Of a stretch of 51,257 nucleotides of DNA, positions 1 through 51,257 are shown in pieces. This stretch comes from Limnothrix sp. CACIAM 69d. GTDB taxonomy: Bacteria; Cyanobacteriota; Cyanobacteriia; CACIAM-69d. The number at the start of each line of letters is the position of its first letter. Position 1 is the first letter of the stretch. The stretch is taken from assembly GCA_001913845.2 (NCBI GenBank), contig MKGP02000080.1, positions 1 through 51,257 on the forward strand, in the 5' to 3' direction. A program made the translations under genes and the position numbers. A model generated the notes under the pieces. The model was not told the DNA's origin. It did no database searches and was given only the letters and a program-made list of their open reading frames with translations.

Positions 1-143
1 GAGCGACTGAAGCCACAGGCACGGCGAAACTGTGATGGGGGCAGCGAGGCGAGGCTTTCGTAGAGCATCTCCCGATCATGGTGACGACGACTTTCTACAC
101 TACTGCTTTATTCGTGCAAGAGGTCTTATCACTGCAAAAAGCG

Positions 144-179
144 CCTAAAACAACACCTAAAACAACACCTAAAACAATC
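144..179. repeat. Three tandem copies of a 12-bp unit
   Basis: The unit CCTAAAACAACA occurs three times in a row, the last copy with one change. It lies in an AT-rich stretch downstream of the endonuclease V gene and upstream of nothing recognisable in the window. It looks like simple replication slippage. No function is proposed. Confidence 0.8.
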
Positions 180-241
180 AATTAATATCGCAGCAATATC
201 TTGAGTCAGGATCGAATCAGGGTTGATTGACAATCACTTGG

Positions 242-937
242 CTATGGGTTGACCTTATCGGATCCAGGATCCTTGAAAGCCCCCCGTTGAGAGGCGATCG
301 CGTCGGCCCAGCGGGTGGTTTCTGGTAGTCGATAGCGCGGGGTGCAATTCAAAACCAACTCGATCGCCGTGGGCAAACTCACTCGATGCCCCGAGGAAAC
401 ATAAAGCGGCCGACAATTGTGGCGCGATCGGACAATTGCGCCAATGGTTTCTTCACGATCGATCAAAGGTTGCCAACTTCCTTTCGCCAAATCTAGCGGC
501 TCGTGGGTTCCAATCAAGTGGGATTTTGCGACACCAATTGTTGGTAGGTTCAACAACAATCCCAAGTGACAAGCTAACCCAAACCGACGCGGGTGAGCAT
601 AGCCTTGACCATCGCACAAAATCAGATCTGGCTTTTGCTGAAGCTGATCAAAAGCTTGCAAAATCACTGGCACTTCTCGAAAGGATAAAAATCCCGGCAC
701 ATAGGGAAAAGGCGTGGGAATTCGAGCGATCGCAAATTCGATGCGATCCAAGCCAGGAAAGCTCAAAACCACAACGGCTGCACGGGCGATCGCGCCATTT
801 TCTTCAAATCCCACATCAGCGCCCCCAATCAATTTTGGGGCAGAGAATTGATCCTGCAAAATCACTCGATCGCGCAGTTGATTTTGAATTTCTTTGGCGG
901 CTTCTGTCGTTTTTGGCCAATCATTAATCAGGTTCAT
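242..937 (-). CDS. nfi: Endonuclease V (deoxyinosine 3'-endonuclease)
   Basis: Repair endonuclease that cleaves near deoxyinosine produced by adenine deamination. The 231-residue protein has the usual family length and the expected conserved blocks: an N-terminal IGGADVGFE segment carrying a catalytic Asp, then PYVPGFLSFRE with the catalytic Glu, then LILCDGQGYAHPRR with the second Asp, and the GVAKSHLIG segment of the core. It starts at an ATG (MNLINDW). It is transcribed toward the left edge and is separated from the next gene by about 90 bp. Nothing looks truncated. The family is widespread in cyanobacteria and the assignment is firm; activity on RNA rather than DNA cannot be judged from sequence. 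Confidence 0.95.
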   Translation of the reverse strand: MNLINDWPKTTEAAKEIQNQLRDRVILQDQFSAPKLIGGADVGFEENGAIARAAVVVLSFPGLDRIEFAIARIPTPFPYVPGFLSFREVPVILQAFDQLQQKPDLILCDGQGYAHPRRFGLACHLGLLLNLPTIGVAKSHLIGTHEPLDLAKGSWQPLIDREETIGAIVRSRHNCRPLYVSSGHRVSLPTAIELVLNCTPRYRLPETTRWADAIASQRGAFKDPGSDKVNP

Positions 938-1026
938 CTAATTAATTTCATCTTGCGATAAAATGCGATAAAGCTGTATTTTTAAAGTTGTCTTGTTTCG
1001 GTCAGCTTCCTTTCGGTTAATCCTAT

Positions 1027-1617
1027 CTAAATAGTTGGGAATCGCAAATAGTGCATTAATTCCCCCACCAATTCACCCGATAAACGCAAGCGACGTTGCA
1101 GATCAATCAAGCTGCGGAAAACGCCTCGCTCCTGGCGATCGCGAATCATCCGCTCTGCCAAGGCGCGATCAACTCCCGGCAGCCGCTCTAATTCATCAAC
1201 CGTAGCGTGATTAGCATCCAAGATTCGTTGAAAAGAAGCCGCCTCCGGATCGTAAAAATAAAATCGTAGAACCGGTGTCCAAGGCTCCAACTGTGCCACC
1301 GTTACCCCTAAAGCAGCGGCCAAGTCTTCTAATCCATAAAACACCACTCCACTCGCACTCAACTGAGTCAACAAAGTGGCTTGCCGAATTGATAACCCTG
1401 GCAATCGTAACCAATCATCAATGCTGGCACGATTAGCATCGATCGCAATGCCCATTTCGGCCGCCACTGCCACTTCCAACGCAGAATTTAGCCGACAAAA
1501 TGGATCACGCGCAATTTTGCTGCGAGCTGTCTTCAGGGCTGGGTTCGCAGGCTGAAAGGGCGCTGTCAGCCAATTCAGTATCGGATTTTGAGAAGAAAAT
1601 TGAGGCACAGCAGTCAA
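1027..1617 (-). CDS. Helix-hairpin-helix DNA-binding (ComEA-like) protein
   Basis: A 196-residue protein with at least two helix-hairpin-helix units. One is around residues 55-85 (NRASIDDWLRLPGLSIRQA). The other is around 135-170 (ANHATVDELERLPGVDRALA), the classic ComEA/T2SS-K-like pattern of hydrophobic helices with an LPGV hairpin. Such domains bind DNA backbones without sequence specificity. There is no clear signal peptide or membrane helix, unlike ComEA itself, so a role in DNA uptake is not supported. The reading frame has only non-ATG starts (TTG at 1617 or GTG at 1608) because a TAA lies immediately upstream, so the exact start is uncertain. Confidence 0.8.
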   Translation of the reverse strand: MTAVPQFSSQNPILNWLTAPFQPANPALKTARSKIARDPFCRLNSALEVAVAAEMGIAIDANRASIDDWLRLPGLSIRQATLLTQLSASGVVFYGLEDLAAALGVTVAQLEPWTPVLRFYFYDPEAASFQRILDANHATVDELERLPGVDRALAERMIRDRQERGVFRSLIDLQRRLRLSGELVGELMHYLRFPTI

Positions 1618-1813
1618 CAGAAATTATGGTAATTAAGTGATCTTGCTAAATTTGAGCTACTGAGATTTTGAACAATCTAAGAGGATGTCTGAAAATGATC
1701 TTTCGGCCCGAACTAAGCACCAATAGTCGTGGCAGCAAGGGGCTGAAGGGCCTGTCGTTATTTTCTGTGATCCAGTGAAAACGGTTGATTTTCCATACTC
1801 TGGCCACCCTAGA

Positions 1814-1833
1814 CAAGGGGCTTAAGCCCCTTG
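1814..1833. repeat. Dispersed palindrome CAAGGGGCTTAAGCCCCTTG
   Basis: Perfect 20-bp palindrome followed by CCCCCACGAT. Further copies or variants lie at 4858, 20117, 27763, 33500, 35147, 36685, 36726 and 50044. Degenerate relatives lie near 1715, 1885 and 44130. This copy is in the 560-bp gene-free stretch between the helix-hairpin-helix gene and the TM2 gene. It would form a strong hairpin in either transcript. Confidence 0.9.
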
Positions 1834-1990
1834 CCCCCACGATCCGCCAACAGTGGAATCAGGGTCTCAGGCGATTTGACAACAGGCCCTAAGCCCCTTA
1901 TTTCCGTTGATCGATCGGGCATACAGAGTATCAGTTCTGGCTTTTCAGACATCCTATGAAACCAAGTTGCTATTAGCTTGTAATCAAGAA

Positions 1991-2082
1991 CCCCGCCGCA
2001 AGCGGACGGGGTATGGAATTGGATCTGCTCCCAAACCTAAAGATTTGGATTGCAGGCTTTTTGTTTTCGCCGCAGAGCGGCG
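1991..2082. mobile_element. MITE-like element with two IS200/IS605-type hairpins (PATE-like)
   Basis: A short element bounded by two GC-rich imperfect palindromes. One at 1991-2011 begins CCCCGCCGC and pairs across an AA loop with GCGG and CGGGG. The other at 2068-2082 is a perfect CGCCGC-AGA-GCGGCG hairpin. The first hairpin is identical, including the flanking GGTAT, to the one immediately after the partial transposase gene at the right edge of the window (51142-51162). This is the organisation of palindrome-associated, non-autonomous relatives of IS200/IS605 elements, which a TnpA could mobilise in trans. The exact cleavage ends are not known. It contains no credible gene. Confidence 0.6.
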
Positions 2083-2183
2083 GGGAATCTGACCCATACT
2101 CGATTGAACCATGATGGAACGGATGCTCAAAACTTGATGCTCAAAATTGGGTCTAGATTCAAGCAAGATTAGTGACAGCCAAT

Positions 2184-2588
2184 CTAAATTTGATCGAGCA
2201 AAAGACGGCGTTTTTGCTCAAACTCTGCCTCAGAAATTAATCCCTCTTGGCGAAGTCGATCCAATTCTCGCAGGGCATCCCCCACCGCATTTACCCGCTC
2301 CGGTTTCACAGTAACCGTAACAGTTCGTTGGGCGGACGGTAGCTCTTTGTTAAAGTTGCGATCGAACTCTTCTTGGTCTTGGGAAAGATACCAAATTGCC
2401 TCGATCGCGCTGGCAATTTGGGGAATCATCGTCCAAAAAAACAGAAAATAAGCCACGCCCCACCATCGTTGCCGCAAATAGAACTTGTGCAACCCCGATG
2501 CAAAGGGAACCACAAAACAGGTGAGGGCCAGGGCCACGGCCATCGTTCGCTTGCGTGGTCGGGTTAAGGTTCCTGCCACTTCCGTCAT
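2184..2588 (-). CDS. TM2-domain membrane protein with C-terminal SHOCT-like motif
   Basis: A 134-residue protein. Residues about 12-75 form a TM2 domain: two hydrophobic helices with the GLHKFYLRQRWWGVAYFL turn between them (family pattern G.H.FYLG....G), then a short acidic-basic linker. The last about 25 residues (LRELDRLRQEGLISEAEFEQ) match the short SHOCT oligomerisation motif often added to small membrane proteins. It starts at an ATG preceded by a good GAGGAGAG Shine-Dalgarno about 8 bp upstream. Function of TM2/SHOCT proteins in cyanobacteria is unknown. No operon partner is evident. Confidence 0.85.
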   Translation of the reverse strand: MTEVAGTLTRPRKRTMAVALALTCFVVPFASGLHKFYLRQRWWGVAYFLFFWTMIPQIASAIEAIWYLSQDQEEFDRNFNKELPSAQRTVTVTVKPERVNAVGDALRELDRLRQEGLISEAEFEQKRRLLLDQI

Positions 2589-3041
2589 GGTTCTCTCCTC
2601 AGTTAACTGGCTGGCAATGGAAGTTACTCGTTAGACAACGGATTCAGCGACGAAACGTAGGAAAAGCAAGGAAAAACAGGGGAACAATAGAGCATTGACC
2701 GTTGCCAAGCCTAGGCCACTCTGGGGACTCAGCACCGGCCTTGCACTCCCTTGGCTGAGTTGGTGGCAGCGATGTTGCGCCCATTGTTCATGATAGTTGG
2801 CAAATTGGCGGGTCGAGGGGCGGCGTGCGCCAAAGCAACATCGGTTACACCCCTTGAACACCCATTGAACCGCAGACCGAGCAAACCAGCCATCGATCGC
2901 CCCTGTTCATTGCCCTAATTTCTCTGCGAAAAGTCCGATCGTTCAAGTTCGGATCTCCCGACTGGGTGGGCGTTTTGCCTCAGAGAAGAATCGGCTAAGA
3001 TCAAAGACAAATGGGTGTTAACAATGACCCAGGCATAAAAC
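2589..3041. other. Gene-free stretch, about 450 bp
   Basis: This lies between the divergently transcribed TM2 and DUF1825 genes, so it must contain both promoters. The open frames in it lack recognisable motifs. I see no tRNA, no strong terminator and no member of the palindrome family. A small RNA cannot be excluded. Confidence 0.5.
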
Positions 3042-3368
3042 ATGAGCATTTTTGATTCTGAAATTGTCCAACAGGAAGCTAGGGAAATTTTTGGCACTTA
3101 TCAATCCCTAGTGCAGCTTGGGGGTGACTACGGCAAGTTCGATCGCGAAGGGAAGCGACTTTACATCGAACAGATGGAAACCGTACTCGATCGCTATCGG
3201 ATTTTCATGAAGCGATTTGAATTATCAGATGACTTCATGGCCAAAATGCAAGTGGAACAACTAAAAACCCACCTCTCGCAATTTGGTATGACTCCTCAGA
3301 TGATGTTTGATCAGATGCACATCACCTTGGAGCGCATGAAAGCAGAATTAGAAGCATCCAAGAATTAG
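3042..3368 (+). CDS. DUF1825 family protein
   Basis: A 108-residue soluble, mostly helical protein beginning MSIFDSEIVQQEAREIF, typical of the DUF1825 family that is nearly universal in cyanobacteria and of unknown function. Conserved features include the YGKFDREGKRLYIEQME block at about 30-46 and the C-terminal Met-rich TPQMMFDQMHITLERM segment. It starts at an ATG. No partner is linked in an operon: the Uma2 gene downstream is on the opposite strand, about 95 bp away. Confidence 0.9.
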   Translation: MSIFDSEIVQQEAREIFGTYQSLVQLGGDYGKFDREGKRLYIEQMETVLDRYRIFMKRFELSDDFMAKMQVEQLKTHLSQFGMTPQMMFDQMHITLERMKAELEASKN

Positions 3369-3462
3369 GTTATTTTCCTGTTAATTTTCAATGGATCACT
3401 TGAGCCATTTCAACTCAAAATAGCAGGCCAAATTCAGGAAAACTGAACCGCCTTTAATTGGG

Positions 3463-4032
3463 CTAATCCAGCAAAAAGCTCTGTAGATCCTCAATCATCA
3501 GTGCCACCCCTTGGGCAAAATCAGGCACGGGCAGACGATCGCCCAAGTCTACGAAAGCCCGAGGCGATCGCCCTGCTTGATAGACCAACACCGACAGATC
3601 CTCCGGGTCAATCAACCAAGCCATTTCTGTGCCCTGATCCAAACAAAACTGCATCTTTTCGATCAGCCGAATCAAGGGCTGTTGTGGTGACGCAATCTCC
3701 ACAACCCAATCGGGTGCAAAATCGAAACTGTTGGCGACTCGGCCATCGGATTGGCGAGGAATTCGATCCCATTTGACCACCACGATATCGGGCACAAGCA
3801 CACGCCCCCCGAAGGTGCAACGCAATTCTGCACCGGCTCTAGCAATGCGTGCTTTGCGCAAAACACTGTTCAGCACCGCAGTAAGTTCTGATTGCAAGTA
3901 GCTGTGCTGACCTTGTGGCATTGGCTTCTGATGAACCTGGCCGTTGATGTATTCGCTAGCCGGTTGAGTTTCGGGCAATGCGAGAAATTCAGCCAGCGAC
4001 AGGGCCCGATCGCGGGAGACAGCAAGCACCAT
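3463..4032 (-). CDS. Uma2 family (DUF820) PD-(D/E)XK nuclease-like protein
   Basis: About 189 residues from the ATG at 4032 (MVLAVSRDRALSLAEFLALP); a TTG at 4065 would add eleven residues. It has the Uma2 order of motifs: an N-terminal LPETQPASEYINGQVHQKPM segment, then LVPDIVVVKW, then DWVVEIASPQQ, the PD...(E)xx core of the restriction-endonuclease-like fold. The C-terminal part reads MAWLIDPEDLSVLVYQ. Uma2 genes are strongly amplified in cyanobacteria and their role is unsettled. This is one of four in the window and is not a close copy of the others. Confidence 0.9.
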   Translation of the reverse strand: MVLAVSRDRALSLAEFLALPETQPASEYINGQVHQKPMPQGQHSYLQSELTAVLNSVLRKARIARAGAELRCTFGGRVLVPDIVVVKWDRIPRQSDGRVANSFDFAPDWVVEIASPQQPLIRLIEKMQFCLDQGTEMAWLIDPEDLSVLVYQAGRSPRAFVDLGDRLPVPDFAQGVALMIEDLQSFLLD

Positions 4033-4092
4033 AACCAGCCTCGTATGGGGGATGAGCTGTTTCAATTTTAGCGATCGCCCGCGATCGGCTCC

Positions 4093-4785
4093 CTAAACCC
4101 GCAACTGCGTAATGGCGATCGCGCCACCAAAGCAAACGGCCACATCGGTTCCCGGTGTTTGGGGGCGACCACCATAGATGCCGCTGTACTGATAGCCCTC
4201 CTCTGTGCGCCGGTAAATCGGTGGAACCGGGTCACGGGATGGCTCACAAAACACGATTTCGGGATCGGGGGAGCCAGGGTCGAGATGCGGGAAATTCACA
4301 TTCCAAAAACTGCCAGGCTCCCAGGGGCAATCGAGCAACAGGGGCAACACCCGCGCTGCCTGCTGAGCCGCCCAATCCCAATCGATTTCCAAGGGCCGTC
4401 GGATCCAGTGCGACAGGGCGATTGCCCGCCGGCCTTGCAGCGTTGCTTCCCGAGCGGCCGCCACCGTACCCGAGTTATAAACATCCGTGCCCAGGTTGCC
4501 GCCCGCATTAATGCCCGACAGCACCAAGCTCACCTCGGGAACCAGCTCACTCACCGCCAACCGCACACAGTCGGCCGGTGTGCCCGCCACGGAGAACCCG
4601 CGATCGCGCTCCTGTACCGCCAGCACACGATGGTTAGTAATCTGGTGGCCACAGCCCGACTGCTCCCCGGCCGGCGCAACCCACCGCACTGAACCCAACT
4701 GCAATTCCGTCACGGCGCGATCGAGCGCGGCAATCCCCGGCGCATCGTACCCGTCATCATTCGTCAGCACCAAAACCTGCGCCAT
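4093..4785 (-). CDS. surE: 5'/3'-nucleotidase SurE
   Basis: Metal-dependent nucleoside monophosphate phosphatase. The N-terminal VLVLTNDDGYDAPGIAAL contains the metal-binding Asp pair. It is followed by VAPAGEQSGCGHQIT, then GTPADCVRLAV, then the SGINAGGNLGTDVYNSGTVA block with the remaining metal ligand Asn. Length (230 residues) is normal for a compact SurE. It starts at an ATG. It lies 60 bp upstream of the Uma2 gene on the same strand, so cotranscription is possible. The role is nucleotide salvage or survival in stationary phase, by homology only. Confidence 0.95.
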   Translation of the reverse strand: MAQVLVLTNDDGYDAPGIAALDRAVTELQLGSVRWVAPAGEQSGCGHQITNHRVLAVQERDRGFSVAGTPADCVRLAVSELVPEVSLVLSGINAGGNLGTDVYNSGTVAAAREATLQGRRAIALSHWIRRPLEIDWDWAAQQAARVLPLLLDCPWEPGSFWNVNFPHLDPGSPDPEIVFCEPSRDPVPPIYRRTEEGYQYSGIYGGRPQTPGTDVAVCFGGAIAITQLRV

Positions 4786-4857
4786 AATTCCTCAGCGATC
4801 GCGAACAGTTTTCTATTGTTCCACTGACCAGCAACACCCCGCGACACCATCAACAGA

Positions 4858-4877
4858 CAAGGGGTTTAAAACCCTTG
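4858..4877. repeat. Variant of the dispersed palindrome
   Basis: CAAGGGGTTTAAAACCCTTG, followed by CCCCCACCACC. It is an imperfect member of the AAGGGG-centre-CCCCTT family, in the intergenic region between the divergent surE and first xisI genes. Confidence 0.8.
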
Positions 4878-4949
4878 CCCCCACCACCGGTCGATCATTA
4901 GTAACAGTATTGGAGGATCTAAACTGTTAAAGATGAGAGAGTGGCTGTC

Positions 4950-5285
4950 ATGGAAAAGTTAAATCAATATCGCCAGGTTATTCAAGAAATTTTGCTTGAG
5001 CACAGCCAAATTCAGCCAGCCTATGGCGAAATTGAAATGGCAGTGATATTCGACCATGAACGCGATCACTATCAAGTCATGCGTTCAGGTTGGCTTCAGA
5101 AACAACGAGTCTATGGCGTTCTAATTCATATTGATCTCAAGGGCGAAAAGATTTGGATCCAATATGATGGAACAGAAGTGGGCGTGGCTAATGAACTTCT
5201 AGAAAAAGGAGTTCTCAAAACAGATATTGTATTGGCTTATCACTCGCCATTTATGCGTCAATACAACGGATTTGCCGTTAATTAA
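4950..5285 (+). CDS. XisI family protein (copy 1)
   Basis: 111 residues from the ATG at 4950 (MEKLNQYRQVIQEIL, the usual family N-terminus); a GTG nine bases earlier is less likely. Family hallmarks are FDHERDHYQVM.SGW..KQRVYGVLIHIDLKGEKIW, IQYDGTE and the C-terminal LAYHSPFMRQY.GFAV. XisI was named as an accessory of fdxN-element excision in heterocystous cyanobacteria and normally sits beside xisH, a nuclease-like gene. Here there is no xisH; a second xisI follows 61 bp downstream instead. The present function is unknown. Confidence 0.93.
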   Translation: MEKLNQYRQVIQEILLEHSQIQPAYGEIEMAVIFDHERDHYQVMRSGWLQKQRVYGVLIHIDLKGEKIWIQYDGTEVGVANELLEKGVLKTDIVLAYHSPFMRQYNGFAVN

Positions 5286-5346
5286 TTCTGGCTTCTAAGT
5301 GATCTGCCATGAAATCTAAATCATTTTGAGTGAGGTTAATTACCCG

Positions 5347-5703
5347 ATGACAACCTCAAATTCGGAAACAGAGAAACAGCAAGCCTACCGCACAGTTATT
5401 AAGCAGTTTCTGACAGACTATGCAGCCTATAAGCCATCCTATGGCGACATCGAAATTCAAACCTTGTTTGACCGCGAGCATGACCACTATCAGGTTTTGG
5501 CGATCGGCTGGTACAAAAAACAAAGAATTTATGGTTGCTCAATGCACCTTGATCTAAAGCAAGGAAAAATCTGGATTCAGGCCAACAACACCGAGCTGGA
5601 CATTGCTCAAAATTTGGTTGAACGAGGTATTCCCAAAGAAGATATTGTGATTGGGTTTCATCCACCTCATTTCCGCCAATTTTCAGGCTATGCGATCGCC
5701 TAA
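5347..5703 (+). CDS. XisI family protein (copy 2)
   Basis: 118 residues from the ATG at 5347, with a GAGG about 11 bases upstream; an in-frame TTG at 5326 is a weaker start. It parallels copy 1 motif for motif (YGDIEIQTLFDREHDHYQVL, KKQRIYGCSMHLDLKQGKIWIQ, IGFHPPHFRQFSGYAI). It is about half identical to copy 1 by eye, so the duplication is old. It carries a Ser/Thr-rich N-terminal extension absent from copy 1. No xisH neighbour is present on either side; the next gene is rph on the opposite strand. Confidence 0.93.
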   Translation: MTTSNSETEKQQAYRTVIKQFLTDYAAYKPSYGDIEIQTLFDREHDHYQVLAIGWYKKQRIYGCSMHLDLKQGKIWIQANNTELDIAQNLVERGIPKEDIVIGFHPPHFRQFSGYAIA

Positions 5704-5715
5704 AAACTTTAATTC

Positions 5716-6444
5716 TTAACCATTTGAGTCGGCAAGGGCAGCCGCTTGGGCCGCCATTAATTTACCGATGCCCTTTTCGGCCAAATCCAGCAGCGCATTC
5801 AGTTGCGATCGACTGTAGCTACCCGATTCCGCCGTGCCCTGCACTTCAATTAAATTACCCTCGCCGTTCATCACCACGTTGAAGTCCACATCGGCGGCCA
5901 CATCTTCCGGGTAGTTCAAATCCAGATAGGCGGATCCCTCGATCAACCCCACGGAAACGGCAGCGACCGGCGAGAGGATCGGCAGCATTGCCAACTCCCC
6001 AGCATCCACCAGCGATCGCAACGCATCCACCAGCGCCACATAGCAGCCCGTGATCGCCGTGGTGCGCGTGCCCGCATCGGCCTGCAACACGTCCGCATCG
6101 ATCGCCAGGGTGCGCTCCCCCAAGCCCCGCAAATCCACCGCCGCCCGCAAACTCCGGCCAATTAGCCGTTGAATTTCTTGGGTGCGCCCGGACAGCTTGA
6201 AGGTTTCCCGCGACTGCCGATCGGGCGTGGCCCCCGGCATCATTCGATATTCCGCCGTCAGCCAGCCTTGACCCGAATCGGCCAGCCAACGCGGCACACC
6301 GGACTGCACAGACACGGTGCAAATTACCTGCGTGTCACCACAACAGGCCAACACAGACCCGGCGGAATATTTGGTGAAATTGCGCTGAAATCGAACGGGG
6401 CGGAGCTGGTCGGGCGATCGACCGTCGGGACGTTGCCAGGACAT
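5716..6444 (-). CDS. rph: RNase PH
   Basis: Phosphorolytic 3'-5' exoribonuclease that trims tRNA 3' ends. It has 242 residues from the ATG at 6444 ([17 protein letters not shown]). Family blocks seen are [34 protein letters not shown], the phosphate-binding [20 protein letters not shown] and [19 protein letters not shown]. Length is normal. It lies 28 bp downstream of prfA on the same strand, so the two are probably cotranscribed. Confidence 0.96.
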
Positions 6445-6471
6445 GGTTAGGGGTGCAAACAACGGATAACG

Positions 6472-7566
6472 TTAACCAACCTGGGCTGCCAGTTCTTCCA
6501 GTTGAGCCTGTTGATCTTGGGTGATGCAAGACTGAACCATCTCGTCAATGTCACCTTCGAGGGCCGCCGTGAGGGTGAAGTTTTGGCCCAAACGGTGATC
6601 GGTCACGCGATTGTCTTTGTAGTTGTAGGTGCGGATTTTTTCCGATCGGGAACCGCTCCCCACCTGCGATCGCCGGGCAGAAGTCACCGCTTCCTGTTGT
6701 TCTCGCATCTTCATTTCGTAGAGCTTGGCCCGCAAAATTTGCATCGCCCGCTCCTTGTTTTTGAGCTGCGATCGCTCCTCCGTACAAAACACCCGAATGC
6801 CCGTCGGCTTGTGGTACAGATCGGCGGCGGTTTCCACCTTGTTCACGTTTTGGCCACCGGCCCCGCCCGATCGAGCCGTGGTTAGCTCAATGTCCTTCGG
6901 GTCGATGTGAACTTCCACTTCGTCCACCTCCGGCATAATCGCCACGGTGGCTGTGGAAGTATGCACCCGGCCGCCCGCTTCCGTGGCCGGCACGCGCTGC
7001 ACCCGGTGAACACCCGCTTCATACTTCAGCTTGCTGTAAACCCGATCGCCCTGCACTTCCAGGATCACTTCCTTAAAGCCGCCTGCCTCTGACAGCGACT
7101 CGCTCGCCAACGCCACCTTCCAACCCTGAGTAGTGGCATAGCGGGAATACATCCGCAGCAAATCGCCCGCCCAAATACAGGCCTCATCGCCACCCGTGCC
7201 GGCCCGAATTTCCAACATGATGTTTTTGTCGTCGTTGGGGTCGCGGGGCAACAGCAAAATTTTCAGTTGATATTCCAACTGGGCGACCCGATCGTTTAGC
7301 TCTTCAACTTCCAGTTGCGCCATTTCCCGCAACTCTGGGTCATCGCCCGACTCCTTCAGGATTTCGCGGGCCCCTTCCAGGTCGCTAACGGCCGTTTTCC
7401 ATGCATCATAGGTCGCCACCGTCTCTTCCAAGGACGATCGCGCCTTGGCCACTCGCTGAAATTCCGTCGGATCCGTGGCCACATCAGGATCCGCAAGGCG
7501 GCGGGTTAACTCATTAAAGGTTTGCTCAACGGATTGCAGCTTATCGAGCAAATATTGTTCAGCCAT
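6472..7566 (-). CDS. prfA: Peptide chain release factor 1
   Basis: Class I release factor recognising UAA and UAG. It has 364 residues from the ATG at 7566 ([17 protein letters not shown]). The catalytic GGQ lies in [16 protein letters not shown]. The codon-recognition tripeptide PAT lies in [18 protein letters not shown], which separates it from RF2. An open frame continues 78 codons upstream of this ATG but those residues do not resemble the family. It is probably the first gene of a prfA-rph unit; the MbtH gene upstream on the same strand ends 113 bp away. Confidence 0.96.
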
Positions 7567-7678
7567 CGGGTCGCGGGGCGATCGTGAAATCGAATGAAGG
7601 GAGCAAAATACTACCGTCATGCTATCAAGGATCGTCCCCTCGCGACCGATTCCGCCTAACCCGCCGATCACAATGGGA

Positions 7679-7906
7679 CTATGCCCCCGAAAGACGCGCG
7701 GCCTCTTCCATCCGGCGACGGAGGGACAGGGGACGCATATCCGTCCATACTTCCTTGATGTAATCCAAGCACTCCGATTTGGGGCCTTGCTTGCCCACAT
7801 CGTTCCAACCCAACGGATTTTCTCGATCGACTGGCCAAATCGAGTACTGTTCCTCGTGATTAATCACAACCTTGTAAATTACCCGATCTTCCGTGCTTGA
7901 TGACAT
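7679..7906 (-). CDS. MbtH family protein
   Basis: A 75-residue protein from the ATG at 7906. It shows the MbtH signature: [21 protein letters not shown], then [20 protein letters not shown] with the conserved Trp residues. MbtH-like proteins are small partners that fold or activate adenylation domains of nonribosomal peptide synthetases. No synthetase, tailoring enzyme or siderophore gene lies in the window, so this is an orphan copy. Its neighbours are prfA downstream and tail-collar genes upstream on the same strand. It could serve a synthetase elsewhere or have been left behind. Confidence 0.92.
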
Positions 7907-7963
7907 GGGACAAACCCTCAAGAAATAGCAATCAAAACAATCAAAACATCATGCGACCGCGCC

Positions 7964-8479
7964 CTAGGGGCGACTCGGATAAATGCCTTGAACGCAAATA
8001 CACCAATTGGTGACCAAATAGGGCGGCATATTGTTGTGGGGTTGGTTACCACCCACTTTCGATAGGGCAGCCGCATTCAAGGAAGTTTCCGGCGTGAGAT
8101 CAAAGCCCTTGAATCGATTGTCCACCGGGCCAATGAAATTGTTAGCCGGAGTGGAAACCGACGAATCCGAAGACGCTTTAATCGCGTGATTGTGGGTGGG
8201 TAAATGAGCAACGGTGAGCGTCACCTGTTCGCTCCCCCCTCGCTGCCCCTGTGGATAGTTGGGCAATCCGGGGCCTTGGCCAGGGCCGATCGCAATGCGT
8301 CCCCGCAAATCCGGCAAGTTAAACGTGTTTATACCATCGCCCCCAAACGTCGTACCTAACAAACTAAAAAGCGCTGTGTACTGAGCAATTTGCAATGTTC
8401 GTCCATCGCAAAACAGCCAATCTGTTGGCGCAAAGTTATAGCCAAAGGATTTAATCTGTCCAATATAGGCATCGATCAT
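7964..8479 (-). CDS. Phage tail collar domain (Mdp-type) protein, copy 1
   Basis: 171 residues from an ATG. The N-terminal half is a tail-collar domain: MIDAYIGQIKSFGYNFAPTDW, LFCDGRTLQIAQYTALFSLLGTTFGGDG, then FNLPDLRGRIAIGPGQGPG. The C-terminal half carries the conserved HLPTHNHAIKASS and NMPPYLVTNWCICVQGIYPS. Such proteins resemble the microcystin-related proteins MdpA/MdpB and short tail-fibre tips; they occur in bacteria without an adjacent phage. It is the last of three tandem paralogs on this strand. No phage structural gene is nearby. Function is unknown. Confidence 0.9.
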   Translation of the reverse strand: MIDAYIGQIKSFGYNFAPTDWLFCDGRTLQIAQYTALFSLLGTTFGGDGINTFNLPDLRGRIAIGPGQGPGLPNYPQGQRGGSEQVTLTVAHLPTHNHAIKASSDSSVSTPANNFIGPVDNRFKGFDLTPETSLNAAALSKVGGNQPHNNMPPYLVTNWCICVQGIYPSRP

Positions 8480-8662
8480 GAAACACCTCGGTAATCGGTT
8501 TTGGGTAGTAATCGATCTGGCAAAAGAGCCTTGATCAACCAGATTTGTCGATCACAGTCAGCCCCATGATGACCCAATGGTTTAGGGCAAGAACTAAGGA
8601 CAAGAACTGAGGGCAAGAACCCGGTCGATCGTTCATAAAATGAATGCAAACCGCCCTGCGAT

Positions 8663-9190
8663 CTACCACCGACTCGGGAAAATTCCCGTTGTGGCAATGC
8701 ACCAATTCACCACCAAAAAGGGCGGCATATTGTCATGGGGCGCGCCACTGCCCGTGGCTGAGATTGCTGTTGGAGAAATAGTGGCTTTGCCCGCCGTCGT
8801 GCCGTAGCCCTTGGGCGCATCACCGGCATTGGCCGTGAGCGTTCCGAAATAGCGATCTTGCGGAAAAACAGCAGCGGCATCTGAGGAAACTTTGACTTCG
8901 TGGGTGTGGGCAGGAATTTGAGTCGTCAGCAGACTGACTTCCGGCGCACCGCCCAATTGCCCCATGAGGTACGGTGACCCATTCGAGGGCAGCCCTTGCG
9001 AAATATTGGTGCGACCGCGCAAATCCGGCAGGCCAAAGGTCGTTCTGCCATCACCACCGTAGGTCGTTCCGAGCAGGGCGAAGAGCGCTTGATTTTGCGC
9101 AATCGGCAATAGTTGCCCTTGGCACAAGGCCCACCCCCGAGGCGCAAAGGGAAAGGCAAAGGCTTGAATCTGTCCAATAAATGGATCCAT
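8663..9190 (-). CDS. Phage tail collar domain (Mdp-type) protein, copy 2
   Basis: 175 residues from the ATG at 9190 (MDPFIGQIQAFAFPFAPRGW). It has the same architecture as its neighbours: an N-terminal collar with LCQGQLLPIAQNQALFALLGTTYGGDG and FGLPDLRGRTNISQG, a middle QIPAHTHEVKVSSD, and a terminal NMPPFLVVNWCIATTGIFPS. An open frame extends upstream but lacks family similarity. It is separated by about 180 bp from copy 1 and about 50 bp from copy 3. The conserved CDGR is CQGQ here, so the copies have diverged for some time. Confidence 0.9.
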   Translation of the reverse strand: MDPFIGQIQAFAFPFAPRGWALCQGQLLPIAQNQALFALLGTTYGGDGRTTFGLPDLRGRTNISQGLPSNGSPYLMGQLGGAPEVSLLTTQIPAHTHEVKVSSDAAAVFPQDRYFGTLTANAGDAPKGYGTTAGKATISPTAISATGSGAPHDNMPPFLVVNWCIATTGIFPSRW

Positions 9191-9242
9191 GGCTGTAGAG
9201 AAGGAAGAGGACAACAAAACGAGATTCAGCAAAAACGCGCCA

Positions 9243-9779
9243 TTACCAATCGTTGCGGGTGGGATATTCGCCAATTGTCGCGATGCACCATTGCAGAGCG
9301 AGGTAAGGGGGCATGTTTTCGTGAGGCTGGCCACCGCCCGTATTGGCAATCACCCCTGGGGCGAGGCTGGCTTCGGGGGTGGAATCATAGGCGTTGGCGG
9401 GTGTTCCATCGGCGGTGGTGAGGGGGCCGAGAAAGTTGCCGCTGGGGCTGTTGGTGGTGGAGCTGTCGGCGGTGGCGAGGGTGTGGGTGTGGCCGGGCAG
9501 GTTAGCAACCGTCAGGGTAACTTGGGCTTGGCCACCAGTTCTCCCGATGTCATAGGTTCGACCTTGGCCGGGTGCTGATCCCTGGCCGATCGGGACACGG
9601 CCTCGGAGGTCTGGTAGGTTGAAGACCGTATATCCATCTCCGCCGTAAGTGATGCCAAGCAAGCTGAAGAGGGCTTCATTCTCTCGGATGGGGAGCGATC
9701 GCCCGTCGCAGGGCAACCAGCCTTCGGGCGCGAAGTTGTAGGGATATAGTTCGAGCTGTCCAATGAAGGGTTCGAGCAT
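9243..9779 (-). CDS. Phage tail collar domain (Mdp-type) protein, copy 3
   Basis: 178 residues from the ATG at 9779 (MLEPFIGQLELYPYNFAPEGW). Collar motifs are LPCDGRSLPIRENEALFSLLGITYGGDG and FNLPDLRGRVPIGQGSAPGQG, followed by NLPGHTHTLATAD and NMPPYLALQWCIATIGEYPT. It is the promoter-proximal member of the three-gene row; about 600 bp of gene-free DNA lies upstream. The row of three nonidentical copies suggests three different subunits or specificities rather than simple amplification. Confidence 0.9.
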   Translation of the reverse strand: MLEPFIGQLELYPYNFAPEGWLPCDGRSLPIRENEALFSLLGITYGGDGYTVFNLPDLRGRVPIGQGSAPGQGRTYDIGRTGGQAQVTLTVANLPGHTHTLATADSSTTNSPSGNFLGPLTTADGTPANAYDSTPEASLAPGVIANTGGGQPHENMPPYLALQWCIATIGEYPTRNDW

Positions 9780-10383
9780 ATTTATGAAGGGTAATTGAGG
9801 ATTGGATGAGTCAGTCATCGTCAGCACCAGCCCCCCGAAAATAGGTATTGCCGAGACATGCAGAAATGTCACTCGACGCGGAATACTTCGGTAACTTTGC
9901 GCCTATTTGGGGCGATCGCTGATTGCTATGAAAACCGCTCAGAAGTCTTGCTGGCGATGATTAACCCACGACTCAAAACTTGAAGCAATCATCATTTTTG
10001 CCAAATCAATTATCATTTTTGCCAAACAATTTTCATCCCCAATAAACCAGAAGGTTCTCTTTAGAATCGCGACTCTCTTCGATATTCTTCGTGATCTTTA
10101 TTTATGGAATTCCATCAAAAATGAGCGAGTTTGCTAATTTTTCTTTGCAATTTGTGCCGTTCCATTTCAAATCTTGATTAAGAACCAAAAATTCGGGATC
10201 AACCACAATTCATTCCCAAGACCATTGGCTGTTTGGGAGTGATGATCGGGCGGATCCTTTGCTTGATCTCGGTTGTTTGATCTCGGTTCGGGATAGGCTG
10301 AAACCCTAATTCTGTGGCTGCCTGGGCACTCTACTCATTCAAGTTCAGCCGACAAAGCTGGCTTGACGTGCGCTGGCATTAGC
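9780..10383. other. Gene-free stretch, about 600 bp
   Basis: This is the AT-rich region upstream of the three tail-collar genes and downstream of the TolB-like gene. It contains a direct repeat ATCATTTTTGCCAAA at 9991-10005 and 10012-10026 (21-bp spacing, so on the same face of the helix). It also contains a smaller repeat TTGATCTCGGTT near 10263-10290. The first pair could be an operator for the tail-collar genes, but that is a guess. Confidence 0.5.
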
Positions 10384-10923
10384 TTAGGGAACATTAATCG
10401 GCTGGCCATCGCGGGTATAAATTGCGATGTCCCACTGGCCACTCCGTTCAATTTCAAAGGCGATGCGGCTGCCGTCGGCGCTCAGTTGCGGGTTGCGGGT
10501 TTCCAGTTGCAGGGCTTGGGTCAGGTTTCGCAATTGATTGGTAGTGCGATCGTAAAGGTAAATATCGGTGCGGCCTTGGCGACTGGCAGAAAAGGCAATC
10601 CAACGACCATCGCTGGAAATGCTGGGGCTGGCGGCGATCGTGTCAAAGGCGTTTAGCTCTGGCAGCTCGATCGCCCGTCGTTCTTGAAGGTCATAGAGCA
10701 ACACATCCTGGCTGCCCCGGCGATCGGACACAAACACTAAAAAGCGCCCCGCCACGGCCGGACTAGTTTCCGAAAAGGCGCTGTTGAGGCTGTTGGGGTT
10801 GGCTCCGGCCGCATCGAACGGGAAGCTGAGGGTGCGACCACTGGCGCAACCCACCAACCCGATCGCCCAACTGGCGATCCAAAGCTGTTGCAGGGGCGAT
10901 CGCCCTCGGCGGCATTGACTCAT
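10384..10923 (-). CDS. TolB-like (PD40) beta-propeller lipoprotein
   Basis: 179 residues from the ATG at 10923 (MSQCRRGRSP). The N-terminus is basic, then hydrophobic, ending in a lipobox (IGLVGCAS), so it is probably a lipoprotein. Several PD40/TolB repeats follow: VFVSDRRGSQDVLLYDL, SISSDGRWIAFSASRQG and QLSADGSRIAFEIERSGQWD. Only about three blades are present, fewer than a closed propeller, so it may oligomerise or belong to a small cyanobacterial subfamily. The unknown gene upstream ends 39 bp away on the same strand, so the two are probably cotranscribed. Confidence 0.85.
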   Translation of the reverse strand: MSQCRRGRSPLQQLWIASWAIGLVGCASGRTLSFPFDAAGANPNSLNSAFSETSPAVAGRFLVFVSDRRGSQDVLLYDLQERRAIELPELNAFDTIAASPSISSDGRWIAFSASRQGRTDIYLYDRTTNQLRNLTQALQLETRNPQLSADGSRIAFEIERSGQWDIAIYTRDGQPINVP

Positions 10924-10962
10924 GGCACGGGCCCCTCGCTGGTCAAGATCTCGGCGCAAGAT

Positions 10963-11487
10963 CTAGGGCAACAGCTTTTTGAGGGCCAGCAGGGATTCTG
11001 CATTCAACGTCACTTCCACAGCCTGGCCCGCTGGGCGATCGATCAACGTGAGAACGCATTGGCCGCCGCCGGTTTTGACGGTGGCGGTGGGATTGTTGAG
11101 GGCGATCGTTTCCAAGCGAGCTTCCGGCTGGCCCACCCGAATCACCACATCATTTTGAGATTGGGGATAGATGTAGAGATATTGCCCATTAGCTGACAGC
11201 TTCAAGGATTGGGGCGTGGTGTTGCGCTCCAGGTCGCTGCCCAGCTTTTTGTAGTAGAACGTGATGCCTCGTACTTCTGGCCCTTGGATGGTGAATTCAT
11301 CGTCGAAGCGCTCCGCGTCCCAATCGAGGGTCTGGGGATCCGTGGCGCGATCGAGCAAGCGCTGTCGCCAAGTCACGGACTTGCCTGCCAAGCTCACCCA
11401 CCATTGGCGGATAGTTTCAAAATAAGCAGCATTCTCTGGATCGTTGCTGCCGTAAAGCCAAGTTGCGCTGAAAGGTTGCACGGACAA
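10963..11487 (-). CDS. Conserved protein of unknown function
   Basis: 174 residues, soluble, with no signal peptide or membrane helix. Recognisable features are only compositional: an N-terminal Trp-rich part (ATWLYGSNDPENAAYFETIRQWW), a central WDAERFDDEF and a C-terminal half of alternating beta-type residues. I do not recognise the family. A TGA lies four codons upstream and there is no ATG, so the start is TTG at 11487 or GTG at 11481. It is linked to the downstream TolB-like lipoprotein gene. Confidence 0.7.
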   Translation of the reverse strand: MSVQPFSATWLYGSNDPENAAYFETIRQWWVSLAGKSVTWRQRLLDRATDPQTLDWDAERFDDEFTIQGPEVRGITFYYKKLGSDLERNTTPQSLKLSANGQYLYIYPQSQNDVVIRVGQPEARLETIALNNPTATVKTGGGQCVLTLIDRPAGQAVEVTLNAESLLALKKLLP

Positions 11488-11496
11488 AATCCCGTT

Positions 11497-11848
11497 TCAA
11501 AATCCCATTAACTAATTGAACAATTAATTTTTCAATTATTTTCAATTCATTAGTTTCAGTTAATTAAACCGTTGGGGGGCGATCGCCCAGAGTACCCAAA
11601 TCACCCGAATCGCACCTTGAAGGCGAGAGCGCTACCCTAGGAAGACGTTTGGGGACAATCATTGGGGAATGATCAACCGGAGCAATTAACCGGAGCAATC
11701 AACCGTTGATTAGCCCCATAGCCCCAAGATGGGAATCGGGTCGATCGCCCCGCCATCCCCGGCTTGTTAGCCCAACTTGAACCACCGATGAACCGGCGAC
11801 CCACCGCAGGTCGGCCCCAGGAGCCAAAATTGCGGAGCCAAGATTGCG
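11497..11848. other. Gene-free stretch, about 350 bp
   Basis: This is the divergent promoter region between the unknown gene and the histone-deacetylase-like gene. It opens with a strongly AT-rich run (about 11510-11570) in which TTAATTGAA and ATTAATTT motifs recur in both orientations. A doubled GGAGCAATTAACC / GGAGCAATCAACC lies near 11680-11705. Nothing decisive is visible. Confidence 0.5.
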
Positions 11849-12766
11849 ATGAATGTGCCGCTAGTTTATCACCCCGATTATGTCGCGCCGTTGCCCCCCG
11901 GCCACCGGTTCCCGATGCAAAAGTTTGCCAGGCTCTATGACCGATTACGCAGCGATGGCACGGCAACCCCCGAACAGTTTCACCAACCCGATCGGCCGCC
12001 CCAGGACTGGATTGAGCTGGTGCACGATCGCGCCTATGTGGAAGCCTATTGCCAAGGCACTTTGGATCCGAAAGCCCAGCGCCGAATTGGGTTGCCCTGG
12101 TCGCCGGCCTTGGCCAATCGTACCTGCGTGGCGGTCGGTGGCACGGTGCTGACGGCGCGGCTGGCCCTGCGCCATGGGCTGGCTTGCAATTTGGCGGGCG
12201 GCACGCACCACGCCTTCCCCGATTTTGGCTCCGGATTTTGCATCTTCAACGATTTGGCGATCGCCACCCGGGTTTTGCAGGCCGAAGGCTTGGTCGATCG
12301 GGTTTTGATTGTGGACTTGGATGTGCATCAAGGGGATGGAACCGCTTGGATTTTTCGCAACGAGCCGCAGGTCTTCACCTTTTCCATGCATTGCGAGGCA
12401 AATTTTCCCGCCCGCAAACAGGCCAGCGATTTGGATGTGGCATTGCCGGAGGGCATGGAAGATGATGACTATTTACAAACACTCGATCGCTTCCTGCCCG
12501 ATTTGCTCGCCCAAGTGCGGCCCGATTTGGTGATTTACGATGCGGGGGTGGATCCACACGGGGGCGATCGGCTGGGCAAGCTCGCCCTCACCGATTCCGG
12601 TTTGTTTCGGCGGGATATGCAGGTGCTGACCACTTGTGTGGCGGCGGGCTATCCGGTGGCCTGCACGATCGGCGGCGGCTACTGCGATGATTTGGCGGCC
12701 CTGGTCGATCGCCACGCCCTCATCCACCGAGCAGCGGCTCAGGTCGCCCAGTGTTACGGTCTCTGA
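11849..12766 (+). CDS. Histone deacetylase-fold amidohydrolase
   Basis: 305 residues. Zn-dependent deacetylase family motifs are in order: GGTHHAFPDFGSGFCIFND (the tandem active-site His pair and the FND turn), then VDLDVHQGDGT with Asp and His zinc ligands, then DAGVDPHGGDRLG with the third Asp ligand. The N-terminus MNVPLVYHPDY and the GGGYCDD near the end are also typical. Bacterial members act on acetyl-polyamines, acetoin-related acetylated enzymes or other small amides; the substrate here cannot be told. It starts at an ATG. The gshA gene follows about 270 bp downstream on the same strand. Confidence 0.93.
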   Translation: MNVPLVYHPDYVAPLPPGHRFPMQKFARLYDRLRSDGTATPEQFHQPDRPPQDWIELVHDRAYVEAYCQGTLDPKAQRRIGLPWSPALANRTCVAVGGTVLTARLALRHGLACNLAGGTHHAFPDFGSGFCIFNDLAIATRVLQAEGLVDRVLIVDLDVHQGDGTAWIFRNEPQVFTFSMHCEANFPARKQASDLDVALPEGMEDDDYLQTLDRFLPDLLAQVRPDLVIYDAGVDPHGGDRLGKLALTDSGLFRRDMQVLTTCVAAGYPVACTIGGGYCDDLAALVDRHALIHRAAAQVAQCYGL

Positions 12767-12836
12767 GCTGCTACGGTTTCTGGGTCACTGGTGCTCAGCA
12801 AGGGCGATCGCGCAACATATCGCCCACCGGCCAGGC

Positions 12837-12874
12837 AAAACCAGATCCAACAAAACCAGATCCAACAAAACCAG
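12837..12874. repeat. Tandem 15-bp repeat
   Basis: The unit AAAACCAGATCCAAC occurs twice in full and then partially, in the intergenic region between the deacetylase-like gene and gshA. It is probably slippage-derived. The rest of the 267-bp gap shows nothing else. Confidence 0.75.
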
Positions 12875-13035
12875 GCCAGAACCCGACAGAACAGCCGCCG
12901 GGCGATCACCCTTTTCAAGACACAAAAAATCCCGGCAACGGCAGAACAGCCCTCGGGCGATCGCGCCGCAGGCGACAATAGAAATCGGGCTGGCAGAGCA
13001 GACCGACGCGCACAATTGCTTCACAACTCCCTATG

Positions 13036-14187
13036 ATGCTGTCCAAAGGCTTTGAAATTGAAATCTATACCGGAACCCACGATGGGCAAATTGTGGGCCT
13101 GTCCGATCGCATTACCGCCAACCTAGATGGCTTTGTGCGCGAACCCGACAGCCGCAACGTGGAATACACCACCGCCCCCCTGTGCAGCTATGAGCGGTTG
13201 CTGTGCGATTTACTGGTTCCTCGGTTGCGCCTGCGCCAATACCTGAAAACCCTGGGCCCCTACACCCTAGTGCCCGGCGGCACATTAGCCCTGGGCGGGA
13301 GCGATCGCTTCTACCGATCTGACCCAGCCAACCCTTACCACGCCTACATTGAACGCACCTACGGAACCAAAGTCGTCACCGCCAGCGTTCACATCAACAT
13401 TGGCATTGCCGATCCAGAATTGTTGATGCGGGCCTGTCGGCTGGTGCGGGTGGAAGCACCGCTTTACTTGGCCCTGAGCGCTTCCTCTCCTTTCTTGGAT
13501 GGCGAGCCAACCGGATTCCATTCCACCCGCTGGCACCTGTTCCCCCAAACGCCCGATCGAGTGCCCCTGTTTGAAAGCCACGCGCACTTCATTCGCTGGA
13601 CGGAAGAGCAATTAGAACTGGGAACCATGCAAAATGTCCGCCACCTCTGGAGTTCCGTGCGGCCCAACGGCGATTGCCGGCCCTACAACCTCAATCGATT
13701 GGAACTGCGGATTTGTGACCCGGTGATTGACCCCTTGGCCCTGCTGGCGATCACAGCCCTACTGGAGGCTCGGCTGTGCCAATTGATGGACGATCCCAGC
13801 TTAGATCCCCTGACTGCGAGCCTGTTGCCGGCCACCACCCGCCATGACGATTTATTGTCATTGACCCTGGCCAACGAAATGGCCGTCGCTCGCCACAGCT
13901 TGGATGCATCCCTACGCCATTGGCAGGATGGCCGCACCATCAAGGCCAGGGATTGGATCGCTCAACTCTATACAGAATTACGCCCGATCGCCAAAGAGCG
14001 CGGGTTTAGTTGCTTCCTGTCGCCCTTGCAGCGCATTTTGCGGGAAGGCAGCGCCGCCCAACAGTGGCTCCAACAGGTGGAAACGGGCCACAGTTGCCAA
14101 GCGGTGGTGGCCCAAGCGATTCAAGAGGCCCAGCAGTGGGAACGGGACTTGGCAGACCAGACCTGTCAAGGTTCATTGGTGGCCTAG
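13036..14187 (+). CDS. gshA: Glutamate-cysteine ligase, cyanobacterial type
   Basis: ATP-dependent first step of glutathione synthesis. The protein has about 383 residues. The start is one of two adjacent ATGs (13033 or 13036); MLSKGFEIEIYTGT matches the cyanobacterial family best from the second. Characteristic parts are VGLSDRITANLDGFVREPDSRNVEY, VTASVHINIGI with ligand-binding residues, LALSASSPFLDG and WSSVRPNG. This clade is of the GCS2-like carboxylate-amine ligase fold rather than the E. coli GshA type. No gshB is nearby. Confidence 0.93.
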   Translation: MLSKGFEIEIYTGTHDGQIVGLSDRITANLDGFVREPDSRNVEYTTAPLCSYERLLCDLLVPRLRLRQYLKTLGPYTLVPGGTLALGGSDRFYRSDPANPYHAYIERTYGTKVVTASVHINIGIADPELLMRACRLVRVEAPLYLALSASSPFLDGEPTGFHSTRWHLFPQTPDRVPLFESHAHFIRWTEEQLELGTMQNVRHLWSSVRPNGDCRPYNLNRLELRICDPVIDPLALLAITALLEARLCQLMDDPSLDPLTASLLPATTRHDDLLSLTLANEMAVARHSLDASLRHWQDGRTIKARDWIAQLYTELRPIAKERGFSCFLSPLQRILREGSAAQQWLQQVETGHSCQAVVAQAIQEAQQWERDLADQTCQGSLVA

Positions 14188-14327
14188 GTTGCCCATGGGG
14201 CCAGCCTGGTTAATCGCCCCCATACATTGCGCTCCTATGCATCGCGCTTCGGTCGATCGCGCCGATTCAATCCGCATGATTTAGATCAACTCAAATCGAG
14301 TCAAATGGGGATGCTCAATCAGGATAA

Positions 14328-14885
14328 TCAGCGATTCGATCGCCAATCTTGCCAGCGCAACTTCAACGACACATAGAGCGGCCACTGGTAATGTTCCAGC
14401 ACCAACCAGGCGGCCAAAATGAAATGCCCGATCGCCGCTGAAACTAACCACCCTTGGCCAAATCCCACCGATCGGGAGCCGGGCAACGGGGGAAAGAGGT
14501 ATTGCGACAAACCAATCAACCCCACCGGCCCGATCGCCAAAATCACCGCCAGCAGCCAGATGGTCGGTGTGAGCGCTTCATTGCTGTGGCGCACCGGTTG
14601 CCACGATCGCCCCAACCAACGCCACTGCAAGGGCTGGGTGCTGTCTTCCACCCGCAAAATCCGGGATTGCAAATCCAGCGTGAACAGATGCCGACAAAAA
14701 TCGCAGGCCCAGGCATCCTCCATCATCGGCATCGGCTGGATTTGTCCGTGGCGACAAATGGGACAGGGGTGCTGATCGCGATCGTCCAAGGGAGCCAACA
14801 CCGACCACCCCAACTCCCGAGGCTTGGGTACTTTGCTGAATCTGGGGGGGCGATCGCCCGATCGCTGAAAATCAAACGCACTCAT
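14328..14885 (-). CDS. Zinc-ribbon membrane protein
   Basis: 185 residues with a cytosolic N-terminal zinc ribbon: CPIC at about 41-44 and CDFC at about 61-64, set in HPCPICRHGQI and AWACDFCRHLF. Two membrane helices follow, at about 107-127 (TIWLLAVILAIGPVGLIGLS) and 145-162. The family appears to be a cyanobacterial one of unknown role; I do not recognise a named homolog. It starts at an ATG. It is convergent with gshA and lies upstream of Uma2 on the same strand. Confidence 0.75.
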   Translation of the reverse strand: MSAFDFQRSGDRPPRFSKVPKPRELGWSVLAPLDDRDQHPCPICRHGQIQPMPMMEDAWACDFCRHLFTLDLQSRILRVEDSTQPLQWRWLGRSWQPVRHSNEALTPTIWLLAVILAIGPVGLIGLSQYLFPPLPGSRSVGFGQGWLVSAAIGHFILAAWLVLEHYQWPLYVSLKLRWQDWRSNR

Positions 14886-14976
14886 GGTGCCCCTGGCTCT
14901 CGAAACCGTTCTCGCTCAGTCTAGCCAGTTGCCCCCGCGAATTTCCCATCCCTTAAGAAAATTCACGCCTCTTGGG

Positions 14977-15720
14977 TTAATCAACGGCTTCCCCCGCTTC
15001 GGGATCGATGCCCAACTCCCGCAGCCGGGCCGCCAGGCGATCGGCTCGTTGCTCCGCTTGGGCTGCTCGCTGGGCTTCCGTGGCGGCCCGTTGGCGTTCG
15101 GCGGCCGCTCGATCGCGCTCCACCTCGGCCTCGCTGCGATAGCGTTGGCCCCGCGCGTCATACCAAGTGAGGACTTCCCGATCGAATGGGTCATCGATGA
15201 GGCGATCGCGCCCAATCCCTAACCCGATTTCCGGCATCCAACAGGGTTCACCACTTTGCCGTTGATAGGCCCCATCAACGAGTTTGTAAACCTCAAACGG
15301 ATCGTGACCATCCCGCTGCCAAAACTCGGGGTTATAGATCACGTAATACAACACGCCTAAACGGGCATAAATTGCCATTTTGCTGTCGTATTCCCCGCCT
15401 GGCTTGTGGGACACCAGCTCTAGGGTGAAAATCGGCGGGATGTTGTCTTCTGTCCAAATAACGTAGTTTCGGCGTGATTTTCTATCTTTGCGGCGATCGA
15501 CCCCAATGCTCAAGAAGGCATTCGGAACCACCGGGATGCACGGATTAGAACCCGTGATGTGATAGATGCCCATATTGCCCGAGAAAAACCAATCTTCCCG
15601 ATGTCGCCAGAGGTAGTTCAACGACATCAACAACACAGCGGGAATAAAAAATTGGTCTTCGTTATCGACAAGGGTATCGTCGGCATCGATTAACTCGTCA
15701 ACGGGGGACAGTGAGTCCAC
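14977..15720 (-). CDS. Uma2 family protein with coiled-coil tail, N-terminally shortened copy
   Basis: 247 residues from a GTG at 15720. Core motifs are VPNAFLSIGVDRR, IPPIFTLELVSH and LGVLYYVIYNPE. A charged helical tail built on AERQRAATEAQRAA ends in LRELGIDPEA. The paralog at 19215-19961 is about 90% identical over the core. Here, codons homologous to the paralog's first 20 residues persist upstream (KPQCQKRRPMLPSSLE), but a TGA replaces the TTA codon, so translation must restart at this GTG. The protein may still be active because the lost part precedes the nuclease-like core. Confidence 0.88.
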   Translation of the reverse strand: MDSLSPVDELIDADDTLVDNEDQFFIPAVLLMSLNYLWRHREDWFFSGNMGIYHITGSNPCIPVVPNAFLSIGVDRRKDRKSRRNYVIWTEDNIPPIFTLELVSHKPGGEYDSKMAIYARLGVLYYVIYNPEFWQRDGHDPFEVYKLVDGAYQRQSGEPCWMPEIGLGIGRDRLIDDPFDREVLTWYDARGQRYRSEAEVERDRAAAERQRAATEAQRAAQAEQRADRLAARLRELGIDPEAGEAVD

Positions 15721-15836
15721 AGCAGATCACTCCAAAGACGATGGCAGCATGGGGCGGCGCTTCTGGCATTGCGGCTTAATGGTTCTATCTTGGCAAATGG
15801 TTGGCCAAAATTTGTCACCCCCGCAGGAGGGATTGC

Positions 15837-16307
15837 ATGACTTCCGATCGCCCTGAACATTCTGAGAACTTGTCGCCTGTGTCTGAGGATTTGGTGTCGC
15901 TGGTGCTGTTGGTGGATGAGCCGATCGCCCCGGCTGCGGATCTCACAACGACTGATCCTGACCCCGATCGCAAAGGTTTCTTTCCTGGTTTCATGGGCGA
16001 AACCTATTTCCCCGATGATCGGCAAGCGCAGCAGGATCGCAACGTGCGGGAGGCAATCGCCCAAAAAGCGCAGCAGGTGCAAGCCAAGGTGGTGGATGTG
16101 TCGGCGCGGCAGTTGGCCCAGCAGATCAAGTTGTTTGAAACCCTGGTGCAACGGGCGATCGCCCAGGCGGATTTACAAACCCTGGCGATCGAGAAGGTGC
16201 AGCTACAGTTGGGGATTTCGGCGGAGGGGTCGATCGGCATCCAAGCGGTGGGGGCGAAAGGCGGCGTAACGGGCACGATCGCGATCGAATTGAAACTGAA
16301 GGGCTAA
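15837..16307 (+). CDS. Pepco-like (peptidase co-occurring) domain protein
   Basis: 156 residues from the ATG at 15837, chosen because a strong GCAGGAGG lies 6 bases upstream. An acidic N-terminal half contains DRKGFFPGFMGETYFPDD. The C-terminal 65 residues (LAQQIKLFETLVQRA through LQLGISAEGSIGI to the end) match my recollection of the Pepco domain, whose C-terminus reads like VEL-x-V-x-I-x-x-EG followed by a Gly-Lys-rich strand. Pepco domains are described beside trypsin- or caspase-like peptidases in multigene conflict systems. The caspase-FGE gene starts 43 bp downstream, so the two are probably an operon. The domain name is by eye and needs a profile search. Confidence 0.7.
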   Translation: MTSDRPEHSENLSPVSEDLVSLVLLVDEPIAPAADLTTTDPDPDRKGFFPGFMGETYFPDDRQAQQDRNVREAIAQKAQQVQAKVVDVSARQLAQQIKLFETLVQRAIAQADLQTLAIEKVQLQLGISAEGSIGIQAVGAKGGVTGTIAIELKLKG

Positions 16308-16350
16308 ACCCGTTATGGTGGCGTGAAAGCAATGAGCAAACCTGGGATAC

Positions 16351-18282
16351 ATGAGCGCTGAGGGGCGGAACTGGGCGATCGCGATCGGGGTGAACCATTA
16401 CGATCGCTTGCCGTCGTTGAAATATGCCGAGCGCGATGCCCAGGAGATGGCGGCGTTTTGGCGGTCGATCGGCTTTGAATTTGTGCGGCTGTTTGACTCC
16501 CAGCAGGGCGATCGGCTGCGGCAACCGACTCGGGCCAATGTGATTGAACTGCTGGGCCAAATTGCCGCCAACCGCAAGCTGACGGCGGGCGACAATTTTT
16601 GGTTTTTCTTCAGTGGCCACGGAATGTTGGACGCGGAAGGGCGCGATTATCTGATGCCCATGGAAGCCTCGCCGATGAGCGTAGCGGAAACGGGGATTCG
16701 CGTGTCCTACGTGGTGGAACAGTTGCGGCGGTGCGGCGCGGACAATGTGGTGCTGCTGTTGGATGCCTGTCGGGATGAGGGGCCATCGACTGGGGCTAAG
16801 GGGGCAGCGGGTGTTGGCGAAGACATGGCGAACCAGGGGCGGCTCAAGGGCGTGGTGAGTATTGCTTCTTGCAGTCGCTATGAGTCGTCCTACGAGCTAG
16901 AAGAGTTGCAGCATGGGGCGTTTACCTATGCGCTGTTGGAGGCGTTTCGCAGTCAGCGGGGCTATGCGACGGTGGCGAGTTTGGATCGCTACTTGGTCGA
17001 TCGCGTGCCGCAGTTGGTGGGGCGCGATCGGCGGCAAACGCCGCATACGGTGGTGGAGCCGATCCGCAAATCGCACCTGATTTTGTTTCCGCACCAATCG
17101 GAGCCGGGAGATTGGGCAGAGTTACGGGCGGATGCTTTTCAGGCGGAACTGGAGGGCGATTTGCAGCTTGCGGAACAGCTCTGGATTCGGATCAATATTG
17201 CCTCAGCGGGGAAGTTGGGCCGCCAGTGTTTTGAGGCGCTATTTCGACTTCGGGGTAAACAACAAAACGCCACGCCGTCGCCGATTGTTGTGCCTGCTAG
17301 TCCGAAGCAGGTAGAACCAGCGCCACAGCCGCCCGATACGTTTGCGGGTTGGGAGTTGCGGGAGTGGTCGTTTGAGACGGTGCGGGTCGATCGCGCTGGT
17401 CAAATTGTTGAACGGCTGCCCAAAACGGCTAAGTCGCACTTTGTAGATTTGGGTGGTGGAGTGCAACTGGAACTTGTGGCGGTTCCCGGCGGCGAGTTCC
17501 AAATGGGATCACCCGCCACTGAATTGGAACGCATGGATCGGGAAGGGCCGGTGCGAACCGTGACCGTGCCGCCGCTGTTGGTGAGCCGTTATCCGGTGAC
17601 GGTGGAGCAATGGAGACGAGTGGCGGGGAGCTTCCCAGCGGTGCTGAACCCGCAGCTCAACGCCGATCCCTCGCGCTGGAAAGAAGCAAAGGGGCCAATC
17701 GAGTGCGTGAACTGGTTCGATGCAATGGAATTTTGCGCGCGACTGTCGAAGGCCACGAATCGACTGTATCGATTACCCAGTGAAGCAGAGTGGGAATATG
17801 CCTGCCGAGGGGGAACACAAACGCCCTTTGCCTTTGGGGAAACCCTCAGAAGCGATCTTGCGAACTACGACGGGAATTACACCTACGCCGACGGGCCAAA
17901 GGGGGAATATCGAGAACGAACAACCCCTGTGGGTCAATTCCCCCCAAACAGGTTTGGGTTACAGGACATGCACGGGAACGTGTGGGAATGGTGCATGGAT
18001 GATTGGTATGACAGCTATGCCAAAGCGCTGAGTAGAGCAGAGGCGAGATTCCAGAATGATAATCATTCTCACGCCTTTAATTCAGCAATAAAAGTCAACA
18101 ATTACCAAGAGCGATTTTTTCAGGAATTGGTGAAGGTTGACAATCAAAAGCTTTTGCGGGGCGGTTCGTGGGACTACTATCCTGGGTATTGTCGCTCTGC
18201 GGTTCGTTTCGGCAATTCGCCGGACAACCGCAGCAACGATATCGGTTTTCGTGTTTGTTGTGCCGTTGCGCGGACTTCCTAG
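16351..18282 (+). CDS. Caspase-like (C14) peptidase fused to FGE/C-type-lectin domain; likely DGR variable protein
   Basis: 643 residues. Residues 1-250 form a caspase/metacaspase p20-like domain beginning NWAIAIGVNHYDRLPSLKYAERDA. His90 lies in FFFSGHG and Cys140 in LLLDACRD, so the dyad is intact. After a Pro-rich linker (about 305-330), residues 370-640 form an FGE-sulfatase/C-type-lectin domain: PGGEFQMGSP, RYPVTVEQW, RLPSEAEWEYACRGG and DMHGNVWEWCMDDW, ending LLRGGSW...CRSAVRF...IGFRV. That end is where diversity-generating retroelements mutate their targets. It probably acts as a binding-triggered suicide protease. The ATG at 16351 has only a weak ribosome site, so it may be coupled to the Pepco gene. 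Confidence 0.9.
   Translation: MSAEGRNWAIAIGVNHYDRLPSLKYAERDAQEMAAFWRSIGFEFVRLFDSQQGDRLRQPTRANVIELLGQIAANRKLTAGDNFWFFFSGHGMLDAEGRDYLMPMEASPMSVAETGIRVSYVVEQLRRCGADNVVLLLDACRDEGPSTGAKGAAGVGEDMANQGRLKGVVSIASCSRYESSYELEELQHGAFTYALLEAFRSQRGYATVASLDRYLVDRVPQLVGRDRRQTPHTVVEPIRKSHLILFPHQSEPGDWAELRADAFQAELEGDLQLAEQLWIRINIASAGKLGRQCFEALFRLRGKQQNATPSPIVVPASPKQVEPAPQPPDTFAGWELREWSFETVRVDRAGQIVERLPKTAKSHFVDLGGGVQLELVAVPGGEFQMGSPATELERMDREGPVRTVTVPPLLVSRYPVTVEQWRRVAGSFPAVLNPQLNADPSRWKEAKGPIECVNWFDAMEFCARLSKATNRLYRLPSEAEWEYACRGGTQTPFAFGETLRSDLANYDGNYTYADGPKGEYRERTTPVGQFPPNRFGLQDMHGNVWEWCMDDWYDSYAKALSRAEARFQNDNHSHAFNSAIKVNNYQERFFQELVKVDNQKLLRGGSWDYYPGYCRSAVRFGNSPDNRSNDIGFRVCCAVARTS
18154..18279 (+). other. 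Candidate DGR variable region (VR) at the gene's 3' end
   Basis: This is the last 42 codons of the caspase-FGE gene. Fixed codons (TGTCGCTCTGCG, CCGGACAACCGC, ATCGGTTTTCGTGTT) alternate with runs that look like mutated AAC/AAT codons: GAC TAC TAT, TAT, GTT, TTC GGC AAT and AGC AAC GAT. Almost all keep C or T in the third position, which adenine-specific mutagenesis of an AAY-rich template would produce. No template repeat or reverse transcriptase gene is in the window, so this would be a remote target. The inference rests on pattern and on the known family, not on an observed template. Confidence 0.6.
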
Positions 18283-18335
18283 CGCTTTACACTCTTGCCC
18301 TTTTGCCCTTTTCGCTGTTTCCTTTTCCCTCTCCT

Positions 18336-18361
18336 CCGCGCTGTGCGCGGTCGATTTTTTT
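18336..18361 (+). terminator. Intrinsic terminator after the caspase-FGE gene
   Basis: A perfect 6-bp stem CCGCGC-TGT-GCGCGG (18336-18350) is followed by TCGATTTTTTT. It lies 54 bp after the stop codon. It has the form of a rho-independent terminator. A hairpin just after a variable region is also a known feature of some diversity-generating retroelements, so it may serve both roles. Confidence 0.8.
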
Positions 18362-18366
18362 CACGG

Positions 18367-18544
18367 GTAGGGTGCATGGGAGAACGTTTGGCATGAAACG
18401 ATCATTTCCCCACATCTCCCATGCACCGCAATCGACCGCAACAAGCCGATAATCTTTGATCGGTTTTGTCGCCCCAATCCATGGTGCATGGGAGAACGAA
18501 TAAACCATTTCGTGACGATTTGAAATTGCTCCCATGCACCCTAC
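18367..18544. repeat. Nested double inverted repeat, core GGTGCATGGGAG
   Basis: Four arms alternate in orientation: GGTGCATGGGAGA at 18371-18383, TCTCCCATGCACC at 18415-18427, GGTGCATGGGAG at 18483-18494 and CTCCCATGCACC at 18529-18540. Each neighbouring pair makes a perfect 12-13-bp stem with a 31-34-base loop. The outermost arms extend to 16 bp (18367-18382 with 18529-18544), so one long or two separate hairpins can form. This is the whole content of the gap between the caspase-FGE gene and the convergent Uma2 gene. It could be a structured RNA, a double terminator or a pair of mobile palindromic units. Confidence 0.85.
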
Positions 18545-18596
18545 ACGATCGCAATTAATCGATTGAGGGGCGATCAATTGTGATCAAGAATTCTCA

Positions 18597-19163
18597 TCAA
18601 AAATCCCACGGTTCAAATAACTCCGCCACCGGGAACTCAAACCCGCTCACCACATCCTCCCCCTCCAACAAATCGCCAACCCGCAACAGGCGATCGGGTT
18701 CCGGGCCGTGATAGACCAAAATGCAGCGCTCATTCGGGTCAATCTTCCACAGTAAGCGCGTTCCGTTGGCAAAATATTCCACAATTTTTTGGTGCATTTC
18801 GTCCACCGTGTTGCCCGGCGACAAAATCTCCACCACCAGATCCGGCGCACCCTCAAAATAGCCTTGGGGCGGGCGGCTGAGACCCTGCAACCGAGATCGA
18901 TCGATAAAGGCAATATCAGGCGATCGCCGGTTGCCATTGGCCAAGGTAAACGCCGTGCTCGAATCACAAACCGCCCCCAAACGACGCGATCGCACCCAAT
19001 TCATCAACGCCGCCACCAAAACGCAGGCCAAATAGCCATGCTCCATCCCCGCATGGCCCCTATCCACCACCTGACCGTCCACCAACTCATACCGATGACC
19101 CTCTCGGGGCAAGGCCATCCAGTCTTGATCCGTCCAGGTTTGGGGGCTTGTGGCAATGGTCAT
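18597..19163 (-). CDS. Uma2 family protein
   Basis: 188 residues, starting at an ATG (MTIATSPQTWTDQDWMALP). It has the standard Uma2 order: GHRYELVDGQVVDRG near residue 20, RSPDIAFIDRSRL near 81, APDLVVEILSPGNT near 106 with the core PD and E residues, then NGTRLLWKIDPNERCILVY. It differs from the two Uma2 genes that flank this block (those have the long coiled-coil tail). It lies 50 bp downstream of the second of them on the same strand. Confidence 0.92.
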   Translation of the reverse strand: MTIATSPQTWTDQDWMALPREGHRYELVDGQVVDRGHAGMEHGYLACVLVAALMNWVRSRRLGAVCDSSTAFTLANGNRRSPDIAFIDRSRLQGLSRPPQGYFEGAPDLVVEILSPGNTVDEMHQKIVEYFANGTRLLWKIDPNERCILVYHGPEPDRLLRVGDLLEGEDVVSGFEFPVAELFEPWDF

Positions 19164-19214
19164 TCCCGTTGCGCTCCTGCCGATCGCGATCGCCTGTTGC
19201 TACTGTGCCGTGAC

Positions 19215-19961
19215 CTACTCGATCGCCTCGGGATCAATCCCCAACTCCCGCAACCGCTCCGCCAGGCGATCGGCTCGATCGCGCTCCACCTCCGCCTCGC
19301 TGCGATAGCGTTGGCCCCGCGCGTCGTACCAGGTGAGGACTTCGCGATCAAATGGGTCATCGATGAGGCGATCGCGCCCGATTCCCAACCCGATTTCTGG
19401 CATCCAACAGGGTTCACCACTTTGGCGTTGATAGGTTCCATCAACGAGTTTGTAAACCTCGAACGGATCGTGACCATCCCGCTGCCAAAACTCGGGGTTA
19501 TAGATCACGTAATACAACACCCCTAAACCGGCATAAATCGCCATTTTGCTGTCGTATTCTCCGCCTGGTGTATGGGACACCATTTCCAGGGTCAAAATTG
19601 GCGGGATGTTGCTTTCCTTCCAAGTCACGTAGCTGCGACGCGATTTCCCGTCTTTACGGCGATCGACCCCAATACTCAAAAAGGCATCGGGAACCACCGG
19701 CACGCGCGGATTAGATCCGGTGGTGTGATAGATGCCCATGTCGCCCGAGAAAAACCAGTCTTCCCGCTGTCGCCAGATGTAGTTCAACAACATCAACAGC
19801 ACACCAGGAATGAAATATTGGTCTTCGTTATCCACGGGCGTATCGTCGGAGTCGGGTAGCTCGTCAACGGGGGGCAGGGAGTCTAGTAATTCCGCCGATA
19901 ATTCCAAAGACAAGGGCAGCATGGGGCGGCGCTCCTGGCATTGCGGCCTAACAGTCTCCAT
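19215..19961 (-). CDS. Uma2 family protein with coiled-coil tail, full-length copy
   Basis: 248 residues from an ATG. An internal ATG at 19922 is possible, but homology to the paralog's relic upstream codons supports the longer form (METVRPQCQERRPMLPLSLE). Core motifs are VPDAFLSIGVDRR, IPPILTLEMVSH and YDSKMAIYAGLGVLYYVIYNPEF. The tail is shorter than in the 14977-15720 paralog because the AERQRAATEAQRAAQ segment is absent. The two genes have the same orientation and long, nearly identical nucleotide tracts, so they form direct repeats around the 3.5-kb Pepco/caspase block. Confidence 0.9.
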   Translation of the reverse strand: METVRPQCQERRPMLPLSLELSAELLDSLPPVDELPDSDDTPVDNEDQYFIPGVLLMLLNYIWRQREDWFFSGDMGIYHTTGSNPRVPVVPDAFLSIGVDRRKDGKSRRSYVTWKESNIPPILTLEMVSHTPGGEYDSKMAIYAGLGVLYYVIYNPEFWQRDGHDPFEVYKLVDGTYQRQSGEPCWMPEIGLGIGRDRLIDDPFDREVLTWYDARGQRYRSEAEVERDRADRLAERLRELGIDPEAIE

Positions 19962-20116
19962 TCTGGCAAAGGATTTTGACCAAGACTAACCCCGGTTTCG
20001 ATCGCTCCTTGGTTCGGTGGATGGGAAGCCACAGGATAGAATGAAGCCGACAAGATTCTTAACGCGCGATCGGGCGCGGAATCTGTCCGCCCAAAGTCTG
20101 GCCCCGCCACGTCAGA

Positions 20117-20136
20117 CAAGGGGCTTAAGCCCCTTG
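20117..20136. repeat. Dispersed palindrome CAAGGGGCTTAAGCCCCTTG
   Basis: Perfect copy of the 20-bp palindrome, about 120 bp upstream of dnaK3 and preceded by AGA as at 1814. It lies in the divergent gap between the Uma2 gene and dnaK3 and could sit in the dnaK3 leader. Confidence 0.9.
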
Positions 20137-20256
20137 CCCCAAGCGCTGGCCAATGCACCACCCCGCTCAACCGGCCAGACCATCCAACTCGGCTGAACGG
20201 CCTTCCCGATCGCCCTCAGCCCCTCGCAGCCGCAACAAGAGACAAACAACCAAGCA

Positions 20257-22536
20257 ATGGGAAAAGTCGTTGGCATCGATCTCGGTACGACCAACTCCGT
20301 CGTGGCCGTCATGGAAGGCGGGAAACCCGTCGTTATTGCCAATGCCGAAGGGATGAGAACCACCCCATCCGTCGTTGGGTTCAACAAAGATGGCGAAAAG
20401 GTGGTGGGGCAGTTGGCCCGCCGCCAAACGGTGTTGAATCCGCAAAACACCTTTTACGGTCTAAAGCGGTTTATTGGCCGCAAATACGATGAGCTGTCGC
20501 CGTCCTCGAAGCGCGTGCCCTACACGATTCGGCGCAATGAGGAGGGCAATGTGCGGGTGGTGTGCCCCAAGTTGCAGCGCGACTTTCCCGCCGAAGAACT
20601 GTCGGCGATGATTTTGCGCAAGCTGGCCGACGAAGCCGAGCGTTATTTGGGTCAGCCCGTGACCGGCGCGGTGATTACGGTTCCGGCCTATTTCAACGAT
20701 TCCCAGCGACAGGCGACGCGGGACGCGGGGCGGATTGCCGGCCTGGATGTGAAGCGGATTATTAATGAACCGACGGCGGCGGCTCTGGCCTATGGTCTCG
20801 ATCGCGCCAGCAGCCAAACGGTGTTGGTGTTTGACCTCGGCGGCGGTACGTTTGATGTGTCTTTGCTGGAAGTGGGCGATGGGGTGTTTGAAGTGAAGGC
20901 CACCAGCGGCGATACCCAGTTGGGTGGGAATGATTTCGATCGCAAAATTGTGGATTGGCTGGCGGAGCAATTCCTGGAAACCGAGGGACTGGATCTGCGG
21001 CGCGATCGGCAATCCCTGCAACGGCTGACGGAAGCGGCGGAAAAGGCCAAAATCGAGCTGTCCGGCGTGGGCGCGACGGAAATTAATTTGCCCTTCATCA
21101 CCGCCACGGAGGATGGGCCGAAGCATCTGGAAACGCGCCTAACCCGATCGCAGTTTGAGGGTCTCTGCACGGATTTGATCGAACGGATTCGCGCGCCCCT
21201 GAAGCGGGCCTTTATGGATGCGGGCTTGCGGCCGTCGCAAATCGATGAGGTGGTGCTGGTGGGTGGCTCCACGCGGATTCCCTTTGTGCAGGACGTGGTG
21301 CGATCGCTCGTGGGCAAGGAACCCAGCCAAAACGTCAACCCCGATGAGGTGGTGGCCGTGGGCGCGGCGATCCAGGCGGGCATCCTGGGCGGCGAGGTGA
21401 AAGACATCTTGCTGCTGGATGTGACTCCCCTGTCGCTGGGCTTGGAAACCTCCGGCGGCGTGATGAAAAAGCTGATTCCCCGCAACACGACGATTCCCGT
21501 GCGGCGATCGGACATGTTTTCCACCAGCGAAAACAACCAAACCCAGGTGGAAATCCATATCCTGCAAGGGGAGCGGGAAATGGCCGCCAACAATAAATCC
21601 CTGGGGAAATTTATCCTCAAGGGCTTGCCGCCTGCGCCGCGCGGTGTACCCCAAGTGCGGGTCGCCTTTGATATTGATGCGAACGGCATTTTGCAGGTGA
21701 CGGCGCTGGATATGACCACGGGCCGCGAGCAAAGCGTGATTATCCAAGATGCTTCGACCCTGAACGAAGTGGAAGTGCGCCAGGCGATCGAGGAGGCCCA
21801 ACAATTCGCCGACCAGGATCGATCGCAGCGCGATCGGGTGGACAAACGCAACCGCGCCGAAGCCCTCACCTTCCAGGCCGAGCGGCAACTGCGGGAGGCG
21901 ACCCTTGATTTTGGGATGCAGTTTGTGGAAGTGCATCGACGGGCGATCGAGAAAACCGTTAAGGCCCTGCGCGAGGCGATCGCCGCCAACGACGACATCG
22001 AGATCGATCGCACCCAGGCCGACTTGCAAGACGCGATCTACAACCTGAATCGAGATGTGCGCGATCGCTATGCCGAAGAGGACGATGACAACTTCTTTGG
22101 CTCGATTCGCCGCACCTTCCAGGATGGGCGCGACGCGGTGTTGGGTGGAGGCGATCGCTTCGATCGCGACTACGGCCGCAACGACTATGGGCGCAATGAT
22201 TACGGCCGGAATGACTATGGCCGCAGCGATTACGGTCGCAGTGATTTGGGTCGGGGCGGCGACCTGAGCCGCAGCGATCGGGGTTGGAACGAGCCGAACG
22301 GCCAGGGCGATCGCCGTCGGGAACCCAGCCGCCCCGCCCCGCGCGATCCCTACGATTTGGGCTACGGTGGCGGCTATGGCAGCCCGAGCGATCGCCCCAG
22401 CCGGCCGGCCCCCCGGGATGGCAATGGGCGATCGGGCGATCGGCGGGAAGTTCGCAACAACGGCAGCAGTCAGCCGCGCGATCGGCGATCGACCTACAAC
22501 GACGGCTGGAATGACGACGATGATGATTGGTTCTAG
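20257..22536 (+). CDS. dnaK3: Hsp70 chaperone DnaK, DnaK3 type with long Arg/Asp/Gly tail
   Basis: 759 residues. The ATPase domain starts [16 protein letters not shown] and contains [17 protein letters not shown] and [19 protein letters not shown]. The substrate domain includes [14 protein letters not shown]. After about residue 620 comes a low-complexity tail with five imperfect (R)NDYGR-type repeats, then Arg/Pro/Gly-rich sequence ending NDDDDDWF. Long tails with this acidic-aromatic end are typical of cyanobacterial DnaK3, the essential thylakoid-associated paralog. Its usual dnaJ neighbour is absent; a foreign-looking gene and a second copy of the dnaK3 3' end follow instead. Confidence 0.93.
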
Positions 22537-22564
22537 GGCCAGCTCACCAACTCAATAGGTTCAC

Positions 22565-22592
22565 GGGCTAGGAAGGTAGATTTTCCTAGCCC
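22565..22592 (+). terminator. Strong stem-loop after dnaK3
   Basis: A perfect 10-bp stem GGGCTAGGAA / TTCCTAGCCC closes an 8-base loop, 28 bp after the dnaK3 stop codon. No long T-run follows, so it may act as a terminator-like barrier or an RNA stabiliser. It also separates dnaK3 from the convergent multidomain gene. Confidence 0.6.
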
Positions 22593-22671
22593 AACCACCC
22601 TAGTCCAAGGGTTTGCCCCCTTGCACACACCCATCCTCTTGCTAACAACAGCATCAGGACTTCAGGGTCGG

Positions 22672-24315
22672 TCAGTCCTCGGCAAGATCAAGGCTCACAG
22701 CCTGAAGCGACGCTGCAAAGTGGGTATTCAAACGATTCAAAATTGCCTGTTCTTCCGATGAAATAACCCCATCGGCAATAGCAATACTCTGACATTTAGC
22801 CAATAAAGCCACACCGAAATCATCATTCACCCTGGGCAACAGGTCATCCAAGCTTGGCAAGGTCTGCATTCCCGATTTCAGTTCTGAAATAGAAGCAGGA
22901 CTCAGGTTTAGGCTATCCAACTGTGGAATCAAATCCGCAAGCGTCTTATCAGGATGCCCCGCTAAAAATATCCAAACCAGAATCCAATCCATCGCCACTT
23001 GATCATCAGTAATTGAGGCTAAATAGTCCTCATTAGCCTCATCTGTTGCAGCAAGTGTAGCTTCTAGAGTCAAGCTGTTATTGGCTAATTTGGCTTCATA
23101 GAAACGGCAAGCCGCATAACCCATAGCGTAGATGGCCGCTGCATTTGTGCTAGCCCCGATTACGCTACCAGCGATCGGAATGTTTTTGCCAAAGGCAGTG
23201 AGTCCTAAACGGGCGGTGAGTTTCCCGGCCGCTTGGCTACCACCAATAGACAACCCAAGAATGGCTGCAACCTCCGCTTTTCTGGCTGGATCTTGAAGAT
23301 TAAATCCATAGAGACAAGCAATTTGATAGACCAGCTCTGCCTGAAGTGCAGCATTGGCAGCAATATCAACCGCAAATAAAGCCGCTGCAAACCCTGGCAA
23401 ACTGGTTGCAATGCCACTGCCACCCGCAATAATCGACTTCTCTAACATCAATCGATGCGCTATATCTCCCACCGATTCGTTAGGATATTTCGCCTGTAAA
23501 TGCTGTACGTGCGTCTCTGCTCTTACGACATCAACATTGAAAATCGGTTCGAGAAATTTGCTAATGCTGGGAATTTTAGTAGAGATCGGGCCAAAAACCC
23601 GCTGTAGCTCTGGGCTATTGCTAAACAAGTCGATGACATAGCCCGCTTGGTCAGTCAAATTCAAGGCCGCATTCCCCAATGCGCCCCCTGCGTTTACGGC
23701 GGCACTGGCGATCGCTCCACCGGCTCCCACGATCGCCCCGCCCGCTCCAACAGCCGCACCACCAACTGCTCCCGCCGCACCAGCCACTAAACCCGCTGCA
23801 CCGGTTGCCACACCGCCAACTGCGTCACCGACCGCACCGGCAGCATTACCAAGCTGCCCCATCACTCCCCCCCAAAACGAGGTGGACGGGGATTGGGCTT
23901 CCACCGCTAGAGGTTTCGGTGCTTCTGCCAGCTCAATTGCGCCGCTTGTGGTGGGAGGTGCTGGCTCGCTCGGCGGGCTAGAGGCCACCGGCTCAGGATC
24001 TGGCACGGGGGCTGGTGATGCGCCTTGGACAGTAAAGGTTGCTTCCCAATCGTCAAACGGCTCACCCTGCTTGCGACCTAATACCCGAACTGAAACAATG
24101 GCCGGTGAAGCTAAGTTAGCCATCCATGTCTGCATCAGGGGCACAAAAGTAGCTTGAGGCGGTGAAGTAGGAGCCTCAATTAAAATGTTTAAGCAGTCTC
24201 CCTTGAGAGCGATCGAGGCTTTGACCCCTTTAGGGTTCAATTTCTCATTCATGAGCCTAGAAATTGCCTCAGCGTTACCTCGTTTCGCTTCGATTAGCAG
24301 TTCTTGACGAGACAT
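22672..24315 (-). CDS. Multidomain protein: N-terminal cyanobacterial domain, Gly/Ala-rich membrane region, EcsC/DUF697-like domain, TerB-like end
   Basis: About 547 residues. Residues 1-95 (ELLIEAKRGNAEAISRLMN, then KASIALKGDCLNILIEA) resemble a small domain fused to varied partners in cyanobacteria. A Pro/Ala linker (about 100-145) precedes an 85-residue Gly/Ala run (GAAGLVAGAAGAVGGAAVGA type), probably membrane-inserting. Then GIATSLPGFAAALFAVDIAANAALQAELV resembles EcsC/DUF697. The end, SIAIADGVISSEEQAILNRLN, has the TerB-like acidic pattern. A 24-bp unit carrying AGGAG and ATG is tandemly duplicated at the start, giving ATGs at 24339 and 24315. Domain names are by eye. Confidence 0.75.
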   Translation of the reverse strand: MSRQELLIEAKRGNAEAISRLMNEKLNPKGVKASIALKGDCLNILIEAPTSPPQATFVPLMQTWMANLASPAIVSVRVLGRKQGEPFDDWEATFTVQGASPAPVPDPEPVASSPPSEPAPPTTSGAIELAEAPKPLAVEAQSPSTSFWGGVMGQLGNAAGAVGDAVGGVATGAAGLVAGAAGAVGGAAVGAGGAIVGAGGAIASAAVNAGGALGNAALNLTDQAGYVIDLFSNSPELQRVFGPISTKIPSISKFLEPIFNVDVVRAETHVQHLQAKYPNESVGDIAHRLMLEKSIIAGGSGIATSLPGFAAALFAVDIAANAALQAELVYQIACLYGFNLQDPARKAEVAAILGLSIGGSQAAGKLTARLGLTAFGKNIPIAGSVIGASTNAAAIYAMGYAACRFYEAKLANNSLTLEATLAATDEANEDYLASITDDQVAMDWILVWIFLAGHPDKTLADLIPQLDSLNLSPASISELKSGMQTLPSLDDLLPRVNDDFGVALLAKCQSIAIADGVISSEEQAILNRLNTHFAASLQAVSLDLAED

Positions 24316-24429
24316 TAGGGACTCCTCTTGACGAGACATTAGGGACTCCACATTTTTGGGAGTTGGGATACTGGAAATGGTTTAGCACAAATCGTTCAAT
24401 AGTCTTACCAGTTCATCAACGTAATTCAC

Positions 24430-24613
24430 GGGCTACGGTGGCGGCTATGGCAGCCCGAGCGATCGCCCCAGCCGGCCGGCCCCCCGGGATGGCAATGGGC
24501 GATCGAGCGATCGACGGGAAGCCCGCAACAACAACATTGGCGGCAGCAGCCAACCGCGCGATCGGCGATCGACCTACAACGACAACTGGGACGATGAGGA
24601 CGACTGGTTTTAA
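24430..24613 (+). pseudogene. Second copy of the dnaK3 3' end (no start)
   Basis: 184 bp matching the last about 178 bp of dnaK3 (22359-22536), nearly identical over the first 75 bp (GGCTACGGTGGCGGCTATGG onward) and more diverged later. It stays open for 60 codons in the dnaK3 frame and ends DNWDDEDDWF and TAA, a perfectly good dnaK3 tail. There is no start codon or upstream dnaK3 sequence. With dnaK3 itself it forms direct repeats around 1.9 kb holding the multidomain gene. Either that gene was inserted while dnaK3's end was rebuilt, or the end was duplicated. Confidence 0.9.
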
Positions 24614-24719
24614 TGCAAGGGTCGATCGCGAGACGGATGGCCCCGCGATCGACCTCTAGAAAACCGCGCTCTGTGGGTCGTCTCAGCGGTAATCAGTAGT
24701 CATCAGCGTTGACCGGATC

Positions 24720-25190
24720 TCACGGCGCTGGGGGGTTCGACTGGACCGGGTTGCTAGCGGCAGATTCAGCCACCTGACAGGTTTGATTAATGGTTTGGAT
24801 CAGGTTGCGCTCATTGTTGGCGGACTGCTCCAGCGATTGCACTGCAATTTCAGCCAGGTTGCGATCCTTTTGCTGAATGGCGTTCAAAAATTCACGGGTG
24901 CTGCGGCTGGTGTCGGTGTAGATATCCGCCAAGCGCGATCGATGGTCTTTTAGTTGCGTGTCACTGAGCGGCAACTTGCCCAAATCCTGGGCAGCTCGAT
25001 CGAACGATTCAGCGGCGCGGCGCATGGCTTCCGGTTTGCCTGTGGCGGCTTCCCGGGCCGTTTCGTTGGCCAAGTTGGCAATGGTCACCAATTGTTTGCA
25101 TTGGGCAACTTTGCTTTGGGCGCAACCGGTCAAGACGCAGACAAGGGCGATCGCAGCGGGCAATTTAAGGGCAGGGTTTGACAAAACCAT
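24720..25190 (-). CDS. Small lipoprotein of unknown function
   Basis: 156 residues from the ATG at 25190 (MVLSNPALKLPAAIAL). A hydrophobic stretch ends in the lipobox VLTGCAQ. The remainder is helical: KQLVTIANLANETAREAATG, then FDRAAQDLGKLPLSD, then STREFLNAIQQKDRNLAEIAVQSLEQSANNERNLI, and a Pro-rich end. The pattern is that of a four-helix envelope lipoprotein common in cyanobacteria. I do not know a function. The frame continues 30 codons upstream without signal-like features. Confidence 0.82.
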   Translation of the reverse strand: MVLSNPALKLPAAIALVCVLTGCAQSKVAQCKQLVTIANLANETAREAATGKPEAMRRAAESFDRAAQDLGKLPLSDTQLKDHRSRLADIYTDTSRSTREFLNAIQQKDRNLAEIAVQSLEQSANNERNLIQTINQTCQVAESAASNPVQSNPPAP

Positions 25191-25476
25191 AAACAGCTCA
25201 GACCAGGTTTCCCGGCTTGCGAATCGAAGAAACAGTTTCCCCAACAACACTTTCAAAGCTGGTTCCCAAAGCAATTCCAAGAATGCGTTCAGGCATCATT
25301 TCCAGTATGATCCCAGCGCAAATTCCCGGAAAATTTCGGGTCAGACTGTGCAGCGTGCTGGGCGAATCCTAAAAACAAACTTTAAAAACATTACTGCCAA
25401 AAGCCTTGACCTCCAAGGGAACAACTCACCGCTCGATCGCCCGGAGGAGCAACCTTCAGCACCTGTGCGATTATCC

Positions 25477-25899
25477 CTACGATCGCACCGCAATATCGTT
25501 CATGACCCGGCGTTCATCGTCCAAAGAGGCCACCCCGCCCGCAATCTTGCCGTAGTGAATCCGGCCCGCCTCTAGCACCGTTTTGCGCAGGGTTTTATCA
25601 CCGGAGTTCGCCTCAAAAAGCGCCAACAGGGAGCCATAACCCAGACCGGTTCCTTTGGCATCCTCCTGCACTCGCATCGAGGCCAAAACCTGCTGTTGCA
25701 AGCCCATGTCGCCAGGGTTCGCCGCCAATTTTTTCAACAAATCTGCCAAGGATTTACGCAGCATCAACATATTGAGGAGATCCGCTTCAGCCTTTTGGCG
25801 CACTTCAATTGCCTTGCGTCGATCGCGATCGAGTCCATCAAGCCACTGCAACAGAAAAATCAGCGCCAGGATCAGGATCAACAACACCTCAAAAGACAT
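25477..25899 (-). CDS. Single-span membrane protein with coiled coil, unknown function
   Basis: 140 residues from the ATG at 25899 (MSFEVLLILILALIFLLQWL). It has one N-terminal transmembrane helix, then a charged helix (DGLDRDRRKAIEVRQKAEADLLNMLMLRKSLADLLKKLA written in short: heptad-like from about 20 to 60), then GLGYGSLLALFEANSGDKTLRKTVLEAGRIHYGKIAGG. I do not recognise the family. It is followed by the lipoprotein gene on the same strand after about 290 bp, so an operon is uncertain. Confidence 0.75.
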   Translation of the reverse strand: MSFEVLLILILALIFLLQWLDGLDRDRRKAIEVRQKAEADLLNMLMLRKSLADLLKKLAANPGDMGLQQQVLASMRVQEDAKGTGLGYGSLLALFEANSGDKTLRKTVLEAGRIHYGKIAGGVASLDDERRVMNDIAVRS

Positions 25900-26882
25900 A
25901 ACGGGCAACCCTCGGCAACAACAGGACTCGGAGAGATTTCAAAAACAGCAAGCGTTTTGGGCCGTTGCACCATTGGGCAACACCAGATGGCGTAACACAA
26001 CTGGCTCGATGCTGCCACCAATTTGCCACAAACCACTCGCCAGCGGCCGATCGATTCTGGCTTCCTTGACGGGTGGGCGCAACTCCCGATCGGGGATCGC
26101 TGCCAAGGGTGAGCTAATCGATCGATCCCGCCGCCTGGTTTTCTGCCAACCCTCACAGCTTTGATTGAATTCTTAACAAACAGCGCCAAATTTCCCGATC
26201 GTCCGGCTGTTTTGGGGTGCGATCGCCCTCGGATCCCCCTTTGGGAAAGCCCAAATCGATGAGGGAGTCGAGCAGCCTCTGAATTAAGGATTTGGCTGGT
26301 CTCGGAAGTTATGTTTTGGTTTTGTTTTTATTTTTATATAAATAAAACCCTAAACTTGATTAATTTGACTTAAACAGACATTTTCTTGATTCTAATCATC
26401 TTTAAAACCAATTTTTAAATTCAGAATCAATTTCAAGACTGCTGGCGCGGCCGGACAAAATTAGCCTTGCTTTCCTTTCGGGAAAAATCTGCTGATAATG
26501 CCATCGGTGGGGCAACCAACCGCGATCGCTCCAGGGCTGCCCACCCCCCAACTCAGTTTTTTGGCTGCATTCCCGATTTCCGCTACCACTTGGCTTCATT
26601 CCCGATCAATCCCAGTCCCGATCGGCCCCTCTGCTCAGGCTTCAATGCTCCGGTTTTGAGTTTTGCCATCTCGTTCATTTCGATCGCGCTCGGTCTGCCG
26701 GTTCAGGCCTCGGGCAGTTCACCGAGATTGGCGAAGACTAAGCGAGATTGACCCCGCCTGACTGAGCTTGATTGAGACTGACCGAGATTGATTGAGCTTG
26801 ATTGAGCTTGACCGAGGCTAAATCCTCGTTGCATTCCTGCTCCAGTCCTGTTCCAACCAGATTTCCCCAGAGGACTCCCCCC
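25900..26882. other. Gene-free stretch, about 980 bp, upstream of chlL
   Basis: No open frame here has coding character. The middle (about 26310-26420) is strongly AT-rich with TTTTTATTTTTATATAAATAAAA and is a likely promoter zone. The part next to chlL holds a degenerate tandem repeat (26735-26816). The length suggests a long regulated leader for the chl genes, which are expected to respond to light and oxygen. No binding site can be named with confidence. Confidence 0.55.
26735..26816. repeat. Degenerate tandem repeat before chlL
   Basis: About 80 bp made of variants of TTGATTGAGCTTGACCGAG, such as CTGACTGAGCTTGATTGAGA and GATTGATTGAGCTTGATTGA. It ends 66 bp before the chlL start, within the presumed 5' leader. 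It may be slippage-derived or a multi-site regulatory region. Confidence 0.75.
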
Positions 26883-27743
26883 GTGAAACTCGCTGTCTAT
26901 GGCAAAGGTGGCATCGGCAAATCCACCACCAGTTGCAACATCTCCGTGGCCCTCGCCCGTCGTGGCAAAAAAGTGCTGCAAATTGGCTGCGATCCGAAAC
27001 ACGACAGCACCTTCACGCTCACGGGCTATCTGATCCCCACGATCATCGACACCCTGCAAGCCAAGAGCTATCACTACGAAGACGTTTGGCCCGATGACGT
27101 GATCCACAAGGGCTATGGCGGCGTGCATTGCGTGGAAGCGGGCGGGCCGCCGGCCGGCGCAGGCTGCGGGGGCTACGTGGTGGGCGAGACGGTGAAGCTG
27201 CTGCGGGAGCTGAACGCCTTTGATGAGTACGACGTGATTTTGTTCGACGTGCTGGGCGATGTGGTTTGCGGCGGCTTTGCGGCTCCCTTGAACTATGCGG
27301 ACTACTGCGTGATCGTTACGGACAACGGCTTTGATGCGCTGTTTGCGGCCAATCGGATTGCGGCTTCGGTGCGTGAAAAGGCCCGAACCCACAAGCTGCG
27401 GCTGGCGGGTTTGATTGGCAACCGGACTTCCAAGCGGGATCTGATTGATAAATATGTCAGCGCAGTGCCGATGCCGGTGCTGGAGATTTTGCCGCTGATT
27501 GAAGATATTCGCGTGTCGCGGGTGAAGGGCAAAACGCTGTTTGAGATGGCGGAGTCTGACCCCTCGTTGTTGCCGGTTTGTGACTATTACCTGAACATTG
27601 CCGACCAACTGTTGGCGATGCCGGAGGGCGTGGTTCCCGATGGATCGCCCGATCGGGAGTTGTTCTCAATGCTGTCGGACTTCTATCTGAACCCACAAGA
27701 ACCGAAGACGACGGAACCCGAACCCGAATTGATGATGGTTTAG
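26883..27743 (+). CDS. chlL: Light-independent protochlorophyllide reductase, iron-sulfur ATP-binding subunit L
   Basis: NifH-like electron donor that passes ATP-driven electrons to ChlN-ChlB for dark chlorophyll synthesis. It has 286 residues from a GTG at 26883 preceded by GAGGA; upstream in-frame codons do not resemble the family. The P-loop is YGKGGIGKS (6-14). The [4Fe-4S]-bridging cysteines are Cys95 (GAGCGGY) and Cys129 (GDVVCGGF). The C-terminal [23 protein letters not shown] is typical. It is the first gene of a chlL-DUF5331-chlN run; chlB is not in the window, as is usual in cyanobacteria. Confidence 0.98.
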
Positions 27744-27762
27744 GGCTGAACCCAAGTCCAAA

Positions 27763-27782
27763 CAAGGGGCTTAAGCCCCTTG
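27763..27782. repeat. Dispersed palindrome CAAGGGGCTTAAGCCCCTTG
   Basis: Perfect copy 20 bp after the chlL stop, followed by CCCCCAAGGGG. In a chlL-DUF5331-chlN transcript this hairpin could protect the chlL 3' end or partially uncouple the downstream genes. Confidence 0.9.
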
Positions 27783-27869
27783 CCCCCAAGGGGAACGCGA
27801 GGAGGGCTGGATGATCGAGTAGGCTCGATCGAGGTTTGATATCTCCAAAGTCCACCGATCTCCCGCCCT

Positions 27870-28316
27870 ATGAACGTTGAACAGTTGCGCCGATCGCTCC
27901 GTCAAAAGTGGCTGGACTATTACCGCGATAACCGCTCCTGGTTGGCCCGCATGGCCATTTGGACAGAAAGCGAGTTGGGCCACCGCCGTCCCCTGTCGAG
28001 TTTTTTGTTGGCGACAGCGACGGTGCTGGAACCGCGAGTGACGGAGTTGATGCCGCTGTTGGTGGATCTCAGCAGCGATCCCGATCGGGTGATCGAAGCG
28101 CTGGGGCTGGACTTTGACCCCGATCGGGAATTGGAACTCGCCGCCAAGGCCGCCGCCCGCGAACGCCGCAACCGTCCCGCCATCCTGTTACCCGCCAGCG
28201 ATCCTGCGCCGATCGAGTTTGCCCAACCCCCGATCGAACAGCTTGAGGAAACCGACTGCAATGGCCGCACCCGTGATGCTGAGCTGATCCCGATTTGGGA
28301 GCGATCGACCTTTTAA
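27870..28316 (+). CDS. DUF5331 protein, chlL-chlN linked
   Basis: 148 residues beginning MNVEQLRRSLRQKWLDYYRDNRSWL, followed by RRPLSSFLLATATVLEPRVTELMPLLVDL and ALGLDFDPDRELEL, the conserved blocks of the DUF5331 family. In many cyanobacteria this gene lies between chlL and chlN, as here. That suggests a role connected with the dark-operative reductase, but none has been assigned to my knowledge. The C-terminal 50 residues are variable and Pro/Ala-rich. It starts at an ATG. Confidence 0.9.
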   Translation: MNVEQLRRSLRQKWLDYYRDNRSWLARMAIWTESELGHRRPLSSFLLATATVLEPRVTELMPLLVDLSSDPDRVIEALGLDFDPDRELELAAKAAARERRNRPAILLPASDPAPIEFAQPPIEQLEETDCNGRTRDAELIPIWERSTF

Positions 28317-28357
28317 GTTCAGCGAAATTCAGGGTTCGATCGCGCGCAAACATCCGG

Positions 28358-29855
<1,498 letters not shown>

Positions 29856-30044
29856 ATCCAAGCGGCTCTTCAATGGGGTAATTAACCGCTTGAGGTTTGC
29901 TGGCCACGAACCTTCCGTTCTTTGGCGAAAGTCCTGTTTGCAACAGTTCGCTGCACGATCGCCCTTGGCCAGAGGCTCCCGGGTTAGGATCTTGATCCGA
30001 CTCGATCCGAGCGATCGCCCCGCGCCCGCAGGAGGACTACCCCC

Positions 30045-31292
30045 ATGAGTGACCAAATGAAATGGGTCAGCGCCGTTTCCAAGCAACCATCCCTAGAAGC
30101 GGCCATTGATGAGGTCAGCCAGCATGTTTTGGCCACTTTGGGGCAACAGCCAGATTTGTTGCTGGTCTTCATCTCATCGGCCTTCAGCAGCGAATATATG
30201 CGGCTGATGCCCCTGCTGCGCGATCGCCTGCCTGCTCGGGCCATGGCGGGCTGTGGGGGCAGCGGCGTTGTGGGCAACCTGGATTCGCAACAGGTGGAAG
30301 AGGTGGAAGATGATCCGGCCCTCTGCGTGATGGCCGCTCGGTTACCCAACGTCACCATCCAAACTTTTCACATCGATCGCGAGGCCCTGCCCGATTTGGA
30401 TGGGCCACCCCAACCCTGGATTGAGGCGATCGGGGCCGACCCCGCCACGAACCCCAGCTTTTTAGTCTTTGCGGATCCGGGGTTGGTGCAGATGAACGAC
30501 CTGCTGCAAGGGCTGGACTATGCCTATCCCGGCTCCGTGACCGTGGGCGGCTTGGCCAGCGGGGACTCCTTTCGGGAAAGCAAGCAACTCTTTGTGGACT
30601 ATCGGGCCTATCGATCGGGCGCGGTGGGGGTGGCCCTCAGCGGCGATGTGGTGATTGAGCCAATTGTGGCCCAAGGTTGCCGCCCGATCGGTCAGCCCCT
30701 GTGGGTCACGGAATGCGAACGCAACATCGTGATGCAAGTGTCGATTCAGTTAGACCCAGACACGATCGCCGACAAACCCCAAGCGCCCCTCAAGGCCCTG
30801 CGGCAACTGATTGAAGAACTCAGTGACAAAGATCGCGAACTGGCGCAATATTCCCTCTTTGTGGGTTTGGCCCGCGATGCCTTTCGCCAAACCCTGGAAC
30901 CGGGCGATTTCCTAATTCGCAACCTGTTGGGGGTGGATCCCAGCGGCGGCGCGATCGCGATCGGCGATCGAATCCGCCGGGGCCAACGGATTCAGTTTCA
31001 TCTGCGAGATGCGGACACCTCCGCCGAAGACCTCCGCGCCCTGTTGGAACGATATTTGCGCGATCGCCCATCGGAGCAACCCGACCCGATCGGGGCCTTG
31101 ATGTTTGCCTGTGTGGGCCGTGGCCAAGGGCTTTATAACAAAGCCAATTTTGACTCCTGCCTGTTGCAAAAATATCTGGGTCTGATGCCGGTGGCGGGCT
31201 TTTTCTGCAATGGTGAAATTGGCCCCGTGGGTGGCACGACCTTTATTCACGGTTACACCTCGGTTTTTGCCCTGTTTCGCCCCAAAGCCTAG
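30045..31292 (+). CDS. FIST domain protein
   Basis: 415 residues with an N-terminal FIST domain (LLLVFISSAFSSEYMRL, AMAGCGGSGVVGN, then VTVGGLASGDSF) and a FIST C domain near the end (GALMFACVGRGQGLY and MPVAGFFCNGEIGPVGGTTFIHGYTSVFALF). FIST domains are predicted small-ligand sensors, often cytosolic partners of signalling proteins. Here the gene stands alone with a strong GGAGGA 8 bases before its ATG. It follows chlN by 190 bp on the same strand, so weak read-through is possible. Confidence 0.93.
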   Translation: MSDQMKWVSAVSKQPSLEAAIDEVSQHVLATLGQQPDLLLVFISSAFSSEYMRLMPLLRDRLPARAMAGCGGSGVVGNLDSQQVEEVEDDPALCVMAARLPNVTIQTFHIDREALPDLDGPPQPWIEAIGADPATNPSFLVFADPGLVQMNDLLQGLDYAYPGSVTVGGLASGDSFRESKQLFVDYRAYRSGAVGVALSGDVVIEPIVAQGCRPIGQPLWVTECERNIVMQVSIQLDPDTIADKPQAPLKALRQLIEELSDKDRELAQYSLFVGLARDAFRQTLEPGDFLIRNLLGVDPSGGAIAIGDRIRRGQRIQFHLRDADTSAEDLRALLERYLRDRPSEQPDPIGALMFACVGRGQGLYNKANFDSCLLQKYLGLMPVAGFFCNGEIGPVGGTTFIHGYTSVFALFRPKA

Positions 31293-31401
31293 CCACTCAA
31301 CTCAGGTTTTTCACTTCAATTCTTTCGCTCAAGTGAGCTAAAGTTGGTCATTGGTTAGAACAAGGAGTTGTTCTGGCCCGTTGGAGTTAGGAGTTTGAGT
31401 T

Positions 31402-34400
31402 GTGCGCGTCACCTTTCCTGCCCTGTTTCATGGCAAAACCCTACAAACGGCCCTCAAAGCCTTTGAATTTCCAGCGGATTTGGAGGCGCGTCATGCTCCC
31501 GTTAAAAATTGGGCAACCCTCCTCAAAACCAACTCCTTAAAAGCCGTCAAAGAAACCTCTTTGCATGGCGATTTCCTGGGCGATATTTTTCGGGATGCTT
31601 TGGGCTATCGCAGCATTGTGGGTGGCCAAGGACAACATTGGGAATTGCACGCCGAAAAGCATATCGATGGCGGTGGCGGTTTTGCGGATGGGGCGATCGG
31701 GTTGTTTTCTGCGGTTACGGGTTCCAGCGGCAAACAAAAGCTCACCGGCCGTGTGGTGGCTCCCATTGAACTGAAGGGAACCAAAACCGACCTCGACACC
31801 CGCCAAAAAGGGCAAGAATCCCCCGTGGAACAGGGATGGCGTTATGCCAACTACACCATGGGTTGTCGATGGGTGATTGTGTCTAACTATCGCGAACTGC
31901 GGCTTTATCACACCAGCAAAACGCCCGCCTGCTGTGAGCAATTCTTCTTAGAAGATTTGGCAGATTTGGAAGCATTCAAACGCTTTTATTTTTTGCTTTG
32001 TCGGGAAAACTTTTTGCCCGCCAGCGCCCATGAGGGCGATCGATCACGGCTGGATGAGTTGTTGGCAGAGTCCAACGAAGCCGAAGAAGCGATCACCGAA
32101 AAGCTCTACCAAGACTATAAGGACGTGCGCCAACAGTTGGTGCAGTTTTTTAAGGGTCGGTATAGCCAAGATTGGAGCGATCGACAGGCGGAGTTTATTG
32201 AAGCGGCCCAAAAAGTTCTCGATCGCATCCTGTTCATTGCCTTCTGTGAAGACCGAAAGCTGTTACCAGCCAGATGCCTCAAAGAAGCCCATGATTTTCA
32301 TAACCCTTACAATCGATCGAGCATTTGGCAGCGGTTCAAAGCCATTTTTCGGTGGGTTGACCAAGGCAACGATCAGCCTCCCATTTCGGGCTACAACGGC
32401 GGTCTTTTTAAACTTGATCCGCTCGTTGACCAAGAAATTGAGGTTCCCGATTGGCTTTGCACCAGGCTCAAAAACCTGACGGCCTACGACTTTGACACAG
32501 AAGTTTCAGTTGATGTTTTAGGGAGAATTTTTGAGCAATCGGTCACGGATCTAGAGGAGTTGCGATCGCTGGCGGCCGGTGAGGCCTACAACGTCAAGCA
32601 AGGAAAACGCAAGACCCAAGGTGTTTTTTACACACCCACTTGGGTGACGCAATACATGGTGGAAACAGCCCTCGGGGGCTACTTATCCAGGCGATCGGCT
32701 CTGCTGCGCGATCGGTTGCGGGTGGATGCCATTCCCGATCGCAACACCAAGCAACGACAAGCGGCCGAATTGGCCTATTTGAAAGCTTGGCGCGAAGAAC
32801 TAAAAACCATCCGCGTTTTGGATCCGGCCTGTGGCTCGGGCGCTTTTCTCATTGCGGCTTTTAACTTTTTGGCGCGGCAATACGAAAAAATCAACGCGGA
32901 AATTGCCAACTTGCAAGGCGGCGTTCGGGAAATTTTTGACCTGAATAAAGCAATTTTGAATCAGAACCTCTATGGGGTTGATTTGTCTTCCGAATCGGTG
33001 GAAATCACGAAGCTTTCGTTGTGGTTGCAAACGGCGGAAAAGGGACAAGCCCTCACCAACTTGGACGACAACATCAAAGCGGGCAATTCCATCGTTGCCG
33101 ATCGCACGGTTGATCCCAGAGCTTTTGATTGGGAAGCGGCATTTTCAGCAGTGATGGCCGATGGGGGCTTTGATGTGGTGTTGGGCAATCCGCCCTATGT
33201 GCGCCAAGAGTTGCTATCGCCTTTCAAGCCCTATTTACAAACTCATTATGCCTGTTATGACGGGGTGGCAGATCTCTATGTTTATTTCTATGAGCGTGGG
33301 GTAAAGCTGCTGAAATCGGGTGGGATGTTGTCTTACATTGTCACCAACAAATGGTTGCGATCGGGCTATGGGGAACCGTTACGCAAGTTTTTTGTGGAAC
33401 AAACCATTTTTGAACAAATTATCGATTTTGGCCATGCACCGATTTTTCGGGATGCGGACACGTTTCCTTGCATCATTGTGTTGCAAAAAGCTGATGGGGC
33501 AAGGGGCTTCAGCCCCTTGTCTGGTGAGCTGGCTGGCTTGGCAAATCAGGTAACGGTTTGTGCGGTTCCTCGGGAGCAGCTAGAGGGTCTCAATTTGGCG
33601 CAATTTGTGGAGCGGGAGGGCTATGAAATCCCCCGATCGCGCCTATCTGCGGCGGCCTGGAGTTTGGAAAATCCGCAAGTCGATGCGCTGATGCAAAAAA
33701 TCCGCAGCGTCGGTGTTCCCCTCGTCGATTTTGCAGGAACCAAACCCTATCGCGGCATTTTAACGGGTTTTAACAAAGCCTTTTTAATTGATGACCAAAC
33801 GCGCCAAAGATTGATTTCTGAAGATCCCAAATGCTCAGAAATCATCAAACCCTATCTACGTGGTCAAGATATTAAGCGATGGAATTCGCCCGATGCTAAA
33901 AAATATTTGATTTTTTCTCGATGGAATTTTCCAATTGATGATTACCCATCAATCAAAAATTGGCTAGAGCAATATCGAAAGCCATTGACTTTGCGCCCAG
34001 AAGTTCAGCAGGGTCGCTTTGCTTGGTACTGCCTTAGTCGGTATGGGTCAGATTATCATCACCTTTTCCAAGAACCAAAAATTGTTTATCAAGTAATTCA
34101 AACATTACCTCAATATTCATTAGATCAGTCAGGTCGATTTGGTAATGATAAAACCTTCTTCTTACCTTCTAGTAATCAATATTTACTAGCAGTTTTAAAT
34201 TCACCCTTGATTTGGTCTTACAGCCATCGAAATTTTACGCGAATGCTGTCCGGCGCAATCAGTCCTATGGGTTATTTATTTGAGCAGTTACCGATCGCCC
34301 CACCCACCGAGCCAATCCGCCGAGAAGCCGAAGATCTCGTCAGCGAATTAATCGAACTCACCAAAGCCAACCAAGAGGCTCAACGTGATGTCATGGGCTG

Positions 34401-34716
34401 GCTCGCCTTTGAATTCAACATCGAAAAACCCGGCCAAAAACTCGCCGACTTTGCCCAACTCAGCCTCGATGAATTTCGCGCCGAACTGAAAAAACGCTGC
34501 CCCAAAGGAACCAGCATTGGCCCCAAACAAGTTAAAGCCATTGACCTTGCTTATAGCGACTATGCAACCCCAATTCAACAGCGCAATGCAGAAATTTTGC
34601 GGCGAGAACAGCGACTTTCGGACTTAGTGAACCAAGCCTATCAACTCACTCCCGAAGAAATTGAATTGCTGTGGAAAACAGCCCCACCTCGAATGCCGAT
34701 CGCCCCGCCTAATTAA
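31402..34716 (+). CDS. Single-chain type IIG-like (Eco57I class) restriction-modification enzyme
   Basis: 1104 residues from a GTG. The N-terminal nuclease has the PD-(D/E)XK pattern: Asp96 in GGGFADGAIGL and Glu123-x-Lys125 in VVAPIELKGTK. The adenine-N6 methyltransferase core has motif I DPACGSGAFL near 474 and motif IV NPPY near 596. The C-terminal third (ILTGFNKAFLIDD, then GRFAWYCLSRYGSDY) resembles a TaqI/Eco57I-type target recognition domain. One polypeptide would thus cut, modify and recognise DNA. A member of the dispersed palindrome family sits in frame at 33500. No separate specificity gene or other defence gene is adjacent. Confidence 0.92.
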   Translation: MRVTFPALFHGKTLQTALKAFEFPADLEARHAPVKNWATLLKTNSLKAVKETSLHGDFLGDIFRDALGYRSIVGGQGQHWELHAEKHIDGGGGFADGAIGLFSAVTGSSGKQKLTGRVVAPIELKGTKTDLDTRQKGQESPVEQGWRYANYTMGCRWVIVSNYRELRLYHTSKTPACCEQFFLEDLADLEAFKRFYFLLCRENFLPASAHEGDRSRLDELLAESNEAEEAITEKLYQDYKDVRQQLVQFFKGRYSQDWSDRQAEFIEAAQKVLDRILFIAFCEDRKLLPARCLKEAHDFHNPYNRSSIWQRFKAIFRWVDQGNDQPPISGYNGGLFKLDPLVDQEIEVPDWLCTRLKNLTAYDFDTEVSVDVLGRIFEQSVTDLEELRSLAAGEAYNVKQGKRKTQGVFYTPTWVTQYMVETALGGYLSRRSALLRDRLRVDAIPDRNTKQRQAAELAYLKAWREELKTIRVLDPACGSGAFLIAAFNFLARQYEKINAEIANLQGGVREIFDLNKAILNQNLYGVDLSSESVEITKLSLWLQTAEKGQALTNLDDNIKAGNSIVADRTVDPRAFDWEAAFSAVMADGGFDVVLGNPPYVRQELLSPFKPYLQTHYACYDGVADLYVYFYERGVKLLKSGGMLSYIVTNKWLRSGYGEPLRKFFVEQTIFEQIIDFGHAPIFRDADTFPCIIVLQKADGARGFSPLSGELAGLANQVTVCAVPREQLEGLNLAQFVEREGYEIPRSRLSAAAWSLENPQVDALMQKIRSVGVPLVDFAGTKPYRGILTGFNKAFLIDDQTRQRLISEDPKCSEIIKPYLRGQDIKRWNSPDAKKYLIFSRWNFPIDDYPSIKNWLEQYRKPLTLRPEVQQGRFAWYCLSRYGSDYHHLFQEPKIVYQVIQTLPQYSLDQSGRFGNDKTFFLPSSNQYLLAVLNSPLIWSYSHRNFTRMLSGAISPMGYLFEQLPIAPPTEPIRREAEDLVSELIELTKANQEAQRDVMGWLAFEFNIEKPGQKLADFAQLSLDEFRAELKKRCPKGTSIGPKQVKAIDLAYSDYATPIQQRNAEILRREQRLSDLVNQAYQLTPEEIELLWKTAPPRMPIAPPN
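33500..33519. repeat. Palindrome family copy inside the restriction-modification gene
   Basis: CAAGGGGCTTCAGCCCCTTG, one base from the family consensus. It encodes ARGFSPLS between the methyltransferase core and the target recognition part, in frame. It is the only member of the family found inside a long gene in this window. Confidence 0.9.
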
Positions 34717-34733
34717 CCTAAATTGTCTAATTG

Positions 34734-35036
34734 CTATTCCAACGGCTTTGGGCTGCGCTTTGGTTTAAACCATCCCAACATCGACAGCCCCGTCAGGATC
34801 AAAGCCAACAGGCCCAAACCATCCAAGAGCGGATAAATCGCTTCCAGATGAAAAATTTCACCCGTGTGAATATCCATCAAGAGACTGCGTTTAAGTCCTG
34901 GTAAATGCCATTCCTCCACCAACGTTGCCAACATACCCGTAATCACGGTCAGGGTCAGAGGCAACAGCAAAATCGGAGCCAGAAATCGATGATATTTGCG
35001 TTGGTATTTCTGGAACGTTTGGAAATTTTTGAACAT
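34734..35036 (-). CDS. Small PepSY-like two-helix membrane protein
   Basis: 100 residues from the ATG at 35036 (MFKNFQTFQKYQRKYHRFL). Two membrane helices lie at about 22-40 (APILLLPLTLTVITGML) and 75-93 (LDGLGLLALILTGLSMLGW). The intervening SLLMDIHTGEIFHLEAIYPLLDGLG matches the end of PepSY-associated membrane proteins (family pattern D.HTG.......PLL). It ends KPKRSPKPLE and is convergent with the restriction-modification gene, 17 bp apart. In this neighbourhood it may belong to a metal- or redox-related group. Confidence 0.78.
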   Translation of the reverse strand: MFKNFQTFQKYQRKYHRFLAPILLLPLTLTVITGMLATLVEEWHLPGLKRSLLMDIHTGEIFHLEAIYPLLDGLGLLALILTGLSMLGWFKPKRSPKPLE

Positions 35037-35110
35037 GGGCGATCGAGCCTCTAGGAACAAAGGGTTTGCCTGAACCTAGTGGCGTAGCAAGCTTATTGTC
35101 ATAGGTCGAG

Positions 35111-35206
35111 TTAAATGACTGTTGCCGTTACCAAATCGTTAGGCAGCAAGGGGCTTAAGCCCCTTGTTACTACGACTGGCTCTGCAACTTTGACCCAATC
35201 AATTAA
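35111..35206. repeat. About 97-bp repeat element around the palindrome, copy 1
   Basis: It shares most of its length with 50004-50099: TAAATGAC, a GTTACC segment, the palindrome at 35147-35166, then CTTGTTACTACGACTGGCTC and GCAACTTTGACCCAAT. The two copies lie 15 kb apart. This shows that in some places the palindrome is the centre of a larger conserved unit. No coding capacity is seen. Confidence 0.85.
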
Positions 35207-35303
35207 GGCAGCCGCACTACTAGCAAGTCACGCGATCGGTTCAGGCAGGATTGGCAAGCAACAAAACAAGCAAGGGGAATCGAAACAATCGGCGGATATT
35301 TCC

Positions 35304-35801
35304 CTACTTTGCCTGCCCGATCGCCCCTTCCAAACTGCTGAGAGCGGCCAGGGCTTTGGCCTTGTCCAAATTGCCGCTCAGTTGCCCGCTCACACCATCC
35401 ATGGCTTCCTCGATCGCCTCATAGGCCTTGGGATTTTTTTCCTTAATCCCATCTTCAACGGGTTTCCAAGCGGCTTCAAATTGCTCAAATTCTGTTTTGG
35501 CTTTGGCTTCGTCTCCCGCTTCCACCGCCGCCCGAGTTTTGGTCACCACGGCGGTCAATGCGCTGAGGTCACCGCCGGCCGCCGGACTAGGGGCGGGGCT
35601 GGCGGCCGGTTCAACGGGGCTGGCAACGGGGCTTGAGGCGGCCGGCTCGGCGAGGCTGGCCGCAGGATTGGCCGCGGTTTGGGAACTGCAACCGGCGCTG
35701 GCCACAATGCTGAGGGCGGCGACCAAAGCCAGGGCCAAACGCCCCTGGGTCAGGACTCTTGCCGGTGCAGAAGATGAGCGAGCCAAGGGAAGCAAGGACA
35801 T
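35304..35801 (-). CDS. Ala/Pro-rich lipoprotein with helical domain
   Basis: 165 residues from the ATG at 35801, with GGAG seven bases upstream. A basic N-terminus and hydrophobic run end in the lipobox VASAGCSS. An Ala/Pro/Ser linker follows (about 48-85). The folded end reads LTAVVTKTRAAVEAGDEAKA, FEQFEAAWKPVEDGIKEKNP and YEAIEEAMDGVSGQL. That pattern is reminiscent of the helical periplasmic domains attached to FTR1/EfeO iron-uptake proteins. Iron binding is only a guess. It lies downstream of the Asp-rich exported protein gene on the same strand. Confidence 0.8.
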   Translation of the reverse strand: MSLLPLARSSSAPARVLTQGRLALALVAALSIVASAGCSSQTAANPAASLAEPAASSPVASPVEPAASPAPSPAAGGDLSALTAVVTKTRAAVEAGDEAKAKTEFEQFEAAWKPVEDGIKEKNPKAYEAIEEAMDGVSGQLSGNLDKAKALAALSSLEGAIGQAK

Positions 35802-35946
35802 GAACATTCTCCAAGAGAGATAGCGGCCGGGCGATCGGAACTGCAAAACTCGCGCTTTCAGCGATTACCTAAACCGTAACCAACAAAAACGACAAACTCA
35901 TGACAACCGCAGAGCTGGGATTGTGGGTCTCTCTTGAAGAAGGTTA

Positions 35947-36468
35947 TTAGCGCGATCGACGGCGACCACCCGACCAAGGCGGCGGGCCCGATCGCCCTCG
36001 CAATTGCACCGTTTCTCCGTTGGCTAATTGCACCCAAAATGCATCTAATTCGCCATCATCCAACTCCCCTTCAACGGTGAGCTGATCGCCCACGGAAACG
36101 GGTAAGTTTCGCCACCAACGGGGCCCCGCATCCACGCGATATCGCCGGCCATTGGCTTCCACAATCCACTCATTTTCATCTCGCTCACCAAAACGAATCA
36201 CCCGGCCCGAGATGCGAATGATGGGGTCATCATCATCATCATCATCGTCGTCGTCATCATCCCAGTCGTCATCGTCATCATCTTTGGCTCGATCTTGCCA
36301 ACTGCTTAAGCGCTCAGCAGATCGTTGGCTGATGGCTGAATTTTTGGATGATTGCAACTGATCCATGGAAGATTCCGCCAGCGATCGAGCTAGGGCCGCT
36401 TCTGGCAAAACCATCAAGGTTGTGAGCGCACCAACGGCAAAAAACTGGAGTTGTTTGAGGTTATTCAT
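35947..36468 (-). CDS. Exported Asp-rich protein with OB-fold-like C-terminus
   Basis: 173 residues from the ATG at 36468 (MNNLKQLQFFAVGALTTLMV). A signal peptide probably ends near ALA-RS. The middle has an aspartate tract (about 20 Asp with one Trp, encoded by a GAT/GAC repeat prone to slippage). The C-terminal 90 residues, IIRISGRVIRFGERDENEWIVEANGRRYRVD to the end of QLTVEGELDDGELDAFWVQL, look like a small OB-like barrel, and the tail is Arg-rich. Poly-Asp in the periplasm suggests metal-ion binding. It lies downstream of the two-component genes on the same strand. Confidence 0.8.
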   Translation of the reverse strand: MNNLKQLQFFAVGALTTLMVLPEAALARSLAESSMDQLQSSKNSAISQRSAERLSSWQDRAKDDDDDDWDDDDDDDDDDDDPIIRISGRVIRFGERDENEWIVEANGRRYRVDAGPRWWRNLPVSVGDQLTVEGELDDGELDAFWVQLANGETVQLRGRSGPPPWSGGRRRSR

Positions 36469-36679
36469 CACGATGCTCAAGAAATTTCAAGGACAACAAA
36501 CCTGATTAGGGGGCTGAAGTTGCTGAAGCATTGCCCCTTTCAGGCTAGGTAGAAAAAATGACAAAAAAATGACGATGAACCATCCAGCAACCGCTTGAAA
36601 ATCTGTCCACTGGGTTCACACAACGGCGATCGGCTTTGGGTGGCGAATATTTTGAACAGCCCCAACGGATTCAATTTCC

Positions 36680-36760
36680 CCAGGCAAGGGGTTTAAACCC
36701 CTTGTCCCAAAACCCTTTCCCCAGGCAAGGGGTTTAAACCCCTTGTCCCAAAACCCTTTG
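36680..36760. repeat. Two tandem copies of a 41-bp unit with CAAGGGGTTTAAACCCCTTG
   Basis: The unit is the palindrome plus TCCCAAAACCCTTT and CCCCAGG. It is repeated head to tail with palindromes at 36685-36704 and 36726-36745. It occupies the gap between the histidine kinase stop and the Asp-rich gene start, so it could act as tandem terminators or RNA-stabilising hairpins in the shared transcript. Confidence 0.9.
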
Positions 36761-36827
36761 TTCCGCCACGATCGATGAATGGGATCGGTGTTTGGCAGGG
36801 TAAAACCGCCACGTTTCAGGCATCCCC

Positions 36828-38480
36828 TCACAGGGGAACGGGTTTGCTGTTGGGCGCAAAGGCAGGCAGGGTGACGGTGAAGCAACTGCCTTGGTTCAGT
36901 TGGCTGCGAACGGTGATTTGGCCCTGATGCGATCGGGCGATCGCCTGGGCGATCGACAGGCCCAGCCCCGAGCCGCCTTCCCGGTGCGATCGCACCCGAT
37001 CGGCCCGCCAGAGTCGATCGAACACTTGGGGCAAATCCGCCGGGGCGATGCCGATGCCCGTGTCGCGAATTTCGACCCGCACTTGCCGATCGCGCCCGAT
37101 CGGGAGAATCACCACCCACACCCGGCCGCCCGCTGGGGTGTATTTGAGGGCGTTGTCCAGCAGGTTGCCAAACAGCCGCCACAACAACAGCGGCTCTCCC
37201 AAAACGCTGGCGGGCGGTAGCTCACTAGCTAACTCGATTTGCTGCACGGCGGCCCGATCGGCGTAGGTTTCGATCAAGGATTCCAGCAACTCCGGCAGGT
37301 CGATCGATTGGCGCGGGTGGGCGGTGGCTCCGGGCGTGTCCTGGCGTGCCAACAGCAATAGGTCTTCCACCAGTTGGGTCATTTGGCCGGTGGCGTTGTG
37401 GATCGCCGCCAGCTTGGCCACATCCGCCGGGTCAATCCGCTCGGGATGGGATTGCATCACTTCCACGGAGGTGCGAATCGCCGTCAGGGGCCCGCGCAAC
37501 TCATGGGAGGCATCGGCGGTGAATTGCCGCAGTTTCCGAAAGCTGGCTTCGATCGGCCGCAAGGATTGCCGCGTCAGCCACAGGCCCCCGATCGTGCTCA
37601 GCCCGATCGCCAGACCCGAGCCGATCGCCAGGCCGGTTCCCAATTGCTGGATGGCGCTGTTGATCGAGTCGATCGATTCCGTCACGCGCACGTAGCCCCG
37701 GAGCCTGGGGGGCTGCTTCTCCCCGTCATAGAACGGCGTGGTCAGGCTGCGGAGTTGTTGATCTTGGGCGATCGCGCCCTGGGGTTGGGCGATCGGGGCC
37801 AGGGGCCAGGCGGGAAAAATCCGACCTTGGCGAGCCAACAACTTGCCCCGCGCATCAAACCACTCAACCCCCTGATCCGGTTGCTGCAAACTTTGCCAGG
37901 GAATATCCAAATCCCCGTCGTTATCGAGGCGCGGCCGCAGGTCTTGCCGCCCTTCAAAGAAGCGATCGTCTAAAAAGTCAGGAGCATTGGGGCGATCGGT
38001 GTTGAAGTTTTTTGCCTGATTTTGATCCGCTTGATTTTTGTCCTCGTTTTTATCTTCATACTCGTCTTTATCTTCGTCTTCGTCGTCTAATTCTTGTTCC
38101 CTTTCTCGCTGTTTTTTCGCTTTTCTTTCCTGCTTTGCTCGCTCTTTTTCCTGCCGCCGATCGTCCTCGTCGCTGTCGTTGTCAAATTGCTCTTCGTGGG
38201 CTTCCTCGATCGCTTCCAAACTGTGGCCGGCTGCCTGAGCTAACACCAACAATTGCTGATCAAGCTGTTGGTAGAGGTTGTAAATCAAAAACTCGATCGC
38301 CACGATCGACCCCAGCCCCACCACCGTGCTCATCACCACCAAAAATGACAGCAACAACCGCCGCCGTAGGGCCTGAAACTGGGCGGCTTCGGTGGCAGCA
38401 ACCGGCGATGGAGCCAGCGATCGCTTAAGGCCCCGCGTCCAGTTCCGGCAGTTGTGGATGAAGTCGGTAGCCCATGCCAT
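36828..38480 (-). CDS. Sensor histidine kinase with acidic/basic extracytoplasmic region
   Basis: 550 residues from the ATG at 38480; a TTG twelve bases upstream is less likely. Membrane helices lie at about 45-68 (LLSFLVVMSTVVGLGSIVAI) and near 290 (GTGLAIGSGLAIGLSTIGG). Between them is a periplasmic region of extreme charge, a run of Asp, Glu, Lys and Arg at about 95-150. Kinase boxes are H (ASHELRGPLTAIR), N (LLDNALKYTP), G1 (DTGIGIA) and G2 (GSGLGLSIAQAIA). The start overlaps the regulator gene's end by about 55 bp, so they are translationally linked. The layout recalls the cyanobacterial RppB/NrsS sensors, but the ligand is unknown. Confidence 0.92.
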   Translation of the reverse strand: MAWATDFIHNCRNWTRGLKRSLAPSPVAATEAAQFQALRRRLLLSFLVVMSTVVGLGSIVAIEFLIYNLYQQLDQQLLVLAQAAGHSLEAIEEAHEEQFDNDSDEDDRRQEKERAKQERKAKKQREREQELDDEDEDKDEYEDKNEDKNQADQNQAKNFNTDRPNAPDFLDDRFFEGRQDLRPRLDNDGDLDIPWQSLQQPDQGVEWFDARGKLLARQGRIFPAWPLAPIAQPQGAIAQDQQLRSLTTPFYDGEKQPPRLRGYVRVTESIDSINSAIQQLGTGLAIGSGLAIGLSTIGGLWLTRQSLRPIEASFRKLRQFTADASHELRGPLTAIRTSVEVMQSHPERIDPADVAKLAAIHNATGQMTQLVEDLLLLARQDTPGATAHPRQSIDLPELLESLIETYADRAAVQQIELASELPPASVLGEPLLLWRLFGNLLDNALKYTPAGGRVWVVILPIGRDRQVRVEIRDTGIGIAPADLPQVFDRLWRADRVRSHREGGSGLGLSIAQAIARSHQGQITVRSQLNQGSCFTVTLPAFAPNSKPVPL

Positions 38481-39123
38481 AGCGTGTTTCAATTGCCGTT
38501 TTGGGTGCGCCTGCTTCGGTTAGTTTTTGGCGCAGGCGGCGAATGTGGGCGGTGATCGCCTCTTCGGTGGGTGGCTCGTCAAAATTCCACAGGTTATCGA
38601 GAATGCTAGCGCGATCGAACGTGCGGCCCGGATGGCGCAAGAACAGTTCCAGCAGGGCGTATTCCTTGGGCGACAGGGCGATCGGCTGGTGGCGGTAGGT
38701 GACTTCGCACGATCGCGGATCCAGTTCCAACGCTCCCCAACTCAGCACCGGATTGGTGGCCACCGTTCCCCGCCGCAACAGGGCCCGCACCCGCGCCAAA
38801 AATTCCGACAAATCAAAGGGCTTCACCACATAATCATCGGCTCCCGCATCGAGGCCATCCACCTTGTCGCGGCTGGTGTCGCGCCCAGTCAGCATCACGA
38901 TCGGCACGGTTTGCCCGGCGGCCCGCAGTTGCCGACAGAGTTCTACGCCGCTGAGTTGCGGCAACATCCAATCCAAAATCAGCAGGTTGTAGTCCAGGGA
39001 TTGGGCTAACTCCAGCCCCGATCGCCCGTCGCTGGCCAGGTCTACGGTGTAGTGCCGATCGCGCAGGGCCTCCGCCAGGGGCTGCAAAATGCGATCGTCA
39101 TCCTCCACAAGCAAAATTCGCAT
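38425..39123 (-). CDS. OmpR-family response regulator
   Basis: 232 residues. The receiver domain starts MRILLVEDDDRILQPLAEAL; the phospho-acceptor Asp is in LLILDWMLPQ, with the conserved Thr in LTGRD and Lys in DDYVVKPFDLSEFLARV. A winged helix-turn-helix follows (ALSPKEYALLELFLRHPG, then VDN-like SILDNLW and ITAHIRRLRQKLTEAGA). It is similar to the RppA/NrsR type of cyanobacterial regulators. It is the first gene of the unit with the overlapping kinase, and probably the Asp-rich and lipoprotein genes further down. Target sites are unknown. Confidence 0.93.
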   Translation of the reverse strand: MRILLVEDDDRILQPLAEALRDRHYTVDLASDGRSGLELAQSLDYNLLILDWMLPQLSGVELCRQLRAAGQTVPIVMLTGRDTSRDKVDGLDAGADDYVVKPFDLSEFLARVRALLRRGTVATNPVLSWGALELDPRSCEVTYRHQPIALSPKEYALLELFLRHPGRTFDRASILDNLWNFDEPPTEEAITAHIRRLRQKLTEAGAPKTAIETRYGMGYRLHPQLPELDAGP

Positions 39124-39496
39124 GACCTGTGATCAATCCTCTGGGTTCGATCGCAACTACCGCTTTAATCACTAGTATTCGCTGTTCAGCGCAATCACAT
39201 TTACTTTACAACTAAAACAAACGTGATCTTGATTCATTGATTGAAACCCAGTCAAGAAGCAAGCTAATCATCAAAAGAATCAGGTTTTGAATGATTTTTA
39301 TAGCAAATCTAATTTTCTGGGTACATTGGCTTATTTCAGAAATATTCTCATAAACATCACTTGAAAGGCATTGAATCAATATTAATTTGGCAATAAATAG
39401 AGATTTTTGAATTACAAAAACGACCTAAAGACAAAATTTTATGAGCTTAATTATTCATCAAAAAACATCAAGCAAAAAATCAATTAGAAACCGAAT
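39124..39496. other. AT-rich gene-free stretch between divergent units
   Basis: This region of low GC contrasts with the surrounding 55-60% GC. It must hold the promoter for the two-component genes on one side and, from 39497, the regulatory site for the nucleotidase on the other. Apart from A/T runs I see no clear motif in this part. Confidence 0.5.
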
Positions 39497-39537
39497 CCTA
39501 ACAAAATCTTAACCCAAATCAATCATTGTCTTAGCCT
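39497..39537 (+). promoter_or_regulatory. Probable Pho box (PhoB/SphR site)
   Basis: Four octamers follow one another with exact 3-bp spacers: CCTAACAA (39497), CTTAACCC (39508), TCAATCAT (39519) and CTTAGCCT (39530). The cyanobacterial Pho box is tandem PyTTAAPyPy(T/A) with 3-bp spacers. The second and fourth octamers match well, the first fairly, the third poorly. It ends 66 bp before the start of a secreted nucleotidase gene, a plausible phosphate-starvation target. Confidence 0.7.
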
Positions 39538-39603
39538 GGCTATGCAAGAGTGCCCACTGGGTCATTTCCAGCACGGTTAACTCAAAGTTAAGGGTTGCAA
39601 ATC

Positions 39604-42051
39604 ATGGTTTATAAGCTACAAATTCTGCACGGCTCAGACTTTGAGGCTGGCATTCCTGCGCTGGATGATGCTGTGGGGTTCTCAACGGTAGTCAATGCCC
39701 TGCGCGATGACGTGCCCAACACCCTCACGCTGTCTTCTGGTGATAATTACATCCCCGGCCCCTTCTTTTCTTCAGGGAGCGATACGGCCCTCCGCAGTGT
39801 TTTAGGCCGTGAAGGGGTGGGCCGCGCTGACATTGCCATCCTGAATGCCATTGGGATCCAGGCATCTGTTTTCGGTAACCATGAATTTGACCAAGGCACT
39901 TCCACGATCGACTCCTTGCTCACGCCCGGCCAAGGCTATGCCGGAGCAAGGTTTCCCTATCTGAGTGCCAACCTGAACTTTGCCAACGACAGCGCCCTTC
40001 GCGATAACGTTGTGCCCGATGGCCAGGACTTCACCACCGTCACCAGCGACGATCGCGCAGGCAAGATTGCCAAGTCGGTGGTTTTAACCGTTGGTGGCGA
40101 GCGGATCGGCATCGTCGGGGCCACCACCCCTACCTTGGCCCGCATTTCTTCGCCGGGTTCCGGCGTGGGCATCACGCCCGGCAGCTTTGGTAACATCCCC
40201 AGCGCCGCTGAATTGGATGCCTTGGCAGCGGAAATTCAACCCGCCGTGAATGCCCTGACGGCCACCGGGATCAACAAGGTGGTGGTGTTGGCCCACATGC
40301 AGCAGCTCGAAATTGAGCGCGAACTGGCCAAACGGCTGCGAGATGTGGATGTGCTGATTGCGGGTGGGTCTCACACCCTGTTGGCCGATGAGGGCGATCG
40401 GTTGCGCCCCGGCGATACCCGGCCTTCTGGTCTTGCTTACCCAATCATTGAGACTTCGCCCACGGGGCCCGTGGCCGTCCTGAACACCGCTGCCAATTAT
40501 CGTTATGTCGGTCGCTTGGTGGCGGATTTTGACGATGCAGGTCAGTTAATTCCCAGCAGCCTGAACCCCTCGCTGAATGGGGCCTATGCCACCGATAGCG
40601 CCAGTGTGCAAGCCCTGACGGCCAGCAATCCTGGCCAGCCGAGTCCCCAGGTTACGGCGGTCACCACAGCTCTGCGGAATTTGATTAATGCCAAAGATGG
40701 CAACTTGTTCGGCCGCGCGTCGGTTTACCTCGAAGGCAACCGCGACTTTGTGCGCACCCAAGAAACAAACCTGGGGAACCTGACGGCGGATGCGAACTTG
40801 GCGGCAGCTCGTAAGGTCGATCCCAGCGCGGTGATTTCGATTAAAAACGGTGGTGGGATTCGCGACGCGATCGGGGCGATCGCGGGTGGCGGTGGGCAAG
40901 TGGGCGGCCAAGTGGAGCGCTTGCCCGTGCCCGCCAACCCTGCGGCCAACAAGCAAACGGGGCAAATTTCCCAGCTTGATATCGAAAACTCCCTGCGCTT
41001 TAACAACACCCTGAGTTTGGTGACGCTGACAGCCACCCAACTGAAGGAGATTTTGGAGCATGGGGTGGCCGGCTCGGGGCCGGGGCGCACGCCGGGTCAG
41101 TTTCCCCAAGTGGGCGGCGTAGCCTTCAGCTTTGACCTCACAAAGCCGGTGAACCAACGGATTCAGTCGATCGCCCTGCGCGACGAAAACGACAACATCA
41201 CCGATTTCATTGTGCGCAACGGGCAAGTGGTGGGTGATGCCAATCGGACGTTTCGGGTGGTGACGCTGAATTTCCTGGCGGGCAACAGCACCCAGGAAGC
41301 GGGTGGCGACAACTACCCCTTCCCTAAGTTTGCTCGGGAGAATGCAGCTCGCTATAACCAAGTGGACTTGGTACCCGCAGGCACAACGTCCACATTTACC
41401 ACCACGGGCAGCGAACAAAAAGCCTTGGCAGACTACCTGCGCGAAGTGGGCACGTTCACTGCACCGGACACCGCGATCTCGGGCGATCGCCGCATTCAAA
41501 ACCTGTCTGGCCGGGCCGATGAGGTCTTGCGGGCCAGCTTCTTTGCCCTCAGCAGCCGGGACGATTCGTACACCCTGGCTACTGGGGCGATCGAGGGCAC
41601 AGGGGGTGTGTTGGGCATGAACGGCAACGACACGCTGATTGGTTCGGCGGGCGCAGATGTCCTGGCGGGCAATCAGGGCGCGGATTTGCTCAATGGTGGT
41701 GATGGTGACGATCGCCTGTTTGGGGGACGCGGCAACGACACCCTCTTGGGCGGCAATGGTAATGACCTGCTGGCGGGGGATTTGGCCACGGATGTGCTGA
41801 CCGGCGGCGCGGGGAACGATACCTTCGTGCTGCGGCGCAACGGCCCGGGTCAGGCCCCGGATGTGGTGACGGATTTCACGCTGGGGGCCTCGGGGAGCGA
41901 TCGCCTGGCCCTGACGGATGGTGTCCGGTTCAGCGATCTGGTGATTACGCAACAGGGCACAAACACCCAACTGGCGCTCCGGGATGGCGGGGTGCTGGCC
42001 ATTTTGCAGAACGTCACCGCCAGCGTCATCACCCAAAGCGCGTTTGTCTAG
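39604..42051 (+). CDS. Secreted 5'-nucleotidase/metallophosphatase with C-terminal RTX repeats
   Basis: 815 residues from the ATG at 39604. The N-terminal metallophosphatase has LQILHGSDFEAGIPALDDA, SSGDNYIPGPF, GNHEFDQGTST, KVVVLAHMQQ and IAGGSHTLL. The nucleotidase C domain spans about 370-620 (SVYLEGNRDFVRTQETNLGNL, SIKNGGGIRD). About 670-760 are glycine-rich RTX nonapeptides (GGDGDDRLFGGRGNDTLLGG). There is no Sec signal, so export is probably by a type I system. The usual DxH metal motif reads DFE here. The upstream Pho box suggests induction by phosphate shortage for organic phosphate scavenging. Confidence 0.93.
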   Translation: MVYKLQILHGSDFEAGIPALDDAVGFSTVVNALRDDVPNTLTLSSGDNYIPGPFFSSGSDTALRSVLGREGVGRADIAILNAIGIQASVFGNHEFDQGTSTIDSLLTPGQGYAGARFPYLSANLNFANDSALRDNVVPDGQDFTTVTSDDRAGKIAKSVVLTVGGERIGIVGATTPTLARISSPGSGVGITPGSFGNIPSAAELDALAAEIQPAVNALTATGINKVVVLAHMQQLEIERELAKRLRDVDVLIAGGSHTLLADEGDRLRPGDTRPSGLAYPIIETSPTGPVAVLNTAANYRYVGRLVADFDDAGQLIPSSLNPSLNGAYATDSASVQALTASNPGQPSPQVTAVTTALRNLINAKDGNLFGRASVYLEGNRDFVRTQETNLGNLTADANLAAARKVDPSAVISIKNGGGIRDAIGAIAGGGGQVGGQVERLPVPANPAANKQTGQISQLDIENSLRFNNTLSLVTLTATQLKEILEHGVAGSGPGRTPGQFPQVGGVAFSFDLTKPVNQRIQSIALRDENDNITDFIVRNGQVVGDANRTFRVVTLNFLAGNSTQEAGGDNYPFPKFARENAARYNQVDLVPAGTTSTFTTTGSEQKALADYLREVGTFTAPDTAISGDRRIQNLSGRADEVLRASFFALSSRDDSYTLATGAIEGTGGVLGMNGNDTLIGSAGADVLAGNQGADLLNGGDGDDRLFGGRGNDTLLGGNGNDLLAGDLATDVLTGGAGNDTFVLRRNGPGQAPDVVTDFTLGASGSDRLALTDGVRFSDLVITQQGTNTQLALRDGGVLAILQNVTASVITQSAFV

Positions 42052-42096
42052 TGGTTAGCTCCCGGCTGCGTCGTTAGTAGCAACTCAGCCATGATT

Positions 42097-42161
42097 GATG
42101 AGGAGTGGATCATCAGGTTCCTAATTTTGGGAAACCGATCGACCTCGCTCCTCATCGCTTT
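42097..42161 (+). terminator. Probable terminator after the nucleotidase gene
   Basis: Arms GATGAGGAG (42097-42105) and CTCCTCATC (42148-42156) pair perfectly over 9 bp across a 42-base loop and are followed by GCTTTTT. It lies between the convergent nucleotidase and HNH genes. The loop is long, so this is a moderate call. Confidence 0.55.
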
Positions 42162-42192
42162 TTCAGGCTGAAAATTATGTTTAGGGCAGGGT

Positions 42193-42429
42193 TCACCAAT
42201 TAAACCGGCGATCGAACCGCAAATCGAGGCGATCGCGCTTGCGAGCATTGCAACTGCGGCAAAGGGTTTGCAAATTGCTAATGTCGTTTGATCCGCCAGC
42301 CGCAAGGGATTTGATGTGGTCAATTTCTAGGCGATCGCGACTGCCACAACTTTGACATTGGTGATTGTCGCGATCGAGCACATATTGTCGAACGGCTGGA
42401 TCAATTTTGATGCGGGGAGTTTTGGCCAT
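42193..42429 (-). CDS. Small HNH endonuclease
   Basis: 78 residues, beginning MAKTPRIKIDPAVRQYVLDRD. It is a minimal HNH domain with two CxxC knuckles (CQSCG and CRSCN), the LEIDHIKSLAAGG histidine block and the ISNLQTLC asparagine. It lies 3 bp after the stop of KGK protein 1, so it is translationally coupled to it and is the last gene of the dynamin-KGK run. HNH nucleases occur in mobile elements, restriction systems and defence modules. The 5' end of this gene was duplicated together with a KGK gene (see 42933-42968). Confidence 0.92.
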   Translation of the reverse strand: MAKTPRIKIDPAVRQYVLDRDNHQCQSCGSRDRLEIDHIKSLAAGGSNDISNLQTLCRSCNARKRDRLDLRFDRRFNW

Positions 42430-42432
42430 TTG

Positions 42433-42819
42433 CTATTCCTCTGCCAGTCGCCGAATTTCATCTAACGGAGAATCAGCCGGTTCAATGCTGGCTTCCAATA
42501 AGGGCAATTCTGGCGTTTCTAGTTCTGGTTCTGGTTCTGGCTCATCGGGACAAAACTCGATCCTCAGTCGCAAAGTTCCCGACTCCCACTCATTTTGCCC
42601 AAACCGCAGTACCTGTCCTTCAACACCCTCTTCAGTAAACCACTGACCTCGTTCTTCAGTCCAAGAGTAGTTGGTATAGCGCTGTAGATAAAGCTCGATT
42701 GCACTAGATAGTCCTCTCATGAACTCTCCGACTGTGCAAGTTTCATTGGTTATATTAATTTGTTGATCGGTAGAGATGGAAATCACCTCACCTAGCTTCA
42801 TTAATTGATGATTCTCCAC
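42433..42819 (-). CDS. KGK family protein 1
   Basis: 128 residues from a GTG at 42819, chosen because GGAGG lies 8 bases upstream and the start then lines up with KGK protein 2. Family core: GEVISIS near residue 10, then VEGQVLRFGQNEWESGTLRLRIEFCPDEPE. The tail PLLEASIEPADSPLDEIRRLAEE is identical in protein 2. KGK domains (known mainly from cyanobacteria) have no assigned function. The last 125 bp are almost identical in DNA to those of protein 2, so the duplication is recent. Confidence 0.88.
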   Translation of the reverse strand: MENHQLMKLGEVISISTDQQINITNETCTVGEFMRGLSSAIELYLQRYTNYSWTEERGQWFTEEGVEGQVLRFGQNEWESGTLRLRIEFCPDEPEPEPELETPELPLLEASIEPADSPLDEIRRLAEE

Positions 42820-42932
42820 TCTGACTACCTCCAAATATAGTGCCAAGAGAATTAGATTCTTGTAAATCTTTCTAGCGCTAGCTTTCGCACCAAAACTCAA
42901 CTTACAGATTAATCGAATTCGTAACTGTTACA

Positions 42933-42968
42933 TTACGAGTCAATTTTAGTGCGAGGTGTTTTGGGCAT
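42933..42968 (-). pseudogene. Remnant of a second HNH gene
   Basis: Eleven codons, MPKTPRTKIDS, then TAA, start 2 bp after the stop of KGK protein 2. They match the first eleven residues of the HNH nuclease (MAKTPRIKIDP), and the preceding KGK tail is also shared. So the unit [KGK + HNH start] was duplicated and the second HNH was lost except for this stub. Confidence 0.88.
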
Positions 42969-42970
42969 TG

Positions 42971-43351
42971 CTATTCCTCTGCCAAGCGCCGAATTTCATC
43001 TAACGGAGAATCAGCCGGTTCAATGCTGGCTTCCAATAAGGGCAATTCTGGCGTTTCTGGTTCTGGCTCATCGGGACAAAACTCGATCGACAACCTCAAC
43101 CGCCCCGACTGCCACCCCTTTTTTTCAAACCGTAAAGCTTCTCCCCTGATACCTTCTGTAGAAAACCATAAACGGCGGTTGGAGTTCCACTCAATCGTGG
43201 ATATGTTATAGCCGGAATAGTGTTGCAGTGCATTAGCAATAACCTGTAGGAATTCTTGAACTGTAGAGGTTGGATTTTTTAAGCCAATTTGATATCTCAT
43301 TTCGCATGAGATCACTTCATGTGGTTTGAGAGATATAAATTCTTGGGACAT
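42971..43351 (-). CDS. KGK family protein 2
   Basis: 126 residues from an ATG (MSQEFISLKPHEVISCEMRY). Core: IRGEALRFEKKGWQSGRLRLSIEFCPDEPE. The tail is identical to that of protein 1. The N-terminal half differs strongly from protein 1, while the last 40 codons are nearly identical in DNA. This suggests either gene conversion of the tail or selection for variable N-terminal halves on a fixed tail. It lies 43 bp after KGK protein 3 on the same strand. Confidence 0.9.
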   Translation of the reverse strand: MSQEFISLKPHEVISCEMRYQIGLKNPTSTVQEFLQVIANALQHYSGYNISTIEWNSNRRLWFSTEGIRGEALRFEKKGWQSGRLRLSIEFCPDEPEPETPELPLLEASIEPADSPLDEIRRLAEE

Positions 43352-43394
43352 GGTTGGAACAAGACCTGACTAAGGATAAGACTCCGGATCAACT

Positions 43395-43715
43395 TTATCC
43401 ATCGGCTAATCTACGAATTTCATCTAGAGGCTGATCAGGATTGCCAGTCAAGGACTCTACTTCATCTGGCTCATCTGGCTCAAAAAGCAACGTTAGCCGC
43501 AGTCGTCCAGATTTCCATTTTGGTGAACCCAGTCTTAAAACTTGACACGGTAGCCCTTTCTCTGCAAGTAAGATCTGAAGATCTGCGCTAAAACGGTTAT
43601 TGATAATTTGTTGAATTTCCGAGATCTGGCTAGTGGGACGATTATTGATGTGGAAACCAAGCCCCATCGTAACTACTTCATTAGGCAAAAGTTCTTGCAT
43701 TTTAGAAAGATCCAT
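43395..43715 (-). CDS. KGK family protein 3
   Basis: 106 residues from an ATG (MDLSKMQELLPNEVVTMGLGF). Core: LPCQVLRLGSPKWKSGRLRLTLLFEPDEPD; tail NPDQPLDEIRRLADG. It is shorter than proteins 1 and 2 and clearly more diverged. The conserved skeleton across all four is VLR.G...W.SG.(L/V)R followed by an acidic PDEP-like element and a final LDE(I/L)R(R/K)LA helix. It lies 39 bp after KGK protein 4. Confidence 0.88.
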   Translation of the reverse strand: MDLSKMQELLPNEVVTMGLGFHINNRPTSQISEIQQIINNRFSADLQILLAEKGLPCQVLRLGSPKWKSGRLRLTLLFEPDEPDEVESLTGNPDQPLDEIRRLADG

Positions 43716-43754
43716 GACAAATAACCTCTTGAAGATTACATTTCTACTTTTACC

Positions 43755-44081
43755 CTATTCTCCAGCCAGCTTACGTAGCTCATCCAACGTCGAGTTGGAT
43801 CCTTCGGGGTTAGTAATCTCTTCTGCTTGATCTGGATCAAGCTCAATTTCCAGAAAGAAACGCACCTTCCCTGACAACCATTGTTTTTGACCGGGACGCA
43901 AAACCCTACAGGAAAAGCCATCTGAAAAAGCAGCCTTTTCTAAGTCCTCATCGTAGGTTTCTTCCAAGTTGGCAGTCATATCCGTAGCCAAGCAAGTCGA
44001 AACTTCCACAAAGGGCAAGTTGCCATCATCCGATCGAATGACATCCTCTGCATCAAGACGATAAACAATTGGCTCAGTCAT
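43755..44081 (-). CDS. KGK family protein 4
   Basis: 108 residues from an ATG (MTEPIVYRLDAEDVIRSDDGN). Core: FSCRVLRPGQKQWLSGKVRFFLEIELDPDQ; tail NSTLDELRKLAGE. It is the most diverged copy and the first after the dynamin gene, 77 bp downstream of it. The GK in WLSGKVR is closest to the KGK motif for which the family is named. The row of four with shrinking similarity to protein 1 suggests stepwise duplication. Confidence 0.85.
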   Translation of the reverse strand: MTEPIVYRLDAEDVIRSDDGNLPFVEVSTCLATDMTANLEETYDEDLEKAAFSDGFSCRVLRPGQKQWLSGKVRFFLEIELDPDQAEEITNPEGSNSTLDELRKLAGE

Positions 44082-44158
44082 TCACAAACGCCTCAAAAAT
44101 CTTGATTTCTGTCACTAGACAAGATGCTCAAGCCCCTTGCTGCCAAACGCGGTTGGGG

Positions 44159-46552
44159 CTAGGTTACCAACTCAACGATCGGGAGTTGGTAGCGATCGCA
44201 CCCCATCGATTGCAAACAAGCATCGATCGCCTCCACCGCTTGGTTATAAGTCGCAATTTGTTCTTGCAAAGCGGCTTTTTGTTCAGCCAGTTGCTCCAGT
44301 TGCTCTTGGGCTTCCTTCTCGATCGTTTTTTCTAAGTGGTTACGAGCGATCGTGTATTGCTGCAAAATCACCTCTTCGTACTCCACTGCAATGGGCAACA
44401 GTTGCGATTTCAGAGTTTGGCTAACCGCTTGGCGAAAGGTGCTCGTCACCGTGCGCTTGACCTTGGGTGAAAAGTCGAGTTCTAGCAATTGGCGAATGGC
44501 GGGTTCTGCTTCCACCATCGGCAAAAAGTCATAGCCCACAGAAGTTTGGCGCAACACTTCCCGAAACTGATAGAGCGAAACCGAGCCTTCCTGATAGAAA
44601 TCGGGACTTTCGCGCACATAGCGATCGCACTCCGTACTCGCTTCGCTGCGAAGGGCTAACTGCACGGATTGTTCGATCGCCTTCAATCGATCTTCCAACC
44701 CCGCATCATCCCCCACCAGTCGGCATAGCTCCCGATAATAATCTTGATGGCGAATTCGATCCATCAACAATGAAAAGAGCCGCCGAATCACTCGCTCAAT
44801 TTCTGCGGTTAGGACTTCTTCCAATTCATTGGCTAAGTAATAGAATGCTTCAACTAAAATTGCCAACAAAGGAGCAGTGGAATTGCGCGGATGAGCCAAC
44901 GTGGCCCGCTGGTAGGCTTGCTTAACGGAAAATCCATTTAGCAGTTCGCCCATCCGGCCCTGCATTCGCACCTGCAAATTGCGAAAATCGTCTTCAAAGC
45001 TGACACATTGATTGGTGACAATCTCGTTAACTTCGCGCTTTAAATGATCCGCAAAGTTCTCGGCTAGGCGCTTCAAATCGGTATTGAGCCGATCGAGCCG
45101 ATTACTTTTAATGCCTTCGAGTTCCGTGGGCTGGCTATCAAGTTCTCGGTAGCGATCGCTATACAACCGCCGCAGAGACACGCAAAGGGGCTGTAAATCA
45201 TTTGCCAAAGTCGAGAAGAGCTGCGGGCGTTTTTCTTCCGTTAAATAGCGCGTGATGCCCTCTCGAAACAATTCAATGCCACTGTCATGAATCAGTTGAT
45301 CCACCAGGGGTGAACCATATTCACCCAAAATCCGAACATAGTTTTCGTTTTGGCTTTCATAGTTATTGACCGAAATCCGAAAACGATTGGCCGGTAATTT
45401 ACCAGAGCTGGAGCAGTAGCGATTGAATTCATACACAAACTGCGGCGTTTCTTCGGCAATTTCTGAGCTTTTGATGCTGCTGGCAAAAATGCTGTCAAGA
45501 CCGAAGCGATCGCCCGCACTAGTTTCTCGGAGCTGGCTGCCATAAAACCCCAGTAGCCCACTGGTTTTATAGAGCCGCTGACCATCTCGAAACTGACTGG
45601 AAATCAGAGACTCTAGGCGTTGCCGTAATTGAACGTTGTACCAAGTTTCGTCAATGCGATTGAAGACGAAAAAGACCCGATCGCGAATGCCCGAATTGCT
45701 GCGCATCGCCTCTAGGAGTTCTGTTTCCTCTTTCGTCATGTCACCCGCTGCGGCTGGCTTCAGAACCGCAACCACAGCCGATGTGTCTTCATTACTAATT
45801 TTGCTGTAGGTGAGGGCGGCATCCTTTTTGATCGGTGCATCAATTCCTGGCAAATCAACCAGGACGTTGCCATCTTCCAACAACGGATGACAGCAGTAAT
45901 ATTCCACTCGCTTGAGCACCGCGCTGTTGCTGCCCCGGCGAGCATAGGCTGCTGCATCTTTGAGGTTGGTGAAATTAAATTGCTCCATTGAGTAGGTGGT
46001 GTTGCTGGTGGGATGGATACGATCGCGATTAGTCCACCAGCCTTCAATGAGCAATTTCAGGGCCTTTGCTTGTTTGGCCCGCTCGGATTTGGACTCGCCG
46101 CCTTCTTTTTCGATCATTTTTTCGCAGGCGGTGAGAATCGTTGAAACGGTCTCTTCGCGACTCAAATCAATCGCTGAAGAAACCCCCAGCCGCTCCAACA
46201 AAACCTGCACTTCTTCGTGAACTTCAGCCGCACTGGCAAAGGTCAATACAACCCGTTCGCGATCGCTCGGTGCATAGGCGATATAACATTCAATGCCGGT
46301 GGCATGGCCTTCAGCGCTATAGAGCAATTCTCGACCCAACAGGGCATTAATCAGCATTGATTTGCCAGCGCTGAAAGCCCCCACAAAGGCCACTTCAAAG
46401 GTCGGGGCGATCGCCTTGCGCAGAGAGGTATGAACTGACGCAATATCTTGATTTTGGAGTGTGGACTCTTGCTCAACCAGATGCACAATGGCTTCAACGG
46501 ATTCCTGAAGATTCTGACAAGCTGCGATCTGATTGCTGTCCAGTTGAGCCAT
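44159..46552 (-). CDS. Dynamin-like large GTPase
   Basis: 797 residues from the ATG at 46552 (MAQLDSNQIAACQNL). GTPase motifs are G1 GAFSAGKS (58-65), a G2 threonine in GHATGIECY (about 82-90), G3 DLPG (233-236) and G4 NRID (298-301). The long helical remainder would form the dynamin stalk, with a final coiled coil rich in Glu/Gln (EAQEQLEQLAEQKAALQEQI). No membrane helix is obvious; a hydrophobic paddle could lie near ALLAILVEAFYYLANEL. Bacterial dynamins act in membrane repair, fission and antiphage defence. It is the first gene of a codirectional run with four KGK genes and HNH. Confidence 0.93.
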   Translation of the reverse strand: MAQLDSNQIAACQNLQESVEAIVHLVEQESTLQNQDIASVHTSLRKAIAPTFEVAFVGAFSAGKSMLINALLGRELLYSAEGHATGIECYIAYAPSDRERVVLTFASAAEVHEEVQVLLERLGVSSAIDLSREETVSTILTACEKMIEKEGGESKSERAKQAKALKLLIEGWWTNRDRIHPTSNTTYSMEQFNFTNLKDAAAYARRGSNSAVLKRVEYYCCHPLLEDGNVLVDLPGIDAPIKKDAALTYSKISNEDTSAVVAVLKPAAAGDMTKEETELLEAMRSNSGIRDRVFFVFNRIDETWYNVQLRQRLESLISSQFRDGQRLYKTSGLLGFYGSQLRETSAGDRFGLDSIFASSIKSSEIAEETPQFVYEFNRYCSSSGKLPANRFRISVNNYESQNENYVRILGEYGSPLVDQLIHDSGIELFREGITRYLTEEKRPQLFSTLANDLQPLCVSLRRLYSDRYRELDSQPTELEGIKSNRLDRLNTDLKRLAENFADHLKREVNEIVTNQCVSFEDDFRNLQVRMQGRMGELLNGFSVKQAYQRATLAHPRNSTAPLLAILVEAFYYLANELEEVLTAEIERVIRRLFSLLMDRIRHQDYYRELCRLVGDDAGLEDRLKAIEQSVQLALRSEASTECDRYVRESPDFYQEGSVSLYQFREVLRQTSVGYDFLPMVEAEPAIRQLLELDFSPKVKRTVTSTFRQAVSQTLKSQLLPIAVEYEEVILQQYTIARNHLEKTIEKEAQEQLEQLAEQKAALQEQIATYNQAVEAIDACLQSMGCDRYQLPIVELVT

Positions 46553-46826
46553 GGGATTTCCAACCAATTGAGATCGGTTTAAAGATTCAGAGAATACTGG
46601 CGAGAACAAAGGCTGCTGCTTGAGTGAGCCTTTGTTCTTACAAGTGGCTGAGATCAGGATAGCGCAAAACCATACCTATCCTATTTATAGGGTCGCACAA
46701 TGCAGTTTTTGTGAACCTTAATTAACATCCCAAACTTTAAGTGGCTGCATCAGGTTGAGAGGTAAGAAAAATCATCAAATTGTCAGAAGTTTGGCTACCG
46801 ATTTTTGCACATCAACCCAATCGATC

Positions 46827-47246
46827 TCAGCCAGAATCCGCCCGATCGCCCGATCGCCCGCGGCCCGGCCCGATCGCCCAGGAGCGCCGCCGCCAGACCG
46901 ACACCATCAACCCCACGCAAATCAGGCAATAGGTACTCGTCCAAGCACTTTGCAGCAGCAGAAAGGTCAGGGTCGGATCGGGCAATTGCTCGCCCACCGC
47001 GCTGCCCACCGCCAACCCGATCGCCCAGCCGATCGCCAACTGCACCGATCGCTTGGCCGCCACAAATTCTCGCTCATCCAACGAGTTCGATCGCCCCAAG
47101 GCCAGCAGGGCCGGGAGCCAACCGACGATCGGTGCGTAGTAGAGATACAACCGCAGCCGGGAGCCGATCGGGTCAATGTCCCGATCTCGCACCCCCAACT
47201 CAGCCGGATCTAGTGAGGGCGGCAGATCCTCGGGCGGCGGTTGCAT
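46827..47246 (-). CDS. Membrane protein of unknown function
   Basis: 139 residues from an ATG directly abutting the S8 peptidase stop codon, so the two are translationally coupled. A Pro-rich N-terminus leads into IDPIGSRLRLYLYYAPIVGWLPALLAL. Three membrane helices follow (about 36-52, 69-85 and 95-116, with AIGWAIGLAVGSAVGEQL in the middle). The C-terminus is Arg-rich and repetitive because it overlaps GATCGCCCG-type repeats. It is similar in plan to small cyanobacterial membrane proteins of unknown role. It may anchor or be served by the peptidase. Confidence 0.75.
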   Translation of the reverse strand: MQPPPEDLPPSLDPAELGVRDRDIDPIGSRLRLYLYYAPIVGWLPALLALGRSNSLDEREFVAAKRSVQLAIGWAIGLAVGSAVGEQLPDPTLTFLLLQSAWTSTYCLICVGLMVSVWRRRSWAIGPGRGRSGDRADSG

Positions 47247-48923
47247 CTAGTTGGCTCCCTTCGTCCACCAAGCGAGGGCATACTCATCACTTTGGCCCAC
47301 AGCCGCCTCCTTCAGGGCCACGCGCACCCGATAGCGGCCGGTTTTGGGCACTTCACAAAACACATGCTCCACGCTGTCCGCAGAACTGATTGATCGACAG
47401 GGATTAGTGGTGGTGGCCACGGTTTCCCCTTCCGGAATCAGGTACAGATCAAAATCGCTCAGACCCTGATTCACAAAACTTTCGCCCCGATCGAACCGGC
47501 CATTATTATTGCGATCGAGCAATTCCACATGGCGGCTCCAAGCAAGGGTCAAGGCCGCAAAACTGCCGCCCTGGAGCGGTTGGGCGATCGGGTAGTCGTG
47601 AACGGCGGGTTGGTCGTCCTTCAGAGCCAAGGATTGGAACGCCCAGCCCACCAAGGGCACAGCCTCGCCCGGCTGCCATTGGCCCGGTGCAAACTGTTGA
47701 TAGGCGCGGTAGGCATTCAGTTGGCCCGCACCAATTTGCTCATCCAGCGGAATTGTCGGATCGCTCAAAGCATCAGAATCCAGCCAGGTCTTCTCGTCTT
47801 CGCGCCACACATCCCGGGTCATGCCCAGCCGGTTGCCGTCTCCCGCGTCCTTGGCCTTGTCTGCGGAATTCATTAACACCGCTTTCATCACCTGATGGCG
47901 ACGGGCATCCTTGCTCCAATGGGCTTGGTTTCCGGCAATTTGCCGCTCGGCCCATTCCTGAAGCAGGGCCACCGTGGCCGTGACATGGGGGGTGGCAAAA
48001 CTCGTGCCGCTGGCATAGATCACCTGGCCGCCCAGTTCATACAGCCCCACATCGGCCCCCGGAGCCACCAGCCCGATCGACCGCCGCAACCCAGCATTAC
48101 TTTCAAAGCCCACCAAATGCCGGCCAACCCCCGTGACCACATTCCCCAGGTTGGCAAAATCCAACTTGGAAAACTGGCCCCGGAACCGCCGGGTAAAGGC
48201 CACATTAATGCCGTTAAAGGTGTCCGTGGGAATGGAAATGCCCCCATCGCCCTGGTTGCCCGCAATTAGGTACAGCACCTCATGGGCCCGCGCCGACCAA
48301 TCCACGCAAAGGGTGAGCAGAGAATTGCCATCCAACGTGGCGTTCAGTCGCTGATCCTGGCTGAGGGGTTCGCCAAAACTGAAGTTAATGGCTCGCACAT
48401 CTCCATGATTTTGCAGGGCCACGGACTGGCTGGCTAAACATTCCCCAATTTGGCCATTGCCTTCGGATGGGCCCGTGGCTGCGGAATAGAGCATGGCCCC
48501 AGGAGCCACGCCCCGAGCCAATTTCCCCGATCGCCCAATCATCACCCCCGCCACGCTGTGGGCATGGCCATCCACATATTCATCGGGCCCGGGTCGCTCT
48601 TCGATCACCAACAGGCCAGCGGGCCGAAAATCGTCCGCGTTCCCCGCCTGCTTGTCATAACCAAAGCGGCCGGGCCGACCAATTTCCACTTGGCCAATGC
48701 CAATTTTACGGCCGGTGATGTTGTAGGGCGCTTGGTGCAGTCGATCGGAATCGATGCCATCGGGCCCTGTGGACAGTGGCAACAGCACGGCGGGCAAAGT
48801 GGCGCTGGCGGTCGTGGCGATCGAGCAGCCGATCGCCCCTAACAACACCAAGCGCCCAGTCCGAATCAGGGCTTGGCCGAGGCGATCAGATCGGAGGGAA
48901 AACAAATGGCGCGATCGACCCAT
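47247..48923 (-). CDS. S8 (subtilisin-like) secreted peptidase, Asp-to-Glu in the first catalytic position
   Basis: 558 residues with a signal-like N-terminus (LVLLGAIGCSIATTASATL). The catalytic His is 120 (DGHAHSVAG), the oxyanion Asn 223 (AGNQGD) and the catalytic Ser 308 (ASGTSFATPH). At the place of the catalytic Asp (usual DTG/DSG) it reads GIGQVEIGRPG, so Glu80 stands there. The C-terminal domain holds an EF-hand-like loop (DRNNNGRFDRGE) and a beta-rich end. The downstream membrane protein starts immediately after the stop. Secretion or envelope location is likely; the substrate is unknown. Confidence 0.92.
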   Translation of the reverse strand: MGRSRHLFSLRSDRLGQALIRTGRLVLLGAIGCSIATTASATLPAVLLPLSTGPDGIDSDRLHQAPYNITGRKIGIGQVEIGRPGRFGYDKQAGNADDFRPAGLLVIEERPGPDEYVDGHAHSVAGVMIGRSGKLARGVAPGAMLYSAATGPSEGNGQIGECLASQSVALQNHGDVRAINFSFGEPLSQDQRLNATLDGNSLLTLCVDWSARAHEVLYLIAGNQGDGGISIPTDTFNGINVAFTRRFRGQFSKLDFANLGNVVTGVGRHLVGFESNAGLRRSIGLVAPGADVGLYELGGQVIYASGTSFATPHVTATVALLQEWAERQIAGNQAHWSKDARRHQVMKAVLMNSADKAKDAGDGNRLGMTRDVWREDEKTWLDSDALSDPTIPLDEQIGAGQLNAYRAYQQFAPGQWQPGEAVPLVGWAFQSLALKDDQPAVHDYPIAQPLQGGSFAALTLAWSRHVELLDRNNNGRFDRGESFVNQGLSDFDLYLIPEGETVATTTNPCRSISSADSVEHVFCEVPKTGRYRVRVALKEAAVGQSDEYALAWWTKGAN

Positions 48924-49191
48924 AATTCCTCACTGAATAGCTGATGAAAGCTGACCGAATGACTTGCTCAATTAGGGCGATGAACAGATCTTGGGCGAAT
49001 CTTGGGCAAATCTTGGGCGAACAGATCCTGATCCTGTCTTGCCTGTCTTGATCGTGGATGCTGTTTGGGTTGTAGCGCGATCGCTCGTCAAGAAACCCTG
49101 AAAAACCTGCAAGTTTTAACAAATATTGTTCATATTCTGTTAAAACAAATACAATTTCTACCCTTGCCCGCCCCCAGAGGACGCACCCACC

Positions 49192-49890
49192 ATGAGCCAA
49201 AAGCCCATCGTCGTCGCCCCTTCCATTCTATCCGCCGATTTCAGCCGCCTGGGTGAAGAAATTCGGGCCGTGGATGCTGCCGGTGCTGATTGGATCCACG
49301 TTGATGTCATGGATGGTCGCTTCGTGCCGAACATCACGATCGGCCCGCTGATCGTTGAAGCCGTGCGTCCTCACACCCAAAAGCCCCTCGATGTCCACCT
49401 GATGATCGTCGAGCCGGAAAAATATGTGGATGCGTTCGCCAAGGCCGGCGCTGACCACATCACGGTTCACGCGGAGCACAACGCCTCGCCCCACCTGCAT
49501 CGCACCCTCGCCCAAATCAAAGAAGCCGGTGCCAAGGCTGGTGTAGTGTTGAATCCTTCAACCCCGCTGGAGTTGATTGAATACACGCTGGAACTGTGCG
49601 ACCTGGTGTTGATCATGAGCGTCAACCCCGGTTTTGGCGGCCAGAAGTTCATCCCCGGTGTGTTGCCGAAGATTCGCAAGCTGCGTCAAATGTGCGATGA
49701 GCGCGGTCTGGATCCTTGGATTGAGGTGGATGGTGGCCTGAAGGTAGACAACACCTGGCAAGTGCTCGAAGCGGGTGCAAACGCGATTGTGGCCGGTTCG
49801 GCGGTGTTCAACGCGCCGGATTATGCCACCGCGATCGAAGGAATTCGCAACAGCAAAAACCCCGCCACTCGCGAGCTGGCTGCGGTCTAG
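49192..49890 (+). CDS. rpe: Ribulose-phosphate 3-epimerase
   Basis: Interconverts ribulose-5-phosphate and xylulose-5-phosphate in the Calvin and pentose phosphate cycles. It has 232 residues. Motifs: [36 protein letters not shown] with metal-binding His and Asp, [33 protein letters not shown] and [12 protein letters not shown] with the second catalytic Asp. It starts at an ATG with GAGGA 10 bases upstream. It is divergent from the S8 peptidase gene across a 268-bp gap. A stem-loop terminator lies 270 bp downstream. Confidence 0.98.
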
Positions 49891-50003
49891 GATTTTTCGG
49901 GTGGCCAACGGGCTGGCGATTTTCGATCATTGCAGAATGAGCGCCCGCCCAAAGCCATCAATCAAGATTGCTGTAGTAGCGTGGCTGCCTTAATCCGCTG
50001 GGT

Positions 50004-50099
50004 TAAATGACATGGCTGTTACCGTCACCTGATCGTTAAGCAGCAAGGGGCTTAAGCCCCTTGTTACCACGACTGGCTCCGCAACTTTGACCCAATGCA
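50004..50099. repeat. About 97-bp repeat element around the palindrome, copy 2
   Basis: Second copy of the element at 35111-35206, with the palindrome at 50044-50063 and the same right part (CCACGACTGGCTCCGCAACT, then TTGACCCAAT). Differences are scattered and there is one small insertion near the left. It lies in the 420-bp gene-free stretch after rpe. Confidence 0.85.
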
Positions 50100-50158
50100 T
50101 TAAACCTGTCGAGCTAGTAGCTAGACCATCACTCACCACTCAATCAATATCAATTTCG

Positions 50159-50200
50159 ATGAGCGATCTTAGCCAATTCAGGCGATCGCTCATCTTTTTA
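50159..50200 (+). terminator. Stem-loop terminator
   Basis: A perfect 10-bp stem ATGAGCGATC / GATCGCTCAT closes a 15-base loop and is followed by CTTTTTA. It points rightward and probably ends transcription from rpe, although 270 bp away. The following 110 bp up to rre1 are very T-rich on this strand with several GCTTAAG motifs and no gene. Confidence 0.75.
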
Positions 50201-50309
50201 TTGAGTTTTTATTTGAGTTGCTTGCTTAAGCTGTTCACTTATTTTTTGCTTAAGCATTTTGTCTATCGCTTATTTATTTTTTCGCTGAGTTTCTTCCTTA
50301 AGTTTTTGG

Positions 50310-50957
50310 TTACAACGCCATTCGAGTTTCGATCGCCCAGCGTGCCAGTTCTGTGCGGTTGCTGAGTCCCGTTTTGCCTAACATATTGCTAACGTGGCTT
50401 TCGATCGTTCGTTGACTGACGCTCATCAATTCAGCAATTTCCCGATTCGCCATGCCCCGCGCCACCAACTGCACCACCCGCGACTCCGTGGGGGTCAGTT
50501 CCACATCTTTTGGCACTTTAAATTTGGGCGATCGATCCCCCTTAGCTTGGTAACGAATTAACCGGGAAGCCTGTTTCAAAGAAGACTCGACTTGGGCCAC
50601 CAATTCTTCCGGCTCAAAGGGCTTGGTCATGTAGATATCAGCCCCCGTGGTCAGCCCCTTAATACGATCCTGGCTTTGGCCCTTTGCCGACAGCAACAGC
50701 ACCGGAATCCAGTTTGTTCGTGGGTCTTGACGCACGGACTTCACCAGGCTGTAGCCATCCATTTCCGGCATCATCACATCGCAGATGATCATATCCGGCA
50801 GATCTTGCTCAAGCTGTTCCAGGGCCTCGCGACCGTTGCTGGCCGGAATCACCACATATCCGTGAAATTCCAAATAGTCTTTGACGAGCAAAATCAGATT
50901 TGGATCGTCATCGATGAGTAAGATTCGTTTTTGAATACCAAGATTGCTTCTTCTCAT
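50310..50957 (-). CDS. rre1: NarL/LuxR-family response regulator, Rre1/Ycf29 type
   Basis: 215 residues. The receiver starts KRILLIDDDPNLILLVKDYLEF, with the phospho-acceptor Asp in MIICDVMMPEMDGYSL and Lys in IYMTKPFEPEELVAQ. The output is a LuxR helix-turn-helix: LTPTESRVVQLVARGMANREIAELM, then VSQRTIESHVSNMLGKTGL. This closely resembles cyanobacterial Rre1, the counterpart of plastid Ycf29, which works with Hik2/Hik34 in stress gene control. The kinase is not linked, as usual. It starts at an ATG. Confidence 0.88.
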   Translation of the reverse strand: MRRSNLGIQKRILLIDDDPNLILLVKDYLEFHGYVVIPASNGREALEQLEQDLPDMIICDVMMPEMDGYSLVKSVRQDPRTNWIPVLLLSAKGQSQDRIKGLTTGADIYMTKPFEPEELVAQVESSLKQASRLIRYQAKGDRSPKFKVPKDVELTPTESRVVQLVARGMANREIAELMSVSQRTIESHVSNMLGKTGLSNRTELARWAIETRMAL

Positions 50958-51141
50958 AGGAAGCGAAAAGATCTTTAGGGAGAGCGAAAGCTAGCACGAT
51001 CGAATTTGATCGCCTACCTTTTTAATCACTCAGGTTAATTTCAGTTCCGTTGAAGGAGCTGCTCAAAACGCTGCACAGCTCAAAGAACTGCATAGCCTAC
51101 GATTCGGGAATTTTCGGGAACTTAAGGAGGAAAATGAACTA

Positions 51142-51162
51142 CCCCGCCGCAAGCGGACGGGG
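51142..51162. mobile_element. Terminal hairpin of an IS200/IS605-type element
   Basis: A GC-rich imperfect palindrome identical to 1991-2011. It lies 8 bp after the stop codon of the partial transposase-like frame (in the leftward direction), where IS200/IS605 elements keep a subterminal hairpin needed by TnpA. The element's other end is outside the window. Confidence 0.65.
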
Positions 51163-51170
51163 TATCAGAA

Positions 51171-51257
51171 TCAAAAAAGAGTAAGCTGCTCATCTCTGTG
51201 CAATTTCAGATACTCATTACCCTGGTTCTTAACGTATCTCGCTATCATCCCTTCATC
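51171..51257 (-). CDS. 3' end of a probable IS200/IS605-type transposase gene (cut by window edge)
   Basis: The only frame open to the right edge on this strand gives 28 residues, DEGMIARYVKNQGNEYLKLH followed by RDEQLTLF, and a TGA. The IxxYVxNQ helix close to a short basic-acidic tail resembles the C-terminus of small Y1 (HUH) transposases. The hairpin just after the stop supports this. Only the last tenth of the gene is present, so the assignment is provisional; a different IS-borne gene is possible. Confidence 0.55.
   Translation of the reverse strand, partial: DEGMIARYVKNQGNEYLKLHRDEQLTLF

What the first reader, a model, noticed from the sequence alone, without database searches (positions are those of the whole stretch)
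15837..18361. Pepco-like protein plus caspase-FGE/C-type-lectin fusion: a candidate diversifiable suicide-protease system
Seen: a tightly linked pair, the first with a Pepco-like C-terminus, the second with an intact caspase dyad (His90, Cys140) and a C-terminal FGE/lectin domain. Known: Pepco domains accompany peptidase effectors in conflict systems, and FGE/C-type-lectin domains fused to effectors are targets of cyanobacterial diversity-generating retroelements. Inference: the lectin part is a changeable receptor, the caspase the effector, and Pepco the regulator or switch. A two-gene form of this kind with a remote retroelement would be a compact immune or self/nonself module.
Basis: partly seen in the sequence, partly recalled or inferred. 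Interest (0 to 1): 0.85.

Follow-up and report, generated by a model that had tools for sequence, protein, structure and literature searches.

The report
Caspase with swappable retroelement-tuned sensor
Two neighbouring cyanobacterial genes encode a small Pepco protein and a caspase-type protease whose tail is a variable, lectin-like sensor of the kind rewritten by mutating retroelements; the sensor travels between different defence proteins as a ready-made DNA cassette that ends in a recognisable hairpin, although the template that last wrote this copy is missing from the genome assembly.

Summary
The small protein is a Pepco member (Pfam PF24393, 47.5 bits, cut-off 27). The partner is a caspase (His90/Cys140) joined to an FGE/C-type-lectin domain ending in a typical retroelement (DGR) variable region. 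The pair is strongly conserved: 56 of 79 related caspase genes, found without reference to Pepco, have Pepco directly upstream, median gap 1 nt.

The same genome holds a second Pepco-caspase-FGE pair in a complete DGR (Avd, RT, template TR). All 14 TR-to-VR changes there fall on adenines. That TR cannot have written the window's VR (33 non-adenine mismatches), and no matching TR was found, so "remote retroelement" is only partly right: the window VR is orphaned in this assembly.

Beyond the finding: the ~1.05-kb linker-FGE-VR-hairpin stretch is a cassette shared at DNA level with unrelated N-terminal parts (a different caspase; a protein beside a MoxR-like ATPase). The hairpin is a specific marker: all 35 loci read, from 390 genomes, lie just after a DGR variable region. 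In other genomes Pepco-caspase carries GUN4 or YkuD tails instead. A sister species has a kinase gene at this site.

New variant of a known kind. Cell death, ligand and Pepco's role remain inferred.

The parts
15837..16307 (+). Pepco-domain gene, 156 aa (alternative TTG start at 15801)
   Evidence: Pfam PF24393 47.5-47.9 bits, cut-off 27; weak NCBIfam CU044_2847 match 0.0056
16351..18282 (+). caspase-helical linker-FGE/C-type-lectin gene, 643 aa
   Evidence: Pfam Peptidase_C14 and FGE-sulfatase; AlphaFold2 mean pLDDT 82
16366..17052 (+). caspase domain, residues 6-234; catalytic His90 codon at 16618-16620, Cys140 codon at 16768-16770
   Evidence: Foldseek matches to MALT1 and metacaspase
17104..17268 (+). 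three-helix (TPR-like) segment, residues 252-306, between caspase and linker
   Evidence: predicted helices 252-267, 271-284, 290-306
17315..18361 (+). sensor cassette: end of linker + FGE + VR + hairpin, shared at DNA level with the C5 paralogue (79.8%) and with a gene beside a MoxR-like ATPase in a sister genome (77%); DNA to its left not alignable
   Evidence: phylogenetic conflict of caspase and FGE parts
17470..18255 (+). FGE-sulfatase / C-type-lectin fold domain, residues 374-635
   Evidence: PvdO, Treponema variable protein 2y3c, formylglycine-generating enzymes
18157..18279 (+). variable region (RGGSWDYYPGYCRSAVRFGNSPDNRSNDIGFRVCCAVARTS)
   Evidence: same hypervariable/invariant pattern in about 50 homologues; identity to the C5 paralogue falls to 52-60% here against 72-92% upstream
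18242..18266 (+). IMH-like invariant 3' end of the VR (TCGGTTTTCGTGTTTGTTGTGCCGT), shared in this genome only with two FGE genes on contig C27
18336..18361 (+). post-VR hairpin CCGCGC(TGT)GCGCGG followed by TCGATTTTTTT, starting 53 nt after the stop codon
   Evidence: only other copy in the genome follows the C5 VR; the motif marks DGR variable regions in other cyanobacteria
14977..15720 (-). Uma2-family gene, left copy of a direct repeat flanking the pair
19215..19961 (-). Uma2-family gene, right copy of the same direct repeat (93% over 300 nt)

Best explanation
Shown: a two-gene unit made of Pepco and an intact-dyad orthocaspase with an exchangeable C-terminal sensor. Here the sensor is an FGE/C-type-lectin domain with a DGR-type variable region and its post-VR hairpin. 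The FGE-VR-hairpin stretch behaves as a cassette moved between different effector genes; a sister copy in the same genome sits in a complete, adenine-specific DGR, while the template that wrote the window's own VR is not in the assembly. Inferred: the VR surface binds a non-self (for example phage) or kin ligand; binding clusters or relieves the caspase; the caspase cleaves cellular or effector proteins and stops or kills the infected cell; and Pepco, a likely relative of Trypco1, is the small constant partner that holds the protease off or links it to its trigger. New specificities arise in three ways: adenine mutagenesis from a TR, replacement of a VR by one of another template family, and transfer of the whole FGE cassette onto another effector.
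For: Pepco and caspase/FGE domains. Pair conservation 56/79, median gap 1 nt. Second Pepco-caspase-FGE pair with Avd (DivGenRetAVD 1.4e-37, over cut-off), RT (IGNLTSQ and YSDD motifs) and TR; 14 A-changes, 0 others. Another complete cassette in G042: 19 A-changes, 0 others. Hypervariable pattern in about 50 homologues. Post-VR hairpin specific to VRs, 35/35 loci read. Cassette boundaries 17315-18361 and tree conflict: FGE of window groups with C5 and the MoxR-side gene, caspase of window does not group with C5. C-terminus swaps to GUN4 and YkuD. Pepco-Trypco1 similarity in 31 of 47 members, best 4.4e-5. Empty site in a sister species. Literature: caspase-CLec DGR targets in cyanobacteria (PMC7517822), DGR-diversified sensors of conflict systems (PMC10907252), EACC1-caspase two-gene systems (PMC7159879).
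Against: No cognate TR in the assembly, so present-day diversification of this copy is not shown. No population data for the VR. No phenotype, ligand or Pepco-caspase contact was tested; the Pepco model is poor (pLDDT 61, no PDB match). The cassette tree rests partly on moderate supports (0.85 for window+C5; 1.0 for the four-member clade).
Confidence: 0.6

Rival explanations
1. The window gene is a retired DGR target: its VR was written long ago from a template family since lost and is now fixed, so the pair works as an ordinary orthocaspase with a fixed binding domain.
For: No cognate TR found by BLAST or by the IMH pattern with 3 mismatches in a 99.99%-complete assembly; only one RT, whose TR has 33 non-A mismatches to this VR; differences to the two C27 VRs also fall at third codon positions; RT absent from five genomes of the family, several of which keep VR-bearing genes.
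Against: The assembly has 100 contigs and a TR could lie in a gap; the hairpin is intact and identical to that of the DGR-borne copy; reading frame and caspase dyad are intact.
Confidence: 0.5
2. Stress-response or developmental regulator, not immunity: the caspase tunes homeostasis or differentiation and the variable lectin tunes signalling specificity, as proposed for cyanobacterial DGR targets.
For: Pepco-caspase pairs also carry GUN4, a tetrapyrrole-binding domain suggested to report photosynthetic state (PMC7159879); a regulatory role for DGR kinases and orthocaspases is argued in PMC7517822.
Against: The same FGE cassette occurs next to a MoxR-like ATPase and, as a related domain, on EAD1, both parts of predicted conflict systems (PMC7159879, PMC10907252); hypervariation fits an adversary better than a constant internal signal.
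Confidence: 0.3
3. The post-VR hairpin is only an intrinsic transcription terminator and says nothing about the retroelement.
For: A GC stem followed by a T-run has terminator form.
Against: The motif is specific: 41 hits in 390 genomes, 1 for the reversed control, and 35/35 loci read follow a VR; a post-VR hairpin is required for retrohoming in the Bordetella phage DGR (PMC3240598). Both roles may coexist.
Confidence: 0.2
4. Pepco is an antitoxin-like inhibitor of the caspase rather than an adaptor that links it to other components.
For: Upstream position, tight spacing and small size resemble inhibitor-first operons; the partner is a protease likely toxic when free.
Against: Relation to Trypco1, a partner of trypsin-like peptidases described as an adapter domain in PMC10907252; nothing tested here separates the two.
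Confidence: 0.35

Closest known systems
DGR variable proteins with orthocaspase N-termini in cyanobacteria (Vallota-Eastman et al. 2020, PMC7517822)
   Same: Caspase-type peptidase fused to a C-terminal CLec domain with a DGR variable region; remote targets away from the RT
   Different: The paper's text, searched here, does not mention Pepco or a hairpin motif; the window VR fails the non-adenine identity test against the genome's only TR
EACC1-caspase two-gene conflict system ('System 4', Kaur et al. 2020, PMC7159879)
   Same: Small constant 5' gene followed by a caspase with interchangeable C-terminal domains; the caspase matches NCBIfam caspase_w_EACC1 at 8.7e-22
   Different: Partner is Pepco, not EACC1; caspase score 77.6 against a cut-off of 140; EACC1 is described as having a conserved transmembrane helix, and Pepco matches no EACC1 model
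MoxR-vWA ternary conflict systems with DGR-linked FGS domains (PMC7159879, PMC10907252)
   Same: FGE/FGS sensor with VR; a sister genome carries nearly the same cassette beside a MoxR-like ATPase
   Different: No MoxR or vWA gene was identified beside the window pair (ORFs at 12000-22000 read)
Trypco1 (trypsin-co-occurring domain 1, PF19493)
   Same: Small peptidase-companion protein; 31 of 47 Pepco members hit its model weakly
   Different: Window protein is over the cut-off for Pepco only; partner is a caspase, not a trypsin
BPP-1 phage DGR target with hairpin/cruciform (Guo et al. 2011, PMC3240598)
   Same: GC-rich inverted repeat shortly downstream of the VR
   Different: Phage hairpins: 7-10 bp stem, 4-nt GRNA loop, 4-34 bp from the VR; here 6-bp stem, 3-4-nt loop of free sequence, 33-73 nt after the stop codon, T-run

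Membership tests
Pepco (PF24393) | Score over the curated cut-off | tested here: met
   47.5-47.9 bits against 27
Pepco (PF24393) | Genomic neighbour of a peptidase gene | tested here: met
   Caspase gene 43 nt downstream; 56/79 related caspases have Pepco directly upstream
Caspase family C14 / orthocaspase | p20 fold with His-Cys dyad | tested here: met
   PF00656 4.7e-23; H90, C140; fold matches to MALT1 and metacaspase
Caspase family C14 / orthocaspase | Proteolytic activity | not testable with these tools
   Needs biochemistry
DGR target protein | VR at the 3' end of a C-type-lectin-fold gene | tested here: met
   VR 18157-18279 in an FGE domain; pattern shared by about 50 homologues
DGR target protein | TR in the genome matching the VR at all non-adenine sites | tested here: not met
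   C5 TR has 33 non-A mismatches; no other TR found. C5 sister gene: 14 A, 0 other, met
DGR target protein | RT and Avd in the genome | tested here: met
   C5: RVT_1 3.8e-24, bAvd 1.2e-18, DivGenRetAVD over cut-off
DGR target protein | Inverted repeat downstream of the VR | tested here: met
   CCGCGC(TGT)GCGCGG at 18336-18350; motif specific to VRs
DGR target protein | Variation among strains concentrated at adenine-derived codons | not testable with these tools
   No conspecific genomes or reads at hand
EACC1-caspase two-gene system | 5' gene encodes EACC1 | tested here: not met
   Window 5' gene is Pepco; no EACC1 match
EACC1-caspase two-gene system | Caspase of the EACC1-associated type | tested here: not met
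   NF047832 77.6 bits, cut-off 140
MoxR-vWA ternary system | MoxR ATPase and vWA gene beside the target | tested here: not met
   None identified among the ORFs read at 12000-22000 or by Pfam on the pair and flanking Uma2 genes
Catalytic formylglycine-generating enzyme | Active-site cysteine pair | tested here: inconclusive
   Compared by eye with human FGE Cys336/Cys341 (own knowledge): one Cys (C614) in the corresponding stretch; no formal residue alignment made

The most novel reading that the evidence does not exclude
The FGE-VR-hairpin stretch is a mobile sensor cassette of cyanobacterial immunity. It is transferred as one ~1-kb DNA unit between otherwise unrelated effector genes (Pepco-caspases, MoxR-side proteins), and its hairpin works as a portable address that makes any recipient gene a target for a DGR elsewhere in the genome. 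Variable regions of different template families can replace one another within the same cassette, giving three layers of diversification: effector, scaffold and VR.
Probability: 0.35. Interest if true: 0.78.

Novelty: new variant of a known kind. Interest (0 to 1): 0.62.

Why it matters
Caspase-lectin DGR targets are known in cyanobacteria, but how such a protease is held in check and how a remote gene becomes a target are open. A constant Pepco-caspase core with swappable sensors gives a testable minimal unit. The hairpin gives a DNA-level marker for DGR targets that needs no nearby template, and it is a direct candidate for the address that a retroelement reads in trans. Exchange of the sensor cassette between a caspase system and a MoxR-side system would show that bacterial conflict systems share antigen sensors by recombination.

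Tried and rejected
Looked for a TR in the window by sliding the VR along both strands: none. Looked for one in the genome by BLAST and by an IMH pattern with 3 mismatches: only the three VRs themselves. The C85 28-bp match was fetched as L058 but not read further. Considered that the C5 TR writes the window VR in trans: rejected, 33 non-A mismatches. Considered chance pairing of Pepco with caspase: rejected. Pepco fold search gave nothing; the model is too weak. PDB sequence search with the Pepco profile: nothing credible, best E 0.17. A first all-against-all TR/VR finder timed out, and a first RT query was off frame; both were replaced. The name Pepco in its protein sense was found in no paper of the held library. 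A Pepco-caspase complex prediction was not made: the tool takes single chains.
Full report
1. Observation. The window carries, on the + strand, a 156-aa ORF (15837-16307) and a 643-aa ORF (16351-18282) separated by 43 nt. The first matches Pepco (PF24393) at 47.5 bits against a curated cut-off of 27; the second matches Peptidase_C14 over residues 6-234 and FGE-sulfatase over 374-635. The AlphaFold2 model has mean pLDDT 82: a caspase core, three helices at 252-306, a low-confidence linker around 307-326 and an FGE domain. Its best solved matches are PvdO, the Treponema denticola DGR variable protein (2y3c), formylglycine-generating enzymes, and for the caspase part MALT1 and a metacaspase.

2. 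The pair is real. A scan of 84,980 species genomes with the caspase-FGE protein, which does not know about Pepco, returned 80 loci. Among 79 caspase ORFs of at least 230 aa in them, 56 have a Pepco ORF on the same strand within 110 nt upstream, median gap 1 nt; 32 of 45 with FGE and 24 of 34 without an FGE match. In the reverse direction, of 27 loci found through the Pepco profile 18 contain a caspase gene. Pepco matches number 32 in 59 genomes, so chance adjacency is negligible. Of ten caspase genes without an FGE match that were scanned, eight carry GUN4, one YkuD and one no further known domain: Pepco belongs to the caspase, and the C-terminus is interchangeable. Some of these ORFs reach the edge of a contig, so the count without FGE is an upper bound. 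Of 47 Pepco members, 31 also hit Trypco1 weakly (best 4.4e-5), and the window Pepco hits the CU044_2847 family below cut-off (0.0056). This suggests, but does not prove, that Pepco and Trypco1 are related companions of peptidases.

3. A complete retroelement in the same genome. The genome has one RT-domain match, on contig C5. That locus reads: Pepco (L008 1882-2244), caspase-FGE (2247-4337), Avd (4488-4850; bAvd, and NCBIfam DivGenRetAVD over cut-off), RT (4847-5914) and a template repeat from 5949. Over 117 aligned bases the VR differs from the TR at 14 sites, all adenines in the TR; over 130 bases one further C-to-G difference lies just beyond. This is a textbook DGR, and its target is a Pepco-caspase-FGE protein like the window's. 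A second complete cassette of the same layout is in relative G042, with 19 A-changes and 0 others.

4. The window VR is a DGR variable region but an orphan. Its C-terminus follows the pattern LRGGSW....P..CRSA.R............GFRV seen in about 50 homologues, variable at the dots. It shares its 3' invariant stretch TCGGTTTTCGNGTTTGTTGTGCCGT with two FGE genes on contig C27 and with nothing else in the genome, at up to 3 mismatches. Against the C5 TR it has 33 non-adenine mismatches; Dore et al. 2024 (PMC10907252) used agreement at all non-adenine sites to infer trans activity. So the C5 TR did not write it, and the template that did is missing from the assembly, which has 100 contigs. Differences among the three VRs of this type fall at all three codon positions, so they are not fresh copies of one template. 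The RT is absent from the five other genomes of the family, several of which keep VR-bearing genes.

5. The cassette. At DNA level the window gene and the C5 gene align only from 17315 to 18361 (79.8%), and the window gene and a gene of sister genome G001 only from 17329 to 18363 (77%), apart from a downstream MITE-like repeat. Both alignments start in the linker and end at the end of the hairpin's T-run. The rest of the G001 protein (976 aa) has no caspase match, and the gene is preceded by an AAA ATPase with a weak bpMoxR match. Protein identity between window and C5 is 79% in the FGE part and 39% in the caspase part. In trees, the FGE part of the window groups with C5 (support 0.85), and these with the G001 gene and the G004 caspase-FGE gene (1.0 for the four). 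For the caspase part, C5 lies near G004 (distance 0.58) while the window lies far from C5 (2.41) and nearer to Nostocales sequences (1.58). The simplest reading is that the FGE-VR-hairpin stretch was transferred between effector genes. Inside it, identity to C5 drops from 72-92% upstream to 52-60% across the VR, so the VR appears to have been replaced again by one of another template family. In genome G003 an FGE domain follows EAD1.

6. The hairpin. After the VR of the window lies CCGCGC(TGT)GCGCGG followed by TCGATTTTTTT; the only other copy in the genome, allowing 2 mismatches, follows the C5 VR. Similar hairpins stand at a similar distance after the VR in L031, L033, L034, L043, L046, L104, L108, L114 and L136. 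The pattern CGCGCN{3,4}GCGCGRTCRANNTTT has 41 hits in 390 cyanobacterial genomes against 1 for its reversed control. All 35 loci that were read follow a VR-bearing gene, where measurable at 33-73 nt from the stop codon: 34 by script, and one at a contig end, where the reverse complement of the printed sequence reads ANRDHYDPENQGFDVGFRVVCV*. Some of these 35 had served to define the pattern, but most had not. In phage BPP-1 a hairpin downstream of the VR is required for efficient retrohoming (PMC3240598); the form here differs (6-bp stem, 3-4-nt loop of free sequence, T-run). It may act as terminator and target mark at once. The pattern is strict, so VRs without it, such as those on C27, are missed.

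7. Genomic setting. The pair lies between two direct repeats containing Uma2-family genes (15107-15406 and 19273-19572, 93%) with a third Uma2 gene and a MITE-like element on the right. In same-genus genome G002 the flanks are 95% and 88% identical, and the site holds one Uma2 copy and a 588-aa kinase-TPR gene instead of the pair (the kinase-TPR reading of that ORF is by eye). The locus is therefore variable between close species, as expected of a defence or conflict locus but also of many other accessory genes.

8. Mechanism. Shown: the parts, the pairing, the VR pattern, the hairpin, the sister DGR, the cassette boundaries. Inferred from family knowledge (PMC7159879, PMC7517822, PMC10907252): the lectin surface senses a ligand, the caspase is the effector, and Pepco is the constant regulator. 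Whether Pepco inhibits, activates or tethers the caspase is open. GUN4 in the same C-terminal position in other genomes, a tetrapyrrole-binding domain proposed to report photosynthetic state (PMC7159879), supports the idea that this position is a sensor input; it also keeps a stress-response reading alive.

9. Novelty. Caspase-CLec DGR targets in cyanobacteria are published, and so are DGR-diversified sensors of conflict systems. In the papers read here I found no description of the Pepco-caspase unit with interchangeable sensors, of a moving FGE-VR-hairpin cassette, or of this hairpin as a marker of DGR targets. The library holds open-licence papers only, and supplements were not available, so absence there is weak evidence.

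Noticed in passing
18364-18547: MITE-like element with 19-nt terminal inverted repeats (95% complementary) right after the hairpin; many related copies in same-genus genomes, also beside the FGE gene of G001.
   Followed up: partly
20113-20140: 28-nt dispersed repeat with palindromic core (aaggggcttaagcccctt) upstream of dnaK, found dozens of times in genomes of the same genus.
   Followed up: no
14977-15720, 18597-19163, 19215-19961: Three Uma2-family genes on the - strand around the pair; the outer two lie in direct repeats.
   Followed up: partly
L007 7425-8507 and 8659-9552: Two adjacent FGE genes on contig C27 whose VRs are of the window's type, but without the hairpin motif. A comparable tandem FGE pair exists in G004 (L230).
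   Followed up: partly
L232 2825-4006: EAD1-FGE fusion with VR in family member G003, whose genome has no RT match.
   Followed up: no
L229 3492-7414: AAA ATPase (weak bpMoxR match) followed by a 976-aa protein ending in the same FGE cassette, VR and hairpin; the genome has no RT match.
   Followed up: partly
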